Below are positions 1 through 62,711 of a stretch of 62,711 nt of DNA, in pieces. Source of the DNA: a virus; IMG/VR virus record IMGVR_UViG_3300020123_000077, positions 1 through 62,711 of that record; one strand, written 5' to 3'. A program made the position numbers and the translations under genes. The notes beneath the pieces were generated by a model. It was not told the DNA's origin, did not search any database, and saw only the letters and a list, made by a program, of their open reading frames with translations. Positions within the stretch are counted from its first letter, which is position 1. Each line of letters starts with the position of its first letter.

Positions 1-66
1 ATCGCGGTCATAGACAGCTACGCCCCCGACCCAACCACAGCCGCAGGAAAGGCTCTGTTAGTGTAA
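1..66 (+). CDS. Major capsid protein, C-terminal end (partial copy)
   Basis: These are the last codons of the major capsid gene, duplicated by the terminal overlap. The full gene is at 61373-62650. The TAA stop at 64-66 shares its last A with the ATG of the following HNH gene. Confidence 0.9.
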   Translation: MAVIDSYAPDPTTAAGKALLV

Positions 67-127
67 TGATTTGTTCTGTTGAAAATTGTGGCGTTAAAGC
101 GCATGGACATGGTTTATGTAGGAAGCA
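1..127. repeat. Terminal direct repeat, left copy (circular-assembly overlap)
   Basis: Bases 1-127 are identical to 62585-62711. The repeat spans the end of the major capsid gene and the start of the next HNH gene, so it is not a natural non-coding terminus. A length of exactly 127 is a common assembler k-mer, so the simplest reading is that the contig is circular and was left with one k-mer of overlap. The non-redundant genome is then 62,584 bp. Short direct terminal repeats in the virion DNA are a less likely alternative. Confidence 0.93.
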
Positions 128-581
128 CTACAACATTGAATATGCGTGGAAACGTATTGCATGGAAAGAAGCAAACCCTGAAAAGGTTAAGGCGCATAAG
201 CGCAATGATCATATAAGGCATGCGGAAGCCATCAAGGCACGAGTCAAAGAGTGGGTACGCAATAATCCAGAGAAACGCAAAGTCAATGTCTCAAAGTGGG
301 ATAGGGCTAATGCAGGATCTGTTAATGCGAGAACTGCTCAGCGCCGCGCAACCAAACTTAATGCTACTCCATCATGGGGTAACAAGTTTTTTATCAAAGA
401 GGCATACCACTTAGCAAAGTTAAGGACTGACATGCTTGGCTTCAAATGGGAAGTCGACCATATCGTTCCGCTACAAAGCAAATTGGTGTGCGGATTGCAC
501 GTTGAGAAAAATCTAAGAGTTATTCCAATGATGGACAACAGAACGAAATCGAATACTAACTGGCCCAACATGCCAAATTAA
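66..581 (+). CDS. HNH homing-type endonuclease
   Basis: This 171-residue basic protein starts with a small zinc-finger-like segment (CSVENC...CRKHY, residues 3-22), then a Lys/Arg-rich middle, then an HNH core near the C-terminus: VDHIVPL (about 130-136), an HVEKNL segment and a final N-rich stretch (NRTKSNTNW). Proteins of this type are usually free-standing homing endonucleases. Its ATG overlaps the capsid stop codon, and it sits between the capsid gene and the next virion gene, a typical place for an intergenic homing gene. It is not needed for the structural operon; mobility is inferred. Confidence 0.75.
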   Translation: MICSVENCGVKAHGHGLCRKHYNIEYAWKRIAWKEANPEKVKAHKRNDHIRHAEAIKARVKEWVRNNPEKRKVNVSKWDRANAGSVNARTAQRRATKLNATPSWGNKFFIKEAYHLAKLRTDMLGFKWEVDHIVPLQSKLVCGLHVEKNLRVIPMMDNRTKSNTNWPNMPN

Positions 582-599
582 TTTAAGGAGCAATAAATC

Positions 600-1046
600 A
601 TGGCTGCTAATACTGCAAACAACTTCCTGCAAATCCCGCACAACGGGGTTTATGGAAACAAGTCAGTTGTTACTGATGGTTATGCGGATCTTTCAACCGC
701 TTCTGCTGCGGCAGGCGACACCTTCGATTTTGTGAAGGTGCCAGGCGGTTCAAAAGTTATCTCAGGCTTCCTGTACTCAACCCAGTTCACCGGCACGAGC
801 ACTTGGGTCTTGGGCGTCCGTTACGCTGACGGTACTTCCACAGGTGGTACAACCGGTACTGCTGTGCTGGTTGCTGGTACGGCTTCGGCCATTACCGGCG
901 CTGCCTCGACGTACGCATTGCGCTTCAAACCTTTCACCAATGACGTTGACACGATTGTGTATGCAACCCACGTAACCGGGCCAGCACACACAGCAAATGA
1001 CGACATCACATTGGTGTTGGAATACATCGCAACAGGTACGAAGTAA
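600..1046 (+). CDS. Beta-rich virion protein, probable capsid accessory protein
   Basis: This 148-residue protein is rich in Gly, Thr, Ala and Val, with no Cys and no membrane segment, and its composition suggests a beta-sandwich. It has an RBS-like AAGGAG before the ATG. It follows the capsid gene (and the HNH insertion), so a role in capsid decoration or head completion is inferred from position only. A weak terminator-like hairpin follows it. I do not recognise the family. Confidence 0.6.
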   Translation: MAANTANNFLQIPHNGVYGNKSVVTDGYADLSTASAAAGDTFDFVKVPGGSKVISGFLYSTQFTGTSTWVLGVRYADGTSTGGTTGTAVLVAGTASAITGAASTYALRFKPFTNDVDTIVYATHVTGPAHTANDDITLVLEYIATGTK

Positions 1047-1053
1047 TACAAAC

Positions 1054-1076
1054 GGCGGGTTGCGGCCCGCCATTTT
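1054..1076 (+). terminator. Terminator-like hairpin after the virion gene
   Basis: GGCGGG (1054-1059) pairs perfectly with CCCGCC (1066-1071) around a 6-nt loop, followed by ATTTT. The T tract is short, so it is probably a partial terminator or an mRNA-stabilising hairpin that sets capsid genes apart from the downstream genes. Confidence 0.5.
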
Positions 1077-1087
1077 AGGAGACTCGC

Positions 1088-1534
1088 ATGAGTGCAGGAC
1101 TGGAACAAAAACAAGCTGGCAAGCGTATCGTGTACATCGGACGCAAGGGAATGAAGGCGGATAATGTTGCCCAAACAGGATTGACATGGACGCCCGGTGA
1201 AATTCACGAAGTTCCTGACGCGAAGAAAGCCGACAAGCTACTCGAATACTCGAACGTGTGGGCCGATGCCGACAAGGATTATGAGTTCGTCAAAGAACCG
1301 ATGCCGCCAGAATCTCCTGAACCCGAGCCGCGTGTGCAGTTAATGCCGCAAGGCGGTGGTGAAGCCTCTCCATTTTGGGAGCCGGTCATCATTGTTGTAC
1401 CGAATGAAGTATTTGCGAAGCTGCAAGCGCATGAAATGGAAGCTGTTTTCATGACGCCGGAAGACGCGGATGCATTCGCGCAATGGAAACAAACTAAATC
1501 AAGCAAGACATTAAAACTGCCTAAGGCGCATTAA
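1088..1534 (+). CDS. Hypothetical virion-cluster protein
   Basis: 148 residues. The N-terminal half resembles small head proteins (a VYIGRKGMKADNV-type segment followed by an HEVPD motif). The middle is Pro/Glu-rich (PPESPEPEP), and the C-terminal part is a small alpha/beta segment ending in a Lys-rich tail. It has a good RBS (AGGAG, eight bases before the ATG). It lies between the capsid gene and the connector-type gene, so head assembly is the likely context. The specific function is unknown. Confidence 0.55.
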   Translation: MSAGLEQKQAGKRIVYIGRKGMKADNVAQTGLTWTPGEIHEVPDAKKADKLLEYSNVWADADKDYEFVKEPMPPESPEPEPRVQLMPQGGGEASPFWEPVIIVVPNEVFAKLQAHEMEAVFMTPEDADAFAQWKQTKSSKTLKLPKAH

Positions 1535-1875
1535 TGTCAACAATACAGGACATCGTCAATCTGGCGCGATTAGATTTGAATGATACATCGACCAGCACGT
1601 CGCTATATCGCTATCCGGATTCCGATCTCGTGCAGTTCGTCAACGATGGACTGGCCTTGGCCTATGTGCTTCGCCCCGATCTTAAGTTCGGAAACTATAC
1701 ACAGGTTTATGCAGATTTGGCGCTGACCGATAGTTTCCCGCTGCCTTCCGAGTATCGACCGGCCATAGCATCGTATGTCGTGGCGAGAAATCAGAGTGGT
1801 GACGATTCCTTTGTTCTCAATCAACGAGCCGAGATGGAAATGGCTATGTATCTTAAAGAATTGGGAGCTACATAG
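1534..1875 (+). CDS. Head-to-tail adaptor-like protein (DUF6682/P22 gp4-like)
   Basis: 113 residues starting at an ATG that overlaps the preceding stop. The start has the pattern of small phage connector proteins: a helix with ARLDLNDT, an aromatic SLYRYPDSDLVQFVNDG segment, then a LRPDL and LPSEYRPAI pattern. In that family these proteins bind below the portal. Its position between capsid and tail genes agrees. The assignment rests on motif resemblance and order. Confidence 0.6.
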   Translation: MSTIQDIVNLARLDLNDTSTSTSLYRYPDSDLVQFVNDGLALAYVLRPDLKFGNYTQVYADLALTDSFPLPSEYRPAIASYVVARNQSGDDSFVLNQRAEMEMAMYLKELGAT

Positions 1876-2690
1876 TGCAAAAGTATCAGGATGTTATTTT
1901 AAACACACTGCTGGCCCCGGTTGCAGGGGCGTCCGTGCTAGTCAGACCGACAGGAAGCGTATCAACCTCCACAATTTACGCGGCCAGCACCGGGACAGCG
2001 GTAGCGGCAAACCCGATCACCGCAGATAGTAACGGGAGATTCTCATTCTATGGTGCCAATGGTCGCTATGATCTGGTGGTCAGTGGAAGCTTTATCGCTA
2101 CCACGACCTATACCGACATCATGCTGGAAGACGTTCCTCTGTCTAATCTGAGTGAATTATCTACCGCATCATCAGCTCGGAACAATCTCGGCCTTGGGTC
2201 TGCTGCGGTTATCTCAACTTCATCTTTTCTTCAAACCGCAAATAATCTATCCGATATCCCGGTTGCCGCCACGGCGCGGGCGAGTTTGGGATTGATCATC
2301 GGAACCAATGTTCAGGCATTTGATTCTGCCAATGTCGTTTCAACCAGTACAAATACCTTCACAAAGGCGCAGCGCGGTGCGGTCGTCGCATTGGCAAGTA
2401 CGGGTCAGATTGCGCCAGACATGAACGCCGGTAACAACTTTTCGTTATCGATGACGGTTAACACGACAATGGCGGCAGGAACCAATGTGGTCGCCGGGCA
2501 GCTTGGTCGTATCGTAATTACGCAGAATTCAACCGCTAAAACGCTTGCTTTCAACACGTTCTGGAAGTTCCCAGGCGGGACAACCGGGACGTTATCGACC
2601 GCCACGGCAGCGGGAACGACAGACGTACTGGAGTATTATGTCATGACAACCACGTCGGCTGAGTGCGTGATGAGGAATGGTCTAGCATGA
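1875..2690 (+). CDS. Virion protein, tail-fibre-like
   Basis: 271 residues from a GTG that overlaps the preceding TAG. The N-terminus has a small beta domain seen in phage receptor-binding or head-fibre proteins (residues about 1-90), followed by an LSNLSELSTASSARNNLGLG segment typical of phage fibre spacers. The C-terminal half is Thr/Ala/Asn-rich beta sequence. It is probably a fibre-like or decoration protein on the virion; its exact place is unknown. Confidence 0.55.
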   Translation: MQKYQDVILNTLLAPVAGASVLVRPTGSVSTSTIYAASTGTAVAANPITADSNGRFSFYGANGRYDLVVSGSFIATTTYTDIMLEDVPLSNLSELSTASSARNNLGLGSAAVISTSSFLQTANNLSDIPVAATARASLGLIIGTNVQAFDSANVVSTSTNTFTKAQRGAVVALASTGQIAPDMNAGNNFSLSMTVNTTMAAGTNVVAGQLGRIVITQNSTAKTLAFNTFWKFPGGTTGTLSTATAAGTTDVLEYYVMTTTSAECVMRNGLA

Positions 2691-3601
2691 CACTCATCGT
2701 ACAAGTCTCGTCAACAGCAACTTCGCATTTATACAACAGCGATATTCTCAATTGGGTCATGCCTGATTTGCCAATGGCGCCGATTCAGATGGTGAATAAC
2801 GCGATTCGTGATTCCGTCATTGAGCTGTGTGAACGGGCACTGATCTGGCGACAGGAATTGCAAGAGATTCTGGTGTTGCCACCTACCGCCACGACAACCA
2901 CGGCGACATCGGCATCAGGCTCAAATTCGATCACTGTGTCAGATACAACAAATTTCACAGATGGTTCTACCATCACGGTAGGATTAACGGATGGAACATT
3001 GTGGCGCGGTCATCAAGTAGGTGCTCCGGTCGCTGGTGTGATCACGTTAGACGGCGCTTTGAATCAGGATGTCGAGATATCAGCAGCAGTCACAAAGTTG
3101 GTTGATCAGTATCCATTAACGTTACCAAGCGGTACGGCGATGGCAAAGATACTGAAAGCGTGGCTAAACGATAACGTGATCGATCCGATCTCGCAGGATG
3201 ATCTCGATAACGAATTTAATAATACGCAGTTCGGTTGGGTTGGCGTGAATTGGCGCACGGACGTAAGGCTACCAACGCGTTTTTACGGGCCGGATGACGG
3301 AACTGTTGGTCTCGCTCTGGCCCCCGCAGCAAGCGGAAACCTTCGCATACTCGCAGCATTGAAGCCGACACGCGCCTCTACCACATTCCCTCAATGGATT
3401 TACGAGCGCTATATCGAAACGATAGCGCACGGAGCTAAAGCGCGGATCATGATGATCCCGAAGAAACCATACAGCAATCCACAAGCAGGGGCTTATCACC
3501 TGATGGAATTCAATGCACTGGTTGGCGATGCAAGAATCAGGATGGCAAGAAGTAACAGTCGTTCTCCACTGCGTACTCATACTGTTTTTGGACTTAGGTA
3601 A
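2687..3601 (+). CDS. Virion structural protein, connector or tail
   Basis: About 304 residues from the ATG at 2687 (preferred over one at 2663, because it gives an ATGA-type junction with the upstream gene). The N-terminal helical part (LPMAPIQMVNNAIRDSVIELCERA) is like phage neck proteins. A Thr/Ser-rich beta insert follows (residues about 75-140), and the basic C-terminal part has an ARIMMIPKKPY pattern. It probably joins head and tail. Confidence 0.55.
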   Translation: MTLIVQVSSTATSHLYNSDILNWVMPDLPMAPIQMVNNAIRDSVIELCERALIWRQELQEILVLPPTATTTTATSASGSNSITVSDTTNFTDGSTITVGLTDGTLWRGHQVGAPVAGVITLDGALNQDVEISAAVTKLVDQYPLTLPSGTAMAKILKAWLNDNVIDPISQDDLDNEFNNTQFGWVGVNWRTDVRLPTRFYGPDDGTVGLALAPAASGNLRILAALKPTRASTTFPQWIYERYIETIAHGAKARIMMIPKKPYSNPQAGAYHLMEFNALVGDARIRMARSNSRSPLRTHTVFGLR

Positions 3602-3603
3602 TC

Positions 3604-3936
3604 ATGGAGCGACGCTCAGAAGATAGGGAAAAAACCATGTTACTTCAACGATTCGAGGATTTGCAGGAGAAAGTTGATCGTGACTTGAGGGGCATGCATG
3701 ACAAGATACTAGAAATACACGGCGAAACAGTTAGTTCAAGGGAAAGTGTCAATACCACTTCCAGGTTGGTCGTGGATATGCAAAAACAAGTAGGCACATT
3801 AATTAATGTACTTACAGCAGTGAATGGGACTAAGACACTATTTGGATGGTTGTGGGATGTATCCAAGGGATTGGCTGTAATAGCTGGTGGATGTGCCGTG
3901 TTTTGGCATTGGCTTCTAAAGGACTTGGCGAGATGA
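3604..3936 (+). CDS. Small membrane protein with coiled coil, holin-like
   Basis: 110 residues. A charged N-terminal helical/coiled-coil region (residues 1-75, many Glu/Asp/Lys and heptad-like spacing) is followed by one hydrophobic segment (about 84-104, GLAVIAGGCAVFWHWLL) and a short basic tail. This arrangement is like the XhlA-type membrane-associated proteins found with lysis genes. It lies just before the endolysin gene, from which it is separated only by an antisense HNH gene. Confidence 0.55.
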   Translation: MERRSEDREKTMLLQRFEDLQEKVDRDLRGMHDKILEIHGETVSSRESVNTTSRLVVDMQKQVGTLINVLTAVNGTKTLFGWLWDVSKGLAVIAGGCAVFWHWLLKDLAR

Positions 3937-3943
3937 GCATGAT

Positions 3944-4504
3944 CTATTCTAAAGACGGGCTACACCTAACGGAATTATGTCTTTCACCATTTTTTATCTT
4001 GTAAATAAGTGCAGTGCTTACTTTAAATTTTAATGCAATATTAATTATTCTTTCTTTTTCAAGGATGAGTTTTCTAATTGAAACAACATCGATATTTGTT
4101 AATTTTGCAGAAGGATGGTTTTCCCCATATAAATTTACAAGACCAGTTTTCCATTGATGTTGAGTGTTTTGAGACAGCGTAATCCATTCTAAATTTGATG
4201 GTGTGTTGTTAAGTTTATTTCCATCAATATGATTAACACTTAAAGAAGCGTCAAAATTTTCGCAAAAAGAAGATGCTATTAAACGATGCAATAAGTATTT
4301 TTTTCTTTCTCCTAAAAGTTGAACGGATATATACAAATAGCCGTTATTTCCAATCCACGGAGATAAGATTTTAGGAGATTTTTTTTGAGTATTAATTTTT
4401 CCCAATCTAATTGATGTTGTAGTGCGGGCAGCGGTGCGAGCTCTACCAAGATTAGATACTTCTATAAAGTCGTGGCAAAGCGGTGTTTTTTTCCATATTT
4501 CCAT
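3944..4504 (-). CDS. HNH homing endonuclease (NUMOD4 + HNH_3), antisense
   Basis: 186 residues from the ATG at 4504, chosen because AAGGAG stands 7 nt upstream. The N-terminus EIWKKTP...FIEVSNLGRAR is a NUMOD4-type DNA-binding motif. The HNH core reads LHRLIASSF then VNHIDGNKLNN and PSNLEWIT. A C-terminal helix-turn-helix (about 140-175) would read DNA. It lies on the strand opposite the lysis genes, and one line of it counts only about 20% GC by hand, far below its neighbours. Both point to recent insertion of a homing gene. Confidence 0.82.
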   Translation of the reverse strand: MEIWKKTPLCHDFIEVSNLGRARTAARTTTSIRLGKINTQKKSPKILSPWIGNNGYLYISVQLLGERKKYLLHRLIASSFCENFDASLSVNHIDGNKLNNTPSNLEWITLSQNTQHQWKTGLVNLYGENHPSAKLTNIDVVSIRKLILEKERIINIALKFKVSTALIYKIKNGERHNSVRCSPSLE

Positions 4505-4566
4505 AATTAACTCCTTTGTATGTCCGTACATTGTACGTATATTGAAATGTTTTATCAAGGCAAAAA

Positions 4567-5049
4567 ATGAATAGTTTCGATGATGCTTTTACTGCTTTGA
4601 TTGGAAATGAAGGCGGCTATAGTAACAATCCAGCCGATCCTGGTGGGGAGACAATGTGGGGCATCACAAAACGTGTTGCGCAAGCCAATGGCTATGTGGG
4701 AGAAATGCGAGACTTGCCGCTATCGACCGCAAAGAATATCGCAAAGTCCCAGTATTGGGACAAGTTCATGTGCGATCAGTTTGATCCTCGTATCGGGTTT
4801 CAAGTTTTCGATGCCGCATATAACGGTGGCCATCCAGCTCAATGGCTGCAACAGGCAGCAGGGATAAACGCAGATGGTGTGATAGGTGCGCAGACGGTTG
4901 CAGCAGTAAGATCAACTGATCCTTTAAAAATCGTCATGCGCTTCGTTTCGTATCGATTGAAGTACCTTGGCAATCTTTCATCATGGGCAAACTTTGGGCA
5001 CGGATGGGCAAATCGCATCGCAGATAACTTATTGAAGGGTGCTGAGTAA
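4567..5049 (+). CDS. Endolysin, glycoside hydrolase family 108
   Basis: 160 residues. It begins with the family signature FDDAFTALIGNEGGYSNNP, where the Glu of NEGGY is the catalytic acid, followed by DPGGETMWGIT, YWDKF and the C-terminal peptidoglycan-binding-like INADGVIGAQTV segment. GH108 enzymes cut glycan strands of peptidoglycan and act as muramidases in lysis. There is no signal peptide, so export would depend on a holin. The next gene is a small membrane protein overlapping its stop. Confidence 0.88.
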   Translation: MNSFDDAFTALIGNEGGYSNNPADPGGETMWGITKRVAQANGYVGEMRDLPLSTAKNIAKSQYWDKFMCDQFDPRIGFQVFDAAYNGGHPAQWLQQAAGINADGVIGAQTVAAVRSTDPLKIVMRFVSYRLKYLGNLSSWANFGHGWANRIADNLLKGAE

Positions 5050-5288
5050 TGGATAAAATCATTCGAGATATTCTTACTGGCATTGATGGAGAGTCCTTTG
5101 CAATAGTCAAGGTACTTGGCTTCTCTTTGGTTGCTGTCTTTATCGCGCTTGAAATAGCTGCATTCTTGACAGGAAAGCCATTTGATGCGAATGGATACGG
5201 CATTGGTTCAGGGCTAGTCGTTGCAGCGATGGGGGCTGCTATGAAGCTAACAGAAAAATCTGAGCCGCCAGCAACGGAGAAATCATGA
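5049..5288 (+). CDS. Holin-type small membrane protein
   Basis: 79 residues with two hydrophobic segments (about 20-40, VKVLGFSLVAVFIALEIAAF, and about 51-67, IGSGLVVAAMGAAM) and a charged C-terminal tail. It overlaps the endolysin stop by one base and the Rz start by four. Position and topology fit a holin that opens the inner membrane to the endolysin. No unique holin family signature is seen. Confidence 0.65.
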   Translation: MDKIIRDILTGIDGESFAIVKVLGFSLVAVFIALEIAAFLTGKPFDANGYGIGSGLVVAAMGAAMKLTEKSEPPATEKS

Positions 5289-5788
5289 TGAACCCATACC
5301 TAATTATCGGTGGATTGCTCCTATTAATCGCTGTTGCATTTGGCGGCGCGCAAGTCGGACGAAAACTTGAGCGTACTGCATGGCAGCAAAAGGAAATTGC
5401 GACAGCCGCACAAAACCAGAAAGAATTGAACGATGCAATCCAGGCGGCACAACGTCAAGAGTTATTCAACCAGGCAAAAGCACGAAAGGCAACAGAAGAC
5501 CATGTTCAAGCAATCAATGATCTCAATCAAAAATATGCTGCTGCTCTTATTGCTGTCAAGTCTGCTGGCGGGTTGCGCGTCAACCGAGCCGCAGTCTGTG
5601 ATAGCACTACCGCAAGCAACCAAGGCACAAGCACCAGCGGATCTCATGAAACCAGCGCCGGAACCGTCGAGCTTCCTCAATCAACTCAGGCAAGCCTTTT
5701 CGAATTAGTGAAAAGAGCTGATGAACTTGCGGAACAACTGCGTGCATTGCAGGGGTGGATTAAGGACAATGGGTTTGACGGGCCATGA
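5285..5788 (+). CDS. Rz-like i-spanin
   Basis: 167 residues. One N-terminal membrane anchor (about 5-25, LIIGGLLLLIAVAFGGAQVG) is followed by a long, charged coiled coil (about 28-90) rich in Gln, Ala, Lys and Glu, and a helical C-terminus. This is the form of Rz (inner-membrane) spanins. A lipoprotein reading frame of the Rz1 type lies wholly inside it in another frame, which supports the call. Spanins fuse inner and outer membranes in the last step of lysis of Gram-negative hosts. Confidence 0.82.
   Translation: MMNPYLIIGGLLLLIAVAFGGAQVGRKLERTAWQQKEIATAAQNQKELNDAIQAAQRQELFNQAKARKATEDHVQAINDLNQKYAAALIAVKSAGGLRVNRAAVCDSTTASNQGTSTSGSHETSAGTVELPQSTQASLFELVKRADELAEQLRALQGWIKDNGFDGP
5502..5708 (+). 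CDS. Rz1-like o-spanin lipoprotein nested in Rz
   Basis: 68 residues read in the +1 frame inside Rz. After a short basic N-terminus there is a hydrophobic stretch with six Leu and the lipobox LLAGC, whose Cys would be lipidated and sent to the outer membrane. The mature part is Pro/Ala-rich, as in known Rz1 proteins. The start is uncertain: the ATG at 5502 is used here, but one at 5517 gives a shorter signal sequence. Nesting of Rz1 in Rz is a known arrangement. Confidence 0.85.
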   Translation: MFKQSMISIKNMLLLLLLSSLLAGCASTEPQSVIALPQATKAQAPADLMKPAPEPSSFLNQLRQAFSN

Positions 5789-5901
5789 ATATTTATAGTC
5801 TGTGGTTAAAGATTTGGCTCGATGCTTTGATGTTGTTCGCGCCACCAAAGAAAACGAATGCAACCATACTAAAATTTGAACGAAAAAGAGGTTTGAGATG
5901 A
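5785..5901 (+). CDS. Small 38-residue protein, unknown
   Basis: An ATG overlaps the Rz stop (ATGA), and the stop TGA overlaps the ATG of the tailspike gene. So the frame fills the whole gap between the two genes with typical translational coupling. The protein has an amphipathic, Trp/Leu-rich N-terminal helix (YSLWLKIWLDALMLF) and a basic tail. It might be a membrane-associated lysis accessory. There is no homology evidence. Confidence 0.5.
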   Translation: MNIYSLWLKIWLDALMLFAPPKKTNATILKFERKRGLR

Positions 5902-8195
5902 CAACAGTTGTACTTGCCGATAACGCGTATGGAACATTAAGTGTCGGCATCACTGCCACTGATTCATCGATCTCACTGACTGCTGGACAAGGCGTTCGCT
6001 TCCCTGCTATCGCAGGCAGTCAGGTTTTATATGCATGCCTTGTTAATTCCTCCAATGTGATTGAGGAAGTACAGATTACCGTACATGGAACATCATCCGA
6101 TACTGCAACGATTGTACGCGGTGTAGGTAGTACGACACCTAAGGCATGGAGCGCTGGCGACAGGGTTGAAGCTCGTGTTTCAAAGGCTGTCTTGACCGAT
6201 CTAAATACTTATACGCCAGCTGGAACCGGTGGCGTTGCAATGACGCTGCAAAGCAAAGCAACGGACATATTAAATCTGAAAAACTATGGCGCGGTAGGTG
6301 ATGGCGTTGCCGATGATACGGCGGCATGGGTAAATTTTCTGGCGCAGTGCGTAGCGCAAAATAAACGCGGTTACATTCCATCAGGTGTGTATCTGATGGA
6401 TAAGTTTTCATTCACATCTGCACATGCTGGACTTGTGTTATTTGGCGATACATATGGCAGGACTGGAACGCGTCAAGGCGTGCCTCCACAAGCTGGTGTA
6501 TTCGGGTTATCTCCAACTTTATTTCGTTTGCGCACGGCTCAGTCAACTTTCGTTTCAATCGATGGATGCTATGATTTAACGATTGATAATGTAAGTTTGG
6601 ATGGAAATGGGTTTGCTGATACCGTTCTTTATGAGCCAGGCACAAACAATAATACACACACAAACTGGAACAACAGTTTCTTCATGCGTCCGACACCAAC
6701 CACTGGACGCGTGCATTGGTATGATGGCACCAATGGTGGAGAAGGGTGCAAGTTCTATAACTGTTATTTGAATGGGGATAATTTTCCAACGAATGGCAGT
6801 GTTGCAAAGAATTGTGTCTATATTGGAAATTCCAACGCATTCCTTGGTCGATATGATCATTGTGTTTTTAATGCTGCTACCGACTTGGTTGAGTTTTCAA
6901 CCGGGTCAGCAGATTTGGATACCTGCGAGTTTTATGGCGCGGTAAGTTCATGTATTAAGGTAACGAATACCTGCCAAGCATGCACGATCACCAATCCATA
7001 CTCAGAAGGTACGAATAACGTTAATTTCTTCCTTCAATCCGGCACGGCTGGTGTGACAGGTAATCGCACTATTCTTCTCATCAATCCGCAAGTCAATGCA
7101 ACAGGCATGACGATTCAACTGAACTGCCAACAACCTGTACACATTATTGACGGATTTTTAGGTTCTACTAATATTGATGTTACACCATTTGCGACTTATG
7201 GCGTGATGCACAATATCATTGTGGGTGTTGAGTTCAATACAGGGTTTGGCATTACCGGATCTGGTGCAACCACACAAACATTGTCATTCGGTTGTGGTGT
7301 TCTCGCCGCAGGAGTCTTTACCGAGACGATTAGTAATTGGCCAACCGGCCTTGTTGTGCAAGGCATGACTGTGGGGAATGGCGCGTCTGCGGTCGCAACC
7401 AACACCGCCTATGGTCAAAACGCATTGAGTGCGATCACGACGGGTGCAAGCAATACAGGTGTTGGTGGCGGGGCCGGATCTGCCATTACAACAGGAAATC
7501 ATAACACGGTGTTCGGCTCGTTTTCGCTAGACCAAGGCACGGTAACAGGCAGTGAAAACTTTGCTGCCGGACGTCTTGTCATGCGCCCCCTTACATCTGG
7601 CGCGAACAATTGCGTGTCAGGCAATCTCGCCGGCACTGCAATGACGACCGGGTCAAATAACACGCTGTATGGGTATAACGCTGGAGCGAATTTAACAACT
7701 GGCGGCGACAATACCATCATCGGAAAAGATTCGGCGGCATCGGCAAATAATGTGACATTTGAGATTGTTCTTGGTGATGGCTTAACTGGAAAAGGCACGC
7801 AAACTGCATTTATCGGCGGCACGAACGGTGTATATAACGCATTAAATGCATCTACCTGGACAACCAGTTCTGACGCGAGAGTCAAATCAATTATCGGCGA
7901 TTCAGAAAAAGGTCTTGCTCATATCTTGAGAGTGAATGTCAAAAATTTTACCTATCTTCCGCAAAATGAAATACCGGTCAATGAACATGGTGAGCCAATT
8001 GCAACCGATCTGGATTCGAGTAAAGTCATGACTGGTGCCATCGCTCAGGAAATTAGAGACCCATTTCCTGAGTGCGTAAACGAAAGTCCGACTTCGCTTC
8101 TGACTGTTAATGTCGATCCTATTATTTGGGCGCTTGTAAAAAGTGTGCAGCAATTATCTGCGCAGTTTGAAGAATACAAGTCGACACATCCATGA
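5898..8195 (+). CDS. Tailspike/tail fibre with pectate-lyase-like fold and S74 chaperone
   Basis: 765 residues. After an N-terminal adaptor (about 1-125), the motif NYGAVGDGVADDTAAW (about 132-147) marks the start of a right-handed beta-helix, the fold used by depolymerising tailspikes. The middle has Asn/Thr/Gly-rich repeats. The C-terminus (about 655-765) has the intramolecular chaperone peptidase S74 pattern: TSSDARVKSII, VMTGAIAQEI and a final coiled coil. S74 domains trimerise fibres and then cleave themselves off. This is likely the main receptor-binding protein. Confidence 0.85.
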   Translation: MTTVVLADNAYGTLSVGITATDSSISLTAGQGVRFPAIAGSQVLYACLVNSSNVIEEVQITVHGTSSDTATIVRGVGSTTPKAWSAGDRVEARVSKAVLTDLNTYTPAGTGGVAMTLQSKATDILNLKNYGAVGDGVADDTAAWVNFLAQCVAQNKRGYIPSGVYLMDKFSFTSAHAGLVLFGDTYGRTGTRQGVPPQAGVFGLSPTLFRLRTAQSTFVSIDGCYDLTIDNVSLDGNGFADTVLYEPGTNNNTHTNWNNSFFMRPTPTTGRVHWYDGTNGGEGCKFYNCYLNGDNFPTNGSVAKNCVYIGNSNAFLGRYDHCVFNAATDLVEFSTGSADLDTCEFYGAVSSCIKVTNTCQACTITNPYSEGTNNVNFFLQSGTAGVTGNRTILLINPQVNATGMTIQLNCQQPVHIIDGFLGSTNIDVTPFATYGVMHNIIVGVEFNTGFGITGSGATTQTLSFGCGVLAAGVFTETISNWPTGLVVQGMTVGNGASAVATNTAYGQNALSAITTGASNTGVGGGAGSAITTGNHNTVFGSFSLDQGTVTGSENFAAGRLVMRPLTSGANNCVSGNLAGTAMTTGSNNTLYGYNAGANLTTGGDNTIIGKDSAASANNVTFEIVLGDGLTGKGTQTAFIGGTNGVYNALNASTWTTSSDARVKSIIGDSEKGLAHILRVNVKNFTYLPQNEIPVNEHGEPIATDLDSSKVMTGAIAQEIRDPFPECVNESPTSLLTVNVDPIIWALVKSVQQLSAQFEEYKSTHP

Positions 8196-10315
8196 CAGGA
8201 TTTAAAGTATCCAATTTCGGCGGGGTCGTCCCGCGTTTGGGTGCACGATTATTGCCGAATGAAAGTGCGCAGACCGCACAAAACGTTAAGTTATTCTCCG
8301 GTGAGTTGCGTTCATGGTTTCGCCCGTTATTGATTAATACGCCCACTAAAGGCGGTGCATTACAGTCGATGTATCGAATCTATTCAACTAGTAGCGATTA
8401 TTGGTTGACGTGGACGGATGATGTGGACGTAGTAAAAGGGCCGATTGCCGGTGACACGGCTTTCAAGATTTACTATACAGGCGATACAACCACTTCTTCG
8501 AATAGCGTGGCTGGGCCGAGAAAAACAAACTTGGCTCTTGCGACTTCCGGCGGAACGGATTACCCGCACGATTATCTTGAGTTAGGTGTTCCAGCCCCTG
8601 GGTCTGCCCCGAGTGTCATTGGAACCGGTGGAACGTCAACCAATAGCGTGACGCGTGTCTATACCTATACGTATGTGACCTCTACCGCGAGTTGGGCAGA
8701 GGAAGGGCCGCCAAGCGCTACAGGAACCGGGACGGGCAAGGCAGACGCGACATGGGTGATCTCCAATTTATCGACAGGAACCACTGGTAAATATGCATTC
8801 AGCGGTGCGATCAAACGCATCTATAGAACGTTGACAGACAATTCCGGAAACACGAATTATCAGTTGGCATTAGACGGCGTACCGATTGCAACTACGAGTA
8901 CAAATGACACGGTAGCGGATGGTGCGCTCGGCGTTATCTGTCCGACATTCATTAATGGGGTTCTCAATTCGGAATGGGTTGGGCCACCATCTGATTTAAC
9001 CGGGATTATTGCGTTACCTAACGGTATTTTTGCAGGATTCTCCAAGAATCTGATTTGTTTCAGTGAGCCGTTTTACCCGCATGCATGGCCGATCCGATAC
9101 AGATTGGCAACGAACTTTAATATCGTCAGTCTTGGTGTATATGGGCAGACGTTAATCGTGACGACGAAAGGTTATCCGTACGCTGTGACGGGTGTGCGTC
9201 CTGACTCGATGGCGATGGCAAGGATTGAAGAATCTCATCCCTGTGTCTCAAAGCGTAGCACGGTGAGTTTCCCGTTTGGGGTTGCATGGGCGACACCAGA
9301 TGGTCTTGCATTGGCTGGGGTGGGGGGGGCCATTAACGCCATTGAACCATTCATGAAACGAGACGAATGGCGTAGTCAGTGTTTTCCTGACACGATCATC
9401 GCTCATCAGTTTCAGAATACGTATTTCGGATTTTTCTACAACGGCGTATCGGGTAATAATTTCATCTTCGATAAATCGAATTCGGAAGGCCCGCTGACAT
9501 TCGGCAATAATAATGTGCAGGGCGCATGGAATGATCCAGAGACATCAAAACTGTACCTGTTGCAGAATGGTCGAATTTATCAGTGGGATAGCGACACCAT
9601 TAACAACACTCCGTTTGAGTGGAAAAGCAAAGTATTTGTCACGCCAAACCCAATTAATTTTGGTGCTGCTTTAATCGATGCGGATTACGATGCACTGTCG
9701 CAAACGAATGCAATCGATACGCAAATAGCGTCAGATAAAACAACAAATAATCTGATATTAGGAACGGGTGCCGCTGATACACAGCACTTGACTGCATGGG
9801 CATCTACTACTGTTTATAGCACCAGCGATGTGCGAGTAAGTACGGATGGCGTGAAGATGATTATCTGTACAGTAGCCGGTACTTCTTCATCGTCAGAGCC
9901 GACTTATCCGAATCTGCTTGGCGGAACTACTACAGACGGCGCGGTACGTTGGAAGCAAATATGGGAAGAGCAAGGCGTCACGAAAGGTGCATTAAGAGAC
10001 GCTGCGTTACGTGGTCATACAACTGATCCTAACGACCCTATTATTGACGGTGCATACGGTAACGTACAGGGTTTTCCGCTTCGCAGCAGTTTGCTTGTCG
10101 GCGGCACATATCCAAATTATGATCAACGCATTTTGACGTTCGAGGCCTATGCGGATGGTGTATTGAAAACGTCTCAGGTATTGACGAGTCGCGATCCTAT
10201 TAGACTGCCAAAAGGCTTCAAATCCGATACGTGGGAATTCAAGTTAATCGGCAATATCAACGTCAGATATTTCAAGGTCAGTGAAACGTCGCAGGAACTT
10301 GGAGTGATTCAATGA
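8192..10315 (+). CDS. Large tail/hub virion protein
   Basis: 707 residues, almost wholly beta-rich, starting TGFKVSNFGGVVPRLG followed by NESAQTAQNVKL. Similar long proteins in P22-like and related podoviruses form the tail hub or stabilise packaged DNA. Its place directly after the tailspike (ATGA overlap) and before a second fibre-like gene supports a tail role. A run of eight G occurs near 9324 but the frame is intact. Confidence 0.6.
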   Translation: MTGFKVSNFGGVVPRLGARLLPNESAQTAQNVKLFSGELRSWFRPLLINTPTKGGALQSMYRIYSTSSDYWLTWTDDVDVVKGPIAGDTAFKIYYTGDTTTSSNSVAGPRKTNLALATSGGTDYPHDYLELGVPAPGSAPSVIGTGGTSTNSVTRVYTYTYVTSTASWAEEGPPSATGTGTGKADATWVISNLSTGTTGKYAFSGAIKRIYRTLTDNSGNTNYQLALDGVPIATTSTNDTVADGALGVICPTFINGVLNSEWVGPPSDLTGIIALPNGIFAGFSKNLICFSEPFYPHAWPIRYRLATNFNIVSLGVYGQTLIVTTKGYPYAVTGVRPDSMAMARIEESHPCVSKRSTVSFPFGVAWATPDGLALAGVGGAINAIEPFMKRDEWRSQCFPDTIIAHQFQNTYFGFFYNGVSGNNFIFDKSNSEGPLTFGNNNVQGAWNDPETSKLYLLQNGRIYQWDSDTINNTPFEWKSKVFVTPNPINFGAALIDADYDALSQTNAIDTQIASDKTTNNLILGTGAADTQHLTAWASTTVYSTSDVRVSTDGVKMIICTVAGTSSSSEPTYPNLLGGTTTDGAVRWKQIWEEQGVTKGALRDAALRGHTTDPNDPIIDGAYGNVQGFPLRSSLLVGGTYPNYDQRILTFEAYADGVLKTSQVLTSRDPIRLPKGFKSDTWEFKLIGNINVRYFKVSETSQELGVIQ

Positions 10316-11340
10316 CAATCCGGCCTGAGATACCTGATGTTCAAGGTGTAACTGATCCAGCGGCAACAAAGATTTTGAAGGCAATGAAAAATGCCTTCGA
10401 CAGTATTACCGGAAGATCGCAACAACCGATCAAGACACTTGGTCAGGATGCCAATTTTTTCGGCGTCGTCAGCAAGGTCAATGAAATAATTAACCGGCTG
10501 CAGTCGAATATTGGCGTGGGTGGGGTCTCTGGTGTCGCACATCCCAATCCGACTGCGGTGAGTACGAGTACGGGAACATTCAATAATGTGACGGTTGGAT
10601 CAGGCGGTTTGGTGACGAGCGGTACAAACGTCGCTTACCTGACGCAGAATCAGACCATTACGTTGTCAGGCGATGTGTTAGGGACGGGTACGTCGTCAAT
10701 GCCCAATACATTGGCGCAGATCACGACCGCCTCAAGCGCCGGGTCGTCCAGCCAAGCTGCGACTATTACATGGGATGCAAAGGGACGAATCACTTCGGTG
10801 ACGACGGCGGCAATTACGCCCGCTTCGATTGGTGCCATCTCGACAAGTTCGACGGTTACACCTGGAACCAATACGAAGATAGCCTACAACCAAGAGGGGC
10901 TGGTAACGGCAGGGTCAACTGCATCGGCGGGAGATTTGTCGAATGGCACTACGGGTTCCGGCGCGGTTGTCTTGGCATCGGCACCGTCCATTGCGAACGC
11001 GGCTTTGACTGGCGTAACGACTGCATCGGATGTCGCTATATCAGGTCAATTGACGGCTACGCGTGGCGGCCTGTCTATTTTAGCTAATACAACCTCAACC
11101 GGGTCAGTTAATGGTGCCGTAGCCATTCAACTCAATGGCGTGACAAAGGGGTACGTGGGACTCGATGGCGCTGGTGTTTTTTCTTTACTCGATGTGAATG
11201 GTAATGTGAAGGCGCAAATTTTGCCAAGCGGGTTTAGTATGGTCAATACAGTAACAACATCTTCGGCGGCGCCATCGACTCATAAGATAGCGATGGTGAT
11301 CGGAACATCAACGTATTTTCTTTTGGCGTCGAATGTTTAA
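10312..11340 (+). CDS. Fibre-like virion protein
   Basis: 342 residues. It has a short helical N-terminus (residues 1-70) with a FDSITGRSQQPIKTLG segment, then a Ser/Thr/Gly-rich beta region with repeats such as TITLSGDVLGTGTSS and ATITWDAKGRITSVTT, which occur in phage tail fibres. It starts inside the stop of the gene before it. It is probably a fibre or an attachment subunit of the tail. Confidence 0.62.
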   Translation: MTIRPEIPDVQGVTDPAATKILKAMKNAFDSITGRSQQPIKTLGQDANFFGVVSKVNEIINRLQSNIGVGGVSGVAHPNPTAVSTSTGTFNNVTVGSGGLVTSGTNVAYLTQNQTITLSGDVLGTGTSSMPNTLAQITTASSAGSSSQAATITWDAKGRITSVTTAAITPASIGAISTSSTVTPGTNTKIAYNQEGLVTAGSTASAGDLSNGTTGSGAVVLASAPSIANAALTGVTTASDVAISGQLTATRGGLSILANTTSTGSVNGAVAIQLNGVTKGYVGLDGAGVFSLLDVNGNVKAQILPSGFSMVNTVTTSSAAPSTHKIAMVIGTSTYFLLASNV

Positions 11341-11342
11341 TT

Positions 11343-11870
11343 ATGGAATATAAAAGTATTTCTTACAGTGTTTCATACAGAGATATTGTTCATAAGAATA
11401 ATATTGAAGCACAAGATATTATTAACGCAAAAGATTGCGATGCACTTGCTGTGCGCGAAAAAATATTGCGTCTTCAGGATGTTATGTTATCAATGCCAGA
11501 TAAGGTTGAGTGCACTAATAAACATTGGTTCGCACCAGGCGTTTATGGTAGAGAGATGCTTATACCAAAAGGCACTGTCATCATTGGTAAAATTCATAAG
11601 CATGCGCATTTAAATATAGTTTCTCGTGGCAAGTGTTCTGTTATGACGGAGTTCGGCCCGATGGTGATTGATGCAACCTCAACACCTCACACTTTTACAT
11701 CTGAACCTGGCACCAAGCGTGTCGTAGTGGCACTTGAAGATGTGGTATGGACTACCATCCATTTGAACCCAACCAATACACAAGATTTGGAAGTATTGGA
11801 AAATGAAATTATCGCAAAGAATTATACTGAGTTATCATTTGCAGAAGAGATTAAGGAGTGCTTACCATGA
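11343..11870 (+). CDS. Cupin-like phage protein
   Basis: 175 residues. The core (about 65-140) reads like a cupin barrel: YGREMLIPKGTVIIGK, IHKHAHLNIVSRGK with two His near the metal site, then TPHTFTSEPGTKRVVVALED. Phages often carry such proteins near tail genes, with unproven functions. It follows the fibre gene by two bases. Confidence 0.6.
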   Translation: MEYKSISYSVSYRDIVHKNNIEAQDIINAKDCDALAVREKILRLQDVMLSMPDKVECTNKHWFAPGVYGREMLIPKGTVIIGKIHKHAHLNIVSRGKCSVMTEFGPMVIDATSTPHTFTSEPGTKRVVVALEDVVWTTIHLNPTNTQDLEVLENEIIAKNYTELSFAEEIKECLP

Positions 11871-13213
11871 CATGGGGATACGTAGCTGTAGCAGCGGCCA
11901 CCGTAGTAGCGGCGGCTGTATCGTCCGATTCTTCTCGCAAGGCATCGAATACAGCTGCAGACGCAGCCAAGTACTCTGCCAAGACCGCCGCAGATATCCC
12001 GACACAGCAATGGAATTATTATAAAGATAATTACATGCCTGTTGAGACGAGTCTTATTGACAATGCGCAAAATGCAGGGTCTCAAGATGAATACAAACGT
12101 GCAGAAGGTGCTGCTAATGCAGACGTCACGAACTCATTCGATCAGGCTCAGAAACAAACTCAGTCACGTCTGCAGAGTTATGGCATTAATCCAGCTTCCC
12201 CAGCATACCAAAGCGCTACCGGTAGTGTTGATCTTGCAGAGGGTGCATCTAAAGCAGGGGCAATGACGGCAGCGGATAACTCTACGAGACAACTTGCTTA
12301 TTCAAAACAATTGGACGTAGCCGGATTGGGACGCAATATCCCGGCGCAATCATCGGCAAGCTTGGCAAATGCGTCCGCCCTACAGCTTGCTCAAAATAAG
12401 AATTCATTCTACCAAAATCAGCAAAATCAAGTGGCAAATGGTCGCGGTATTCAGGCGATTGGTCAGCTTGGATCTCAGGCATATAACTGGTACAACAATT
12501 CCAATAGCAATCCAACACCAGGAGGTGCTGGAAGTTCCATGCCAGCAGGGTATTATGGCTCAGGTGGTCAAGGAAATATTGGCACAACTGGATATTATGG
12601 AACAGCTGAGACAGATGCTTTAGCAGGTGCTGGTGCTTTGGCTGATGGCGGCAAGGTATCTCGCTACGCAAGTGGAGGACTGGTTGCTGATGAGCCATCG
12701 AAAGAAGTCTTGGACGGCCTTAAACAACGTCTCATGGATCGCGGTATCGGTGAAGACGATGCGGAACAAGCACATCAAAGCGCGAAGAAAAAATACAAAA
12801 ACGGTGGCCCAATCACCCCACATATGAAGATGAAACCATTGGGTTACGCAAAAGGTGGCGCGATCAGCGATCAAGGTTTGGACGCGCAAGAACCGCAGGA
12901 ACAACAAGACGCTTCAGAGATGGGGAAGCTTGATGGCCCAGGCACGGAAACATCTGATTCCATTCCTGCGCAGATCGATGGTAAGCAACCAGCAGCCTTA
13001 TCGACTGGTGAAGTTGTGATGAATGCTAGCGCTGTTAAATTGAGCGGTGAGGACATTCTAAATGCCATCAATAAGGCTGGTCTACAGGCACGCAAGAAAC
13101 AACCTCAACCACAAGAGGCAGACCAAGAAGAACCAATGCCGCAGCAACAAACTGCCTTTAAAAAAGGCGGCAAGGTAAAAAATCGTTACGCAACATCTGG
13201 ACTAGGGGCATAA
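11867..13213 (+). CDS. Internal virion/DNA-injection-type protein
   Basis: 448 residues from the ATG at 11867, selected for its AAGGAG eight bases upstream. There is a hydrophobic Ala/Val N-terminus (about 3-25), then an Ala/Gln-rich helical part (30-215), then Gly-rich and Lys-rich segments with repeated basic Gly motifs (DGGKVSRYASGG, KYKNGGP, YAKGGAIS, FKKGGKV). A TIPAQ-like stretch and LSTGEVVMNASAV (about 380-392) occur in many phage tail or injection proteins. It is the first gene of the internal virion block. Confidence 0.6.
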   Translation: MTWGYVAVAAATVVAAAVSSDSSRKASNTAADAAKYSAKTAADIPTQQWNYYKDNYMPVETSLIDNAQNAGSQDEYKRAEGAANADVTNSFDQAQKQTQSRLQSYGINPASPAYQSATGSVDLAEGASKAGAMTAADNSTRQLAYSKQLDVAGLGRNIPAQSSASLANASALQLAQNKNSFYQNQQNQVANGRGIQAIGQLGSQAYNWYNNSNSNPTPGGAGSSMPAGYYGSGGQGNIGTTGYYGTAETDALAGAGALADGGKVSRYASGGLVADEPSKEVLDGLKQRLMDRGIGEDDAEQAHQSAKKKYKNGGPITPHMKMKPLGYAKGGAISDQGLDAQEPQEQQDASEMGKLDGPGTETSDSIPAQIDGKQPAALSTGEVVMNASAVKLSGEDILNAINKAGLQARKKQPQPQEADQEEPMPQQQTAFKKGGKVKNRYATSGLGA

Positions 13214-13214
13214 C

Positions 13215-14699
13215 ATGAATTTTGCAGATGTCGGATTGATGTCACAAGGCTATAACCAAGGACAAGAGGAAGCCAATCAAGCGCAGACTAGTAATATCGG
13301 TTTGGCCGAACTACAGAGAACGACGAATAATGCAGCACAGATGCGTTCAGCTGTAGCAAATGCTGATCCTAATTCTGGACGTATGGGTATCTATAATGCC
13401 ATGCAGGGAGTCGCTAAAAATCAGGGTGATCTCAACACTTATACCCAAGCACAAACTGCTTCACAAAATACGCCGCAACAAGCATTAGCACAACTTGCCA
13501 GTGACGCGATTCGCGGCGTGCCGCCTAGCGTAGCAGAGCAGAATTTCAACATGTTAATGCCTGGTCAGATGCAACCGGGAAGTCTAGAGTATGGACGCGA
13601 TCCAAAAAGCGGCGACATTATGGTTAAGGCACTTAAACCAGACGGCACTGATACACCAATGATTAATGCCACGCAATTCGTGCGCATGAATGAGAAAAAA
13701 GTACAAGTTGCACCAGGTGCCAAGTTGGTAGGTGAAACAACTGGTAATACCACTTCTGAAAATGCGGATAATTGGATTATTTCAAGAGATGGAAATACCG
13801 CAATCAACAAAGCTACTGGAGAAGTCAAGGCCACCGGTTCAGGTAGTAAAAATAATATTGTCACGACCACACGCAAAGACTCGGAAGGAAACGAACGTCA
13901 ATACATGTGGGATACGTCACAAAATAATTGGGTTGGTGGAGCGCCACCAGAAGGTAACGATGCGCCTCCTCCTAACGTCCGCAAGAATTTACCAGTGCTT
14001 GAGGCTGCAACCAAGGTGCTGTATGATGCGCCCGGCATGGCGACAATCGACCCGGTAACTGGTCATCCTGTTCCAACGCCAGATGGACAGAAACGCGCCG
14101 TCGTTGTCAATCAATTGGCACTCGCAAACCCTTCGATTGATCCGCATACATTGGCAGACATCGCCATGAATGGCAAGCCCGTACGCTATCCTGATGGCTC
14201 GACGGCGATGCGTTACAACGGGAAGGATATCAAGTTTGGTAGTGGTGCACCGCCCGCACAACCGGCACCACAATCTTCTGATACACAGTCACCAGCACCA
14301 TCCGCACAAGCGGCACAAGTCACACCGCAGGCGCAACCTGCTACACAGACTAAAAGCAATCCAGTACCAAAGCCAGTGCCAGTAGTTAGCCAAGACCAAA
14401 TGGACACACGTGCCCAGCAAATGGCACAGATGAATTCATTGAGCGGAAGAGATACTAGTCGGCGAGATAAGATGATTGCAGACAGACAATCTGATTTGCA
14501 GAATAATTTCAATACGCAGTTAAATATATTGAAAAATTCTACAGACCGTAAAACGCTTAGTAGCGTCTCAGAATGGATGGACGATCATAGAGGGGATATG
14601 ACAAATGCGCAAATTAAGCAGCTTAGAGACGTGAGTAGCACCAAGCGATTCTCAAAAGGTGGCATGGTTTCACGTCAACAAAAATATGGCCTGGAATAA
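13215..14699 (+). CDS. Internal virion protein, unknown
   Basis: 494 residues, Gln/Asn/Ala-rich and mostly helical at both ends, with a Pro/Gln/Ala-rich linker (about 350-390). The C-terminal tail FSKGGMVSRQQKYGLE repeats the basic KGG motif of the preceding gene, hinting at a shared sorting or assembly signal. It is co-directional and two bases downstream. The function is inferred from location only. Confidence 0.5.
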   Translation: MNFADVGLMSQGYNQGQEEANQAQTSNIGLAELQRTTNNAAQMRSAVANADPNSGRMGIYNAMQGVAKNQGDLNTYTQAQTASQNTPQQALAQLASDAIRGVPPSVAEQNFNMLMPGQMQPGSLEYGRDPKSGDIMVKALKPDGTDTPMINATQFVRMNEKKVQVAPGAKLVGETTGNTTSENADNWIISRDGNTAINKATGEVKATGSGSKNNIVTTTRKDSEGNERQYMWDTSQNNWVGGAPPEGNDAPPPNVRKNLPVLEAATKVLYDAPGMATIDPVTGHPVPTPDGQKRAVVVNQLALANPSIDPHTLADIAMNGKPVRYPDGSTAMRYNGKDIKFGSGAPPAQPAPQSSDTQSPAPSAQAAQVTPQAQPATQTKSNPVPKPVPVVSQDQMDTRAQQMAQMNSLSGRDTSRRDKMIADRQSDLQNNFNTQLNILKNSTDRKTLSSVSEWMDDHRGDMTNAQIKQLRDVSSTKRFSKGGMVSRQQKYGLE

Positions 14700-14702
14700 A
14701 TA

Positions 14703-17123
14703 ATGGATGCTGTGCCAATCAGTCTTGATGAGCTTCTTTCATCCGCGCCACCGAAACAACCAGACAATAGCGTATCGCCAGCAGACTTTCCAACAATATC
14801 ACCAGATGTGCAAATGGAGCGCGATAAAACGCGGCTGGCGATGTTGCAGAACGAGATGCAAAGCGTATCTCCTGATGCGAAATCCAGTCTGCAAAATGAA
14901 ATCGATAATACCTCTTCCAATCTGCAAAAAGGTACGCCATTCGGTGCGCCAGTTTCACGCGGAACGAAAATCGCCAGCGAGTTAAAGAAAACGTCGTATC
15001 AACAAAGCGATGCCGTATCGATTTCGTTTGACGATCTTTTCCCTGATTCACCGAAAGTCGCTCTACCTCCTGCAGCCCAGCCACAACAACCGGGAATGCT
15101 CAGCAATATCGGCAATGCAGCAAAGAGCGGTTTGGTAGATTCATTGAAAGACTTGGGTTCGGCTAGTGATGCGTTATTGAAAAACAATAGTGAATACAAA
15201 CCGTCTTCAGAAGAATTTGCAAAGCCATTAGAGTGGGGCGACTTACTTCATCCCACCAAGGCAATCCCGAAAGCCGTCTATCAACTGAGTAAAGGTGCAC
15301 CGGTCTTGGCTGGTGGCGTGGCTGGTGCCGCAGTTGGTGAGGCGGTCGCGCCGGAAGGTTTGGTTGCTGGCCCGTTAATTGGCGGCGGTCTTGGTGCGGC
15401 AGCGGTCGATACCGCACAGTCTATCGGCCCACTCTATGCCGATGAATTGAAGGCAACGCCGGATGATAAAGATGGCGCTTTTGACAGAGCATTATCAAAG
15501 GCCGGTACATCCGGTGCATTTACTGCTGCAGGTTGGGCAGCATTCGGTTTCGCGCCATTCAAGAATGCGGTCAAGGATTTATTACTTCAGGCGTTTGCCG
15601 TCCAGCCAGCGATTGGTGAAACTCAGAATGCGGTACAAAATGTACAAGCCGGAAAACCAGCGACTGAAGGTATGGGTGCATCGATTCCTGGGGCCGTTGT
15701 AGGAACGATCTTGCCAGCTGCAGGGCTACATGCTGCCCATGCTTTGGTCGGTGGACGCGAAGCACCAGTTGATACGAGTCGCCCAACAGACGCCACCCGG
15801 CCAGTAGATCAAGTACAACCGCAATCAGCTGAGCAACCGCAACAACCGTTAGCCCTACCGGCCCCTGAACAAAAACCAATCACCGTCGATCAATCCGGTA
15901 AAGCGATCACAGCAGACCAAGCGCAGAATAATGCACAAGTCGGATTAACGCCTGATGTCGTCGCCGCGCAAACCGCGCATCCCGGTTTCTCCCAATTGTC
16001 ACCTATCGAACAAGCGCGGATTGACGCACAAACCGTGCAGTCTGGTGGTGACATTTCCAATCTAAACGATGTGCGCCGCAACAATGCGCAGTTAGTCGCG
16101 ACATACGGCGAGAATGCCGCAGTGCGTCATGTGATCGAATCCGGTGACATGGGTGGTCTGGCACAAGCCATGCTGGATATTGCGCCGAAAGTCGAGCAAG
16201 TACGCTCCACATTGAAACAAGGTCAGCAAACCCGCGATATCACCAGTGATGTGATGACGGCGATTGATGAACTTGGCAGGATCAAGGCTGATGGAAAGAC
16301 CGTGCAGGAAGTGATGGCGCATGGATTTCCAAATGAGGTGAGTTATGAAGGACAGCAACTGATCGATTTTTTGGATAAGAACCAGAATAATCCGCAGAAA
16401 ATTGCGCAGTTCATGGAGAATTACCTTCAGAACGTGCAAGATATGGGCGGCATTCCGTCGAACGTCCGAGGAAAAGCATTTGATATCTTGGCTGAACGCC
16501 AATTTGCTAAGTCTGATGCAGAAAAAGCGAATGCCTTTTCACAAAAAGAAGGTCAGGAAGCGCAGCAGAAAAAGTCGGAAACGCAGTTAATGGCAGAACA
16601 GGCGCGTGCCGAAAGTGCATTAACCGAAATCGCCAAGGCAAAAGCATCCGGATCAGGCATCAATCCAGAACATCAGACAGCGATGGAAATCGCATTTGAG
16701 AATGCGCGAAAATTAAAGGAGAGTAAAAATGCAAAGCCTAGTGCCGAAAGCGCAGAGCCTTTACCAACAACAAAGGCAACAGTTAGCGAGCCAGTCCGCA
16801 CTGAAAGTACAAAGCCTGCAGCGCAACGCACAGAGCGCGTACCCATCAGTGCTGAAGCTGGTAACGCAGGCAACCCACGATCCATACGTGAGAATGGCAG
16901 TGCATCGCGCCCTGAAGTCAACACTGCCGTAAAAGGAAATGCAGCTAAAATAGTTGCGGAACGTGAATCGCAAAAACAATTATCGCAGATCATGGTCAAG
17001 ACCAAGGCGATTGACAAGGTATCCGGTCGGCGCGTCACGATGACAAAACCAGCCGATCAGGCCATGAAAGAAGTGAATTACCATATCCAAACCATGGAGG
17101 CATTACTAGAATGTCTGGGCTAA
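14703..17123 (+). CDS. Large internal virion protein
   Basis: 806 residues. An N-terminal helical region carries two copies of an S(F/L)D(D/E)L-type motif (ISLDELLSSAPP and ISFDDLFPDSP). A Gly/Ala-rich hydrophobic region (about 195-240, GGVAGAAVGEAVAPEG...) could be membrane-active. Long Gln/Glu/Ala-rich helices follow to the end. This looks like an ejection protein that enters the host envelope with DNA. It overlaps the next gene by 13 bases. The role is inferred from composition and position. Confidence 0.55.
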   Translation: MDAVPISLDELLSSAPPKQPDNSVSPADFPTISPDVQMERDKTRLAMLQNEMQSVSPDAKSSLQNEIDNTSSNLQKGTPFGAPVSRGTKIASELKKTSYQQSDAVSISFDDLFPDSPKVALPPAAQPQQPGMLSNIGNAAKSGLVDSLKDLGSASDALLKNNSEYKPSSEEFAKPLEWGDLLHPTKAIPKAVYQLSKGAPVLAGGVAGAAVGEAVAPEGLVAGPLIGGGLGAAAVDTAQSIGPLYADELKATPDDKDGAFDRALSKAGTSGAFTAAGWAAFGFAPFKNAVKDLLLQAFAVQPAIGETQNAVQNVQAGKPATEGMGASIPGAVVGTILPAAGLHAAHALVGGREAPVDTSRPTDATRPVDQVQPQSAEQPQQPLALPAPEQKPITVDQSGKAITADQAQNNAQVGLTPDVVAAQTAHPGFSQLSPIEQARIDAQTVQSGGDISNLNDVRRNNAQLVATYGENAAVRHVIESGDMGGLAQAMLDIAPKVEQVRSTLKQGQQTRDITSDVMTAIDELGRIKADGKTVQEVMAHGFPNEVSYEGQQLIDFLDKNQNNPQKIAQFMENYLQNVQDMGGIPSNVRGKAFDILAERQFAKSDAEKANAFSQKEGQEAQQKKSETQLMAEQARAESALTEIAKAKASGSGINPEHQTAMEIAFENARKLKESKNAKPSAESAEPLPTTKATVSEPVRTESTKPAAQRTERVPISAEAGNAGNPRSIRENGSASRPEVNTAVKGNAAKIVAERESQKQLSQIMVKTKAIDKVSGRRVTMTKPADQAMKEVNYHIQTMEALLECLG

Positions 17124-17425
17124 TTACAAACGATGATGATCCTCTGCCATTGGGAGCCGCTGCCGCTGCCGGTGAAGTGCTGGATGCGATCAATGAACTA
17201 TCCGATAATGTCGCGACTTTATTTTCAAAGTTAAACGCATCGGTTGAAAAGGGCGCGGATAAGCAAACATTGAAAGACATTATGTCGGCTATGGCAAAAA
17301 GCAATCAGGCGATGATTGATCACTTGCGTGTGATGTCGGCACCGAAGAAACCAAGGCAATGGACGTTTACCGTCAAGTATGATTCGTATGGTGATCTTGC
17401 CTCGATTGACGCGAAAGAATTATAA
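17111..17425 (+). CDS. Hypothetical protein in internal-virion block
   Basis: 104 residues, with a Gly/Ala N-terminus, a long helical middle (about 22-80) and a short beta-rich end (WTFTVKYDSYGDLASIDAKEL). Its start lies within the end of the previous gene, so the two are probably translated together. It is unrecognised. Confidence 0.45.
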   Translation: MSGLITNDDDPLPLGAAAAAGEVLDAINELSDNVATLFSKLNASVEKGADKQTLKDIMSAMAKSNQAMIDHLRVMSAPKKPRQWTFTVKYDSYGDLASIDAKEL

Positions 17426-17427
17426 AA

Positions 17428-17868
17428 ATGGCCTCATTTGAAGACTATCATCCGAATCAAGATCCAACATTTTACGCCGTCATGATGGACTTGGGGCGCA
17501 TGGCTGATAATGTCGCAAAACTGATTGCGAATTGGCGCGCAATGGCGCAAGCCAGTATTGACCCACGTCCCAATATGGGCGCGGTTGCCGATAGCTTGTT
17601 GGGTCGTTTGTTCAGGGTTTATACGTTTTTCCAAAACAACCCAACAGAATTAACGCGTATCGCGGCAAAAATCGGCATGACTGAGCAAGCGATTACGGAT
17701 GCGCTGATTGCGCGGCGAGACTCCATTAGAACATTCAAAAATGCGCCGAAAGACACGATAGCTAACGCAAAGGCAGCGGTGGATGCGCTTGCACTGGCAT
17801 TCCCAGCTCCTAATACGCCATCAGTCACACCCGTATTATTGGACGCGACACTTCCGGCGACTTGGTAA
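17428..17868 (+). CDS. Hypothetical protein in internal-virion block
   Basis: 146 residues, helical, rich in Ala, Asn and Met; no membrane segment and no known motif. It follows two bases after the previous gene and its stop is followed directly by the next ATG, so it is part of the same transcript. The function is unknown. Confidence 0.45.
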   Translation: MASFEDYHPNQDPTFYAVMMDLGRMADNVAKLIANWRAMAQASIDPRPNMGAVADSLLGRLFRVYTFFQNNPTELTRIAAKIGMTEQAITDALIARRDSIRTFKNAPKDTIANAKAAVDALALAFPAPNTPSVTPVLLDATLPATW

Positions 17869-18492
17869 ATGGCTACCTATGGCTTTCTGTTTTGGGCAAC
17901 AACGAACCACGGAACGCCTGGCCAGAATGATTCTCCGGTACTGCATACAGATGCCTACCCAACCACATACGGAAACGGCGCGACGGCTGGCTATGTGGCA
18001 GATCAGCCGAATCAGATTGATGAAACAAACGATATTGACTACCGGCTGATTGGTACGCATTACATCGTCAACAACACAGTTGTTTATGATTTCAGGATTG
18101 ATATTACTGGAACGTTGACCATCAATTCATCGAACGGTGATCATGGCAATGCAGGTGGTTATACCTATAGTGAGTTTTTCGACAATACTACTTCCTTGGT
18201 TGTAGTAGTTGATTCAGCAACCGGGCAATTATCCAACCAGTTTTGGGATGCATCTGGTGTGAAACGCACCAGTGCTTCTGATTGGGTCACAAATCAAACC
18301 TCAATATCAAAATCTGTTTCAACATTTTTCAAATGGAGAAATGGCAAAATAAGCGCTGGCGGCTCAACCTATTGGAACTACATACAGGTTGCCTCGTCTG
18401 GTGGTGCTGGTGCGATACAGTCTCCATTCTTCAAAAGTAATTTGGATGGTCTTGGTGCTGGTGGCCGATTCTTTAATAATAGGTTAGGATAA
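17869..18492 (+). CDS. Beta-rich virion protein
   Basis: 207 residues with many Gly, Asn, Ser, Thr and aromatic residues, no Cys, and alternating patterns that suggest a beta-sandwich (for example YTYSEFFDNTTSLVVVVD). The C-terminus is Gly-rich (GGAGAIQSPFF and GAGGRFFNNRLG). It is likely to be a minor virion or fibre protein, but this is a guess from composition and operon position. Confidence 0.45.
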   Translation: MATYGFLFWATTNHGTPGQNDSPVLHTDAYPTTYGNGATAGYVADQPNQIDETNDIDYRLIGTHYIVNNTVVYDFRIDITGTLTINSSNGDHGNAGGYTYSEFFDNTTSLVVVVDSATGQLSNQFWDASGVKRTSASDWVTNQTSISKSVSTFFKWRNGKISAGGSTYWNYIQVASSGGAGAIQSPFFKSNLDGLGAGGRFFNNRLG

Positions 18493-19817
18493 TGGCAAAA
18501 ATTAGCGTGTTGGCTGGCTCGACTGGCGTATCTGTAAATCTATTTATCAATAGCTCTACGAGCACCACAGGCGCGGGACAATCGGGCATCGTGTTTAACG
18601 CAGCCAGTTTTACTGCTTATTCCATCCGTCAAAGAACAACTGCTACGCCTATCACCTTGGCGACAAGCACCGTTGGAAATGGATGGACATCTGGTGGCTT
18701 CATCGAGATCGACTCAACCCATTGTCCAGGATGGTATAACTTTGACATACCGAACGCGGTTATCGGCACAGGATCGCCTTTTGCCAGCGTCCATTTTCAG
18801 GGCGCGGCAGGCATGGCTCCCTTACCGCTAGAGATAGAACTCACTGCATGGAATAATCAAGACGGTGTACGCGGTGGATTGACTTCTCTTTCGACCGCCG
18901 TGCCGGGGGCTGTTAACGGATTAATGATTGCCGGGACTAACTCGGCCTGTACTGTGAATATCGTCGGTACACACACAGGGAATCTAACTGGTTCAGTTGG
19001 TTCCGTTGTAGGCTCCGTTGGTTCCGTGACAACTGGCGTCACGAGCACATCCGTCACCGACAAGTCCGGCTATATTCTCTCCACCGGCACTCATACCAAT
19101 GCAGTTATTCCAACGGTCAATGTCGTTCAAACCGCGACTGTCAACAATCTTACATCGAATGCCTTGTCGCGTTATTTCGATACCGACGCAGGTACATACG
19201 CCACGTCTTCCGCGAACTCGGTGGTAAAACAGATCGCAGACAATGCCATTGGTGCTGGCGGCGCGCCTACTGTTGCGCAGATCGCTACTGCAGTATGGGC
19301 CAAGTTCGGCACCGGCACAGTCATGCTATCGACTGGTACGCACGTCGGGGCTGTTATCCCTACCGTGAATTCGATTCAAACATCCGCCGATGGCCGTATG
19401 GCCAATCTGGACGCCACGGTGAGCAGCAGAGCGGCGGCGGTGATTTTGGGAACGTCAACCAGCGCCGATATTGCCACCGGATTGGACGCGATCCGCGCCA
19501 AGACTGGTAATCTACCTTCTGCACCCGCAGCCACAGGTGATGCAATGGCCTTGACTTCCGGTGAGCGTACGACATTAGCAACGGTCATCACCACTTCATC
19601 GCTGACAGAATCGTATCGTGGCACAGGTGCTGGTGGATCAGTCGCACAAATGCTATATGAGATTCAGGCGCATGTCGGAAACTTTGTCTTGGTCGGCACG
19701 GCAACGTCTACCGGGGACGGCACCAAGTCACTATTGAAAGTCGATGGTACTACGACGGCAGCGACATTCCTCATCACCAGTACTGCAGCACCTAGCGGCA
19801 TCAAGCGGAACGCATAA
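18492..19817 (+). CDS. Fibre-like virion protein
   Basis: 441 residues, beta-rich, with an N-terminal domain (about 1-125) like those seen in phage virion fibres (FTAYSIRQRTTATPITL, then HCPGWYNFDIPNAVI), a linker of Gly/Ser/Val/Thr repeats (TGSVGSVVGSVGSVTTG), two copies of an STGTH(T/V)(N/G)AVIPTVN motif and an EIQAHVG helix. It overlaps its upstream neighbour by one base. It may attach to the virion surface. Confidence 0.5.
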   Translation: MAKISVLAGSTGVSVNLFINSSTSTTGAGQSGIVFNAASFTAYSIRQRTTATPITLATSTVGNGWTSGGFIEIDSTHCPGWYNFDIPNAVIGTGSPFASVHFQGAAGMAPLPLEIELTAWNNQDGVRGGLTSLSTAVPGAVNGLMIAGTNSACTVNIVGTHTGNLTGSVGSVVGSVGSVTTGVTSTSVTDKSGYILSTGTHTNAVIPTVNVVQTATVNNLTSNALSRYFDTDAGTYATSSANSVVKQIADNAIGAGGAPTVAQIATAVWAKFGTGTVMLSTGTHVGAVIPTVNSIQTSADGRMANLDATVSSRAAAVILGTSTSADIATGLDAIRAKTGNLPSAPAATGDAMALTSGERTTLATVITTSSLTESYRGTGAGGSVAQMLYEIQAHVGNFVLVGTATSTGDGTKSLLKVDGTTTAATFLITSTAAPSGIKRNA

Positions 19818-20038
19818 TGTTTGGCAATATCGTCACGCTCGGTTTCAGCGCATTTGCAGGAACACCGCACATACCGACAATCGGCTATTCGTTTGGCGCA
19901 CCTCCACCTCCCGTTGTGGTCTCACATCACGGTGGCGATGACCCGCATGAATATGTGGATAGAAACTTGCTACGCAGGAAGAAACAGCAGAATATTGCAA
20001 TATCAATGGTTAAACAATTTCTGAAAGTCTATCAATGA
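19817..20038 (+). CDS. Small basic virion-cluster protein
   Basis: 73 residues, with Phe/Gly-rich and His-rich segments (FGAPPPPVVVSHHGGDDPHE) and a basic helical C-terminus. Its stop overlaps the start of the giant polyvalent gene (ATGA). No family is recognised. Confidence 0.42.
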   Translation: MFGNIVTLGFSAFAGTPHIPTIGYSFGAPPPPVVVSHHGGDDPHEYVDRNLLRRKKQQNIAISMVKQFLKVYQ

Positions 20039-23000
20039 GTTTGCGCGATTGCCTGAAAAAAGTAGGCCTATCCAAGCAGGATAGCGCCGTCGTGCGTGCT
20101 CTGGTGATGAATGAGAAAACGCCAAACAGGACAGCTGCCGAGTCAGCCAAGAGCGCGATTAGCAAAAGACTTGCCGAGTTGCATTCCGAGCGAGACTCGA
20201 TTAACAAGCAAGTCAATGACCATCTCTCTGGTAATAGTCAAGAAGAAAAAATTGCGGAACCTGCATCACAAAAAAATGAAGCAGAGATTGCTGCCGCCAA
20301 AGTAGAAGAAGCCAGCAAAGAAGCGGCACATAGTCCACTCAACGACAAGCCCCTCCCAACACCGGCTCAACATGAGGCCGGAAACTACGCCAAAGGCCAT
20401 GTCAATGTTTTAGGTATGGATATCACCATTGAGAATCCACGCGGCTCTGTGCGGTCTGGAATCGATCCCAATGGCAAAGAATGGCATGTCAAGATGACGG
20501 AACCCTATGGATACATTAAAAGAACTGTGGGCGGAGACAAAGAACATATCGATGTTTATTTGGGAAAGCACCTCACTGAAGATAATCCAGTCTTTGTGAT
20601 TGACCAGATCGACCCATCCACAAAGAAATTTGATGAACACAAGGTAGTTTTCGGTGCAAAAGGTTACGGCGAAGCAAAAGATATTTACGACAATCACTTT
20701 TCTGATGACAGCGGTGAGGTGCGTCGCGGTGCTGTGACCAAGATGGACTTGCAGTCATTCCAGAAATGGTTAAAGGGTGACACCACGACCGCACTGAAAT
20801 ATCAGGAACCGAAGACCACATCAAAGGCTGCGCCGGAGCGCCGCGCCGATACGACTACTCGCAAGTCAGTGTCCGATATGTCTGCCGATGAACTACGCCA
20901 GGCATTATTGACCGATCATTTGACAGGAATTAACAATCGCCGGGCTTACGAAGAGGCTGAAAAGTTACCAATTCAAGTCTCTTCTGATGCCGATTCATTG
21001 AAGTGGATCAACGATAATATGGGGCATGAATCCGGCGATAAAATGCTCAAGGCAATCGGTGAAGCATTCCGCTCGGAAACAGATCAAGCTTACCATATTT
21101 CTGGTGATGAATTTGTCGTACAGGCACATACACCAGAAGAAGCGCAACAGATCATGGATCGGGTTGCAGATCGCCTTTCTTCCGCTATACTACAAGCAGA
21201 CTCGCCAAGTGGTGATCGCATAACAGTTAAAGGAATAGGGGTAAGTCATGGAAAAGGAACCAGTCTCCAAGAAGCCGAATACGGACTCCAGCGAAATAAG
21301 CAAGAGCGACAAGATGCAGGGTTACGCAGTGCCCGTGGAACAGAGCCTCCAGGCACGACTCGAAGCGGAGGGAATCGGGAAGGGGTGGAAGATATCAAAA
21401 ATCACCCTGCCGCCGAAAGTAACGCATTAGAACAACCGGAAACAAAGCCGCCTCGCGCATTAACCAGGGAGGCGGCTAATCGCCTCGCCAAGCAATTCAC
21501 CGATCAAGGCAGTCCAACGCAAGTTATTCCTCATCCGACCGAACAGGGCAAGTATGCTTTGTTTAGTCGCGAAAAAACAATTGATGAAATACGCTCAAAT
21601 TATCCAGATGCAAAATTAGATATCCAAGAAAGAAAAGATTCTATCAATGTATCGCGTATTGTAATTGCGCCAGATGACAGGAATAAAGGTATCGGCACAA
21701 GGATAATGACTGATTTAATTGATCACGCTGATAAAACTGGAAAAACTATAACGCTATCTCCATCAAATGATTTTGGTGGATCAATTGTGCGCTTAAAGGC
21801 TTTCTATAAATCTTTTGGATTTGTAGAAAACGCAGGAAGAAATAAGGACTTCACTATTAGTGAATCTATGTATAGATTGCCACGTGATATTGATACAAAA
21901 TTCAAACGCGGGGAAGAGGGTAATGGCCTCAAATCATCGATGTTATCTGTCATGGCGAAGAACATCAAAGAGTCCTTCCCGCATGCCGCCGATATCGAAG
22001 TCCTTAAATCAACCCATGATGCACCAGAAGATTTACTATCGCAGATTCATGATGTAGATGGGCACGACACGATCAAGGGCGCTTGGTATGACGGCAAGGT
22101 CTATCTTTTTGCAGATAACATGCACTCACTCAAAGATGCCGAGACAACCATTCTGCACGAACTTGGGCACGATGGCATGCGCAAGTTGTTCGGTAAAGAC
22201 CTTGACCCTGTCCTGAAGAGTGTTTATGACGGTAGTGTCAAAGTCCAACTGGAAGTCGCCAAACTGCGTAAACAATTTCCTGATTTATCGATTACACAAG
22301 CAGTCGAAGAACACCTTGCCGACCTTGCTGCTTCTAAAGAACGTCCTACCTATCTCGGTAAAGTCGTCAGTTACATTCGTGACTTCTTGCGTCAGCACGG
22401 ATTTTTGACGAAGTTTTCTGATAACGATATTCTGAATATTGTTGAGTCGAGTCGTGGCGCATTGACTGGTACGCAAGGGGATTTTTCTGCCGCATTTAGC
22501 CGATCAATTAAAAACGAACTAGATGCCGCAAAAGAAGCATATGGCAAAGCACCGACCGCAAAGAATCTAAAAATATTAGAAGACTTGAAAAGTAAATATG
22601 CAGAGATTCCAAAATCTGAAGAAAGTGATTATCGTATTAGCCATCGCGCTCCCCAATCTGAATTTGGGGCACCATTACATGATTTAACAAAATTATATCC
22701 TGATGATATATATAGCTCTAAAGCGGCTCATTACTATGGGCATTTTGGACATGGTGACAAAATGGATGAGGCGTCTATAAAAATGGCGCAAAGTTTTCGA
22801 GATAAGCCAAATGCAAATGTGAAAATATATCGTGCCGTACCAGAGGGTGTTACTGGAATAAATTCTGGTGATTGGGTAACAATAAATAAAGAGTATGCAA
22901 AATATCATGGCGAATCTCAGTTTGATGGAAAATATAACATTGTAGAAAAAACCATTAAGGCAAAAGATATTTTCACAAATGGAGACTCTATTCATGAATG

Positions 23001-25581
23001 GGGATACGATCCAAATCATACGGCAATGTTTAGTCGCCCAACAAAGGCGCTAGATACGAGCCTTGATGAAATGAAAAAAATCAGCGATATAGCCTACGGC
23101 AAATTCCGTGAGTCACTCGCTACCATTGATCGTGAAACTGGAACTGTCGATGCCTCGTTAAAAACATTGCGTGATTACTTCAAATCCATCCCACAGGAAG
23201 ACCGCTGGAAGTCGATGGCCGAGTTTCAAAAAGGCGGCGTCAATGCCGTGAAAGATGCAAACGCCAGAGAGTTCTATGGTACATGGTCGAAAGCAGCGGA
23301 AGATCGTGCGCAAACCATGAAGGACTTCGATGAAGGATTTCTGAAAGAGACAATTCCAAACTACTTCTCGCAGATGTGGAAAGATCCGAAGTCAGCGATG
23401 GAATGGTATCAACGCATGATGGGAAAAGGCCCGCTTGAAGGCGGCAAGAACTTCATGAAGAAGCGTACCTATGCCAGCTATGAAGAGGGTATGTCGTGGA
23501 AAGTCTTTACAAAAGACGGTGACGCCAAGTTCTTTAAGACAGAAGAACAAGCGCGTGCCGCTGCAGGTAAAGACGATATGGTCAAGCCACCACTGGAGCC
23601 AATTTCCAATAATCCTACCGACATCATGCAATTGTCACTGCAGCAAATGGACAAGTTCATTGCAATGCACCAATTCAGAAACTATCTTGATGAAAACGGA
23701 TGGATTAAAACCGTGCGGCGTGGCGAACAAGCGCCGGATGGCTGGGCAAGAGTGGAAGACCCGTCATTCAGAACGCAACGTGCTGTCGTCATCAATGACA
23801 AGGAAACAGGCGAAGCGAATGCGGCAATCATCGGATTCGATTACATGGCACCGGCCTTGGTAGCGAAAGACCTGAACAATTACCTGTCAAAAGGGTTGGA
23901 GCAGCACGAGTTATGGCGCAACTTCCGCTATGCGCAAAACCTGATGTTGTCCGCCCGTCTCGGTTTATCCGCATTTCACGCAGGTTTCACGACGATGGAC
24001 ACGCTGGTGTCGCACGTCGATGTCGGTGCACGCTATCTATTGGATGGGGACGTTGGCAGCGCCGTCAAGATGTGGGGCAAGGCAATTACCTCCCCATTGA
24101 GCGCTCCGCTGGAAGGGCGTCGATTACTGAAACAGTTCTACGGACAGTCTGCAGCCGATCCGCACACTGCAGCAATCCTTGACATGATCACCAAAGGCGG
24201 TGCTCGTGGCAAGATGAATCCGACGGACTTCAATAATTCCATCAATACGTTTAAACAGGCATGGGACTCCAAGGATTTAAAAGGCACCGCCTTGCATGCG
24301 TTACCAGCGATGATGGAAGCGATTATGTCGCCTATAGCTAGTCACCTGGTTCCTTGGCAAAAGATGACTGCGCGTGTTCTGCTTGCGAAGTTTGAACTCG
24401 ATCACGTGGCCGAACAGTTGGGTAAACAAAAAGGTGATTATGCAGCGATTACCAAGGCCATGGGCGAAGACGCGATGCGTCAGATTGCCTACAAGGTTGT
24501 GCAGCAAGTCGATGACAGGCTGGGTCAGGTAGCGTATGACAATATGCGCTGGAACAAAATGGCGAAGCAGGTTGCCCAGGCATCGATCCAATCGGTCGGC
24601 TGGAACGTCGGTACGGCCAACGTCATCTTCGGTGGGGCGCGTGACGTACAGCGTCTATTCGCACCAGAACAGTTGTTGGCTCCATTGGATAGAGAAGGCA
24701 AGGTACACGGCACGTTAAGCAGAGTGACTGGCCGCTTGTCTTATCTGATTGCTTTGAACACTACGGTCGCCATGATGGGAATGGGTTTGCAGTATGCGAT
24801 GAGTGGCGAAGACCCAAAAGACTTGCGAGACCTATTCTTCCCGCGCACAGGGCGGAAAAATCCAGATGGAACCGATGAGAGGATTTCCCTGCCAAGCTAC
24901 ATCAAGGACGAATGGGCGTTAAGCCAGCATCCGATTCAAACAATCCAGCATAAACTCCATCCAAGTTTCTCGATGGTAGCCGAGTTATTGAACAACAAGG
25001 ATTTCTACGGAAACCAGATTGTCAATCCGGATGATCCATGGACAAAAATAGCCGGTCAGGTAGCTGGATATCTTGGTCAGTCCGTAACGCCTTATGCGAT
25101 TACCGGCATGCAGCAGAGCTTACATAAGGGAACGAGTCCTGAGATGGCAGCATTACCGTTTATCGGCGTGACACCGGCCCCTGCATCGGTATCGCGTACG
25201 CCGTTTGAAAGCTACGTGATCGATAAATACCAGGATGCATTCCATACCTCCAAGACGCCAGAAGGCGCAGAGAAAGCACAGGCACGTAGCGATGCGATCA
25301 ATGCCATCAAGAACGGGAAAGAACCCGATCTCACCATGTTCTCGCCACAGGAACGATCCAATATCTATACGAGCGCACGTACACCAATGCAAACCAGTTT
25401 GTTCAAACGTCTACCTCTGGAACAACAGTTGAGCGCTTACGATAAGGCCACCGTGGATGAGGTGCAAAAGTATAGATTGCTGCCTATCCTGTTACATAGT
25501 TACGCGATTCATGGATCACAAATGGATCAAGATGCAAGAGCACGTGCGCAAGAGATTATTACGGCAAAACAAAAATCATGA
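20035..25581 (+). CDS. Giant polyvalent internal virion protein (InPase, GGDEF, GNAT, zincin, ART-like)
   Basis: 1848 residues. In order: a helical N-terminus; an InPase-like domain (about 120-248) with HVKMTEPYGYIKRT and EHIDVYLG; a GGDEF domain (about 288-400) with DHLTGINNRRAYEE, D318/D320, WINDNMGHESGD and SGDEF at 356-360; FSR at 510; a GNAT acetyltransferase (about 515-620, PDDRNKGIGTRIM); a zincin with HELGH at 708-712; FSR at 821; an ADP-ribosyltransferase-like domain (R933, T949, E988); FSR at 999; then 850 residues of mostly helical sequence to the end. This is the pattern of phage polyvalent proteins, thought to be injected with DNA to counter host defences. GNAT and ART stretches are AT-rich (about 30% GC by hand) against 60% in the tail. 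Confidence 0.85.
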   Translation: MSLRDCLKKVGLSKQDSAVVRALVMNEKTPNRTAAESAKSAISKRLAELHSERDSINKQVNDHLSGNSQEEKIAEPASQKNEAEIAAAKVEEASKEAAHSPLNDKPLPTPAQHEAGNYAKGHVNVLGMDITIENPRGSVRSGIDPNGKEWHVKMTEPYGYIKRTVGGDKEHIDVYLGKHLTEDNPVFVIDQIDPSTKKFDEHKVVFGAKGYGEAKDIYDNHFSDDSGEVRRGAVTKMDLQSFQKWLKGDTTTALKYQEPKTTSKAAPERRADTTTRKSVSDMSADELRQALLTDHLTGINNRRAYEEAEKLPIQVSSDADSLKWINDNMGHESGDKMLKAIGEAFRSETDQAYHISGDEFVVQAHTPEEAQQIMDRVADRLSSAILQADSPSGDRITVKGIGVSHGKGTSLQEAEYGLQRNKQERQDAGLRSARGTEPPGTTRSGGNREGVEDIKNHPAAESNALEQPETKPPRALTREAANRLAKQFTDQGSPTQVIPHPTEQGKYALFSREKTIDEIRSNYPDAKLDIQERKDSINVSRIVIAPDDRNKGIGTRIMTDLIDHADKTGKTITLSPSNDFGGSIVRLKAFYKSFGFVENAGRNKDFTISESMYRLPRDIDTKFKRGEEGNGLKSSMLSVMAKNIKESFPHAADIEVLKSTHDAPEDLLSQIHDVDGHDTIKGAWYDGKVYLFADNMHSLKDAETTILHELGHDGMRKLFGKDLDPVLKSVYDGSVKVQLEVAKLRKQFPDLSITQAVEEHLADLAASKERPTYLGKVVSYIRDFLRQHGFLTKFSDNDILNIVESSRGALTGTQGDFSAAFSRSIKNELDAAKEAYGKAPTAKNLKILEDLKSKYAEIPKSEESDYRISHRAPQSEFGAPLHDLTKLYPDDIYSSKAAHYYGHFGHGDKMDEASIKMAQSFRDKPNANVKIYRAVPEGVTGINSGDWVTINKEYAKYHGESQFDGKYNIVEKTIKAKDIFTNGDSIHEWGYDPNHTAMFSRPTKALDTSLDEMKKISDIAYGKFRESLATIDRETGTVDASLKTLRDYFKSIPQEDRWKSMAEFQKGGVNAVKDANAREFYGTWSKAAEDRAQTMKDFDEGFLKETIPNYFSQMWKDPKSAMEWYQRMMGKGPLEGGKNFMKKRTYASYEEGMSWKVFTKDGDAKFFKTEEQARAAAGKDDMVKPPLEPISNNPTDIMQLSLQQMDKFIAMHQFRNYLDENGWIKTVRRGEQAPDGWARVEDPSFRTQRAVVINDKETGEANAAIIGFDYMAPALVAKDLNNYLSKGLEQHELWRNFRYAQNLMLSARLGLSAFHAGFTTMDTLVSHVDVGARYLLDGDVGSAVKMWGKAITSPLSAPLEGRRLLKQFYGQSAADPHTAAILDMITKGGARGKMNPTDFNNSINTFKQAWDSKDLKGTALHALPAMMEAIMSPIASHLVPWQKMTARVLLAKFELDHVAEQLGKQKGDYAAITKAMGEDAMRQIAYKVVQQVDDRLGQVAYDNMRWNKMAKQVAQASIQSVGWNVGTANVIFGGARDVQRLFAPEQLLAPLDREGKVHGTLSRVTGRLSYLIALNTTVAMMGMGLQYAMSGEDPKDLRDLFFPRTGRKNPDGTDERISLPSYIKDEWALSQHPIQTIQHKLHPSFSMVAELLNNKDFYGNQIVNPDDPWTKIAGQVAGYLGQSVTPYAITGMQQSLHKGTSPEMAALPFIGVTPAPASVSRTPFESYVIDKYQDAFHTSKTPEGAEKAQARSDAINAIKNGKEPDLTMFSPQERSNIYTSARTPMQTSLFKRLPLEQQLSAYDKATVDEVQKYRLLPILLHSYAIHGSQMDQDARARAQEIITAKQKS

Positions 25582-26040
25582 ATTCAGGTGAATCAATGAT
25601 TGTGGCTTTTCAATAATCTCGTTCGATTGATAGCATGAAACACCAAGCGATGTAAATGCTTCCACCGTATCTGGGTCGCTTTCGAAGCGCATCAATACTT
25701 CCTCGCCCTTGCCTGCGTAGATATTCTGTGATGACTCTTGCTTGATGATGTGAGGTGGTCGCATATCCAAGTCTTCCCGCATGTGAATTGCACGTGGTTC
25801 CAGCATGCCAATTCCATTACACCATTCAATCATCTTTGAGCGGTCTCTCTCAGGTCGATTCGTCACGATATCGACATAAGGGATTTCATGGTCGCCATCA
25901 TCTTCTCTCAATGCATGGCCAATGATCTGCGCTTGCGTCACCAGCATATTGAACAGAACGACGCCGGATGGAATAGCCTCGCCTTTGGAGTCCATCAAGA
26001 CACCGTCAATTTCAAAAATAATCGCGTAACTTTTTTTCAT
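25576..26040 (-). CDS. HAD-like protein with altered nucleophile
   Basis: 154 residues. The start FEIDGVLMDS matches HAD motif I (DxDGxxxD) but with Glu in place of the nucleophilic Asp; motif II is probably VTNRPERDR, followed by an EWCNGIGM/MREDLDMRP-like segment seen in phage and LNS2-type HADs. The substitution may remove phosphatase activity. It is the last gene of the leftward cassette, converging on the polyvalent gene; the two stop codons share the palindrome TCATGA. It does not resemble the heptose phosphatase GmhB closely. Confidence 0.68.
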   Translation of the reverse strand: MKKSYAIIFEIDGVLMDSKGEAIPSGVVLFNMLVTQAQIIGHALREDDGDHEIPYVDIVTNRPERDRSKMIEWCNGIGMLEPRAIHMREDLDMRPPHIIKQESSQNIYAGKGEEVLMRFESDPDTVEAFTSLGVSCYQSNEIIEKPQSLIHLNS

Positions 26041-26945
26041 AATGTTCCAGGTGTGATTCCATTAGCGCTTAAGACTTCACGCGCACCAAGCCACGCTTGC
26101 GCCTGACCAAAGATCATATTGACGAGTGGATCCCATGCATCCATACGAACGCCTTCCGGATGTAGATGGACGGCTTGCAAAGCACAGGTATGATAGAGCC
26201 GGTAGAGTTGTGCGTGATTTAACTCGGCAACACGCATGGATTCAACCGGATCGTTTTCAGCAGCCAGCATCTTCCCTCCAAATCCCATGTTCTCTGCACT
26301 CGCATGCTTGACATGAACGTGGTGCGGTTCTGCGATGACATAAAATCCCTTATCCAGAGCAGCCAGATAGCCCCACAGTACGTCGATTGTGTTGGGGCCA
26401 GCATGCGGCATCTTCTCCAAGAACTCGCGTGAATAACCGGCGATCACCGAACCATAAGCGAGTCTTGCAATTCCCTCACCGGCCGGCACATAGCCCGTCT
26501 CGGTTGGAAAGCCCGATACAGAATGCGCACCTACCGTGATGTCAACATCAGGTTCTGTGAAAAACATTGTCGTTGCAATCGCAGAGCATGGATTTTTCTC
26601 GATGGCTTCCATGCAGACCTTAACCCTATTTTCCAAAGAGTAGTCATCAGCACTGCATTGTAGTATGAAGTCAGCGTCAGTTTGCTTGACACACCAATCC
26701 ATATGTAGGTTCCCTGTTGCCATGCAATACGGGCCATCTATCGGACACGATACAACTCTTATTTCATGCTCGGCACCACGGGGGCATTCTAGAATCGCTT
26801 TGCCAATAACCTCCAAAGAATTATCCGTCGATCCTTGGTCGCTGATCAGGATCTCGCAAGGATATGTCTGTGCCAATGCACCTTGAACGGCTTTGTAGAC
26901 ATGCTGCGCTTTGTTTCTGTTATTGATTAGGAAGCAGATTTTCAT
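26037..26945 (-). CDS. Glycosyltransferase, GT-A fold (GT2-like)
   Basis: 302 residues. The N-terminal strand-loop KICFLINNRNKAQHV and the pattern LISDQGSTDNSLEV mark a GT2-type nucleotide-sugar domain. The metal-binding DxD-like site is SADDYSLENR at about residue 98. The C-terminal half is variable. Such enzymes move a sugar from a nucleotide donor to an acceptor in the cytosol. Here it shares a transcript with heptose-pathway genes, so a modified heptose may be its donor; this is inference. ATGA overlap links it with both neighbours. Confidence 0.8.
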   Translation of the reverse strand: MKICFLINNRNKAQHVYKAVQGALAQTYPCEILISDQGSTDNSLEVIGKAILECPRGAEHEIRVVSCPIDGPYCMATGNLHMDWCVKQTDADFILQCSADDYSLENRVKVCMEAIEKNPCSAIATTMFFTEPDVDITVGAHSVSGFPTETGYVPAGEGIARLAYGSVIAGYSREFLEKMPHAGPNTIDVLWGYLAALDKGFYVIAEPHHVHVKHASAENMGFGGKMLAAENDPVESMRVAELNHAQLYRLYHTCALQAVHLHPEGVRMDAWDPLVNMIFGQAQAWLGAREVLSANGITPGTL

Positions 26946-27415
26946 TTTTTATCCTCAGATGAGTCGCGCCACTCGTTAAGTTTTAAGCCATATAAACTAA
27001 GATTAATTTTTATTATATTAAGTTTTTTCGGCCCTAAATTTGGAACTTTAAGCAACTGATAGGCTGTCTTTGAGATAAGTTCATCAATAGAATTGATGCC
27101 TTCTGCACTCAATATCTGTCTAAGATTTTGGTGAATTTTTTTATCAAAAACTATATCCATAGAAACGGTAGGAGCCTTTAAAAGTATTTCTTTTGATTTT
27201 GTTTCTATATATTCATTTGCAACTATATTTATTTCTGGAATCTCGAACACTAAAAAAACGTTTGGCCCTCCCTGCCTAAGTGAAAATTTATCATTGAAAG
27301 CATTTGCAATTGTGTCTGCTACTGATCTATCCGAAAAAACACCGACTATAGCGGATGTAACACCATGATGAAGGCATCCGATATTCATAACTAACCATTG
27401 TTTTTTAATGTCCAT
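26942..27415 (-). CDS. Protein with RNA polymerase alpha-CTD-like domain
   Basis: 157 residues. The N-terminal 95 residues are an unrecognised alpha/beta domain. Residues about 100-150 align with the bacterial RNA polymerase alpha-subunit C-terminal domain: INSIDELISKTAYQLLKVPNL, GPKKLN and LYGLKLNEW match IGDLVQRTEVELLKTPNLG and the following helices. By that alignment, the E. coli alpha R265 position is Asn, but NLG and a Lys near position 298 remain. This could act on transcription, or the fold may serve as a general HhH DNA-binding unit. Confidence 0.72.
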   Translation of the reverse strand: MDIKKQWLVMNIGCLHHGVTSAIVGVFSDRSVADTIANAFNDKFSLRQGGPNVFLVFEIPEINIVANEYIETKSKEILLKAPTVSMDIVFDKKIHQNLRQILSAEGINSIDELISKTAYQLLKVPNLGPKKLNIIKINLSLYGLKLNEWRDSSEDKK

Positions 27416-27423
27416 GATAATTA

Positions 27424-29712
27424 TTAAATGAAATTTTTATGCAACACGCCATCGCCATTCGTCAGTTTAATTAACTCAATGCCTTTTGCATGCCTATCAA
27501 GCGCAACATTTGCATAATGCTGGATTGATAAAGTACCTTGCATAGTTTGTGCGTCCCATGCTGGTGAAGCCAAGTAATTCATAGCTCGACTGTAGCGATC
27601 TGATTTAAAAATATCGATAAAGCGTTCTTCAGTAAAATTACCTAAATGAAGCTTTGAATAACGAGCATTAAAGAATAGTCCAGCCGGAGCGACCAATCCG
27701 CTACCACTAATTTGCAATAAAAAATTACAACCATATACCCTATTATATGACGTCTTGTCACCATCCTTTATTTTGTCCCACTTAACAATGACCTTGGTTT
27801 GTTCCGTGCTCATTGCTTCAGCCTGAGACAGTAGACTATACATGTCTTCGTACTTTGAATAATCCACACCAAGAGTATGGGCCTCATCATCACTGCAATG
27901 TTTTATGACTGCATAGTCAACACCAAGATCAACGCCAAGTTTAGCAAAGTCAAGAATCTCATCCTTAAATTCTGGCATCAATACCATCTGGATGCCCAGC
28001 GTGACTTTCAACCCAAGCTTACGTTTGAGATCGACTGCGTACTTGATATGCGACATGGCTCGATCAAACACGTGCGTATGCTCTTTCCCCTTGTACATGA
28101 TAGCTGCGTAGCTTTCTGGACGACCTGCTGCGACAGTGAAGCGCACCCATGACAAGTGCGGAAGTACTTGGTCAATCTTTTCCGGTTCCCACTCCCATGC
28201 ATTCGTCGCGTTGCCGACATCGATACCAAGTTCTGCTGCATGCTGGATGAATGGTACATATGCTTTTGAAAGTGTGCTCTCGCCATCAGAGACGAGCGAC
28301 ACAGCGCGCACACCGATCTCAGCGAAGTCATCCAATAGATTCAGTGCGTGGATCGTCTTGATGTTCGGACGTTCCTGCGGCTCTTGCATCATCGCATAGC
28401 AGTTATGAACAATTACTCCAGATGCAATGAAGTTGTGATGTGGAGAACATTCTAAATCGAAAACTGGTGAACATCCGGCATCGTTGATCGACAAGATTGG
28501 ATGCCACTCAACCACATACTCACTTCTTTTTCCACTTGATTGAAATGTTTTTGCAGAAGATGGTTCTCTATCCATAACACAAATATTTTCCATCCAGCCA
28601 TCGAGTAGTCCAGCATCTCGATGGTCGCCTCCGTTTCTTTGTGCCAATATCGTCCGTGTAGTAATAATGCAATCTTGTTCTTGCCTCTCTCCAAAATGTA
28701 ATCCGGATTCCTGGAGATTCCGCTTTGTGTCTTGTTTATCCAAAATTCTGAATCTCCTGTGTACTTGAATCCCATTGGAGAAATCAGGGTGAATAGTTTT
28801 GCCTCCGTTTTGTTCATCCCATTCTTTACTGCCATTCTTCGATGTGCTGACGTTATTTTCCCCTCTGACCAAGTTTGTTTCATTCGATTCGATGAAACAA
28901 TATTTGCCCCGTTCAATTTGCGCGTTTGAATAACCTTGTTGACTGTTTCCAAATTTTTCATTGGGTTGTTCGCCTTCATGAGATTTGAATACATTTCCCT
29001 TCGCTCTGCGGACATTGGGTTCTTTGGACGAAAACTTCCATTGGCTTGACGTTCTCTCGTCTCCTTTGAAAAGCGCTCTCCATGCTTTTCTGAAAAAGTC
29101 TTTCCAGCTTGAGCGGCTATCTCGGCATTTTTCATTGGATTGTTGGTTTTCATGCGAGCGGATGCTTTCATTTTTTCCGCTGCCGATATTGGAGTTTTCC
29201 TCCCCATCTTCCCAGACTTTATTTGCTCTATCATTTTGAGCCGCATTTTCTGTTTTTCCTCTTCTGATCGAGGGCCGTATCGTGCCAATTAAATCTCCAA
29301 TATCAAGTTTTCCAGCCGCAACCCATCCTTTATTAGTAAGCACAGGATGATCTAATGAACAACGTAAAACATCATTCGCTGTTATTAAAGATATTATACT
29401 CTTACTTGGACTTGTTTCCCAATGTGCCAACACTGTACTTTCACATATGTTGCCATCATTGAAAGATACTACACGATCACCTATGGATATAGCTGACATT
29501 GGCTTTTTAGAGCCATTCGCCATAAGGATTAATTCCTCTGGAGGAATGCAGAAGCTACACATCGCTCCGCAACTTCTTGTCAAAGCCATATCAATCGATA
29601 CTGGCGCGATCTTCTCGCCAGCTTCCCATGATTGAACACGGTCATAGTGATAACCAAGTTTATGCGAGTCAAGAATTAATGTGCCTTCTTTTGTTTTGAT
29701 TGCGTCACTCAT
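27424..29712 (-). CDS. Radical SAM enzyme interrupted by an intein
   Basis: 762 residues as translated. The N-extein is residues 1-54, the intein 55-437 and the C-extein 325 residues, giving an enzyme of about 379 after splicing. The radical SAM cysteines are C48 and C52 of CGAMCSF plus the first C-extein Cys (CYAMMQEP), reforming CxxxCxxC only after splicing. The C-extein has the SAM-barrel pattern (SLVSDGESTLSK, GIQMVLMPEF) and a Cys-poor SPASM-like end (YGCNFLLQISG). A second, intein-free homologue is at 36747-37835. Substrate unknown; neighbours suggest sugar or peptide modification. Confidence 0.88.
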   Translation of the reverse strand: MSDAIKTKEGTLILDSHKLGYHYDRVQSWEAGEKIAPVSIDMALTRSCGAMCSFCIPPEELILMANGSKKPMSAISIGDRVVSFNDGNICESTVLAHWETSPSKSIISLITANDVLRCSLDHPVLTNKGWVAAGKLDIGDLIGTIRPSIRRGKTENAAQNDRANKVWEDGEENSNIGSGKNESIRSHENQQSNEKCRDSRSSWKDFFRKAWRALFKGDERTSSQWKFSSKEPNVRRAKGNVFKSHEGEQPNEKFGNSQQGYSNAQIERGKYCFIESNETNLVRGENNVSTSKNGSKEWDEQNGGKTIHPDFSNGIQVHRRFRILDKQDTKRNLQESGLHFGERQEQDCIITTRTILAQRNGGDHRDAGLLDGWMENICVMDREPSSAKTFQSSGKRSEYVVEWHPILSINDAGCSPVFDLECSPHHNFIASGVIVHNCYAMMQEPQERPNIKTIHALNLLDDFAEIGVRAVSLVSDGESTLSKAYVPFIQHAAELGIDVGNATNAWEWEPEKIDQVLPHLSWVRFTVAAGRPESYAAIMYKGKEHTHVFDRAMSHIKYAVDLKRKLGLKVTLGIQMVLMPEFKDEILDFAKLGVDLGVDYAVIKHCSDDEAHTLGVDYSKYEDMYSLLSQAEAMSTEQTKVIVKWDKIKDGDKTSYNRVYGCNFLLQISGSGLVAPAGLFFNARYSKLHLGNFTEERFIDIFKSDRYSRAMNYLASPAWDAQTMQGTLSIQHYANVALDRHAKGIELIKLTNGDGVLHKNFI
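28402..29550 (-). mobile_element. Intein (383 residues) in the radical SAM gene
   Basis: Block A starts at Cys1 (CIPPEELILMANGS...ISIGDRVVSF). Block B is DVLRCSLDHPVLT, with its His. The C-terminal blocks F/G are CSPVFDLECSPHHNFIASG and VIVHN followed by Cys+1. All catalytic positions for standard splicing (Cys1, block B His, HN, Cys+1) are present. The middle (about residues 90-340 of the intein) is hydrophilic, Lys/Asn/Ser/Arg-rich and has no DOD endonuclease motif, because the DNA there encodes a Vsr-like endonuclease in another frame. Confidence 0.9.
28452..29246 (-). CDS. Vsr-like (EDxHD) homing endonuclease gene nested out of frame inside the intein
   Basis: 264 residues from the ATG at 29246 (AGAGGA upstream); a TTG at 29288 just after an in-frame TAA is an alternative. 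Its frame is +1 relative to the intein. The N-terminal half repeats a NUMOD3-like NNPMKNxE motif three times. The C-terminal half has an EDxHD-type nuclease core: MNKTEAKLF, RNPDYILE and LLLHGRYWH, then WKIFVLW. This family was first seen as free-standing genes inside split inteins. Here it makes the intein mobile while not interrupting its frame. Confidence 0.82.
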   Translation of the reverse strand: MRLKMIEQIKSGKMGRKTPISAAEKMKASARMKTNNPMKNAEIAAQAGKTFSEKHGERFSKETRERQANGSFRPKNPMSAERREMYSNLMKANNPMKNLETVNKVIQTRKLNGANIVSSNRMKQTWSEGKITSAHRRMAVKNGMNKTEAKLFTLISPMGFKYTGDSEFWINKTQSGISRNPDYILERGKNKIALLLHGRYWHKETEATIEMLDYSMAGWKIFVLWIENHLLQKHFNQVEKEVSMWLSGIQSCRSTMPDVHQFSI

Positions 29713-29897
29713 GCTATTTTTCTTTCAAGTAGCCACTTGGCAAATTGATGTACATCTTCATCAACAGTTATATTTTCAGATGAATTAATGCTCACATTCA
29801 CATGGTAATTGCTTGCTATGTATGGAGCAACAAGTCTAATTGTCTTAACCATTAAATCAAGCGTTTTATTTTCCTCTTCTTTTTGCTTGTTACTCAT
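29709..29897 (-). CDS. Small hypothetical protein
   Basis: 62 residues, charged N-terminal helix (SNKQKEEENKTLDL), then an alternating strand (YHVNVSINSSENITV) and a C-terminal helix (HQFAKWLLERKI). It overlaps the radical SAM start by four bases and the next gene by four, so it is translationally coupled within the cassette. Unrecognised. Confidence 0.5.
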   Translation of the reverse strand: MSNKQKEEENKTLDLMVKTIRLVAPYIASNYHVNVSINSSENITVDEDVHQFAKWLLERKIA

Positions 29898-30214
29898 AAT
29901 TGCTTCACCTCAATACCTCTTAATTTTCTTAACGGGCTTTTATCTCCCTGTGATTCCAACCACACCGTAAGTGATGGATCGACATTCTTCTTTAGGCATT
30001 CTTCAAGATCAAGCAATAACCCGCCGCGTTGATTTGCTGGTACGTTTTCACTGAACTCAACCAGAACCTGACCATCTATTTTGGATTCTTTCAACGTGAT
30101 GATTTTTGAGAATTTGCAAATTTCATCTCTGATGACAAGCGCTCTTACAAGTTTATTCTGAGCCAACCATTCTTTGCTTGGCGTAGGAGTTTTTTCAAAT
30201 GCATGGTTAATCAT
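29894..30214 (-). CDS. Small hypothetical protein
   Basis: 106 residues, alpha/beta, with FSKIITLKESKIDGQVLVEFSE and a C-terminal GDKSPLRKLRG segment; no Cys, no membrane segment. It sits between the cupin-TPP enzyme and a 62-residue gene, with ATGA overlaps at both sides. It may be a partner of the TPP enzyme or the radical SAM enzyme. Unrecognised. Confidence 0.5.
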   Translation of the reverse strand: MINHAFEKTPTPSKEWLAQNKLVRALVIRDEICKFSKIITLKESKIDGQVLVEFSENVPANQRGGLLLDLEECLKKNVDPSLTVWLESQGDKSPLRKLRGIEVKQL

Positions 30215-32568
30215 TCCAAAATCTCCACAGGTTTAACAATCATTTGCTCATTGAATTCATCTCTTGGTAGAAAGGGAAAGAGATCCTCCAAAGGCTTACT
30301 GACAATCGATCCATCAGGGCGCTTCAGGCTGGACAGACGTGGGATCAATGGCTGATCTGGTGCCATCATGATTTCATAGATCGTTGGTGAATAGCGCTCC
30401 TTGAGTCCGTATAATTCATCCAGCAATTGTTTGTGGTTCTCAATTCTTACGGCTGGAATATCATACGCCTTGGCTATTTTCAATGTGTCAGGAAAACTGA
30501 CGCCACTCGATTCTTCGCTTCCCACCATTCTTCCGAAGTGATTTGCTTGCATGTGTTTGATTGTAAGGTATCCGCCGTTATTCAAAACGAAAATAATGAT
30601 AGGAAGATTTAAATGTTTTATCGTCTGTAGTTCTTGAATATTAAACTGTAATGCGCCGTCTCCGACGATACAGACAGTTTTCTTTCTTCCGCTGGCAAGG
30701 CACGCCCCAATTGCACCTGGTAGTCCATACCCCATCGGCGCATGGCCAGACGCCGTGATCCAGCGTTGATACGCCTTCATCTTCGCAGTTTGGAACGTAG
30801 CAGTAAAGGCCGTACCCATATCTGTGACGACAACCGCATCCCAATATAATTTTTCCGAAAGCTTTTCAATAAAATAGAAACTATTTACGTATTCTTTTTG
30901 TTCTGCGTACTCCGGTAAGACAACTGGATATTTTTGCTTCCATTCAAGACACTGAATCAACCATTTTGATGGCTCATTAATTTCGAAAGGAATCGTCTTA
31001 CGAAGACCATTAATGAATTGTTTTGCATCGCAAACGATGCCGAGATCAACATGTAGAGATGGCTTGACAATTTCAGCCTCGTCCACATCGACCATGACGA
31101 TCTTTGCTTCACGTGCAAACGTCGAGAAGTTATAACCAGTTTGCGGGACGGATAGTCTGCAGCCAACGACAATCAATAGATCGGCATTTTGCACGGTGAA
31201 GTTACCAGCCCGATCACCGAAGATTCCGAAGTGACCAATGTGTTTCTGCTCATTGATCAACAGGTCTGATCCTGTCCACGAAGACAAGATAGGGATATCC
31301 AGATGCGCACACAGCGCACGTAATTCGTTCTGTGCACTGGCCAACCGAACACCGTTTCCAATAACAAGAGCAGGGCGCTTTGCCTCTCTCAGCATCATTA
31401 AGCATTTTTGCACGTTCTCATCCAGCGAGATATTGGATATTTTCGGATGTGGTATTGTTTTGATTGGTACGTCGGTATAGCTATCCAATTCTAATGGATT
31501 GATTTGCTTTGCCTGAATGTCCAGTGGGATATCGACCCAAACCGGCCCCTGCCTTCCTGACCTTGCGATATGAGCGGCTTTTTCCAGTTCGTAGCGGATG
31601 TCTTTTTCATTCATCACTGTGACAGCATATTTTGTAATCGACTTTACCATCGTCACAATATCGGATTCTTGCACGCCGAATTGACGAAGTCCAAGTCCGG
31701 TTAAAAGTGTATCGCGTGTTACTTGTCCAGAGAGATATAGAACAGGAATACTATCGACCCAAGCGCAAGCCACGCCTGTGATAGCGTTTGTCCCTCCGGG
31801 GCCAGTAGTGACAAGAGCGCACCCAATACCGTTAATACGAGAATAAGCTTCAGCAGCCATCGCAGCGCTTTGCTCATGATGCGTCGCCACATATTCAAGT
31901 CCTTCATGTTTTCCAACCGAGTCGCACAAATGCATGGCTCCGCCACCCGATACGGAGAACACATGTTTGATGCCAAGCTTTGCAATGAAGTTGGTAACGT
32001 AGTCGGATACTTTCATGGTCGTTTCTTTTTCAATACTGAAAACATATTCAGCAAGATTGCCAATAGCCATAACAAGCCCATTTGGTTTTTCATGCCATCC
32101 ATCAGTACTTTGAATTCTAAACTGATAGCCCATAAAACTGAATGGCACGTCAGATAATTCAAGCAGCTTCCCTTTATATGGAATCTCGTCCGTTTCAATC
32201 GGCTTACCGGCGCGGCCATACGAATCTTCTTTTCGAATGATATCGCCTTTATCATTCGGTTCTTCAATCTCGATTAACCAGACGCCATTTTCAGAAGTTG
32301 GGATTAAAGAAAACGGATTGATTGCATGACTCTGGTGATAAACACCTTTTGGAATATCCGCAATTTCCAATGGGTTCAACAATCGAGTGCCAGACTCATC
32401 CGTAAACATCAATCCTTCTGTTAAAGGAATGAGACGTGTCCGTTTGTTTGGATGGCAGTGAAATGAAGTGGAATGACCTCTGGCGATGTGCAATATCCAA
32501 ATAGCCACACTATCTGTTTCGTATGCACAGTACTCATAACCCCATCCTTTTTTGACGATGCCTGTCAT
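30211..32568 (-). CDS. Cupin fused to thiamine-diphosphate enzyme (acetolactate synthase-like)
   Basis: 785 residues. Residues 1-175 are a cupin like those of sugar isomerases or epimerases (SFHCHPNKRTRLIPL, then IADIPKGVYHQSHA). Residues 185-785 are a complete TPP enzyme: a GGGAMH and ATHHEQSAAMAAEAYSR region with the catalytic Glu, TTGPGGTNAITG, the middle domain with GNGVRL, and the PP domain with GDGALQFNIQEL and NNGGY. Such enzymes transfer pyruvate-derived units, including onto keto-sugars. An internal ATG at 32016 could give the TPP part alone. Confidence 0.82.
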   Translation of the reverse strand: MTGIVKKGWGYEYCAYETDSVAIWILHIARGHSTSFHCHPNKRTRLIPLTEGLMFTDESGTRLLNPLEIADIPKGVYHQSHAINPFSLIPTSENGVWLIEIEEPNDKGDIIRKEDSYGRAGKPIETDEIPYKGKLLELSDVPFSFMGYQFRIQSTDGWHEKPNGLVMAIGNLAEYVFSIEKETTMKVSDYVTNFIAKLGIKHVFSVSGGGAMHLCDSVGKHEGLEYVATHHEQSAAMAAEAYSRINGIGCALVTTGPGGTNAITGVACAWVDSIPVLYLSGQVTRDTLLTGLGLRQFGVQESDIVTMVKSITKYAVTVMNEKDIRYELEKAAHIARSGRQGPVWVDIPLDIQAKQINPLELDSYTDVPIKTIPHPKISNISLDENVQKCLMMLREAKRPALVIGNGVRLASAQNELRALCAHLDIPILSSWTGSDLLINEQKHIGHFGIFGDRAGNFTVQNADLLIVVGCRLSVPQTGYNFSTFAREAKIVMVDVDEAEIVKPSLHVDLGIVCDAKQFINGLRKTIPFEINEPSKWLIQCLEWKQKYPVVLPEYAEQKEYVNSFYFIEKLSEKLYWDAVVVTDMGTAFTATFQTAKMKAYQRWITASGHAPMGYGLPGAIGACLASGRKKTVCIVGDGALQFNIQELQTIKHLNLPIIIFVLNNGGYLTIKHMQANHFGRMVGSEESSGVSFPDTLKIAKAYDIPAVRIENHKQLLDELYGLKERYSPTIYEIMMAPDQPLIPRLSSLKRPDGSIVSKPLEDLFPFLPRDEFNEQMIVKPVEILE

Positions 32569-33113
32569 TTGAAATATCCAATAACTTCCCGCATGAAGTC
32601 ACAGTTATTTTTATAGTGGGGCGCGGTGATCATATTGCCGTCAACCACTACCGGCAGATCCCAATAATAAGCACCAGCATTTTGGATATCGTCCTTAAGA
32701 GATGCGTAGCACGTGGCTTTTATACCACCCATAATTCTTGCTGATATTCCGACCCAAGCCGCATGACAGATCATTGCAACTAATTTATTCGATGCGAACA
32801 TTTCATGGACAAAGTCCAATACCTCTTCTCGCATACGAAGAATGTCAGGGCTTTGGAATCCGCCTGGTATCAACACAACATCATAGTCACTAGCATCCAA
32901 TTCTTCCACGAGCTTTGTGATGCTAAGAGGTACGCCAAACTTTCCGCGAATGACATCCGGACGGCCTTTAACTTCCTTACCCTCCTTGCGCCATGTTCCA
33001 GGTGTGGCTACATCGACATGCCAACCAGCTTCCAGCATGCGATGGTAGGCATATAAGCCCTCCTCATCCTGCCAGCCTTCTGCAATCAGCATAACAGCGC
33101 GAATCATAAGCAT
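32565..33113 (-). CDS. DJ-1/PfpI family protein
   Basis: 182 residues. The DJ-1/PfpI fold is shown by the N-terminal strand AVMLIAEGWQDEEGL, the VLIPGGFQSPDILRM motif and the nucleophile elbow MICHAAWVG with the reactive Cys at about 115. Family members are glyoxalases, amidases or chaperones. Here the neighbours are sugar-phosphate genes, so it may protect or modify a reactive sugar intermediate. It overlaps the isomerase by ten bases. Confidence 0.8.
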   Translation of the reverse strand: MLMIRAVMLIAEGWQDEEGLYAYHRMLEAGWHVDVATPGTWRKEGKEVKGRPDVIRGKFGVPLSITKLVEELDASDYDVVLIPGGFQSPDILRMREEVLDFVHEMFASNKLVAMICHAAWVGISARIMGGIKATCYASLKDDIQNAGAYYWDLPVVVDGNMITAPHYKNNCDFMREVIGYFK

Positions 33114-33607
33114 CCAATCATAGAATGAAGAATTGCAAGATGAGATATTTCAACCAAGCCATAATCCATTGAGTCAATCCAGAAATTGACATCACCCATC
33201 TGGCGAAGACGATTATCTTTTCCAAAGCCGGATAATGTGATAATTGGCATGTTGCGAGACTTCGCTTCACCAACAGCGTTCAATATATTGGCCGATCTTC
33301 CAGAGCTTGAGATGGCGACTAACACGTCGCCCGGCTTTGCATACCATTCAATTTGCTTGGAGAATACGTGATCAAAACCGTAGTCATTGGCTACACAAGT
33401 TAGAGCCGATGCGTCATTAAATGCAATCGCTTCTTTTTTCCCGTTCTTACTCCAATCCACTGCCATGTGCGAGGCAATCGCAGCAGATCCACCATTACCG
33501 ATAAAAATAATACGGGTAGCATTTTTAAATAGCAAAACCATTCGTGCAATATCTACGCTTGGCACTTGCGATAATGATGCATTTAGTTGTGCAAAAAATG
33601 GCGTCAT
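33104..33607 (-). CDS. gmhA: Phosphoheptose isomerase-like SIS protein
   Basis: 167 residues, a single SIS domain with the ligand-binding stretches FIGNGGSAAIASHMAVD, VAISSSGRSANILNA and the C-terminal EISHLAILHSMIGC, which are GmhA-like. GmhA turns sedoheptulose 7-phosphate into D-glycero-D-manno-heptose 7-phosphate. The next genes encode the two later heptose steps, which supports the assignment. Confidence 0.82.
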   Translation of the reverse strand: MTPFFAQLNASLSQVPSVDIARMVLLFKNATRIIFIGNGGSAAIASHMAVDWSKNGKKEAIAFNDASALTCVANDYGFDHVFSKQIEWYAKPGDVLVAISSSGRSANILNAVGEAKSRNMPIITLSGFGKDNRLRQMGDVNFWIDSMDYGLVEISHLAILHSMIGCL

Positions 33608-34485
33608 GAAAATACCTCTTCTTCTTTAATTACCACCGTTCCAAAACGACCAACAGAAATGCCGGATGCCTTATTCGCATATCTCATCGCATCAACAAAA
33701 CAGTTCCCACGTGTCAGCGCAACAGCGAAGGCAGAGATCGCCACATCACCGGCACCGCACACGTCGTAGACTTCAATCGCTTCTGTCTTGACATGTGTCG
33801 TACCGCCCGGCGTGAATAGCGTCATGCCATCTGATGCGCGAGTCAATAGAATGGATTTGAAATCACCATCAACCATGAGCTTGTGTGCTTTGACGGATAG
33901 TTCTTCTTCCGATCCCCATCCTCCAACAAGTTCGCGCAACTCATCCAAGTTTGGTTTGATCAAGTCGGCACCGCGATACTTCTCGAATGAGTATCCTTTA
34001 GGGTCAACCAGAATAATTTTATCGAGCGCTTTGGCTTGTTTAATCAAGTCTTGAATATTCGACAGCGCACCTTTTCCGTAATCAGAAAAAACGATGATGT
34101 CGTAATCAGTAAATTCTGGCAGCGATTCAATCTTTGCGGATGGGCGCGATTCGAAATCAATGCGGACTATTTGTTGTTGTTTTCCTATGACGCGCAATTT
34201 TTGCGTCGTGTTCATAGATGAATCGACCCTCAATAAACTATCAACGCAGCCAAGCTTTAATTGAGTGGCGAGGGTTTCACCATATATATCATCACCGACA
34301 ATGGAAAGAAGGCGCGTATTTGCGCCCATTGCTTGGCAGTTCATGGCGACATTTGCTGCAGCACCCGGACGTTGCTCTTCGCGCTTCATCATTACGACAG
34401 GTACTGGTGCTTCTTGCGATAGTTTAGTCACGTCGCCGAAGTAATACCTATCCAACATGGAATCTCCAATTACTAGAATGCTCAT
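33604..34485 (-). CDS. hldA: Heptose 7-phosphate kinase-like protein (PfkB family)
   Basis: 293 residues. PfkB carbohydrate kinase motifs: DSMLDRYYFGDVTKLSQEAPVP at the start, RPGAAANVAMN, KPNLDELREL, and the anion-hole/catalytic YDVCGAGDVAISAF near residue 250. The closest named family is HldE-N/RfaE kinase that makes heptose 1,7-bisphosphate. It lacks the fused adenylyltransferase, which is instead encoded by the next gene upstream. Confidence 0.85.
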   Translation of the reverse strand: MSILVIGDSMLDRYYFGDVTKLSQEAPVPVVMMKREEQRPGAAANVAMNCQAMGANTRLLSIVGDDIYGETLATQLKLGCVDSLLRVDSSMNTTQKLRVIGKQQQIVRIDFESRPSAKIESLPEFTDYDIIVFSDYGKGALSNIQDLIKQAKALDKIILVDPKGYSFEKYRGADLIKPNLDELRELVGGWGSEEELSVKAHKLMVDGDFKSILLTRASDGMTLFTPGGTTHVKTEAIEVYDVCGAGDVAISAFAVALTRGNCFVDAMRYANKASGISVGRFGTVVIKEEEVFS

Positions 34486-34884
34486 GCCGCTGTTCCCATT
34501 AACATTTCCCCCGTCATGATTTTTGTGGAGCTATACTTAGGCGTATTGATAAATACAACGCGACCACCAAGCGATTCAACCAAATCCTGCTCTGGCAATT
34601 TATCTTTGTACTCTATGCCTTTCGCATAGATCGCTGGCTTTATATTCAAGATAGCCTGTTCCGCACTATCCGAGATGATGACCCTGTTCACACAACGGAG
34701 TGCCATTAACATGTCACGTCGAATTGATTGGTTAAATAATGGGCGATTCGGCCCTTTATTTACATTACCATCAGAAGTGACTGATACAACCAAAATATCC
34801 CCTAGTTCTTTTGCTGCTTCAAGATAAGATAAATGTCCGAAATGATATAAATCAAAAGCAGCCGTGACATAGAACTACACGCAT
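34482..34884 (-). CDS. hldC: Heptose 1-phosphate nucleotidylyltransferase-like, split by a +1 frameshift at UUU-UGA
   Basis: From the ATG at 34884 (with GGAGGT 6 nt upstream) the frame reads MRVVLCHGCF then TGA. Skipping one T continues as DLYHFGHLSYLEAAKELGD, VTSDG, NKGPNRPLF and YAKGIEY, exactly the HldC/RfaE-C pattern (HGCFDLxHxGH). Only the one-base shift restores it; total length would be 133 residues, as expected. No start codon occurs in the downstream frame before its conserved part. The junction resembles the prfB +1 site. A sequencing error or a pseudogene cannot be excluded. Confidence 0.72.
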
Positions 34885-35519
34885 GTCACACCTCCTTTCG
34901 ATTTTAAACGGCCCATATCCTTGACAGGATCTAGAAGCGCCTTTTCTATAGGCCATCCAGCAGAAAGACGACGTCCAAGTGTGGTACGCTTTATGTTAAA
35001 TTTTTTTGCGAATTCTTTCATACAAAGCGTTTCACCTTGATATGTCAGAAATAAATTACTTGATCTATTCCTTGCTTGCTCTGTATCTGTAGCCCATCTA
35101 CAATTTGATGGCTCGTAATTACCATTGTTATCTTTGCGATCTAGTGTCATACCAGCCGGTCTTTCTCCCATATCTGCCAAGAAATTTTCGAAACTGGCAA
35201 TCCATCTATCACATATAGTAATTCCACGACCGCCATAATTAGAATATTGGCGATGTTTTTTATTTAAGCATCTAGTCTTCATTCCAGAATATGTTCTATA
35301 TGTTTCGGAGTTTGATTTACCATGAGTCTTATTATTTTCACCGGCCAAGCATCCACAAGATCTGGTGCCGCCCCTAGTAAGCATTGCACCTTGAGTTACA
35401 ATCTCTTTTCCGCAATCGCACAAGCATCTCCACATCCTTTTTCCGGATTTGAAGCCGACATCCTCTATGGCGATAAGTCTTCCATAGCGCATGTTTGAAT
35501 GGTCGATTCTTTTTATCAA
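34875..35519 (-). CDS. HNH homing-type endonuclease with zinc motif
   Basis: About 214 residues. The TTG at 35519 is preferred because GGAGG stands 7 nt upstream and it overlaps the epimerase stop; an ATG at 35537 is an alternative. A zinc-binding region CLCDCG...CGC (about 35-65) is followed by SNYGGRGITICDRW, then the HNH-like MTLDRKDNNGNYEPSNCRWA core and a C-terminal HTH (MKEFAKKFNIKRTTL). Its last codons hold the RBS and start codon of the hldC-like gene, so the insert supplies expression signals to its neighbour. Confidence 0.78.
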   Translation of the reverse strand: MIKRIDHSNMRYGRLIAIEDVGFKSGKRMWRCLCDCGKEIVTQGAMLTRGGTRSCGCLAGENNKTHGKSNSETYRTYSGMKTRCLNKKHRQYSNYGGRGITICDRWIASFENFLADMGERPAGMTLDRKDNNGNYEPSNCRWATDTEQARNRSSNLFLTYQGETLCMKEFAKKFNIKRTTLGRRLSAGWPIEKALLDPVKDMGRLKSKGGVTCV

Positions 35520-36472
35520 GACAATGCCTCCATCCATGGCTTTGTTTCTTCCGCAATGGCTTCAGGCGTCCATACAGTTTGATTTTTCCATTCGTCCAGA
35601 TGTTCAAGCATCTCTGCAACGCCATCTTCGAATTTAATTTTTGGTTTCCATCCAAGCGCCATCTTTATTTTTGTGCAATCAGCATAAATTTCTTTTGGTT
35701 CCCCCGGTCTACTAGGAATATAAATACGCTCACCGCCAATTAAGCCAGCCAAATAATTAACGGATACGCCAATTTCAGCGCCGACATTATAGGCATATCC
35801 AGGTATCGCAGATCTTACGGATTCCGCAGCAAGAATAAATGCTGCGCATACATCGCTAACATGAACGAAGTCACGGGTTTGTGTGCCATTTCCGACAATC
35901 GTCAACGGCTTCCCATTTGCGCGTTGTGCCATGAATGTGGAAAACACGGAGCCATAGCAACTTTTATACTGCCCACGCCCGTATACATTAAATAGCCGTA
36001 ATGATACAACTGGAATGTCGTATACTGCGTCCCAATGCATTGCCGTTCTCTCTCCCATTAATTTTGATAACGCATACGGATATTCTGTTTTTAATTGAGA
36101 TGATTCTGAGGTTGGTAGATTTGGGCATTTACCATAACAAGAACTACTAGCCGCATAGACAAATTTTTTCACGCCAGCTTTACGCGCCGCCTCAAGCACA
36201 TTGATTGTTCCCATGACATTTGTGCTCATATATTCAACAGGATTGGCGATAGACGGCACAATATCCGCAAGTCCCGCAAGGTGAAAGCAATACGTGGCAT
36301 CTTTCATTGCAAGATCAAGTGATGCAAGATCGGTACGGATATCTTGGCCGCATTTCAGATCGAAACCACGAACTTCATAACCATTGTCTTCAAGATGTTT
36401 GACCAAGTATTTTCCTATAAATCCACTTGAGCCGGAAATAAATGCGATGGGTTTTGTCACAGCAGCACCCAA
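35516..36472 (-). CDS. NAD-dependent epimerase/dehydratase (extended SDR)
   Basis: 318 residues. NAD-binding GSSGFIGKYL at the start, catalytic YALSK (Y and K of YxxxK) with the Ser-rich ASSSCYG before it, and substrate-domain RLFNVYGRGQ and YNVGAE. The family epimerises or dehydrates nucleotide sugars. In this cassette it could change the sugar made from the heptose genes (HldD-like or another C4/C6 epimerase); the sequence alone does not decide. Confidence 0.8.
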   Translation of the reverse strand: MGAAVTKPIAFISGSSGFIGKYLVKHLEDNGYEVRGFDLKCGQDIRTDLASLDLAMKDATYCFHLAGLADIVPSIANPVEYMSTNVMGTINVLEAARKAGVKKFVYAASSSCYGKCPNLPTSESSQLKTEYPYALSKLMGERTAMHWDAVYDIPVVSLRLFNVYGRGQYKSCYGSVFSTFMAQRANGKPLTIVGNGTQTRDFVHVSDVCAAFILAAESVRSAIPGYAYNVGAEIGVSVNYLAGLIGGERIYIPSRPGEPKEIYADCTKIKMALGWKPKIKFEDGVAEMLEHLDEWKNQTVWTPEAIAEETKPWMEALS

Positions 36473-36738
36473 TCATTTGCGAGCATGTCGGATTGACTTG
36501 CAAGCCAACCTATTAGGATTTCTCCTGTTGCTGTCTTCATTGTTATGCATGGCAATACGTCTGCTATGCCTCCATTTTCTTCTGCGTATTTGCGATTATG
36601 CTCACACCAAAACTTATCTGCGGCAAGCGATTTAAATCCAGGTGAGTATGCCAGCCACATATTTTTTCCATTCCAACCGGCGCGAGCAACTCTTTGACCA
36701 GATTTAAGCATTTGAAGCGCTTGTGAAAATGTATACAT
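36457..36738 (-). CDS. DUF2829 protein, Tad2-like (anti-Thoeris candidate)
   Basis: 93 residues, start MYTFSQALQMLKSGQRVARAG and WNGKNMWLAY, end ILIGWLASQSDMLANDWVLL. This is the DUF2829 pattern. A member, Tad2, is known to sequester cyclic ADP-ribose-type signals of the Thoeris defence. Length and all conserved segments agree. It lies between the epimerase (15-base overlap) and the radical SAM gene. Sponge activity is inferred from the family. Confidence 0.75.
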   Translation of the reverse strand: MYTFSQALQMLKSGQRVARAGWNGKNMWLAYSPGFKSLAADKFWCEHNRKYAEENGGIADVLPCITMKTATGEILIGWLASQSDMLANDWVLL

Positions 36739-36746
36739 AACAATCC

Positions 36747-37835
36747 TTAAATAAAATTTCTATGATCAGCACCATTAACCACATCATTCAAATACATATT
36801 CACTGAATTCATGCGGCATGACTTGCGGCACGTGGCGATGTTAAAGTTTTTCATCATTTCAAAACACTCTCGACGTTTTTCACCTTCCCATATTTCCTTA
36901 AACGTATTCTGATTAATATTTCCAATCATGAAACGCTCATCATTCAAGTGTGCCGAGCATGCGGATACGTCGCCGTTCTCGGCGATGTAAGCCCAAAAGA
37001 AACTGGTAGCCATGCATTTTGTATAGGGTATTGATTCGCTGACCGCCTTCATGCTTGACGCTCTGAAAACAACATGGAAATGTTTTGTATTGAGTGCTTC
37101 TAGTTCTTTTTCTAACGCGCCATATTTACTGTAATCAATCACCATTGTGTTGATCGAGAAAAGACCCTGGCTGTATGGCTTAATTACAAGATAGTCAACA
37201 CCATAATCCCTACAACGCTTTGCCAATGCGATCATGTCATTACTATTTTCAGGAAGTAAAACACATTGAACGCCGATAGAGCAAGGTAGATTATTTTCAT
37301 TTCGGAATGCTACCGCCTCCGTAATATTTCCCCAAACTTTATCCCAATCTTTTTCTTTGGTATCGTGAATTTTTGCGTAGCTTTCACGCGTGCCAGCATT
37401 CAATGAAACCTTTATCCATGTCGAATGACGCACAATGTCTTGCTTGAATATTGTCAAATTTGTCGTGAACGCAACGTCAATTCCAACTTTATACGCATGC
37501 TCTGCCATGCTTGGCACTGCCTTATTGAGCAGCGATTCCCCTGCCCCGGCCATCATGATAGACTTGACACCAAGAGATGCCATTTCAGACAATCTTGATT
37601 TCATTATTTCTTCATCAAGCTTAGGAATATTTTTTGCTATTTTGTTTGCCTCAAGGATGGTGTCAACCGCGCAGAACGAGCAACTGTGATTACAACCCCC
37701 TATCGGCGATACCTCAACATAGATTGGATAGATTGATTTAGCAGTCTCCCACTCGTCCTTATTGTCCAGCCATTGAACGACTCGATGTGGATGCAGAGAA
37801 ATTTTCTCGCCATCAATCCTGTACTTATCAGTCAT
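36747..37835 (-). CDS. Radical SAM/SPASM-like enzyme (intein-free paralogue)
   Basis: 362 residues. Radical SAM motif CNHSCSFC at about 48-55, preceded by YVEVSPIGG; MMAGAGESLLNK and VQCVLLPEN show the barrel. The C-terminus has a Cys-rich SPASM-like cluster (CMATSFF, CSAH, CRKSCRMN). It aligns in its CSFC motif with the intein-bearing enzyme at 27424-29712, whose intein lies right at this site. Substrate unknown, but the two paralogues frame the sugar cassette. Confidence 0.85.
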   Translation of the reverse strand: MTDKYRIDGEKISLHPHRVVQWLDNKDEWETAKSIYPIYVEVSPIGGCNHSCSFCAVDTILEANKIAKNIPKLDEEIMKSRLSEMASLGVKSIMMAGAGESLLNKAVPSMAEHAYKVGIDVAFTTNLTIFKQDIVRHSTWIKVSLNAGTRESYAKIHDTKEKDWDKVWGNITEAVAFRNENNLPCSIGVQCVLLPENSNDMIALAKRCRDYGVDYLVIKPYSQGLFSINTMVIDYSKYGALEKELEALNTKHFHVVFRASSMKAVSESIPYTKCMATSFFWAYIAENGDVSACSAHLNDERFMIGNINQNTFKEIWEGEKRRECFEMMKNFNIATCRKSCRMNSVNMYLNDVVNGADHRNFI

Positions 37836-37999
37836 AGTCCAACCCTCTTGAGAGCACGGTCTATTGCCTGACGCATGAATTGAACGATGGTGGTATTTTC
37901 TTGTTGCTTGGCTTTTTTCAAGCGAGCCAACATTGACGCTGGAATCCAGTAATTGGTTCTTACCAGCTTGTCTTTTGTTTCTGTGCGTTTATTTTCCAT
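37832..37999 (-). CDS. Ribbon-helix-helix type DNA-binding protein
   Basis: About 55 residues from the ATG at 37999 (one at 38017 adds six). The pattern RTNYWIPASMLARLKKAKQQ then a VQFMRQAIDRAL helix fits small ribbon-helix-helix regulators. Being first in the cassette, with a promoter-like sequence ending at its start, it could repress this transcript itself. The transcript would be leaderless or nearly so from that promoter. Confidence 0.6.
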   Translation of the reverse strand: MENKRTETKDKLVRTNYWIPASMLARLKKAKQQENTTIVQFMRQAIDRALKRVGL

Positions 38000-38005
38000 T
38001 CTGGA

Positions 38006-38033
38006 AATATAGCACATAGGCGGAATTTATCAA
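38006..38033 (-). promoter_or_regulatory. Probable sigma70 promoter for the accessory cassette
   Basis: On the minus strand, TTGATA (38033-38028), a 16-bp spacer, then TATATT (38011-38006). Transcription would begin about at the ATG of the RHH gene. It lies in the only long non-coding break before the 12-kb cassette, so it may allow the cassette to be expressed apart from the early leftward operon. Confidence 0.4.
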
Positions 38034-38056
38034 ACATTTTTATGACGAAAAACAAT

Positions 38057-38326
38057 TTATTTTTCTTGAGTATCTTTCTCGTCTTTTTTCTTGCCAATCA
38101 TGCTGGGCGCACACAAATGCATAGCAACTAAAACCGTCACCGCGCAATTTCCTCCCATGGCAAAAGCGCGGAAGAATAATACTTTAAGCCAATTAAGTAT
38201 AGTCACAAGTTTCTCCCATAACCAATAACCAGCATATCCACAGAGCAGAATAGCTACGCAGATTGCAACACGAAAACAGTCCCATATTGCATTAAGTAAG
38301 ACAAGTGGATTGAGAAATTGTTTCAT
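38057..38326 (-). CDS. Small membrane protein, two hydrophobic segments
   Basis: 89 residues from the ATG at 38326, just below the stop of the upstream gene. Two hydrophobic segments (about 17-38, VAICVAILLCGYAGYWLW, and 49-73, WLKVLFFRAFAMGGNC...) with a basic, acidic tail (KKKDEKDTQEK). It is like small phage inner-membrane proteins encoded in early operons. Function unknown. Confidence 0.55.
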   Translation of the reverse strand: MKQFLNPLVLLNAIWDCFRVAICVAILLCGYAGYWLWEKLVTILNWLKVLFFRAFAMGGNCAVTVLVAMHLCAPSMIGKKKDEKDTQEK

Positions 38327-38330
38327 ATCA

Positions 38331-38549
38331 TCACCACTGCCTATCTTCTGCATCATCCAAAGACTCGGGCTCTTTGTTCGTGGTTTTAATCCACTTATTG
38401 CCAAAGCATAGATACTGCATCTGTCGCCAAAACCAGTTAGGTTCATTTCCTTTATTTGGCGTCCAAACTAAATCTCGACCAGAGCCAAACATCTCGCATT
38501 CCCATTCGCCTTGTTCTATCTGCTTAAAAGTACATTGTTCCATATTCAT
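38331..38549 (-). CDS. Small hypothetical protein
   Basis: 72 residues, Trp/Cys-rich (WECEMFGSGRDLVWTPN, then WFWRQMQYLCFGNKW), no membrane segment. It overlaps no neighbour but is spaced five bases from the membrane gene. Not recognised. Confidence 0.5.
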   Translation of the reverse strand: MNMEQCTFKQIEQGEWECEMFGSGRDLVWTPNKGNEPNWFWRQMQYLCFGNKWIKTTNKEPESLDDAEDRQW

Positions 38550-38599
38550 TCCTTCCTTTGTGCTGCTTCAGTCATCATTTTTCGCATATCATGAAAACT

Positions 38600-39199
38600 T
38601 TACTTGCCATTGCTTGACTCCTTTAATTTCCAGTCCCTAAATTCATTAAAATGCGTATCGCATAATGGAAGAGTGCGAGTTGACTCTGAAAGTGAAACCG
38701 GCGCACCGCATATATTGCATTTACGATCAATTGCTATATCCTGCCCCTGCTCCTTCGCTGGCATCAACTCATCAATTCCAATTTCTTGCGATAGACCGTA
38801 AAATTCTTGCAACTTGTTCGCTGGCTCGGCGGTGTCGCTCTCAAGCCAATTCAGCAAACCATCCTTACCGCAAAAGCATCTATCGAACTCGCCGCCATCA
38901 TTGTGAAGAAAACAGTTATCGTCATGAGGTGTAGAGCGAATGCGTTCAATTGCAGCTTCCAGCTTCGCCACCACTTCCTTATCAGCCTGTGGCGATGGTG
39001 GGGGAGATGCGAGTAATGAAGCTATTTGTAATACAAGTTGTCTTTCACTGCGACCATGCACTTTCTTCCAGCCGTGACGAATGACATCAACCGCATCATC
39101 TAGCGTCAGATCATCGCGTTCGTTTGCATGCCATGACAAAGCTTCAACGATATGCGGCGATCCATGCGCTTGCTCGACAGGGTCTTTGTCGTTATTCAT
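38600..39199 (-). CDS. Hypothetical early protein with Cys-rich C-terminus
   Basis: 199 residues. A helical N-terminal region, a CFLHNDGGEFDRCFCG Cys-rich segment (about 95-111), and a C-terminal zinc-ribbon-like CNICGAPVSL...LPLCDTHFNEF (about 163-190). Zinc-finger early phage proteins often regulate or bind nucleic acids, but no function is shown. Overlaps the next gene by eight bases. Confidence 0.52.
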   Translation of the reverse strand: MNNDKDPVEQAHGSPHIVEALSWHANERDDLTLDDAVDVIRHGWKKVHGRSERQLVLQIASLLASPPPSPQADKEVVAKLEAAIERIRSTPHDDNCFLHNDGGEFDRCFCGKDGLLNWLESDTAEPANKLQEFYGLSQEIGIDELMPAKEQGQDIAIDRKCNICGAPVSLSESTRTLPLCDTHFNEFRDWKLKESSNGK

Positions 39200-39458
39200 G
39201 ATTATCCTTGGTAGATAGCCAAATCATCATGGCTAAGTTTGCAGTATCAATACAGCTTTTCTTATCACGGTTCACAGTGGCTGACGCAGCATTGCTAAGT
39301 AGTCGCTCTTCAATATTTGGTGAGCAGTTATCCCATCCATGCCAACCAGCCTTGCGTTTAGTTCCCATGCGAGCTTTCATTGCAGATGCAAATTCATCAA
39401 TTGCGGCATCAATTGTTGCCTGCTCTGAAAGTCTCGGTTGTTTAAGTTTGGTTATCAT
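39192..39458 (-). CDS. Phage early protein, unknown
   Basis: 88 residues from the ATG at 39458 (upstream frame continues, but this start gives the usual ATGA overlap). SAMKARMGTKRKAGWHGWDN and a C-terminal TANLAMMIWL segment form a pattern common in proteobacterial phages. The function is unknown. Confidence 0.5.
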   Translation of the reverse strand: MITKLKQPRLSEQATIDAAIDEFASAMKARMGTKRKAGWHGWDNCSPNIEERLLSNAASATVNRDKKSCIDTANLAMMIWLSTKDNHE

Positions 39459-39736
39459 TTCGTTTCTTCCTTCGCAGGTTGTGCAGGTATGTCGTAAAAC
39501 AATGGTATTTTTTTGTACTTCACAATTGTGTGCGTTTCCCATTTAATAGGCGTGGCAAACTCTAAGCGTCGTTTTTCAAGATCAATGTATGCGATTGGCC
39601 CATCCAGTTTTCGACGGTGCGCTTGATGGAGAATAGACTTTAAATACTGTTCATTTTTTATTTCTTTTTCCGAAGACAATCTCTCAAGTATTGCATAATC
39701 TATCTCTGATAATAGAAGGGTAACTGCCCTCATCAT
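39455..39736 (-). CDS. Small hypothetical early protein
   Basis: 93 residues. An N-terminal helix pair (LLSEIDYAILERLSSEKEI), then strand-rich sequence (PIAYIDLEKRRLEFATP), and a Lys/Pro-rich end (AQPAKEETK). ATGA overlaps with both neighbours show it belongs to the leftward early operon. Unrecognised. Confidence 0.45.
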   Translation of the reverse strand: MMRAVTLLLSEIDYAILERLSSEKEIKNEQYLKSILHQAHRRKLDGPIAYIDLEKRRLEFATPIKWETHTIVKYKKIPLFYDIPAQPAKEETK

Positions 39737-40167
39737 TTACCGCCTTTCTCAGCAGGTATGGATTGCAAAGCACGGATAGATTCCGCGCATTTTCTTAATG
39801 CAGTTCCGCCAAACTCAGGCTCTCTACCCTCACTAGAGCGAAGGCACTCTGTTGCAGCATCTCTTAATCCAGATAATCTACCGGACTTGTAGTCGCTTAT
39901 TTGTGATTGATTTACTAGCTGCTGGTAATATCTACTGCGATCTGCCTGCGCCTTCTCCAATCTATCCTCAAGCTCTGCTATGCGATCACAGGCATCAGCA
40001 AATAACTTGATGCGCATTTCGTTTGCTTTGTCCTTTTCCTGATTGACGAGAGATTCAATAGAGCGAGCAAATCCCATCATGTAGAAATTATTTTTCGTTT
40101 TATCCTCTTCAACATGGCTAATGTGCCTGCACACAACGTCAATAATCTGTTTTTCGGTTAGCATCAC
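39733..40167 (-). CDS. Coiled-coil early protein
   Basis: 144 residues with a long helical region (about 40-95, NQEKDKANEMRIKLFADACDR... AQADRSRYYQQL) that is likely a coiled coil, and a Leu/Ser/Arg-rich C-terminal part. Coupled to neighbours by ATGA overlaps. Unrecognised. Confidence 0.45.
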   Translation of the reverse strand: MMLTEKQIIDVVCRHISHVEEDKTKNNFYMMGFARSIESLVNQEKDKANEMRIKLFADACDRIAELEDRLEKAQADRSRYYQQLVNQSQISDYKSGRLSGLRDAATECLRSSEGREPEFGGTALRKCAESIRALQSIPAEKGGK

Positions 40168-40472
40168 TTCTCCCCTTGTGCGCTGTCTTTGGATTGTTGG
40201 ATAAGATGATCAAGCATATTTTTGATATATTCATCCGATCTGATATTTCCATATACATCGCTTCTCGCAATTAACTGAATAATTTCATTCTCGTCAAATG
40301 AAGTATTGCAATTTTCAAGAAGAATATTGAATCGAGCTGCATCCCTCTCGCACTTCTCAAGCTTATCGCGCAGTGCTGCTACTTCGGCAAGGTGGTCTTC
40401 GTAAAAAACAACGCTTCCATTTTCAGAAAAGTCTAAGCCGCCATCTCTACATACATATCGATCAATCATCAT
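40164..40472 (-). CDS. Small hypothetical early protein
   Basis: 102 residues, with a strand-rich N-terminus (RYVCRDGGLDFSENGSVVFY) and a helical remainder with LEKCERDAARF. It starts inside the end of a 46-residue gene (11-base overlap). Unrecognised. Confidence 0.45.
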   Translation of the reverse strand: MMIDRYVCRDGGLDFSENGSVVFYEDHLAEVAALRDKLEKCERDAARFNILLENCNTSFDENEIIQLIARSDVYGNIRSDEYIKNMLDHLIQQSKDSAQGEK

Positions 40473-40602
40473 CTTCCTTTATCTCGCCAATCAAAGTAAT
40501 AGGCGCATCACATATCTCGCAAATATCATCTAGCCCGATACCATGAGGACATACAGTCTCATCCAAAGCATCGGTTAGATCGTCTATGTAGTCAGTGGTC
40601 AT
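40462..40602 (-). CDS. Small acidic Cys protein (46 residues)
   Basis: A frame from ATG at 40602 to TGA at 40462 fills the gap exactly: its start overlaps the stop of the 96-residue gene (ATGA) and its end overlaps the next start. The protein is acidic (DDLTDALDE, EIKEDDD) with a CPHG...CEIC pair like a tiny zinc ribbon. It is too short to be found by usual size cut-offs. Confidence 0.55.
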   Translation of the reverse strand: MTTDYIDDLTDALDETVCPHGIGLDDICEICDAPITLIGEIKEDDD

Positions 40603-40889
40603 CTTTTTACTTTGTATATCGCTGGCTTGTTATGAGCCTGCATGCATAAAATAACCTTTTCTTCTCTTGCTAATTCCTGAAGCCTGTCACGGATAGAGTA
40701 TTGGCTTTTGTTGAAATGCTCTGCTACTTGCAAAGCATTTGCACCATCATTCGTTTTGAGAAAGTGCAAAATTTCCTTTTTCAGTTCCTCACGTCTGGCA
40801 TTGACTTTTTCGGAAGCGTCCATTACTACTTCAGGCTTGTACTGTGCTGCTAGAAGTAGTTGATTTAAGGTGAATTGAATCGGTGACAT
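40599..40889 (-). CDS. Winged-helix DNA-binding protein
   Basis: 96 residues. Helices VNARREELKKEILHFL, GANALQVAEHFN, then the recognition-helix pattern KSQYSIRDRLQELAREE and a wing (KVILCMQAHNKPAIYKV) fit a winged HTH. It could regulate early genes or aid replication. Lies between the exonuclease and a small gene. Confidence 0.6.
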   Translation of the reverse strand: MSPIQFTLNQLLLAAQYKPEVVMDASEKVNARREELKKEILHFLKTNDGANALQVAEHFNKSQYSIRDRLQELAREEKVILCMQAHNKPAIYKVKR

Positions 40890-40897
40890 GGAGGCAC

Positions 40898-41563
40898 CTA
40901 TGCAAAAGTCATGCGCTTATGAAGCTTGCGCGTTAGATCAACATCGTTTTGGCAATAAGTTGCGATATCAGAAATACGACCATCGCGCACATAATCCCAA
41001 ACCATAGAGCCGTCAATATCGCCTTTTCCGTCGAGTCCGCATGCTTTTGTGATCTTGTCCAATGAGCCGCCAGCACGAGCGCCCCACCGTTGCATTGTGT
41101 CGTAGACCGATTCATCCCACGGCTTGCAGTTGAACGGCATGTGATAGGATGGCTTGACGCCAAGAACAACGGAACGCTGAAACATAAAACGCAAATCAAA
41201 ATCAATCAGATTGTGGCCGATGAAAACGGGGCGCTCGTTTGGATGCTCCTTGCAAATAGCATCAATCTCATCATAGAAAACTTTTAACATAGCGGCCTCG
41301 TTCGCATGCCAATCAGCATGATATAAAGATTCTGCATCACCAGAATCAACAGCAAAGCCGATCACACAGATATGACCAAGACCGCCATCAAATGAAGTCT
41401 TGCGCCATGCAATTTCGCCTTCTGTTGCCGCGTTTTCAGCCATCCACGCTGCAATTGTGTCTGCCTTTTTATGCGTTGCTGGCGGTTTTATTCCAGCTAA
41501 AATTTCCGCTTTTACTTCTGGCGATTGGCTTGGGCAAGTCTCGATGTCCAGATAAATATTCAT
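40898..41563 (-). CDS. 3'-5' exonuclease, DEDD/RNase H-like
   Basis: 221 residues from the ATG at 41563, chosen for AAGGA seven bases upstream. The exonuclease motifs are NIYLDIETCP (Exo I, D and E), GHNLIDFDLRFMF (Exo II) and TYCQNDVDLTRKL (Exo III, Y/D). These proteins occur in phage genomes with recombination genes; here it overlaps the ERF gene, so trimming of DNA ends before annealing is a reasonable inference. Confidence 0.82.
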   Translation of the reverse strand: MNIYLDIETCPSQSPEVKAEILAGIKPPATHKKADTIAAWMAENAATEGEIAWRKTSFDGGLGHICVIGFAVDSGDAESLYHADWHANEAAMLKVFYDEIDAICKEHPNERPVFIGHNLIDFDLRFMFQRSVVLGVKPSYHMPFNCKPWDESVYDTMQRWGARAGGSLDKITKACGLDGKGDIDGSMVWDYVRDGRISDIATYCQNDVDLTRKLHKRMTFA

Positions 41564-42144
41564 GACCATTTCCTTTTTAGTTTAATTCCGTCATAAGTTT
41601 TTTTAAGCGCGGTTTTCTGGCGCTCATCTGCCTTACTGTAAGCTGGCGCGAAAATTGATTTCAATCCGTCGAACTCTGATGTTTCTTCCATTGCCATACA
41701 AACATTGTCCATATCAACTTCAGACAAGCCACCAAGCCGCGTTTCTTTTTTTACTGGCTTGTCTTCTTTTTCAGCGCCAGCATCAAGTGCGTCATGTTCG
41801 ACAATCTCCATTGCCGTCACCCATAAATACCGGCGCTGATACGTTTCTACAGCTCCGATATTTTGGACTTCGTGACATCCTTTTAATGCAGCCGAACCCA
41901 TAGGAGAGTAGAATGTAATAAGTTCATCAGGCTTCTCGACATTCCTGATAACCAAGCTGGCCTTATCGCTATCGAATGAAACAGCGCCAAACAAGCCGAA
42001 TTCATCAAAAAGGTTCTGGATTGTCGGTAAGAAATCGCCCAACTCGAAATACTTGTATCCCGCAAATTTGTTGTGACCAGACTTTTCCAGCTTCGTATTC
42101 TGCAGTTTGATCCGTGCCGCTTGCAATCTTTGGTAAACGTTCAT
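41560..42144 (-). CDS. erf: ERF family single-strand annealing protein
   Basis: 194 residues from the ATG at 42144 (GAGAGAAG upstream). LEKSGHNKFAGYKYFELGDFLPTIQNLF and FYSPMGSAALKGCHEVQNIGAVETYQRRYLWVTAMEI are hallmark ERF segments. ERF proteins anneal homologous single strands during phage recombination and genome circularisation. With the exonuclease gene just downstream it forms a phage recombination pair. Confidence 0.88.
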   Translation of the reverse strand: MNVYQRLQAARIKLQNTKLEKSGHNKFAGYKYFELGDFLPTIQNLFDEFGLFGAVSFDSDKASLVIRNVEKPDELITFYSPMGSAALKGCHEVQNIGAVETYQRRYLWVTAMEIVEHDALDAGAEKEDKPVKKETRLGGLSEVDMDNVCMAMEETSEFDGLKSIFAPAYSKADERQKTALKKTYDGIKLKRKWS

Positions 42145-42202
42145 TTTCTTCTCTCTCCATTTTTTCTTGCTGATCAAAAAACATCTGGCCTGATTTACTC
42201 AT
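42005..42202 (-). CDS. Possible small overlapping ORF upstream of ERF
   Basis: 65 residues with a good start: TTGAGG five bases before the ATG at 42202 and the usual spacing after the upstream gene. The first 20 residues (SKSGQMFFDQQEKMEREE) lie before the ERF start; the rest overlaps ERF in another frame, and may be only a shadow. The short N-terminal part might give translational coupling to ERF. Confidence 0.35.
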   Translation of the reverse strand: MSKSGQMFFDQQEKMEREENERLPKIASGTDQTAEYEAGKVWSQQICGIQVFRVGRFLTDNPEPF

Positions 42203-42204
42203 GA

Positions 42205-42429
42205 TTACCTCAATCCAATTCTATGCGACCGAGCCAAAGCCGCTTGTTTACGATAGTAAGACTCATTCCTGTGATGTTCTTTCGCCCTACCTGCCTCAAA
42301 GTCTCCGCACATGTTGTAATGATCTTCAATGTGCTTGTAATATATTTGGCGAAGAGGTTTTACAAAACCATCAACACGCAAAGAAATTAACTGTCGCAAA
42401 GTGATTGTTCTCAAGTTGGCATCCTCCAT
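42205..42429 (-). CDS. Small hypothetical basic protein
   Basis: 74 residues. DHYNMCGDFEAGRAKEHHRNESYYRKQAALARSHRIGLR end is Arg/His-rich and may bind nucleic acid. The ATG overlaps the end of the 26-residue membrane peptide frame. Unrecognised. Confidence 0.48.
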   Translation of the reverse strand: MEDANLRTITLRQLISLRVDGFVKPLRQIYYKHIEDHYNMCGDFEAGRAKEHHRNESYYRKQAALARSHRIGLR

Positions 42430-42491
42430 AAAATAAATGCGGCAAACGCAACCAGGGCGGCAAGATCAAGCCAATTCAGATTGATGTTCAT
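42411..42491 (-). CDS. Small membrane peptide (26 residues)
   Basis: ATG at 42491 overlaps the stop of the 32-residue gene; the product is mostly one membrane helix (LDLAALVAFAAFILW). It ends within the start of the 74-residue gene. The chained overlaps (ATGA) suggest that these tiny genes are translated. Function unknown. Confidence 0.5.
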   Translation of the reverse strand: MNINLNWLDLAALVAFAAFILWRMPT

Positions 42492-42586
42492 AGCATCACC
42501 CCAGTAAGAAATAAATACAATCCAAGCAATCCAACGCATGCGATGATTAAAGTTATCATGTCGTCTTTGTCTAATTCAGTGTCCAT
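42488..42586 (-). CDS. Small membrane peptide (32 residues)
   Basis: Starts at the ATG at 42586, preceded by GGAGAAGTAA, an RBS. An acidic N-terminus (DTELDKDD) precedes one membrane helix (ITLIIACVGLLGLYLFLTGV). It resembles the tiny membrane proteins of early phage operons. Function unknown. Confidence 0.55.
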   Translation of the reverse strand: MDTELDKDDMITLIIACVGLLGLYLFLTGVML

Positions 42587-42801
42587 TTACTTCTCCATTA
42601 ATTGAAGTTGACCAGCTACTCGCTACGTCTGGCATTGCTTGCAGATTCGTTCTGCCCGTGTTTCACGTGATTACAGCATCCGCTTTTGCTAGCCAACACT
42701 AGGCGACACTTCCAACCAGCTAACGAGGCCAATTGTTCGGTCGTAATCCAAAATGCCGCCAAGTGTTGGTTCTCCGGCCATACCGGAGATGTGAGAGTCA
42801 A
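42587..42801 (-). other. Short intergenic stretch with palindrome
   Basis: No gene with a good start is seen. A 61-codon frame here begins only at TTG without an RBS. A 7-bp palindrome TCTCCGG/CCGGAGA stands near 42772-42790, without a T tract, so it is not an intrinsic terminator. It could be a binding site or a transcript fold. Confidence 0.4.
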
Positions 42802-43164
42802 TTAATCGGCAACCCGACGCCATCCTTCAGGTGCGCTCTCGCGTCCATTGATGACAGCGTAAATGCCCTCTGTTAAGCCAATAGATTCATGCGTATCGAA
42901 ATTACGCAAATGTTCCAATATCGTCTCTGTGGCTTCTGTTGCTTCAACAACTTGCAAATAAGTGACAAGCGGCTCATCGGACGAATAGAAGCTAACATTA
43001 GGTTTTGCTTCAATCACATGATGATGTCCAGTTTCGCTATGCCCAACGATGTACTTTCCGCTCTCTGGCTCTGATTTCTTCGCATCTTGTGGCAACTTGC
43101 AGATGCGGATAATGTAGACTTCACCTTGACGTGCCGCCTGAATTTCTTTGTTAAATTTCTTCAT
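42802..43164 (-). CDS. Phage protein with HHH motif
   Basis: 120 residues. It has a QGEVYIIRICKLP start, a GHSETGHHHVIEAKP segment with three adjacent His and a C-terminal AVINGRESAPEGWRRVAD. Proteins of this pattern accompany DUF6745-type genes in phages and plasmids; a metal site is possible. The next gene upstream is the DUF6745-like repeat protein, nine bases apart. Confidence 0.6.
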   Translation of the reverse strand: MKKFNKEIQAARQGEVYIIRICKLPQDAKKSEPESGKYIVGHSETGHHHVIEAKPNVSFYSSDEPLVTYLQVVEATEATETILEHLRNFDTHESIGLTEGIYAVINGRESAPEGWRRVAD

Positions 43165-43173
43165 TTGTTACTC

Positions 43174-44490
43174 CTATGCTGTTAATTGAGGCTTGATAAA
43201 CTTCCCAAGCGACTTGGGAATTGGGAACATCCATTGCTGTGCTTCCAATGCGGTTTTTGCTTTGCTCTGCGTCACAATAATGGCGAATTCACGACCAGTT
43301 GCGCATCTCACTTTCAGAAAACGCTCTCTACCAGAATCCGGCAAATCAACTTCCAGAAGAGTGCCTATTTCTGGATCGCTGTCTTCATCAATCACACGAG
43401 CGTCAAGCTCTTTCAAAATTTTTGTCCATCCAACGATTTCGCATGCAGCGCGACGTTGTTCAATGTTTGCCCATGTGAGCGCTTCCGATGCGCTTGGCGG
43501 CTTGCCAGTTACCCATTCAGGAGGAATTGCTACGCCATGCCAGTGATAGAGACTCCATCCATCACGATATGCAATCGATGGCCCTTTCTCGGAATGCAAT
43601 CGTCCTTGTTGATCACGATGCAGCTCTGATGGACGGTCAGAAATAGCTAAAACATTTTCATGCCACCAAACCCATCCACATGATTTGCAAAGCGCCTCAT
43701 CAATTTCAAATCGTTCAAGCGTTTCGTTTTCCCATCCCATTTGATCACGGAAGAAGCTGACGTATGCGCACCATCCTGCTAGCCATAATTGACCGCCACG
43801 ATAGTTATTAGCGCCGCTCCCCACTTGGCTCCACACTTGGCTCCTCACTTGGCTCCTCACTTGGCTCCACACTTGGCTCTCCACTTGGCTCCTCACTTGG
43901 CTCCCCACTTGGTTCCCCACTTGGCTCCTCACTTGGCTCCACACTTGGCTCTCCACTTGGCTCCTCACTTGGCTCCCCACTTGGCTCTCCACTTGGCTCC
44001 ACACTTGGCTCCCCACTTGGCTCCTCACTTGGCTCCACACTTGGTTCCCCACTTGGCTCCTCACTTGGCTCCACACTTGGCTCCACACTTGGCTCTCCAC
44101 TTGGCTCCACACTTGGCTCCCCACTTGGCTCCTCACTTGGCTCTCCACTTGGCTCCTCGCTTGGCTCCACACTTGGCTCTCCACTTGGCTCCTCACTTGG
44201 CTCCCCACTTGGCTCTCCACTTGGCTCCACACTTGGCTCCTCACTTGCGCACCAAGTTCTTTCAGCATCATCCATGCGTATGCGCCGCCAAGCGTTGCAG
44301 CCATCGGACTACCCATACGAAGTACAACCATTGGCTTATCGAGATTGCATAGCTTGTATGCTCTCAAAGCCGCCTCAGTTGCCGTATCGAAATCTGCTGG
44401 CTCAGTTGATAAGCCGATCTTGATCCACTCATCCGACCAATCTTTAAACTTGGCAATTTGTTCTTTGCTGATGCTTGTGATTTTTTTCAC
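43174..44490 (-). CDS. DUF6745-like protein with 36 tetrapeptide (SQVx) repeats
   Basis: 438 residues. Residues 1-80 form a helical N-terminal domain; residues about 81-224 are 36 repeats of SQV followed by R, W, E or G; the C-terminal half has [36 protein letters not shown] and [10 protein letters not shown], as in DUF6745 proteins. The function is unknown. The repeat probably forms a long fibrous or solenoid spacer between two domains. Confidence 0.75.
43819..44250 (-). repeat. 36 tandem copies of a 12-bp unit within the DUF6745-like gene
   Basis: The unit on the coding strand is GTG nnn AGC CAA. Three codons are nearly fixed and one varies among AGG (11), TGG (10), GGG (8) and GAG (7). 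Two units have AAC in place of AGC (Asn) and one has GCG in place of GTG. Both other frames of the repeat stay open because the unit lacks stops, producing long false ORFs on both strands. Confidence 0.95.
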
Positions 44491-44504
44491 TTAATTCCCC
44501 CAAT

Positions 44505-44717
44505 TTAAAATCGTTTGATTAACTGACGCATCACTGGATGCACATGATGATTCTTTTCTGCTCGCATCTTTGCCGCTACCGCATCCCACTTCTCCTGATC
44601 TTCAGCGCTCATTGGAGCAGGCTTCCAACCAAGCTCTGATACCCATTGCTTATGTTCTGCAATGACTTCTTCATCTGTACGATCATCCGAAGGATCGCGG
44701 TCTGGATCGATTCTCAT
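44505..44717 (-). CDS. Small acidic protein
   Basis: 70 residues with an acidic N-terminus (RIDPDRDPSDDRTDEEVIAEHKQW) and a helical end (HHVHPVMRQLIKRF). Overlaps the start of the repeat-protein operon by proximity and the next gene by four bases. Unrecognised. Confidence 0.48.
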   Translation of the reverse strand: MRIDPDRDPSDDRTDEEVIAEHKQWVSELGWKPAPMSAEDQEKWDAVAAKMRAEKNHHVHPVMRQLIKRF

Positions 44718-44905
44718 TTTGAAAATACCTTTGCTAAATCAGCGCGGCGGTCGCATTCTTTTTTTGCACGGTCAAGTCCAAGGCTCTTTCCGATTGTTGC
44801 GTAACGTACTGAAGCAGTGATGCCAGTTTTGTAGACCTCATAAGCCTTGTCTGTTTGTGTTACCCAGAAATCGCCGTTCTCGTAAAGTGGCAATGCTGTC
44901 TTCAT
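44714..44905 (-). CDS. First gene of the leftward early operon, small unknown
   Basis: 63 residues from the ATG at 44905, chosen for GGGAG upstream; an extended frame reaches back across the promoter and is rejected. Beta-rich start (TALPLYENGDFWVTQTDKAYEVY) and a basic helical end (GLDRAKKECDRRADL). Unrecognised. Confidence 0.5.
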   Translation of the reverse strand: MKTALPLYENGDFWVTQTDKAYEVYKTGITASVRYATIGKSLGLDRAKKECDRRADLAKVFSK

Positions 44906-44947
44906 GCTTACTCCCGTATGTTCTGTGTTTGGTGATGCGATGTAGAG

Positions 44948-44976
44948 ATTATTATCCAAATAAACCGACATTGCAA
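44948..44976 (-). promoter_or_regulatory. Leftward early promoter
   Basis: TTGCAA (44976-44971) and AATAAT (44953-44948, five of six match TATAAT) are 17 bp apart on the minus strand. The -35 box lies in the left arm of the operator palindrome. It would serve the leftward early operon beginning at 44905. Confidence 0.55.
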
Positions 44977-44999
44977 CAACTTTCTGAAATCTGTTGCAA
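44971..44999. promoter_or_regulatory. Operator palindrome between divergent promoters
   Basis: TTGCAACA (44971-44978) and TGTTGCAA (44992-44999) form a perfect inverted repeat with 13 bp between. Each arm contains the -35 box of one of the two divergent promoters, so a dimer bound here would block both. The neighbouring Cro-like protein is the natural candidate to bind it. Confidence 0.6.
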
Positions 45000-45022
45000 A
45001 ATAGTTTGATCTGTTTTATGAT
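44994..45022 (+). promoter_or_regulatory. Rightward early promoter
   Basis: TTGCAA (44994-44999), a 17-bp spacer and TATGAT (45017-45022, five of six match) stand upstream of the Cro-like gene, whose ATG has AAAGGAG seven bases before it. The -35 is part of the operator palindrome. Confidence 0.6.
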
Positions 45023-45048
45023 TAAGACTAGCAAAGGAGAATCACAAT

Positions 45049-45240
45049 ATGGATAAACTTAAATTTGTAAGAGAGCGCTTAGGCGCGTTGAAGTCAAAGA
45101 AGCGCTGGCCTGAATTGTCGTTTATATCAGGAGTATCTAATAGGACACTTTACAACGTCTTTTCATCTGACCATACGCCAGACACAGCAACGATTGAAAA
45201 ACTGCATAATGCTATTAAAGAAATGGGAGCGAGGAAATGA
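45049..45240 (+). CDS. Cro-like helix-turn-helix regulator
   Basis: 63 residues. Helix-turn-helix region around WPELSFISGVSNRTLYNVFS, followed by a helix TATIEKLHNAIKEMG; small, basic, like phage Cro/XRE-type proteins. It is the first rightward gene right after the palindrome, so it probably binds it and represses both promoters. A partner repressor gene was not found. Confidence 0.7.
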   Translation: MDKLKFVRERLGALKSKKRWPELSFISGVSNRTLYNVFSSDHTPDTATIEKLHNAIKEMGARK

Positions 45241-45467
45241 AATTAGATAAAGAAATGCTGCGCGGCCAAGAGCGCTATCATACATCTATGATCAAAGCCG
45301 AAAAACATTTACGCGCTGCAGCCGAAGCATTGCGTCTGATGTATTACAACGCTGGCGTGGCTGGCTATCCAATTAAAGGAATTGATGACCAGCGCGTAAC
45401 TCTCCAAGAAGAATGTCGTGACTATGCTATTTATTTGGAATCAATTATAAATAAGGTGACAGCATGA
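45237..45467 (+). CDS. Small hypothetical early protein
   Basis: 76 residues, helical, with a Lys/Ala-rich middle (HTSMIKAEKHLRAAAEALRLMYY) and a C-terminal YLESIINK helix. ATGA overlaps with both neighbours. Unrecognised. Confidence 0.48.
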   Translation: MKLDKEMLRGQERYHTSMIKAEKHLRAAAEALRLMYYNAGVAGYPIKGIDDQRVTLQEECRDYAIYLESIINKVTA

Positions 45468-45859
45468 AAATCCCACCAAAACAAAACGCTACATACAAAA
45501 TATGCGAAGCTCTCTATAGACATGGTATGTCGGTAACGCTGGATGAGGGTATTGCGCTTCATGGCTACACTGGCGCTCCAAAATATAGCATCATGCTGAA
45601 CCTATACACGTCCATGTGTGACACAGGTTATATTACAGAAGTAGACGGCGTCTATTCTCTTGCGTCACATATGCAACGATACTTTGATGGTTGCGAAAAA
45701 AAGGAAGTGGTAAGAGTGGCGACTCATAATGTTCTGCCGAAGTATGTTAGACCATTTCGACCTATGCCAGTGCAGCCACGCGATCCGCGATTAAGTTCGA
45801 CTGCCTATCGCACAAGTGGTACGTCAGAGGAAAAGAAAATTAATGGAGTGAAGATATGA
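45464..45859 (+). CDS. Early protein with possible winged-helix fold
   Basis: 131 residues. The N-terminal half (CEALYRHGMSVTLDEGIALHGY... YTSMCDTGYITEVDGVYSLA) resembles a winged HTH; the rest is Pro/Arg-rich and unstructured (RPFRPMPVQPRDPRL). Gene order suggests a DNA-metabolism or regulatory role. No family name can be given. Confidence 0.45.
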   Translation: MKIPPKQNATYKICEALYRHGMSVTLDEGIALHGYTGAPKYSIMLNLYTSMCDTGYITEVDGVYSLASHMQRYFDGCEKKEVVRVATHNVLPKYVRPFRPMPVQPRDPRLSSTAYRTSGTSEEKKINGVKI

Positions 45860-46140
45860 ACAACCTCGAACAAATACGCAAAGACTATCCAAACACTACA
45901 GGATACATTGAAGACTTGGAAGCGAAGTTATACGCATCGAATCGTCTCAACGAATCACAGGCGCAAGTCGTATTCATGCTTCAGCGTTCCGAGAGGATCG
46001 ACAAAGCCCGCATCCTTGGATTGCAACAGGATTTGGAAAACAGATTGATTGCAATGCATCTGCTTGAAAAAGCAAAGGATGACATCATTGCAAGCCTCAA
46101 GGGACAGATTGAATCATTGCGGGCATTGTACGAAAGATGA
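45856..46140 (+). CDS. Coiled-coil early protein
   Basis: 94 residues, nearly all helix (YIEDLEAKLYASNRLNESQAQ, LQQDLENRLIAMHLLEKAKDD, LKGQIESLRALYER), typical of a coiled coil. ATGA overlap with NinB-like gene next. Unrecognised. Confidence 0.5.
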   Translation: MNNLEQIRKDYPNTTGYIEDLEAKLYASNRLNESQAQVVFMLQRSERIDKARILGLQQDLENRLIAMHLLEKAKDDIIASLKGQIESLRALYER

Positions 46141-46559
46141 ATCTATACCGTGAATTTGTCCTGAAGACTGCCTATGATGCAAAGGTACTCTGGACGTTCG
46201 TCAAGGCCAATGCAAGCGCTCTATCTGCTAACGGCACACCCATGCGCGTGATTGTCACTGACGAAGAACTAGACCGCTTGGATGAGCAGATAAAATACTA
46301 CTTTGGCCCATTCATGAAACAGGTTGAGGAATCGGCATGGGTAGAGGGCAAGCGCCACTCAAAGGAAGTCTGGCACGAATACTTTGCCAAACTGTTTTTA
46401 CCTGCACGTGAAATTATTCTGCCCGACGGCGAAGTCGTTGTAAAGCGCGGATCAATCGCAAGAGGTCAGATCGGCATGAAAGCAATGGCGAAATATCAGT
46501 TACAGGTTGAAGCATATTGCGCTTCTGAATTGGGCGTGGTGTTTGAGGAAGCAGCATGA
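46137..46559 (+). CDS. ninB: NinB-like recombination protein
   Basis: 140 residues. The pattern YFGPFMKQVEESAWVEG, KEVWHEYFAKLFLP, ILPDGEVVVKRGSIARGQIG and VEAYCASELGVVF is that of NinB/Orf-type proteins, which in phages bind single-stranded DNA and help recombination. The next two genes are the HNH and RusA-like nucleases, as in lambdoid nin regions. Confidence 0.7.
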   Translation: MNLYREFVLKTAYDAKVLWTFVKANASALSANGTPMRVIVTDEELDRLDEQIKYYFGPFMKQVEESAWVEGKRHSKEVWHEYFAKLFLPAREIILPDGEVVVKRGSIARGQIGMKAMAKYQLQVEAYCASELGVVFEEAA

Positions 46560-46882
46560 AAGGAAAGCCGCCTAACAAAGCGGAGAAACTTTACCACGAC
46601 CAGCTTTGTTCACTTGTTGGGTGCATTGCCTGCCGGATTGATGGCAATCTCAATTTTTATGTTTCGGTACATCACATCGATGGCAGAACCAAACCAGGCG
46701 CACACCTAAAAGTCCTGCCGCTTTGTGCGCCACATCATCAACAAGACGATGCCGACCCCGCAGGACGCATTGCAGTACATCCAAACAAAGCACGATTTGA
46801 GGAAAAATACGGTCGCCAAATGTACCTCAATGACCTCTGCAATCTCCACATAAAAAGAGTAACAGAAAAATGCACAGATTAG
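46556..46882 (+). CDS. HNH nuclease, Ref/DUF968-like
   Basis: 108 residues. A HNH pattern: CIACRIDG, then VHHIDGRTKPGAH, LPLCAPHHQQ and an Arg/Phe-rich FEEKYGRQMYL end. It fits the Ref family, which cuts DNA in RecA complexes. In this place between NinB and RusA it would handle recombination intermediates. Confidence 0.7.
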   Translation: MKGKPPNKAEKLYHDQLCSLVGCIACRIDGNLNFYVSVHHIDGRTKPGAHLKVLPLCAPHHQQDDADPAGRIAVHPNKARFEEKYGRQMYLNDLCNLHIKRVTEKCTD

Positions 46883-47238
46883 AACTTCCTCTTGCGCCTA
46901 CCGCCAATCACAGCTACACGACAATTGGCCGCAAGCGCATCGTCAGCAAGGACACAGAGACGTTCAGACAAGAAGTATGGTTCATCGTCAAGCAGCAGAA
47001 AATAAAGCCGCTAACCGGGCGCTTATCGATTGCCATCGGCGTTTTTCCGAAGACGCAAGCGCGCAACGATATCGACAATCGCATCAAGCCGGTACTGGAC
47101 GCCTTAACGCTGGCCGGTGCTTGGCAGGATGACTCGCAGATCGACTACATCTCTGTAGAGCGCTGCGCAGTCGTAAAGGGCGGCAAGATGATTGTTGTAA
47201 TTTCGCAAATAGACTCTCCCATCATTTCCCAATCCTAA
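46870..47238 (+). CDS. rusA: RusA-like Holliday-junction resolvase
   Basis: 122 residues, with LPLAPTANHSYTTIG at the start and the active-site motif RNDIDNRIKPVLDALT (Asp residues 70 and 72, and Lys 76 by rough count), then QIDYISVERC. RusA cuts four-way junctions symmetrically. Together with the ERF, exonuclease and NinB genes it gives the phage a recombination set. It overlaps the HNH gene by 13 bases. Confidence 0.88.
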   Translation: MHRLELPLAPTANHSYTTIGRKRIVSKDTETFRQEVWFIVKQQKIKPLTGRLSIAIGVFPKTQARNDIDNRIKPVLDALTLAGAWQDDSQIDYISVERCAVVKGGKMIVVISQIDSPIISQS

Positions 47239-47308
47239 CCAATTAATCAATATAACCATTTGAGATTTATCAACCGTCGTTTATGTTGCATTGCGGGATA
47301 GAAAGAGA

Positions 47309-47337
47309 TTGACAATTATCAATTGGTGAATGACAAT
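47309..47337 (+). promoter_or_regulatory. Promoter with overlapping palindrome before the ParB-like gene
   Basis: TTGACA (47309-47314), 17 bp, GACAAT (47332-47337, four of six match). The 16-bp palindrome covers the -35 box and part of the spacer, so a regulator bound there would block polymerase. The TTGACA is an exact consensus. Confidence 0.5.
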
Positions 47338-47391
47338 AATTACTCAAGGCTATGACGGCCTATTGAGCTGGGAAAAGATGAATCTTTCGAT

Positions 47392-47465
47392 AAAACCCAT
47401 ATTGTTGACCCTTCAAGACGCCAGTCGCCTTAGCTCGGGAACGTCATCGACTTTATGGGTTTTTT
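47392..47465 (+). ncRNA. Leader hairpin with T tract
   Basis: Ten perfect base pairs enclose 52 nt (GACG at 47417 and CGTC at 47442 may pair inside), and six T's follow at 47460-47465. It may be an attenuator in the 5' leader of the ParB-like gene; the large loop makes a simple terminator doubtful. Confidence 0.35.
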
Positions 47466-47568
47466 CCAAGGATTTATCTTGAAACAAAAATACATATACA
47501 ACCGAGTAATAAGGCCAAACGAACAGCCTTTAATCGTTCGTGACTCGTGCAAACTAAAGGAAATACAA

Positions 47569-48414
47569 ATGAAAACTCAAGTAATGGTAATCACGCCAGA
47601 AGTGGCAGAACAAATGTTAACAGGCAATAAAGATAATCGAAATATCCGAAAAATGTGGGTTAAGCAGTTGTCAGGGATGATGACTCGCGGAGAATTTATT
47701 CTTACGCACCAAGGAATTGCATTTTCTGCTTCTGGTCGCTTGCTTGATGGGCAACATCGACTTCTCGCTATTATCGATTCTGGCGAAACGATTCAAATGA
47801 TGGTAACGCGTGATGCCGATGAATCATCGTTTGTGGCATTGGATATCGGTGCAAAGCGTAGTTTTTCTGATTTGTATGGCGCTACTCCTGATTGTTCTGG
47901 TGTCGCAGCATGGCTTGGCAAAGTTATGCATTCGCAACCATCACCCGCTCAGAAATACAAAATTTACCAAGTGATTGAGCCGTTTGTTAATGATTTGATG
48001 GATTTTTGCCCATCAAAACGCAAGGGAATCACAAATTCTCAGGTTGTAGCCGCTGCAATCATTCGCATGCTGAACGGCGAAGACCAAGACTATATCAAGC
48101 TTATTTATGCCAATCTTGCGCACGCATCAATCAGTGAGCTTCCTCCTATCGGTCGTTGCTTCGTTGATCAGATTTTTTCTTTAATCAGTTCATCACATTC
48201 AACAAATGTCTATGACACATTTGCACGTGCCATTCAGGTATTCGACCAGACAAAAAGTGAGGCTCGTCGTTTGGTGATTCGTTCTCATCTTGAATCAACT
48301 GATTTTGCTCGTACGATTCTAAGCGGCTATTTGGACGAAAAGAAACCGGCCAGTAAAGCGCCGGTATCGACTCGTGCAAAGTCAACTAAATTATCGCACG
48401 TCAAGGTAGCTTAA
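47569..48414 (+). CDS. ParB-like phage protein
   Basis: 281 residues from the ATG at 47569 with AAAGGA upstream (an extended frame begins at 47455 inside the leader). The pattern VMVITPEVAEQMLTGNKDNRN, IRKMWVKQLSGMMTRGEF and SASGRLLDGQHRLLAIIDSG is that of phage ParB-nuclease/partition-related proteins. The C-terminal half is unknown. A palindrome over its promoter suggests self-regulation. Role in replication or copy control is inferred. Confidence 0.68.
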   Translation: MKTQVMVITPEVAEQMLTGNKDNRNIRKMWVKQLSGMMTRGEFILTHQGIAFSASGRLLDGQHRLLAIIDSGETIQMMVTRDADESSFVALDIGAKRSFSDLYGATPDCSGVAAWLGKVMHSQPSPAQKYKIYQVIEPFVNDLMDFCPSKRKGITNSQVVAAAIIRMLNGEDQDYIKLIYANLAHASISELPPIGRCFVDQIFSLISSSHSTNVYDTFARAIQVFDQTKSEARRLVIRSHLESTDFARTILSGYLDEKKPASKAPVSTRAKSTKLSHVKVA

Positions 48415-48436
48415 ACAATATCAGATTGACACAGAC

Positions 48437-49216
48437 GTGCACTACTACAAAAGAAATATCGGAGACTACGCAAAGAAAGCCGGAAGGCTTTCGATGCTGC
48501 AGCACGGTTCGTACACGCTTTTGATTGATGCGTGCTACGACCGTGAGAAGTTCCCAACGCTTGAAGATGCGATTGAATGGACTTGGGCATCTACCACGGA
48601 GGAGATAGAAGCTGTTCAGTTTGTTTTGAAAAAGTTTTTCACGCTTGAAAACGGTGTGTATGTGCAGAATCACATAAAAGAAGACTTGGAAAAATACAGT
48701 GAAAATGCAGAGATAAACAAACGGATCGCTATAGAACGCGAAACGAAGCGTAAAGAAAATAGCACGAAGCGTGCACAGAACGTACACGAAGCGCCACCTA
48801 ACCATAAACCACTAACCAAGAACCAAGAACCATTAACCAAAAAAGACATTACGCCTGAAGGCGATTTATTCCTTGGGGTGCAAGAGCAAATCGTCAAAGA
48901 CTTCAAGGCACTTCGAATAACACATCGGGCAAAGGTAACGAAAACGGCAATCGATGGTATTAAGCGTGAGGCATTGAAAGCAGGGGTTAGTTTTGAGGAC
49001 GCATTGCGAATTTGCTGCGAGCGTGGATGGCGCGGGTTTAAGGCTGAATGGCTATTACCGAAAGAAAATGGAATTAACGCCCCTCCCGCATTCATTGCAA
49101 AACCAATCCTACCAGTAGACCAGCAAGTGCCAGTACTAGCCAATCTACCGCGTAAGACTGAAACAGGAATGGAACTGGCAGCACAAGCACGGCAGGCATT
49201 GAAAAAGGTAGTTTAA
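48437..49216 (+). CDS. DUF1376 replication-type protein
   Basis: 259 residues from a GTG. The N-terminal domain HYYKRNIGDYAKKAGRLSML, LIDACYDREKFP is DUF1376 (YdaU-like), found in phage replication modules. A charged linker (KRKENSTKRAQ) leads to a C-terminal helical part (RICCERGWRGFKAEWLLP) like phage replication initiators. It is the only clear replication candidate in this genome, so the phage probably relies on the host replisome. Confidence 0.78.
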   Translation: MHYYKRNIGDYAKKAGRLSMLQHGSYTLLIDACYDREKFPTLEDAIEWTWASTTEEIEAVQFVLKKFFTLENGVYVQNHIKEDLEKYSENAEINKRIAIERETKRKENSTKRAQNVHEAPPNHKPLTKNQEPLTKKDITPEGDLFLGVQEQIVKDFKALRITHRAKVTKTAIDGIKREALKAGVSFEDALRICCERGWRGFKAEWLLPKENGINAPPAFIAKPILPVDQQVPVLANLPRKTETGMELAAQARQALKKVV

Positions 49217-49260
49217 TCTTGGGATTAATTGAAGCGAAGAAACTATTGAGGAAGATGTAA

Positions 49261-49692
49261 ATGCCGATAAAACCAGAAAACCGCGCACGCTATCCGAAAG
49301 ACTGGAAACAGATCGTTTCTAAGGTGCGTGAACGTTCTGGCGATTGCTGTGAGGGAAGTCCGGCATATCCTGATTGTAGGCGTCCAAACGGATCACTGCT
49401 GAACAAGCGAACTGGCGAGATAACAACTGACAGCATGATTGCGGAAGTTTGGCAACTTGTTGATGGTGATCGAGTGGTCAAGATTGTTTTGACTACAGCG
49501 CATTTAAATCATGTTCCTGAAGACTGCGATTTGGATAATTTGCGTCATTGGTGCCAGCGTTGTCATTTGCAATATGATGCGGCGCATCACGCGATAAATG
49601 CAAGAGCAACGCGTCAATCAAAGAAAGCGATTGGCGATTTGTTCGGTATGGAGCAGCAATCCTTAACTGTTGTGACGGGCGGAGAAAATTAG
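49261..49692 (+). CDS. HNH-type zinc endonuclease
   Basis: 143 residues. RSGDCCEG, DCRRPN, then TAHLNHVPEDCDLDNLRHWCQRCHLQYDAAHH show a zinc-knuckle HNH pattern (CxxC pairs plus the HLNH and HH). Proteins like this accompany phage replication genes. It may be a working phage nuclease, not a homing gene. Four small ORFs follow. Confidence 0.72.
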   Translation: MPIKPENRARYPKDWKQIVSKVRERSGDCCEGSPAYPDCRRPNGSLLNKRTGEITTDSMIAEVWQLVDGDRVVKIVLTTAHLNHVPEDCDLDNLRHWCQRCHLQYDAAHHAINARATRQSKKAIGDLFGMEQQSLTVVTGGEN

Positions 49693-49907
49693 TGCCGCAT
49701 GTTAAATGTATAAATTGTTCTCATTGTGATTTATCAACCTATCCGCGACAAGCAAACATCGGATATGGCCGCTGCAAGCAGGAAAAGCTTTTAGGCGTAT
49801 TTGAAAGTATCACAATAGAACGAGACTGCAGTAAGTACGAATTAGCGTCTGGAGCGGTTTTGATTGATCGCAGGGCGTGGCTGAATAATTTTGAAAGAAG
49901 CGCATGA
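49692..49907 (+). CDS. Small Cys-rich protein
   Basis: 71 residues from a GTG overlapping the HNH stop. CINCSHCDLS at the start, then GYGRCKQEK and ERDCSKYE give five Cys in a zinc-finger-like arrangement. It ends in a helix (WLNNFERS). It may bind nucleic acid. Unrecognised. Confidence 0.55.
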   Translation: MPHVKCINCSHCDLSTYPRQANIGYGRCKQEKLLGVFESITIERDCSKYELASGAVLIDRRAWLNNFERSA

Positions 49908-50161
49908 AGACAACGAATTTATACGACAAAAAGGGATGTGAAGGTTTTGTTAAAAGAGCAGATGGCGCGTGGTGGATTCAAGATGGTCAATTAACCTCCA
50001 TGTCACCAAATCAAATGAAGAAATTGGAAAGATATGCAAAAACTGTATTTCTCAATGAAAGAACGCCATATTTTTCTGAGTGCCTCGGATATCTGAAAGC
50101 ATTACTGAAACATCGTTTGGCATGCGCATTTTATGTTATTGCAAAGAAACTAACAGGATAA
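49904..50161 (+). CDS. Small hypothetical protein
   Basis: 85 residues, basic, with FVKRADGAWWIQDGQLTSMS and a hydrophobic-helical C-terminus (LKHRLACAFYVIAKKL). ATGA overlap with the gene before. Unrecognised. Confidence 0.48.
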   Translation: MKTTNLYDKKGCEGFVKRADGAWWIQDGQLTSMSPNQMKKLERYAKTVFLNERTPYFSECLGYLKALLKHRLACAFYVIAKKLTG

Positions 50162-50178
50162 TTTTGAGAGTGGATGAG

Positions 50179-50262
50179 ATGAAATATTCAAAAGTAATAT
50201 GGCAGTGGATTGAATATATTTTTTTATCAAGGGCAAGCAGAAAATGGAAGGGGATGAGATGA
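50179..50262 (+). CDS. Possible 27-residue peptide
   Basis: A short frame from ATG at 50179 to TGA at 50262. It overlaps the HNH start (ATGAGATGA). The product is basic with a Trp/Tyr/Phe-rich segment (VIWQWIEYIFL). It may be a remnant of the region displaced by the HNH insertion. Confidence 0.3.
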   Translation: MKYSKVIWQWIEYIFLSRASRKWKGMR

Positions 50263-50675
50263 GAGTGACGCAATGGTTTGGTGGAAATATTGCTGGAAGG
50301 GTGAATTCGAAAGGATATAGGATTATTAATTTTAAAGGCGTAAGGCATCGCGCTCATAGAATAATTTGGTATCTTTTTCATGGGTATTGGCCCTCTACAG
50401 ATATAGATCATATTGATGGTAATAGGGATAACAATAGAATTGAAAATTTGCGCGATATTGGCAAGTCTGGTAATAGCCAAAATATAAAGCGTGCAAGAGT
50501 TGATAACACAACAGGATTTTTGGGAGTTAGTCCATATGGCAAGAATGGTAAATTTAAATCTCACATATGCGTTAAAGGGCAGTCTATTCATATTGGAGTA
50601 TTTTCTACTGCTTTAGAGGCTCATCAAGCATATTTACAAGCAAAGCGAAAATTACATATAGGATGCACAATCTAA
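50259..50675 (+). CDS. HNH homing endonuclease with AP2-like end
   Basis: 138 residues from the ATG at 50259 (AAGGGG upstream). HRAHRIIWYLFHGYWPSTDIDHID, GNRDNNRIENLR give the HNH_3 core; the C-terminus has NTTGFLGVS, KSHICVKGQSIHIGVF and ALEAHQAYLQAKRKLH, an AP2-type DNA-binding domain. This domain pair is common in phage homing endonucleases. It is AT-rich compared with nearby genes. Confidence 0.85.
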   Translation: MRVTQWFGGNIAGRVNSKGYRIINFKGVRHRAHRIIWYLFHGYWPSTDIDHIDGNRDNNRIENLRDIGKSGNSQNIKRARVDNTTGFLGVSPYGKNGKFKSHICVKGQSIHIGVFSTALEAHQAYLQAKRKLHIGCTI

Positions 50676-50995
50676 TGAAAAATACCGTACAAGTAACAAA
50701 AACCATGGAATTCGTCAGCATGGAAAAGCGCTACACGCCACATATCCTGTTGAATCACGTCAAGAAACTTGTTTTGGAAGATCCGTATCTACTTTCCAAC
50801 TTCGACAAGCACGGTAAGCGACGATTGCATTTGCCTGACACTCATTTAGCCAAACTGCTTGGCATCTCGCCCCCTATCGTCTGCAAGGCCTATCATTGCA
50901 AATACAGGATCGGCGATGACTTCCTGTTGAAAATTCATGATCTTACCGGACTCAGCTTCAAGACCATGCGCAGGATGATAGGAGATACACCATGA
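50675..50995 (+). CDS. HTH-type phage regulator, unknown
   Basis: 106 residues from the ATG at 50675, which overlaps the HNH stop (TAATG). LPDTHLAKLLGISPPIVCKAYHCKYRI is a likely helix-turn-helix, followed by KIHDLTGLSFKTMRRMIG. A role in late-gene or replication control is possible. Confidence 0.52.
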   Translation: MKNTVQVTKTMEFVSMEKRYTPHILLNHVKKLVLEDPYLLSNFDKHGKRRLHLPDTHLAKLLGISPPIVCKAYHCKYRIGDDFLLKIHDLTGLSFKTMRRMIGDTP

Positions 50996-51090
50996 CCACA
51001 ATAGCCATTGGCATTTCGATAGTTGTGGTTTGCTTTCTGTTTGCGATATTGGTTGGTAAGTTCATTGATGTCGGGACGGGACAAAAATGA
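50992..51090 (+). CDS. Small membrane peptide (32 residues)
   Basis: ATG at 50992 overlaps the stop of the gene before, and its TGA overlaps the start of the gene after. TIAIGISIVVVCFLFAILVG is a membrane helix, with a short Gly/Lys tail. Too short for usual gene finders but the double overlap is good evidence. Confidence 0.6.
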   Translation: MTTIAIGISIVVVCFLFAILVGKFIDVGTGQK

Positions 51091-51536
51091 GCGCTACAAA
51101 AAAGTCGCCGATGCGGATAAAGGCCGGTAATGTTCAACGTGAAACATTCATAGCGCCTGACGGACTTGATGTATGTATTGATTGCTGGGTATTGTGGATG
51201 GGGTCTGATGACAGGGACTTAAGTGCATCCAGGATGAAATTGGCTGGCGGAGATGAGTTACCGGATCGGGATGCAGACGGTAATATTATCAAGACCGCGT
51301 ATGAAAACAATCCATACGACGAGCAGTACAAGGCTGACATCAAGGTTGGAGAAGCGACTGGAACGATGATAAACGGCCTAAGAAAGCATCACAAATGGGC
51401 AATTCATAAGCGGGCCAATATTTCGACGGTATGGGCTTATCCAAATCTGGTGTTTTTTGATGTTTTGTTGGAAGCTGAGAAAGAATTGGAAATATTGTTG
51501 CGAAAAAATATTGACACCGCGCATAAGTTTTTGTAG
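51087..51536 (+). CDS. Probable late-gene regulator, unknown family
   Basis: 149 residues. Its N-terminal half is polar (DDRDLSASRMKLAGGDELPDRD) and the C-terminal part is helical with basic residues (MINGLRKHHKWAIHKRANIST, then EAEKELEILLRKN), a pattern like some phage transcription regulators. It is the last rightward gene before the folded RNA and terminator at 51.6-51.7 kb, where a lambda-like phage has its Q-type antiterminator. This function is inferred from position only. Confidence 0.45.
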   Translation: MSATKKSPMRIKAGNVQRETFIAPDGLDVCIDCWVLWMGSDDRDLSASRMKLAGGDELPDRDADGNIIKTAYENNPYDEQYKADIKVGEATGTMINGLRKHHKWAIHKRANISTVWAYPNLVFFDVLLEAEKELEILLRKNIDTAHKFL

Positions 51537-51583
51537 GATTCTGCCTAGTGGGTCATTTTTCTATGGAAAACCACAAAATATAG

Positions 51584-51662
51584 AGTATTACCGCCTTTAA
51601 TGACTCTTCGTAACGATCACCGAGGAGCGGCTTGCGCGGGCTTCATTAAAGGCGATAGTACT
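51584..51662 (+). ncRNA. Strongly folded RNA element at the start of the late region
   Basis: A long stem joins 51584-51603 with 51643-51662: twelve perfect pairs (CGCCTTTAATGA/TCATTAAAGGCG), one C/A mismatch, then seven more pairs with one G-U. Inside, CTCTTCG (51604-51610) pairs with CGAGGAG (51621-51627) around ten nt. It stands between the last early gene and an intrinsic terminator, as do put/nut/qut-type antitermination signals. No gene product is encoded here. Confidence 0.6.
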
Positions 51663-51698
51663 TTACCTCCTCCCTTCCATCTCCCCTGATGGTATTTA

Positions 51699-51732
51699 CC
51701 CACACTCCGCAAGGGCTGTGGGTTTTTCTTTT
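51699..51732 (+). terminator. Intrinsic terminator before late genes
   Basis: CCCACA (51699-51704) pairs with TGTGGG (51717-51722) around a 12-nt loop, followed by a strong T tract (TTTTTCTTTTT, 51723 onward). It lies only 13 bases before the first late ORF, so late genes need either antitermination or a start downstream of it. Confidence 0.75.
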
Positions 51733-51744
51733 TGAGAGTCCACT

Positions 51745-52032
51745 ATGGCAACTGCTTTTAGCAATTCGATGGAAGACGGCAACCAGTTAAATGACGAATC
51801 GCCAAATGCTGGTGCTAGCGATGATCGTCCGAGCAATATGGGATCACGAGACTTGCCAGTTACAGCGGGTAAAATCCCGGCGGCACCATCAGTAGATTAT
51901 CCACTCCCAATCGATCCACACTGCGCAGCAGAAGCAAGCGAAACCGATAGCGCTGAAGTATCCGACCTAGGACTCAACGAGCGTGTAGAAGTAGGAATCA
52001 GCGGCCCTCAATCCCAATATGGCTTGAAATAA
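51745..52032 (+). CDS. Small acidic protein, paralogue 1
   Basis: 95 residues, acidic and Ser/Asp/Pro-rich, probably disordered. It ends with SDLGLNERVEVGISGPQSQYGL. The same pattern (DFGLNENTEVSHGG...) occurs in the next gene, so the two look like tandem duplicates. It is the first gene of the late cluster. Unrecognised. Confidence 0.5.
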   Translation: MATAFSNSMEDGNQLNDESPNAGASDDRPSNMGSRDLPVTAGKIPAAPSVDYPLPIDPHCAAEASETDSAEVSDLGLNERVEVGISGPQSQYGLK

Positions 52033-52041
52033 GGAAAAATC

Positions 52042-52374
52042 ATGGCAAATCAAGAAATGAACAATGGCCTTAACGACAAACTCGATGCTTTCGAGCAATG
52101 CAATGTCGAAGCCGAATCCCGTGGTGGAGATGATCGCCCAATCCAGGACAATGGCATTCAAGGAAAATCCTTTAATGTCCAAGGCGCGATGACAACCAAT
52201 AGTTTCCCAACTATTCCGGATCAATTGGCTGGTGACGGTCAGGTAGATGATGACAACATCGCTGACTTTGGCTTAAACGAGAACACCGAAGTCTCGCACG
52301 GTGGCAGCGCGCAGGATTACGGTATTGCCGGGCCAGCCGCTGGCGGCGGAATTCGTAAAAACACGGTGCAATAA
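52042..52374 (+). CDS. Small acidic protein, paralogue 2
   Basis: 110 residues, acidic and low in hydrophobics; it shares the DDRP motif, and a DFGLNE segment near the end, with the previous gene. It has a clean RBS (AAGGAAAAATC before the ATG). Its GTG-rich tail (GPAAGGGIRKN) is like a linker. Unrecognised. Confidence 0.5.
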   Translation: MANQEMNNGLNDKLDAFEQCNVEAESRGGDDRPIQDNGIQGKSFNVQGAMTTNSFPTIPDQLAGDGQVDDDNIADFGLNENTEVSHGGSAQDYGIAGPAAGGGIRKNTVQ

Positions 52375-52742
52375 TGAGTAGCCAGAACACCGTCAAAAGC
52401 GCAACGCTGACTTACGGAACTGCGGGGACTGCAACATCGGTCGCTTCTATCGGGACAAGCACCAGCAACCCGTACGCCATGCCAAGGCAAGACTATACAG
52501 TCCAGGTCACTGCATTTACCACTGGAACCTCCGGAGTCGGTGCCACGGTAATCTTTCAGGGTTCCAACGACAATAACGCATGGATTGCTGTCTCAAGTGC
52601 AACGGCAACCGCGACACAAGCGTCTACTTCGACCACTTATTCGGCAGGAGCAGCACAAACATCTGGTGTCAGATATGCATTGGGCCGTGCGGTCGTCGGT
52701 GTGACCGGAACCGGTGGTGCTTCTGTTGTACTTGGATCATAG
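52374..52742 (+). CDS. Beta-rich virion protein
   Basis: 122 residues, Ser/Thr/Ala/Gly-rich, with VIFQGSNDNNAWIAVSSAT, which resembles NSVDNTNWFDISSST in the protein at 59483-59821, so both may share one fold (decoration or head-fibre sandwich). Its stop is followed by a short gap before the DUF6582-like gene. Confidence 0.55.
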   Translation: MSSQNTVKSATLTYGTAGTATSVASIGTSTSNPYAMPRQDYTVQVTAFTTGTSGVGATVIFQGSNDNNAWIAVSSATATATQASTSTTYSAGAAQTSGVRYALGRAVVGVTGTGGASVVLGS

Positions 52743-52750
52743 GGATCATC

Positions 52751-53128
52751 ATGAAACTTACCACACAACAACGAAACGGCTTAGATACAGCTAGTTTCGC
52801 GCTACCGGGCAGAAAATATCCGATTGAAGACAAAAACCACGCCAGAAATGCATTGGCACGCGCAGCCCAACACGCCAGCCCAGCCGAACAAGCCACAATA
52901 CAACGTAAAGTCAAAGCAAAGTACCCATCAATCAGTGTCGGCGGAACGCCTGTCAAAAAATACGCAGATGGTGGCGAAGTCAACCAAGACGAACAAGCAT
53001 CACAAACGCCTCAACCACAAACGCCGGATCCAAAGATTCTCGGTAACGGTGCCGCAGCCAACGCAGCACAAAAGTTGCGCAGCAGAAAGCAACAACTTGA
53101 AGACGCCTTGAAAGAGGCTGGTGCTTAA
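52751..53128 (+). CDS. DUF6582-like virion protein
   Basis: 125 residues from the ATG at 52751, preferred over a longer frame at 52580 that overlaps the previous gene. FALPGRKYPIEDKNHARNALAR and EQATIQRKVKAKYP are the DUF6582 signature found in phage head genes. A basic GG motif (KKYADGGEV) like that in the internal-virion genes follows. Gln/Pro-rich tail. Confidence 0.65.
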   Translation: MKLTTQQRNGLDTASFALPGRKYPIEDKNHARNALARAAQHASPAEQATIQRKVKAKYPSISVGGTPVKKYADGGEVNQDEQASQTPQPQTPDPKILGNGAAANAAQKLRSRKQQLEDALKEAGA

Positions 53129-53607
53129 TGAGCGTTATTGCGCGTATGCGTGCTGGTGGTGAAATAGCCGCCTCGTGTATTTTTGAATGCATTTTGATTA
53201 CGCGTGATCGCGGATCAAAGCAAATTTTTGAGAAGGTGCGATGGCCCCAAATTGTTAATTGGGAGAAAGAATTCCCTGTCCCGCGTGGCCGCGCTGATTT
53301 CGTTCTTTTTCATTTGGACGGATCAATAACGGTTGTTGAGGTCAAGCGTGGTGATCGACCATTGATGGAACTGATGGCAGGTATTGGGCAAGTAACCAGC
53401 TATGCAACGCAAGTTGGGTATTCGAATATTGTAGGAGCTAGTATCAAACGCGTATTGGCAGTAACTGCTTTACCAAATTTGCTTGATGAACTGCTTCTTG
53501 CTGATGCCTGCAAACTCGCTGGAGTTGAATATTTTGCGCTCGGGCCATTAAAAGTGCATCAGGATATATACGAAAAAGTTGTTGCCGTCAGTGAAAATCA
53601 TGGCTAA
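53128..53607 (+). CDS. PD-(D/E)XK-type nuclease
   Basis: 159 residues. RADFVLFHLDGSITVVEVKRGD is a typical PD-(D/E)XK active site (Asp, then Glu-x-Lys on the next strand), with a GIGQVTSYATQ helix as in related VRR/DUF91-like enzymes. It is placed directly before the small terminase, to which it is joined by an eight-base overlap. It may act in packaging, DNA processing or defence; which is not clear. Confidence 0.68.
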   Translation: MSVIARMRAGGEIAASCIFECILITRDRGSKQIFEKVRWPQIVNWEKEFPVPRGRADFVLFHLDGSITVVEVKRGDRPLMELMAGIGQVTSYATQVGYSNIVGASIKRVLAVTALPNLLDELLLADACKLAGVEYFALGPLKVHQDIYEKVVAVSENHG

Positions 53608-54070
53608 AAAAGAATACCCATTCAGTGACGCAGAGCTAGACTTTTGCGCAGGCGTAATGAGCGTCAACGCTATTGCAATCAAACACGGCATTCCTGAACC
53701 AACTTTGCGCAGAGAAGCAAAGAAGCGCTGTTGGATACGTGGCGCAACTGAGAGTAAGCGCCAACTTGTTAAAGATGCGATGGCAGGTTTGCCAACAACT
53801 TTGACGAAGACGCTAACGAATGACGAAGTTCGTCAAAAGCAAGAGCAAGAAGCGGCGCTTGATGTCAATGACATGCAAACCGGATTGGCTTTGTTCCGTG
53901 CTGTGCTTGCCAAGTGCGTCATTATGATTGATGAAATTGACGCGCCGAGAGATATCAAGATCATCTCTGAAGCTGGCAAGAATGCGATTGATGGAATTCG
54001 TAAGATTCGTGGCTTGGATGATCTTGCAGGAGCGCAGTCTCTAGGCGAATTCCTAGCCTCATCAGAATAA
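53600..54070 (+). CDS. Terminase small subunit
   Basis: 156 residues from the ATG at 53600. An N-terminal HTH (SDAELDFCAGVMSVNAIAIKHG then EPTLRREAKKR) binds DNA, and a helical C-terminal part follows. It lies directly before the large subunit, as usual. The subunit recognises the packaging site and directs the large subunit. Confidence 0.8.
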   Translation: MAKKEYPFSDAELDFCAGVMSVNAIAIKHGIPEPTLRREAKKRCWIRGATESKRQLVKDAMAGLPTTLTKTLTNDEVRQKQEQEAALDVNDMQTGLALFRAVLAKCVIMIDEIDAPRDIKIISEAGKNAIDGIRKIRGLDDLAGAQSLGEFLASSE

Positions 54071-55588
54071 ATGGAAAAACTCACGCCTGAACTGATGGCA
54101 AAGGCTATCGAGTTCAAGACGAATTTCAGGTTCTACGCTCCAAGATGTTTAAAGGTTAAGCCTAAATCTGGTCATGTCGTGCCGTTCGTAATGAACCAGG
54201 CGCAACTTTACCTGCATGATCAGATAGAGCATCAACTCGCGACGACTGGAAAAGTCCGTGTGATTGTCCTCAAAGGGCGTCAACAGGGTATTTCTACATA
54301 CGTTGAGGCAAGGTTCTACTGGAAAACCAGTATGAACCGAGGCAAGAAGGCGTACATTATTACCCACTTGCAAGAAGCGACTGACAATCTGTTCGCAATG
54401 ACACAGCGATATCACGATCATTGCCCGCCTGCGATGAAGCCGCATACGAAGAATCAATCAGCTAAGGCGCTGACGTTTGACAGACTGGATTCTGAGTTCT
54501 CGGTGGCGACGGCTGGCAGTACAGGAACCGGGCGAGGCGGTACAGGACAGTATTTGCACGGGTCGGAAGTTGGATTTTGGGTCAATGCATCCGATCATAT
54601 GGCCGGTATCGGACAGACGATTCCGGAAGAAGACGGTACAGAGATCGTGTTGGAATCGACGGGAAATGGTATCGGTAACGAGTTTCACAGTCGCTGGCAA
54701 GACGCAGTCAGAGGTAAGTCGGACTACTTACCTGTGTTCATTCCATGGTTTTGGGATAGTGGTTATCAAACCCAGCCGCCAGAAGGTTGGTTTCCAGACC
54801 ACGAAGAAGACGAGTACATGGAGTTGTACGGACTGAATGTCGCGCAAGTCTATTGGCGTCACAAGAAAATAGCCAATGACTTCGGCGGCGAAACATCGTA
54901 TTTCGACCAGGAATATCCGGCAACAGCCGAGATGGCGTTTAGAAAACAGTCTGCCAACACGCTGTTTAGCCTCGCCAGGATAGAAAAAGCGATGGCAACA
55001 ACAGGTTTAGAGGCGGTCGGGCCGAAGATTATGGGCATTGACCCGGCTGAAAGCGATCTGGAATCAGGCGATGACACTGTTTTCGTGCTCAGACAAGGCC
55101 GCGTTGTCCATGAAGTCCTGCGTTATCACGGCAGAAACACGATGGAAACCGTCGGATTAGCCGCTCGAGCCATAGAAAGATGGCAACCTGACTACATTAA
55201 TGTCGATGCTGGCGGGCTTGGAAGCGGTGTGGCAGACCGACTAATCGAACTTGGGCACCCGGTAACGCGGATTTTGTTCGGTGAGCGTGCTTATGAGAAA
55301 GATATTTACGGACTCCGCAGGGATGAAATGTGGGGAGAGATGGCGAATTGGTTCAAAGACATCGTGCAACTACCGAACGATGAACCGATGAAAGCTGATC
55401 TCGCGACACCAATCAAGGATGAAGACAGTTCATTCCGTTTCAAATTAGAAAGTAAAAAATCCATGAAAAAACGCGGACTGAGCAGCCCTGACGCTGGTGA
55501 TGCATTGGCTTTGACATTTGCCATCCCGGCAGTGGCAGTCAAGTCACGTGTGACGCGCACAGAGCGTACGAATTGGCGCGTGATTTAA
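54071..55588 (+). CDS. Terminase large subunit
   Basis: 505 residues. ATPase: Walker A KGRQQGIST (about 68-76), a motif ESTGNGIGNE and HGSEVGFW (Walker B region). Nuclease: IMGIDPAESDLESGDD with the first Asp, YINVDAGGLGSGVADR with the second, and SSPDAGDALALTF with the third. It packages DNA through the portal and cuts it. It starts one base after the small subunit stop. Confidence 0.93.
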   Translation: MEKLTPELMAKAIEFKTNFRFYAPRCLKVKPKSGHVVPFVMNQAQLYLHDQIEHQLATTGKVRVIVLKGRQQGISTYVEARFYWKTSMNRGKKAYIITHLQEATDNLFAMTQRYHDHCPPAMKPHTKNQSAKALTFDRLDSEFSVATAGSTGTGRGGTGQYLHGSEVGFWVNASDHMAGIGQTIPEEDGTEIVLESTGNGIGNEFHSRWQDAVRGKSDYLPVFIPWFWDSGYQTQPPEGWFPDHEEDEYMELYGLNVAQVYWRHKKIANDFGGETSYFDQEYPATAEMAFRKQSANTLFSLARIEKAMATTGLEAVGPKIMGIDPAESDLESGDDTVFVLRQGRVVHEVLRYHGRNTMETVGLAARAIERWQPDYINVDAGGLGSGVADRLIELGHPVTRILFGERAYEKDIYGLRRDEMWGEMANWFKDIVQLPNDEPMKADLATPIKDEDSSFRFKLESKKSMKKRGLSSPDAGDALALTFAIPAVAVKSRVTRTERTNWRVI

Positions 55589-55589
55589 G

Positions 55590-57704
55590 ATGAGTATTGC
55601 TCAGTATTCTGATGATCAAGTCCTGAAGCTTGATCCGGAAGCGCTGTCTATCGATAAACTCGATGCGTTTCTGTACGAAATCAGGCTACAACCAAACTGG
55701 CGTCGTGAGTCAGACACGGATGCTGACTATTACGACGGCAATCAGTTGGATCACGAGACGTTAGATGACATGCAGCGTCTAGGTATGGCTCCGTTGATCC
55801 GTAATCTGATCCGGCCAACAATCGACGTTGCGTTGGGAATGGAAGCAAAAACCCGCTCAGATTGGCGCGTACAGGCCGATAACGACAAGGATCAAGACGT
55901 TGCAGAGGCTTTATCCGTCAAATTAAAAGAGGCGGAACGCGAGTCCAGAGCCGATAGAGCGTGTTCTGATGCTTATGCGCAGCAGTTAAAAGCCGGAATT
56001 GGCTGGGTTGAAGTATCGCGAGAGCTTGACCCATTCAAATATCCCTATAGGGTTTCAAGCGTTTCTCGCAGGGAAATATACTGGGATTGGCGTGCTAAGG
56101 AGCCAGACCTATCGGACGCTCGTTACTTGGTTCGACGCAGGTGGTTGGACTTGGACATTCTCGGTTTAATGTTTCCGGATCAGAAGGATTTGGTCGATTC
56201 GTTGGGCTTCTCCCGTGCGAATTGGGACACGCCGCTGACTGATTTTCCGTCCATCGGTGCCAGAACTTGGGTGATTGAGCGCGACGTCACGATTCCCGAG
56301 AGCGATTGGAGAGATTCGACCCGTAAGCGGTTATGTCTGTACGAGGTTTGGTATCGGGTTTGGAAGCGTGGTTATGTTATTCGGACGCCGGATGGCCGCA
56401 CGGTTGAAGTGGATTTGAATAATCCGAAGCATTCAGTCGCGATTGCCGCCGGTGCAGTCGATCCGATTCCGGCGATATTCCCGAAAATGCGGTTGAGCTG
56501 GTGGATTGGGCCGCACCGCATCGCCGATATGCCGACGCCTTACAAGCATAGTAATTTCCCGTATATTCCATTTTGGGGCTATCGCGAAGACCTCACGAAC
56601 ATTCCGTATGGACTGATTCGGTCGATGCGCAGCCCGCAGGACGAGATCAACGCACGTCTTTCGAAGATGATGTGGTTAATGTCGGCCAAGCGCGTGACGA
56701 TGTCAGGTGATGCGGTTGATGATGTAGACGAGGTGCGGCGTGAGATTGGTCGACCTGATGCATTGATTGTCCTTTCCAAGAATTTCAAGGAAGGCAAAGA
56801 CGTATTTAAGGTCGATGACCAGATGCAGCTCAGTCAGCAACAGTTCATGGTGCTGAAGGATGCGATTGATACTTTCCCGAAATCGGCAGGTATTTTCAAT
56901 GCATTGATGGGTGAATCGCAGCCAAGCGGCGCGAATTCCGGTGTGGCGATCAATAGTCTGGTCGAGCAGGGAACAACGACACTGGCTGAGATCAATGATA
57001 ACTACCGCTATGGTCGCCGAGCTGTTGGGCAGGCAATCGTTGAACTGATCCGTGAAGACCTTGGTTCAGAGCCTTCGGTAGTCGATGCTGATGCAAAGTT
57101 CGGCCAAGGCACCGAGAAGCGCCGGATCAATCTAAACTCGCCGAAGGTAGATAACGGTGTGCAGATGCTGGACAACGATGTACAGAGATCGCTCGTCAAA
57201 GTCAGCCTAGAAGATGTACCAAGTACGCCTTCTTACCGTGCGCAGCAGTTGATGATGATGACTGAGATGACCAAGTCATTGCCGCCGAATATACAGGCGT
57301 TTGTCGTGCCGTTCATCCTTGAATCCAGTGAAATGCCGCACCGCAGAGAGGTTGCTGATCAGGTACGAAAAGCACTTGGCATGGGTGAGAACAACGGTCA
57401 GACCTTCACCAAAGAGCAGGTTGACCAGATGGTTCAACAGAAGGTCGAAGAAGCAATGCAGCAGTCTGGACTACAGATTAAACAGCAAGAATTGCAGGTC
57501 AAGGCCAAGCATATCGATAACCAGCATGAGATAGCTACACAGAAATTATCGATAGAAGCATTCAACGCCGAGTCGCAGCGTCTAACGGCAGAAGCAGGAA
57601 GCAAGGGTATTTATGCAGGCATCGATATGAAGACGCTGGATGTCTTGCTGACACATGACCAGGCTTTAATTCAGGATCAATCATCACAACCACAGGAGCA
57701 GTAA
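55590..57704 (+). CDS. Portal protein (P22-like)
   Basis: 704 residues. N-terminal pattern YYDGNQLDHETLDDMQRLGM, NLIRPTIDVALGMEA, KTRSDWRV, and the middle VSSVSRREIYWDWRAKEPDLSDARY are typical of P22-type portals. C-terminal coiled coil (about 600-690, Gln/Lys/Glu-rich) may form the barrel. It is the ring through which DNA enters and leaves the capsid. Position after the terminase and before the scaffold agrees. Confidence 0.9.
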   Translation: MSIAQYSDDQVLKLDPEALSIDKLDAFLYEIRLQPNWRRESDTDADYYDGNQLDHETLDDMQRLGMAPLIRNLIRPTIDVALGMEAKTRSDWRVQADNDKDQDVAEALSVKLKEAERESRADRACSDAYAQQLKAGIGWVEVSRELDPFKYPYRVSSVSRREIYWDWRAKEPDLSDARYLVRRRWLDLDILGLMFPDQKDLVDSLGFSRANWDTPLTDFPSIGARTWVIERDVTIPESDWRDSTRKRLCLYEVWYRVWKRGYVIRTPDGRTVEVDLNNPKHSVAIAAGAVDPIPAIFPKMRLSWWIGPHRIADMPTPYKHSNFPYIPFWGYREDLTNIPYGLIRSMRSPQDEINARLSKMMWLMSAKRVTMSGDAVDDVDEVRREIGRPDALIVLSKNFKEGKDVFKVDDQMQLSQQQFMVLKDAIDTFPKSAGIFNALMGESQPSGANSGVAINSLVEQGTTTLAEINDNYRYGRRAVGQAIVELIREDLGSEPSVVDADAKFGQGTEKRRINLNSPKVDNGVQMLDNDVQRSLVKVSLEDVPSTPSYRAQQLMMMTEMTKSLPPNIQAFVVPFILESSEMPHRREVADQVRKALGMGENNGQTFTKEQVDQMVQQKVEEAMQQSGLQIKQQELQVKAKHIDNQHEIATQKLSIEAFNAESQRLTAEAGSKGIYAGIDMKTLDVLLTHDQALIQDQSSQPQEQ

Positions 57705-57920
57705 ATGGCAACCTTACGCGAAGTAATTGAAGGAAACATTGCAACACTCGAAGCAGAAGCAGCAGCAGTGAAGGCTAAGTATGAAGAGGACGCGGCGGCA
57801 TTGACGGCAAAGATCGATGAGGCTCGCACACATTTGACGACATTCGGCACATGGTTAGAGCAGGAAGCAACGATTGCCAAGGATGCAATCACGGAATTGT
57901 TTGCGAAATTTGGTCTGTAA
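57705..57920 (+). CDS. Small coiled-coil protein
   Basis: 71 residues, nearly all helical (LREVIEGNIATLEAEAAAVKAKYEED, then LTAKIDEARTHL). It starts right after the portal stop. It may aid portal or head assembly. Unrecognised. Confidence 0.5.
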   Translation: MATLREVIEGNIATLEAEAAAVKAKYEEDAAALTAKIDEARTHLTTFGTWLEQEATIAKDAITELFAKFGL

Positions 57921-57946
57921 CACGTCTTTAAACTTGCGGAGGACAG

Positions 57947-59386
57947 ATGAGTAATGAAGCATTAGCAATTAAATGGGATTTGTTGCCGTACGTAAATGGC
58001 GAAGGGCTTGATGTTGGATGTGCAGATGCTCGGCCCCACGATTGGTTCGTCGGCATTGATTTGAATCCAGGCACCGGGCCACGCGGCCCGAACCTTTTAA
58101 TGGACGGCAGGAAGCTTGAGAAGATTGCCGATAACTCGCAAAACTTCGTCTTCTCAAGCTACTTGTTAAATGAGTTAGATGATTGGCCGAGCGTTTTGGC
58201 GAATTGGTGGCGCGTTCTGAAGGACGATGGTTATCTTATTCTGTTCTTGCCAGTGACTGAAACATGCACGCCGAAAGCCGTGGTTGATGCAATGGTTCCG
58301 TTGAAGCCTTGGCAGTTTATCGAGGCCAGAGTCAACGGTGAACAGTTGTTCCAAGTGTATCGAAAGTGCGATAGGCCGAGTACGTTGGGTGATCCAAAGC
58401 CGGAAAAGATCGTGGCCTGCATGAAATTGGGTGCGCATGGCGATGCGTTGTGGGCGTCAAGCGTCTTTCCGCACCTGAAAGAACAGGGTTATCACGTCAT
58501 TCTGTACACGCAGGACACCGGCGAAGAGGTTTTGAGACACGATCCGCATATTGATCAGTTGATTAAGTTCGAGTCTCGTGTGCCGATGGGCGAGTTGGGT
58601 GATTTGTTTGCATGGATGGAAGCAAAGTACAAGGAATGCCGGATTCTGGTTGAGTGTGTCGAAGGGACGTTGTTACCGAGTCCGCAGAAAATTCAATACT
58701 GGTTCCCGCATGAGCTTCGCCATAAGCTGATGAACCATAATTATCTGGATATTCATCATTTACAGGGCAAGGTTCCGCTCTTTCCGAAGCGTTCCAAGTT
58801 CTATCCGAGTGAAGACGAAGCGAAATGGGCCAATGAATTACGGGCAACGCTTCAACCACATGTTGTGGTATTGGTGCCGAACGGTTCCAGTTGTACAAAA
58901 TATTGGCCGTATGCCGCTGAACTGACCAAGAAATTATTGGAACGCGAAGATATTACCGTCGTGATGATCGGTGATGAGCGCGGTACGGTGTTGGAAGAAC
59001 ATCCGAGACTACTGAAAGTCGGCACAAGTTGGCCGGTTCGCAAGGCGATGACGTTCGTTCAACTAGCAAATGTCGTGGTCGGTGAAGAGACTGGCATGTT
59101 GAACGCAGTGTCTTTCAATGAACATGTGGCAAAGATCGTGCTGTTGACCCATTCATCTGTCGAGAATCTGACGCGTGACTGGAATAACACGCAGGTATTG
59201 TATGGTGATGTGCCATGCTACCCTTGTCACCGGCTCCACTACAACTTCGATGGCTGTGTCAAAGCCGATGGAATGGAAGCAGCAAAGTGTCAGGCGGATA
59301 TCAGCGTTGATCGTGTTTTGGAAGCGATCAATCAAAGCTTCGGGGGCGAAAGAACGGAAGACCGCAAGCTTCTGGAGTCGGTATAA
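57947..59386 (+). CDS. Fusion: SAM methyltransferase-like + GT9 heptosyltransferase-like
   Basis: 479 residues. Residues 1-140: a class I methyltransferase (GEGLDVGCADARP, WFVGIDLNPG, VFSSYLLNELDDW, VLKDDGYLILFLP). Residues 150-479: a GT9 ADP-heptose:LPS heptosyltransferase-like domain (IVACMKLGAHGDALWASSVFP, VLVPNGSSCTKYWP, VVGEETGMLNAVS). It stands between portal and capsid genes, far from the sugar cassette, yet it would use the very donor that cassette seems to make. Confidence 0.78.
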   Translation: MSNEALAIKWDLLPYVNGEGLDVGCADARPHDWFVGIDLNPGTGPRGPNLLMDGRKLEKIADNSQNFVFSSYLLNELDDWPSVLANWWRVLKDDGYLILFLPVTETCTPKAVVDAMVPLKPWQFIEARVNGEQLFQVYRKCDRPSTLGDPKPEKIVACMKLGAHGDALWASSVFPHLKEQGYHVILYTQDTGEEVLRHDPHIDQLIKFESRVPMGELGDLFAWMEAKYKECRILVECVEGTLLPSPQKIQYWFPHELRHKLMNHNYLDIHHLQGKVPLFPKRSKFYPSEDEAKWANELRATLQPHVVVLVPNGSSCTKYWPYAAELTKKLLEREDITVVMIGDERGTVLEEHPRLLKVGTSWPVRKAMTFVQLANVVVGEETGMLNAVSFNEHVAKIVLLTHSSVENLTRDWNNTQVLYGDVPCYPCHRLHYNFDGCVKADGMEAAKCQADISVDRVLEAINQSFGGERTEDRKLLESV

Positions 59387-59440
59387 GACCGAACGTCCCC
59401 ACCTATTTTCGCAAGTCCAGCGAGACGGACAAAACATGTG

Positions 59441-59461
59441 AGCACCTTCGGGTGCTTTTTT
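59441..59461 (+). terminator. Intrinsic terminator
   Basis: AGCACC (59441-59446) pairs with GGTGCT (59451-59456) around a UUCG tetraloop, followed by six T's. It separates the glycosyltransferase gene from the capsid block. A short gap and an RBS (GGAGAAAATT) precede the next gene. Confidence 0.82.
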
Positions 59462-59482
59462 ATTGGGCTTTAGGAGAAAATT

Positions 59483-59821
59483 ATGTCATTAGCCCCTAAT
59501 ACAGTGCCAACCGTCTTCGATCTATTCGATGGAAACGGTGCAACAACTGGCACGCGAGCTGGTGCAAGCAAAGTTTTCCCTGCTGGGAAAAAAGCTATCC
59601 AAGTCTCGCTTGTAACATCCGCAACACTGACGATCAAGATCCAGAACTCGGTTGATAACACCAACTGGTTCGACATCAGCTCGTCTACTGTAGCACCTGG
59701 TTATTTGGCAGAGGTTGATTCTACCGTTCCTTATTGGCGCGTGAACGTCACATCTCACACAACGAGCGGAACTGGTACAGCAGCGCCAATCGTGGCCTCA
59801 ATTGCCCAATTGATTCCATAA
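59483..59821 (+). CDS. Beta-rich head protein
   Basis: 112 residues, with AIQVSLVTSATLTIKIQNS, VDNTNWFDIS, an Ig-like alternation of strands, and no Cys. It resembles the 52374-52742 protein in one motif. Lying right before scaffold and capsid genes, it may be a decoration protein. Confidence 0.58.
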   Translation: MSLAPNTVPTVFDLFDGNGATTGTRAGASKVFPAGKKAIQVSLVTSATLTIKIQNSVDNTNWFDISSSTVAPGYLAEVDSTVPYWRVNVTSHTTSGTGTAAPIVASIAQLIP

Positions 59822-59837
59822 CAAATAGGAGTCAATC

Positions 59838-60233
59838 ATGGCATCTTTTACCAATACAGAAGGCCTACTTCGGACATGTACGATCATTGAACAGAATGCA
59901 AATACTATTCAAGGCGTTTATTACGATACGGCTGTTTATGGGACATCTGGCAGCGGCGCACTCACACTGCGTTTAAACCGCGATGTTTTGGACGGTGGCA
60001 TGTATGTTTCGGCAGGAACTCAAACATCTTCTACATTCCAAGTTGTTCTTGATTTGGTTAATGCACATCATGGCGCATCGATGACGATCAAGCGCACCAA
60101 TGCCTCACCCAGCACGTCCAGTTACACCATTCTGTCCGGCTCCGCAGCTGGTGCAGCAGTTGGTGCAATTACTACCAGCGTGAACGGCAGCGTGACTGTT
60201 GTTTACGACGGCGTCAACCAAGTTTGGCGTTAA
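59838..60233 (+). CDS. Beta-rich head protein
   Basis: 131 residues, Thr/Ser/Gly/Val-rich, with ALTLRLNRDVLDGGMYVSA and a C-terminal SVTVVYDGVNQVWR. It is likely a head accessory or decoration protein like its neighbour. Unrecognised. Confidence 0.55.
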   Translation: MASFTNTEGLLRTCTIIEQNANTIQGVYYDTAVYGTSGSGALTLRLNRDVLDGGMYVSAGTQTSSTFQVVLDLVNAHHGASMTIKRTNASPSTSSYTILSGSAAGAAVGAITTSVNGSVTVVYDGVNQVWR

Positions 60234-60312
60234 GCAGTACCTCGATTTGTCCCCGATAAGGACTACAGATTTTTAACCTTCCGCATCCTATGCGATAAAT
60301 GGAGAACTTTGT

Positions 60313-61353
60313 ATGAGCAAGAAAAACCTACAGTACTATCTGCAAAATCCCGATGAGATGCCGACAGATCCCAAGGTGCTAGAGCAATTGGCCAATGACC
60401 AAGTGCGCGATGCCATCGAAGGAAATGAAGATCAGCTCACCGTAGACCGCTTTGTTGCATCCGATCCGGTTGCAAAGGACGAGAGAACCGGCGAATCGTC
60501 CGACGCCGAACCAAAGCCAGGTGAAAAAACTGTAGCGGAAGAAACTGCGGCAGAAGTGAAGGCAGACGATAAGCCTGTCGATACTGAAAAGCCAGCGGGA
60601 ATACTCGCAAAAGACGGAAAGAATGTAATCCCTTACTCACAACTGGAATCAGCGCGTCAACGTGCGTTAGCTGCTGAACAGTTGGCTCAATCACAAGCAG
60701 AAGAACTGGAAAGACTGCGTGCTGCAAAAGACACGGATTCAAATGTCAATGCAGATGTGCAGATGCTTTCGGATGATGACTTGAACGCGCTCGCACAAGA
60801 TTCGCCGACACTGGCGAAAGTCATGCGTGCGCAACAGAACATGATCCAAAAGCTGACAGGAACTGTGGAAGAGTTAGCCAGTGAGCAGGGAAGACAGATT
60901 GCTAACGAAACCTCGACTGTCAAAAGCGAGATTCAGTCGGCAATCGATGCAACACCTCTTTTAGCCGAATGGCAGACAGCCGAAGACCAGACCCTCTGGA
61001 ATGAAGCGTCTCGATTCGACAAGTTGCTGCGAGAAAGCCCGCGCTATGCCAATGTGCCTTTCGAAGAACGTTTCGCCAAGGTAGTCGAACTCACGCAAAC
61101 GGCCTTAGGGTTGGAGCGCGAAGAAGAGATACAGGCGAAACCTGAGCTTACACAAAGTCAAATTAGAGCGGCGGCGGAAGCAAAGATGAAGAAAGCGGTT
61201 CCTTTGCCTAAGACGTTATCAGATATACCGGGCGGTGCGCCTCCTGCAGTGGACGAGAAAGATCGACTTGAACAAATGTCATCGGTAGAACTCGGACAAA
61301 AATTCCTGGGAATGACCCCGGATCAGATGCAGGCGTACTTGAACGCTTTGTAA
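60313..61353 (+). CDS. Scaffold-like protein
   Basis: 346 residues, acidic and helical: DPVAKDERTGESSDAEP, EETAAEVKADDKP, then a coiled coil (QLESARQRALAAEQLAQSQAEELERL) and a final basic/hydrophobic end. It is of the size and composition of phage scaffolds and lies directly before the capsid gene, as scaffolds do. The scaffold guides capsid assembly and is then lost. Confidence 0.75.
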   Translation: MSKKNLQYYLQNPDEMPTDPKVLEQLANDQVRDAIEGNEDQLTVDRFVASDPVAKDERTGESSDAEPKPGEKTVAEETAAEVKADDKPVDTEKPAGILAKDGKNVIPYSQLESARQRALAAEQLAQSQAEELERLRAAKDTDSNVNADVQMLSDDDLNALAQDSPTLAKVMRAQQNMIQKLTGTVEELASEQGRQIANETSTVKSEIQSAIDATPLLAEWQTAEDQTLWNEASRFDKLLRESPRYANVPFEERFAKVVELTQTALGLEREEEIQAKPELTQSQIRAAAEAKMKKAVPLPKTLSDIPGGAPPAVDEKDRLEQMSSVELGQKFLGMTPDQMQAYLNAL

Positions 61354-61372
61354 TTAATCAAGGAGAGCCATT

Positions 61373-62650
61373 ATGGCTACAAATATCGCCTACGGGTCAG
61401 CACTAGCCCGTAAAGTGTATGGTGCAGCCTTGTTCGCTGCTGTGCAGATTGAGCCGGGTTTTATGAACCTGCTCACCGGCCCGGCACCAAAACAAGCTGA
61501 AGCAGAATCGAAGCTGAAAGGCCAAACCTCTGCAGAATATCCGATTGTCCGCGTCACCGACCTGTCAAAAGGTGCTGGTGCGTCCGTCTCGGTTGATCTG
61601 TTCAATAACTTGACAGGCAAACCAACGATGGGCGACAAGCGTATCGCCGGTAAGTTGATGAGCCTCACATACAGTTCCATGGATGTGCAGATCAATCAAT
61701 ATCGCGGTGGTGCCGATGCCGGTGGTCGCATGACGCAACAACGTACCGTATGGAATTTACGCGGTATCGCAATGGCCGGTCTCACAAACTGGTCAGGTCG
61801 TCTTGAAGATCAATTGTGTCTGGTTCACATGGCGGGTGCACGCGGCACGCAGAATACGGCTGACTGGGTTATCCCATTGGCTTCTGACGCTGATTTCACC
61901 ACCATCATGGTCAATACCGTCAACTGCCCGACCAAAAATCGCCAGTTCTACGCGAATGACGCAACCGGTGCCAATAACCTCGATACGACTGACATCCTGA
62001 CTTTGACTGACTTTGACCGGGTTGCATCTGTCCTGAAAGACAGCCAAATCCCGTTGCAGTCTATCAAGATCAAGGGTGATGTCTACGCTTGGAACGATCC
62101 GTTGTGGGTGTGCTTCGTGACAGCGCGTCAATGGCTGTACCTGCAAACACGAACCGGTGAAAAATCGTGGCGTTCATTCCTGCAAAACGCGTATGAGCGC
62201 CGTTCTGCAGGCATGCGTCATCCATTGTTCTACGGTGACGTTGGTATGTGGGCCGGTATTTTGATCCGTCCTATGAATCGTCTGGCAATCCGTTTCAATG
62301 CTGGCGATACCGTAGCGGTCGATAGTGGTGGTACGAATGGTAAGACATTCACCTCTACGAACCAGACCGCATCCGTCCCAATTGATCGCGCCCTGGTCGT
62401 TGGTGCTCAAGCATTGCTGAAGTGTTATGGCCAGCATCAAAGCTCTGAGTACTACTACTCGTGGCACGAAGAGTTGGTCGATCATCAGAATGCAGTTGAA
62501 ACATCTGTCGCAATGATGGGCGGCGTTGCCAAGACACGCTTCCAATTTTACGATGGTACTGCTAATGTGGACACAGATTATGGAATCGCGGTCATAGACA
62601 GCTACGCCCCCGACCCAACCACAGCCGCAGGAAAGGCTCTGTTAGTGTAA
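61373..62650 (+). CDS. Major capsid protein (N4 gp56/DUF4043-like)
   Basis: 425 residues. Family segments include GSALARKVYGAALFAAVQ, FMNLLTGPAPKQAEAESK, a VDLFNNLTGKPTMGDKRIAGK block with QINQYRGGADAGGRM, and RLEDQLCLVHMAGARG. The HK97-fold capsids of N4-like podoviruses share this pattern. An AAGGAG RBS precedes the ATG. Its end crosses the contig junction, and the next gene (HNH) overlaps its stop by one base. Confidence 0.9.
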   Translation: MATNIAYGSALARKVYGAALFAAVQIEPGFMNLLTGPAPKQAEAESKLKGQTSAEYPIVRVTDLSKGAGASVSVDLFNNLTGKPTMGDKRIAGKLMSLTYSSMDVQINQYRGGADAGGRMTQQRTVWNLRGIAMAGLTNWSGRLEDQLCLVHMAGARGTQNTADWVIPLASDADFTTIMVNTVNCPTKNRQFYANDATGANNLDTTDILTLTDFDRVASVLKDSQIPLQSIKIKGDVYAWNDPLWVCFVTARQWLYLQTRTGEKSWRSFLQNAYERRSAGMRHPLFYGDVGMWAGILIRPMNRLAIRFNAGDTVAVDSGGTNGKTFTSTNQTASVPIDRALVVGAQALLKCYGQHQSSEYYYSWHEELVDHQNAVETSVAMMGGVAKTRFQFYDGTANVDTDYGIAVIDSYAPDPTTAAGKALLV

Positions 62651-62711
62651 TGATTTGTTCTGTTGAAAATTGTGGCGTTAAAGCGCATGGACATGGTTTA
62701 TGTAGGAAGCA
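62585..62711. repeat. Terminal direct repeat, right copy
   Basis: This is the second copy of the 127-base sequence at 1-127. It holds the last capsid codons and the first codons of the HNH gene, which continues at the left end. Join 62584 to 1 to get the circular genome. Confidence 0.93.

What the first reader, a model, noticed from the sequence alone, without database searches (positions are those of the whole stretch)
28452..29550. Vsr-like homing endonuclease gene lying out of frame inside an intein whose own frame stays open
The endonuclease (28452-29246) reads in the +1 frame relative to the intein (28402-29550). Despite about 264 shared codons, the intein frame holds no stop, and its product there is a long Lys/Asn/Ser-rich loop, as expected from out-of-frame reading of another gene. 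Known EDxHD endonucleases with inteins were found between the halves of split inteins; here a continuous intein and a nested gene share the same DNA. This would be an intermediate in, or an alternative to, intein splitting. A long open frame by chance is improbable, so selection to keep the intein whole is likely.
Basis: partly seen in the sequence, partly recalled or inferred. Interest (0 to 1): 0.92.

Follow-up and report, generated by a model that had tools for sequence, protein, structure and literature searches.

The report
Nuclease gene hidden inside an intein
In this virus one stretch of DNA is read two ways at once: in one frame as the floppy middle of a self-removing protein segment (an intein), in the other as a DNA-cutting enzyme that probably spreads the intein; at least 18 other phage sequences do the same, so it is a recurring arrangement and a possible link to split inteins.

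Summary
A radical-SAM gene (27424-29712, -) carries a complete 383-aa intein at the last Cys of its CxxxCxxC motif; a 73%-identical homolog lacks it. Inside lies a 278-aa Vsr-superfamily homing endonuclease gene in the +1 frame, starting at TTG 29288 behind a GGAG site. With the nuclease protein held fixed, synonymous shuffling predicts 15 stops in the intein frame; none occur (minimum 5 in 30,000). AlphaFold gives a confident Hint domain around a disordered loop in one frame and a confident nuclease core in the other.

This is no one-off. I found 19 distinct loci in phage radical-SAM, MoxR-ATPase, terminase and PolA inteins. All have the nested gene in +1 (the phase where every stop is synonymously avoidable) and no host-frame stop. 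About 40 terminase-type relatives with related nucleases, several verified at the same insertion point, are split inteins with a free-standing nuclease; their stop counts equal chance. Substitutions fall mainly at nested third positions, so the nuclease is what selection preserves; the intein loop need only stay open.

Cis-splicing plus homing by a separately translated nuclease is inferred, not shown. Whether nested forms precede split ones is unresolved. I found no earlier description, but the key 2009 paper was not held.

The parts
27424..29712 (-). Radical SAM protein gene interrupted by the intein, one continuous ORF of 762 codons
   Evidence: Radical_SAM Pfam 3e-6 and SPASM-type hits
29551..29712 (-). 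N-extein, ending ..SCGAMCSF, directly before the last Cys of the CxxxCxxC cluster motif
   Evidence: intein-less homolog L005 reads ..GCGSMCRFCYAAIQ
28402..29550 (-). Continuous intein, 383 aa: C1 (CIPPEEL...), block-B His 68, VIVHN at the end, Cys +1
   Evidence: Pfam Intein_splicing 2e-12; invariant C1, H68, N383 in an alignment with five other nested inteins; Foldseek hits to RecA and DnaB mini-inteins at 7e-6 to 1e-5
29272..29550 (-). N-terminal Hint half (intein residues 1-93)
   Evidence: AlphaFold pLDDT 74-95 by 10-residue block
28525..29262 (-). Intein-frame loop (intein residues 97-342), predicted disordered, Lys/Asn/Ser-rich, no stop
   Evidence: pLDDT below 50 over 97-342 except residue 153; 0 stops against 15 expected
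28402..28524 (-). C-terminal Hint half (intein residues 343-383)
   Evidence: pLDDT 71-95; TIGR01443 intein_Cterm 2e-5
29295..29298 (-). GGAG, candidate ribosome-binding site of the nested gene, inside the Hint N coding sequence (host codons GGA GAT = Gly-Asp)
   Evidence: read; GGAGATTTAA-TTG, spacing 6 nt
28452..29288 (-). Nested endonuclease gene, 278 aa, TTG start, +1 frame relative to the host gene
28929..29267 (-). Helical NUMOD3-like DNA-binding repeats of the nested protein (S.E..K.KM..MK.NNPMKN)
   Evidence: read; matched at 31-40% identity by intein or HEG proteins L001-L003
28503..28850 (-). Vsr-like nuclease domain (FKYTGD..FW ... NPDYILERGKNKIALLLHGRYWHK ... GWKIFVLW)
   Evidence: pLDDT mostly 80-95 over residues 151-260
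27427..28401 (-). C-extein beginning CYAMMQEPQERP

Best explanation
One mobile element uses the same DNA twice. Read from the host gene's start, it encodes a radical SAM enzyme with a cis-splicing class 1 intein whose homing-endonuclease slot is filled by a ~245-residue disordered loop. Read from an internal TTG with its own ribosome-binding site, in the +1 frame, the DNA of that loop encodes a separate NUMOD3 + Vsr-like homing endonuclease. The nuclease is proposed to cut intein-free copies of the gene across the insertion site, so that the whole intein with its nested gene is copied in; the intein keeps the enzyme functional by splicing out. Keeping the intein frame open requires only that no NNT codon of the nuclease precedes AA, AG or GA, which is always achievable by NNT to NNC. 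SHOWN by sequence: intact Hint blocks, open frame beyond chance, nuclease homology, purifying selection on the nested frame in relatives, recurrence in 19 loci. INFERRED: splicing, translation from the internal start, DNA cutting, homing.
For: Both frames are recognised by independent family models. Intein-frame stops: 0 against 15.3 expected, minimum 5 of 30,000. The same in 18 further distinct sequences, 0 against 8-23 expected each, all in the same phase. Control: split relatives show stops at the chance level, e.g. 55 vs 52.6 and 59 vs 52.3. NNT before AA/AG/GA: 0 of 767; NNT elsewhere: 28% of 1757. Pairs of relatives: nested aa identity 0.55-0.63 vs 0.30-0.40 in the host frame, fewest matches at nested position 3; in the closest pairs substitutions at nested positions 1,2,3 are 8,5,33 and 4,3,24. 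AlphaFold: confident Hint halves with a disordered loop in one frame, confident nuclease core in the other. Intein-free homolog L005. Start with SD in the window, and in the terminase loci ATA-GGA-GAN-TTT-TAT-GA serves as the Shine-Dalgarno site and ATG of the nuclease while encoding the intein's own IG(E/D)FY.
Against: No experiment: splicing through a 245-residue disordered loop and cutting are not shown. No close relative of the window locus itself was found, so purifying selection was measured on cousins, not on this pair of frames. The 'continuous' class is defined by an open host frame, so pooled expectations over loci are not an independent test; the per-locus permutations are. The SD at the TTG is short (4 nt), and L166 has no obvious SD-start pair. 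The structure search of the nuclease gave only weak PD-(D/E)xK hits (best E 3e-3, low TM-score) and did not list Vsr or I-Bth0305I in the rows shown.
Confidence: 0.88

Rival explanations
1. Sequencing or assembly error: two compensating indels in an ordinary intein with an in-frame Vsr-like endonuclease domain create an apparent out-of-frame gene.
For: A +1 then -1 indel near 29290 and 28520 would give the same picture, and in-frame HEG-intein fusions exist.
Against: An artefact would leave the unused frame with about 15 stops; it has none. The same phase and openness recur in 19 distinct loci, several in identical copies from different assemblies (L171/L172, L176-L179, L181/L182, L183/L184). 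A start with SD sits where the nested ORF opens.
Confidence: 0.02
2. The open intein frame is a by-product of nuclease composition (few stops by chance) and the locus is really a split intein or dead element.
For: The loop product looks like random out-of-frame sequence; third-frame stops are at expectation.
Against: 0 vs 15.3 stops with amino acids and codon usage held fixed; all splice-site residues intact; true split relatives show no stop depletion.
Confidence: 0.02
3. The nuclease is made by programmed ribosomal frameshifting from the intein frame, as a Hint-N/nuclease fusion, rather than from an internal start.
For: L166 and the N-terminal part of some nested ORFs lack an obvious start with SD; related loci with an in-frame N-half/nuclease fusion (L110, L116) or nuclease/C-half fusion (phage Va1, L161) exist.
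Against: Window: TAA directly before TTG with GGAG at 6 nt. The terminase loci with a complete 5' end have ATG behind AGGAG (AGGA in L171) at one conserved place. No slippery site was searched for.
Confidence: 0.07
4. The nested nuclease no longer drives homing and is kept only as a free-standing selfish gene or for another phage function; the intein is a passive shelter.
For: Free-standing Vsr-like HEGs of the same family occur outside inteins, e.g. next to an intein-free terminase in Caulobacter phage Cr30. No homing event was observed.
Against: The nuclease sits inside the intein in 19 loci at splicing-neutral positions, and purifying selection on it is clear in relatives.
Confidence: 0.15

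Closest known systems
'Fractured genes': split inteins with a free-standing Vsr-like (EDxHD) homing endonuclease between the halves (Dassa et al. 2009, doi 10.1093/nar/gkp095; content from memory, paper not held)
   Same: Same nuclease superfamily, same position between Hint halves, phage hosts; free-standing start codon; examples recovered here in the same data (L103, L121, L134, G007 uvsX)
   Different: Here the intein frame is not broken: one ORF crosses the nuclease gene, so splicing would be in cis
Atypically split terminase inteins AceL-TerL and GOS-TerL (IntN 25-37 aa; PMC11766414)
   Same: The nested terminase loci carry a TerL intein with the nuclease gene opening about 30-40 residues into it
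   Different: Continuous, not split; the nuclease gene lies in the +1 frame of an open host frame
Canonical inteins with an in-frame LAGLIDADG or HNH domain (e.g. many in G011 and G012)
   Same: Hint domain interrupted at the canonical homing-endonuclease slot; cis-splicing architecture
   Different: Endonuclease is not part of the intein polypeptide; it is a second protein from another frame
I-Bth0305I, the EDxHD homing endonuclease (PMC3943268)
   Same: Nuclease domain tethered to a NUMOD-type DNA-binding region; Vsr-like motif
   Different: Host element is an intein and the frames overlap; catalytic Glu-Asp-x-His-Asp assignment not verified here

Membership tests
Class 1 intein | Nucleophile at residue 1, block-B His, C-terminal His-Asn, Cys/Ser/Thr at +1 | tested here: met
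   C1, H68, V-H-N383, Cys+1
Class 1 intein | Hint fold | tested here: met
   Intein_splicing 2e-12; AlphaFold Hint halves and Foldseek hits to RecA/DnaB mini-inteins, E 7e-6 to 1e-5
Class 1 intein | Insertion in a conserved site of a host protein, intein-free alleles exist | tested here: met
   CxxxCxxC site; L005 lacks it
Class 1 intein | Protein splicing activity | not testable with these tools
   needs expression
Vsr-superfamily / EDxHD homing endonuclease | Sequence relation to Vsr | tested here: met
   TIGR00632 E 5e-4, below its curated cut-off score; family profile finds bacterial Vsr at 1e-6 to 1e-11
Vsr-superfamily / EDxHD homing endonuclease | Catalytic residues of EDxHD conserved | tested here: inconclusive
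   Conserved E, NPD[FY], [HD]G.YWH in the rSAM/MoxR nested set, but no alignment to I-Bth0305I was obtained
Vsr-superfamily / EDxHD homing endonuclease | Site-specific cutting and homing | not testable with these tools
   needs assay
Fractured gene (split intein + free-standing HEG) | Host gene and intein broken into two ORFs by stops | tested here: not met
   host ORF continuous, 0 stops vs 15.3 expected
Same-strand overlapping (nested) gene pair | Both frames maintained beyond chance | tested here: met

The most novel reading that the evidence does not exclude
Out-of-frame homing endonuclease genes nested in continuous inteins are a recurrent mobile-element architecture of phages, fixed in the one reading phase where stops are always synonymously avoidable, and they are the state from which atypically split inteins such as AceL-TerL arise when the host frame is allowed to close.
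Probability: 0.45. Interest if true: 0.92.

Novelty: new variant of a known kind. Interest (0 to 1): 0.82.

Why it matters
It shows how a homing endonuclease can occupy an intein without being fused to it and without breaking it, which makes the origin of split inteins directly testable: the same terminase intein site exists with the nuclease nested in an open frame and with the intein split. It is also a large, clean case of overlapping genes, with a mechanistic reason for the phase used, and a warning that annotation of inteins can miss a whole nuclease gene.

Tried and rejected
Searches with the full nested protein found only NUMOD3-like relatives, and its nuclease domain alone found none; PDB sequence searches found no nuclease homolog; cultured phages gave no relative of the window's nested protein or DNA nor of the L152 or L146 nucleases. 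A genome-contig scan gave only ordinary Vsr genes. G+C-rich loci with an accidental overlapping ORF (L129, L032, L071, L090) were rejected: plain Vsr genes, no Hint. Short spurious sub-ORFs in G+C-rich inteins of G011/G012 were ignored. An indel artefact was considered and rejected. Trees to orient the change cluster the continuous terminase nucleases (a 96/95-supported group of 10 continuous + 2 split) but are unrooted and do not settle direction. Literature searches found no description of such nesting; Dassa 2009 itself was not held.

Full report
THE OBJECT. On the minus strand, 27424-29712 is one ORF of 762 codons. Its ends are a radical SAM / SPASM-type protein. After ..SCGAMCSF the frame runs into a 383-residue intein (29550-28402) and returns to CYAMMQ... 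Removing the intein restores the CxxxCxxC iron-sulphur motif, and a 73%-identical phage homolog reads GCGSMCRFCYAAIQ without an intein (L005). The intein matches Pfam Intein_splicing at 2e-12, has C1, a block-B His, the terminal His-Asn and Cys+1, and its model has two confident Hint halves (residues 1-93 and 343-383) that match RecA and DnaB mini-inteins in the PDB, while residues 97-342 are predicted disordered.

THE NESTED GENE. In the +1 frame of the same strand, 29288-28452 encodes 278 residues. The ORF opens with TTG right after TAA, 6 nt behind GGAG, inside the host codons for the Hint motif Gly-Asp. NUMOD3-like repeats are followed by a Vsr-like nuclease domain: TIGR00632 E 5e-4, conserved TGD..FW, NPD[FY], HG.YWH, GW..F..W. 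A profile of five nested nucleases (the window among them) hits bona fide bacterial Vsr genes. The nuclease core is modelled with pLDDT mostly 80-95; structure search gave only weak PD-(D/E)xK-type hits. The nuclease domain lies between the two Hint halves and only its C-terminal tail runs into the Hint C coding sequence.

MORE THAN CHANCE. Permuting synonymous codons of the nested gene, so that protein and codon usage stay fixed, gives 15.3 stops in the intein frame with a minimum of 5 in 30,000 permutations; the real count is 0, while the third frame is at expectation.

RELATIVES. Degenerate DNA patterns for the nuclease core led to further cases: radical SAM genes L147 (G005), L146 (G006), L167, L168; MoxR-type ATPases L164/L152 (G011) and L166/L156 (G012); terminase large subunits L169, L171, L173, L174, L175, L176, L180, L181, L183, L185, L186; and an HNH endonuclease nested in a PolA intein of G011 (L150). 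With the window that is 19 distinct sequences. All have the nested gene in +1, 0 host-frame stops where 8-23 are expected per locus. Several occur as identical copies in different assemblies. The terminase set and the radical SAM/MoxR set use different Hint insertion points, and the PolA case uses a different nuclease family, so at least three origins are likely (inference).

CONTROL. The same scans returned about 40 distinct Vsr-like nucleases, mostly of the terminase type, whose intein is split; there the frame of the C-half crosses the nuclease with the stops expected from codon usage, in either phase. Nothing intermediate was seen. Where checked, the split terminase loci have the same intein, the same N-half motif (GKCF.INT.I.LRNK.TGEI.E.TIGEFYE) and related nucleases, i.e. 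the AceL-TerL / GOS-TerL kind of atypical split (PMC11766414). One contig, G007, carries a nested terminase intein, a second terminase intein split by an HNH gene, and a uvsX gene fractured by a Vsr-like gene. The 'continuous' label is itself defined by an open frame, so the evidence is each locus's own permutation and the two-state distribution, not a pooled sum.

WHAT SELECTION SEES. Between relatives the nested protein is more conserved than the host-frame loop (0.55-0.63 vs 0.30-0.40), and differences concentrate at nested third positions. NNT codons are absent (0 of 767) where the next codon begins AA, AG or GA, but make up 28% elsewhere. In this phase every stop can be removed synonymously (NNT to NNC); in the other phase 7% cannot. 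So the nuclease keeps its sequence, and the intein only needs an open linker.

START SITES. In the terminase loci ATA GGA GA(A/T) TTT TAT GA, coding for the intein's IG(E/D)FY, carries AGGAG and, 6 nt on, the ATG of the nuclease (L171 has AGGA). Window, L147 and L146 have GGAG or GGAGG 6-8 nt before TTG or GTG. L166 lacks an obvious start with SD and is unexplained.

MECHANISM AND LIMITS. Best reading: cis-splicing intein plus a separately translated homing nuclease from the same DNA. Splicing, internal initiation, cutting and homing are inferred. The trees group the continuous terminase nucleases, with two split loci (L187, L189) inside the 96/95-supported group, but are unrooted, so 'nested before split' is open.

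NOVELTY. No paper in the held library describes an endonuclease gene nested out of frame inside a continuous intein. The most relevant paper (Dassa et al. 2009) was not held, so priority is not certain.

Noticed in passing
L122 (contig G007), reverse-complement coordinates 1-3445 and 6123-8613: One phage contig with three intein architectures: nested +1 HEG in terminase, second terminase intein split by a free-standing HNH gene, and uvsX fractured by a Vsr-like gene.
   Followed up: partly
L150 (G011), reverse-complement 2057-6937: A DNA polymerase A gene with several inteins; the first has an HNH homing endonuclease (184 aa) nested in the +1 frame, the others carry in-frame endonuclease-type domains.
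   Followed up: partly
G011 and G012 (L149-L158): Large phage contigs crowded with inteins (14 and 6 Intein_splicing matches), including a reductase-like gene with three inteins (L154).
   Followed up: no
L161 (Vibrio phage Va1, MK387337.2 66152-68437): The annotated 'putative terminase (T4 gp17-like)' is a homing nuclease fused to an intein C-half and the terminase C-part; the N-half lies in the preceding ORF.
   Followed up: partly
L162 (Desulfovibrio phage 7757, record without annotation): DNA polymerase B gene fractured by a split intein with a free-standing Vsr-like nuclease in between.
   Followed up: no
L027 371-1222 with the upstream ORF ending at 367: Free-standing Vsr-like HEG whose last residues (FLRFRQDMSP) repeat the end of the upstream gene (LLRFRQDMSP), as if the insertion copied the gene's 3' end.
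   Followed up: no
L187 and L189: Split terminase-type inteins whose nucleases fall inside the otherwise continuous group (96/95); candidates for a nested-to-split conversion.
   Followed up: partly
L166 / L156 1569-2507: Nested ORF without an obvious start codon behind a Shine-Dalgarno site before its zinc-finger-like motif.
   Followed up: partly
window 30211-32568 (-): One ORF joining a cupin-like N-part to a thiamine-diphosphate (acetolactate-synthase-like) enzyme, beside the rSAM gene in what looks like a small sugar or metabolite gene island (26037-36472); judged by eye only.
   Followed up: no

Follow-up and report, generated by a model that had tools for sequence, protein, structure and literature searches.

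In the window (the whole stretch of 62,711 nt analysed here, positions 1 to 62,711 of the IMG/VR virus record IMGVR_UViG_3300020123_000077) we observed a region that probably represents late-gene control of the lambda type, that is, Q-type antitermination with a promoter, a leader of about 180 nt, a terminator and the late genes. We suggest the following course of events: the host RNA polymerase would start from a promoter lying over the end of the gene at 51087 and produce the leader RNA, which would stop at an intrinsic terminator just 5' of the late operon. An antiterminator, most likely the protein encoded by this gene, would load on the polymerase at or near the late promoter, and the polymerase so loaded would resist the terminator, allowing for expression of the late genes. 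The early rightward transcript carrying 51087 would likewise end at this terminator. On this reading the region is a switch of a known kind, belonging to a divergent lineage of phages and distinguished by an unusually large, structured leader.

The late promoter (pR'-like) is TTGACA-17 nt-TAGGAT at 51511-51539 on the plus strand. It matches the sigma-70 consensus at 10 of 12 positions, is the top-scoring match within 48-56 kb and overlaps the final codons of ORF 51087-51536, with TTGACA 25 nt 5' of the stop codon. The preliminary description of this DNA overlooked it; it lies directly 5' of the folded RNA discussed below. Transcription would start near 51546, 7 nt past the -10 box. With the promoter placed in this way over the 3' end of the gene before it, the promoter, leader, terminator and late genes are ordered as in the lambda Q-pR'-tR' region. 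In the phage 21 the QBE consists of direct repeats in the promoter; no direct repeats of at least 5 bp of this type were found in the promoter region of the window, single-site elements being invisible to such a search. Lambdoid late regions also have a -10-like sigma-dependent pause element just past the start site, and on reading the sequence past the putative start site of the window we saw no clear -10-like pause hexamer. A Q protein recognises a site within the late promoter, is loaded there on polymerase paused by sigma and then prevents the formation of terminator hairpins (PMC6606751), and both Q and AlpA systems have a binding site inside the promoter plus a terminator downstream (PMC6606751, PMC9371919). 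The anatomy of the window fits this scheme, Q-binding repeats and the pause element not being recognised.

The intrinsic terminator (tR'-like; 51698-51733, plus strand) consists of ACCCACA-CTCCGCAAGGGC-TGTGGGT, a hairpin of -14.3 kcal/mol, followed by the T-tract TTTTCTTTTT. It lies 11-13 bases before the first late ORF (51745-52032, plus strand), in agreement with the preliminary description, which had placed a terminator directly before this ORF. An ORF of the same family directly follows the leader in the related loci L006 and L018 (alignment A1). The late operon is marked by the genes of the terminase large subunit (54071-55588, plus strand; phrog_2, E 2e-24; PF17289, above the cut-off) and of a P22-like portal (55590-57704, plus strand; PF16510, E 1e-110). 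The region upstream of 51087, which includes primosomal/O-like, NinB and RusA genes, is organised as a lambdoid right arm, so that the window has the order of replication genes, Q-position gene, promoter, leader, terminator and late genes. Among other features of this area, the first late ORF and its neighbour at 52042-52374 are small paralogs with 29% identity (A1), having relatives in L004, L006 and L018, and near the Q position there are two HNH endonuclease genes (50244-50675 and 49261-49692), one of them with an AP2-like domain, which are likely free-standing homing endonucleases.

The terminator could also be an insulator only, ending the early transcript, with the late genes expressed from another promoter or through an activator. 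The locus L004, with a promoter-like TTGACA-18-TACAAT 3' of its terminator, agrees with this explanation. In the window, however, the strong site precedes the terminator, and from the terminator to 53.9 kb there are no promoter-like matches of at least 9/12 on the plus strand, so that a strong promoter downstream of the terminator, named in the preliminary description as a competing explanation of late transcription, was not found in this range. The same order of elements in six other genomes also speaks against mere insulation, and we consider it improbable.

As relatives of the window DNA or of the 51087 protein were found neither in phage records nor in viral contigs, related loci were fetched through the terminase and portal; these did not contain close relatives of the 51087 protein either. 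A search of Burkholderiales genomes yielded the terminase only in one already known genome. In seven genomes the preceding gene has a perfect TTGACA at its end, after which a leader and an intrinsic terminator follow: the window, L006, L054, L116, L018 (the end of the L005 contig), EBPR podovirus 1 and MW202481. Relative to the preceding stop codon, TTGACA is situated between -25 and +43 in all seven and between -3 and +43 in the six relatives, and chance alone would place a perfect TTGACA in 3% of 80-nt stretches drawn at random from the window. The -10 boxes of the relatives, in the above order, are TAGAAT, TATTTT, TAATTT, TATTTT, CAGAAT and TATAAT. The leader length ranges from 36 to 178 nt over the seven genomes and from 36 to 74 nt in the six relatives. 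Late genes follow in at least six of the seven (all but MW202481), with terS, terL and the portal after the terminator in EBPR podovirus 1; in MW202481 the gene downstream of the terminator encodes a hypothetical protein, and the late operon is not confirmed. An intrinsic terminator 6-27 nt 5' of the first late ORF is also found in many further relatives; L114 has no such terminator, and the arrangement is missing there.

In five of the six other genomes the gene preceding the promoter is a relative of antitermination Q. One is so annotated in GenBank: in MW202481, the stop codon of the gene for 'phage antitermination protein Q' is overlapped by a perfect TTGACA-18-TATAAT. The genes in L054, L116 and L018 are mutually related (49-73% identity to L054). 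The L116 protein matches the 'antitermination-like protein' of Methylophilales phage Venkman (tblastn, 3e-4), which in turn matches the MW202481 Q (9e-29) and gp41 of EBPR podovirus 1 (2e-7) and has a weak similarity to PF06530, below the cut-off (E 0.0086). The remaining gene, that of L006, has a product of 272 aa without a clear resemblance to Q (E 0.12). The EBPR podovirus 1 gp41 gene (L244, 2366-2836) is annotated as hypothetical and has its own promoter-terminator unit 5' of terS/terL; its similarity and position point to a Q-type antiterminator. The small ORFs that precede the late promoter of L034, L035, L039 and L080 are 57-82% identical to each other and do not resemble the Q profile, and they were left out of the Q evidence. 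Two of these loci carry a second type of leader before the late genes (L034, 3837-3947; L035, 3737-3850), with two hairpins and then a terminator; one hairpin keeps the loop TCGCT while the stem pairs vary on both sides, and these leaders possibly form a covarying RNA family.

The gene at 51087-51536 (plus strand) encodes a 149-aa protein, a probable divergent Q-type antiterminator judging from its position directly 5' of the late promoter and its weak similarity to Q. It had no match in Pfam or PHROGs; PF06530 (Phage_antitermQ) in particular did not reach the gathering cut-off and gave no match even at E 10. The known Q families are not similar to each other in sequence, nor is AlpA to 21Q (PMC9371919); hence, the missing match to PF06530 does not exclude the Q function. 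With a Q-like profile of six proteins (L054, L116, L018, Venkman, the MW202481 Q and EBPR podovirus 1 gp41) the 51087 protein ranked first among the 74 ORFs of the window (hmmsearch E 0.015, below every curated cut-off), as it did with a four-protein profile, and comparison with the six-protein profile by hhalign gave P 0.004 at a probability of 8%. Its W-x2-WM motif (CIDCWVLWM) matches ILDDWALWM of an annotated antitermination Q. AlphaFold models, made from the sequence alone or with seven distant rows added, were unusable (mean pLDDT 36 and 45). The similarity to Q, being weak when taken alone, becomes useful in combination with the position. The suggestion of the preliminary description that this protein might act here is favoured by both.

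The leader transcript (about 180 nt, predicted to span 51546-51730 on the plus strand) folds considerably better than expected, with the MFE of -62.1 kcal/mol against -43.4 +/- 3.8 in dinucleotide shuffles (z -4.9; none of 200 shuffles equalled it), and the segment 51561-51670 (plus strand) is the fourth of 3132 stretches by folding surplus when both strands of the whole window are considered. The main element is a rod-shaped RNA at 51581-51665 (plus strand; MFE -35.3 kcal/mol when folded alone). In its outer stem, 51581-51590 pairs with 51656-51665 (10 bp), followed by a C.A mismatch and 12 perfect pairs (CGCCTTTAATGA / TCATTAAAGGCG); the interior is a three-way junction with hairpins of 7 bp and 5 bp. 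Thus, the 20-position stem of the preliminary description is present with its one mismatch and is slightly longer (22 pairs), whereas two inner hairpins, forming the junction, were found instead of a single one. The top folding surplus in the window belongs to another element, a highly structured intergenic RNA of the leftward operon (42660-42800, minus strand; MFE -57, z -5.7), which has no match in Rfam or in phages.

A strong fold between promoter and terminator, as proposed earlier, would agree with put-type antitermination, in which the rod RNA alone would bind RNA polymerase and render it resistant to the terminator without the help of a protein. No copies of the rod were found, however, in the fetched loci (about 2.5 Mb), in phages or in viral contigs, and it is absent from every relative examined, including all those with the same promoter-terminator plan, whose leaders have short hairpins only. 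Among the phages examined, the rod appears to be specific to this one. The put RNAs in the literature comprise two stem-loops in about 70 nt and belong to early operons (PMC9378689), and an unconditional RNA antiterminator would keep the late genes permanently on. Because the rod lacks conservation and is unlike put in form and place, this mechanism is disfavoured, and we regard it as very improbable. Hardly more credible is a functional cis-acting rod that makes the polymerase resist the terminator, either by itself or with the help of the 51087 protein, as a put-like element at the late operon in addition to Q-type control. Of the put/qut antitermination that had been proposed, the qut form, with a protein at the late promoter, is therefore well supported, as the order recurs in relatives, and the put form, with RNA alone, is not, the rod being absent in relatives and the anatomy being unlike that of HK022 put.

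The leader could also control termination as an attenuator made of RNA only, with GUGGGU of the leader (51548-51553) pairing with the left arm of the terminator, ACCCAC (51698-51703). For transcripts that end at 51704-51720 this pairing is predicted to be optimal, but 106 of 500 shuffled 5' segments (21%) reach as many pairs, which is not better than chance, and reading the leaders of relatives revealed no equivalent. This makes the attenuator extremely unlikely.

Under Q-type control the large rod would be a lineage-specific elaboration of the leader, distinct from the antiterminator itself, and would probably protect or shape the RNA that ends at the terminator, acting as a dsRNA processing site or a stable small RNA. 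Between the rod and the terminator there is a stretch unpaired in the MFE fold, CCTCCTCCCTT (51666-51676, plus strand), with an anti-Shine-Dalgarno motif. The leader might be mainly a small-RNA gene, producing a stable regulator of about 180 nt, in which the unpaired CCUCCUCCC pairs with Shine-Dalgarno sequences and the rod serves as a 5' stabiliser; CCUCCUCCC is an anti-SD loop motif of sRNAs (PMC3927594), and StxS is an sRNA derived from a terminated pR'-tR' transcript (PMC7873438). Given the known motif and the StxS precedent, a small-RNA side function is plausible, and it would not conflict with Q control, as the case of StxS, made between pR' and tR', illustrates.

The unit of promoter, structure and terminator spans about 180 nt, and the leader of L006 has the 11-mer CCTCCTCCCTT as well, likewise unpaired and situated in the same place, between the stem and the terminator; this sharing is beyond chance, a common word as long having arisen in 7 of 2000 shuffled pairs. 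L006 is also the closest in layout, with a 15-pair stem (z -3.4), ACCTCCTCCTCCCTT and the terminator. Full-length Rfam matches, to RF02278 (a Betaproteobacteria toxic sRNA; 19.8 bits) and SorX (20.8 bits), are all far below the gathering scores (50 for RF02278), so that no match at the gathering level was obtained. The motif is missing from the leaders of L018, L054 and L116, and a scan of viral contigs for a promoter with CCTCCTCCC returned mostly tRNA-like stretches or unrelated loci. Thus, although the stretch shared with L006 hints at a small-RNA role, this is speculative, and as the main function of the leader we consider it unlikely. A family of anti-SD leaders was discarded, as the pattern scan of viral contigs yielded L006 as the sole syntenic match. 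At an unrelated locus, six phage or prophage contigs (L194, L199, L212, L225, L238 and L239) repeatedly show a unit of about 110 nt, composed of a promoter, CCTCCTCCC and a terminator, that looks like a small RNA gene.

The preferred reading, Q-type late control, would extend the lambda Q-pR'-tR' plan to an environmental phage lineage with P22-like portals, whose antiterminators seem too divergent for curated family models. It also suggests a rule for finding them: a stop codon overlapped or closely trailed by TTGACA, then a short leader, a terminator and late genes. The leaders, from 36 to 178 nt, may serve as a natural series for probing roles of leader RNA beyond being stopped.

As in the lambdoid Q-pR'-tR' regions (lambda, 21, 82), in the window a Q-position gene ends on a strong sigma-70 promoter, followed by a short leader, an intrinsic terminator and the late genes, with a lambdoid right arm upstream. 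The window differs in that its Q-position protein scores below every family cut-off, QBE repeats and a -10-like pause element are not recognisable, the leader bears a large rod with a three-way junction, and the late operon opens with small ORFs and terminase rather than with lysis genes. The perfect TTGACA at a gene end, the leader and the terminator are common to the window, MW202481 (Manatee Spring podovirus) and EBPR podovirus 1; in the two podoviruses this gene encodes a Q relative. They have no detectable DNA similarity to the window, and their leaders of 46-72 nt have a hairpin and no rod.

The AlpA/alpB system of Pseudomonas aeruginosa, another comparable case, comprises a Q-like protein, a promoter-embedded site and an intrinsic terminator downstream (PMC9371919); it controls a bacterial regulon, and its binding element is known, whereas none was recognised in the window. 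In HK022 put, a structured RNA is also transcribed between phage promoter and terminators, but there it comprises about 70 nt with two stem-loops, lies in the early operons downstream of PL and PR and needs no phage protein, while in the window it is one non-conserved 85-nt rod with a three-way junction, preceding the terminase and portal genes. Finally, StxS of Stx phages is, like the predicted leader, a terminated pR'-tR' transcript; the sRNA function has been shown for StxS, while the leader of the window is a candidate sRNA.
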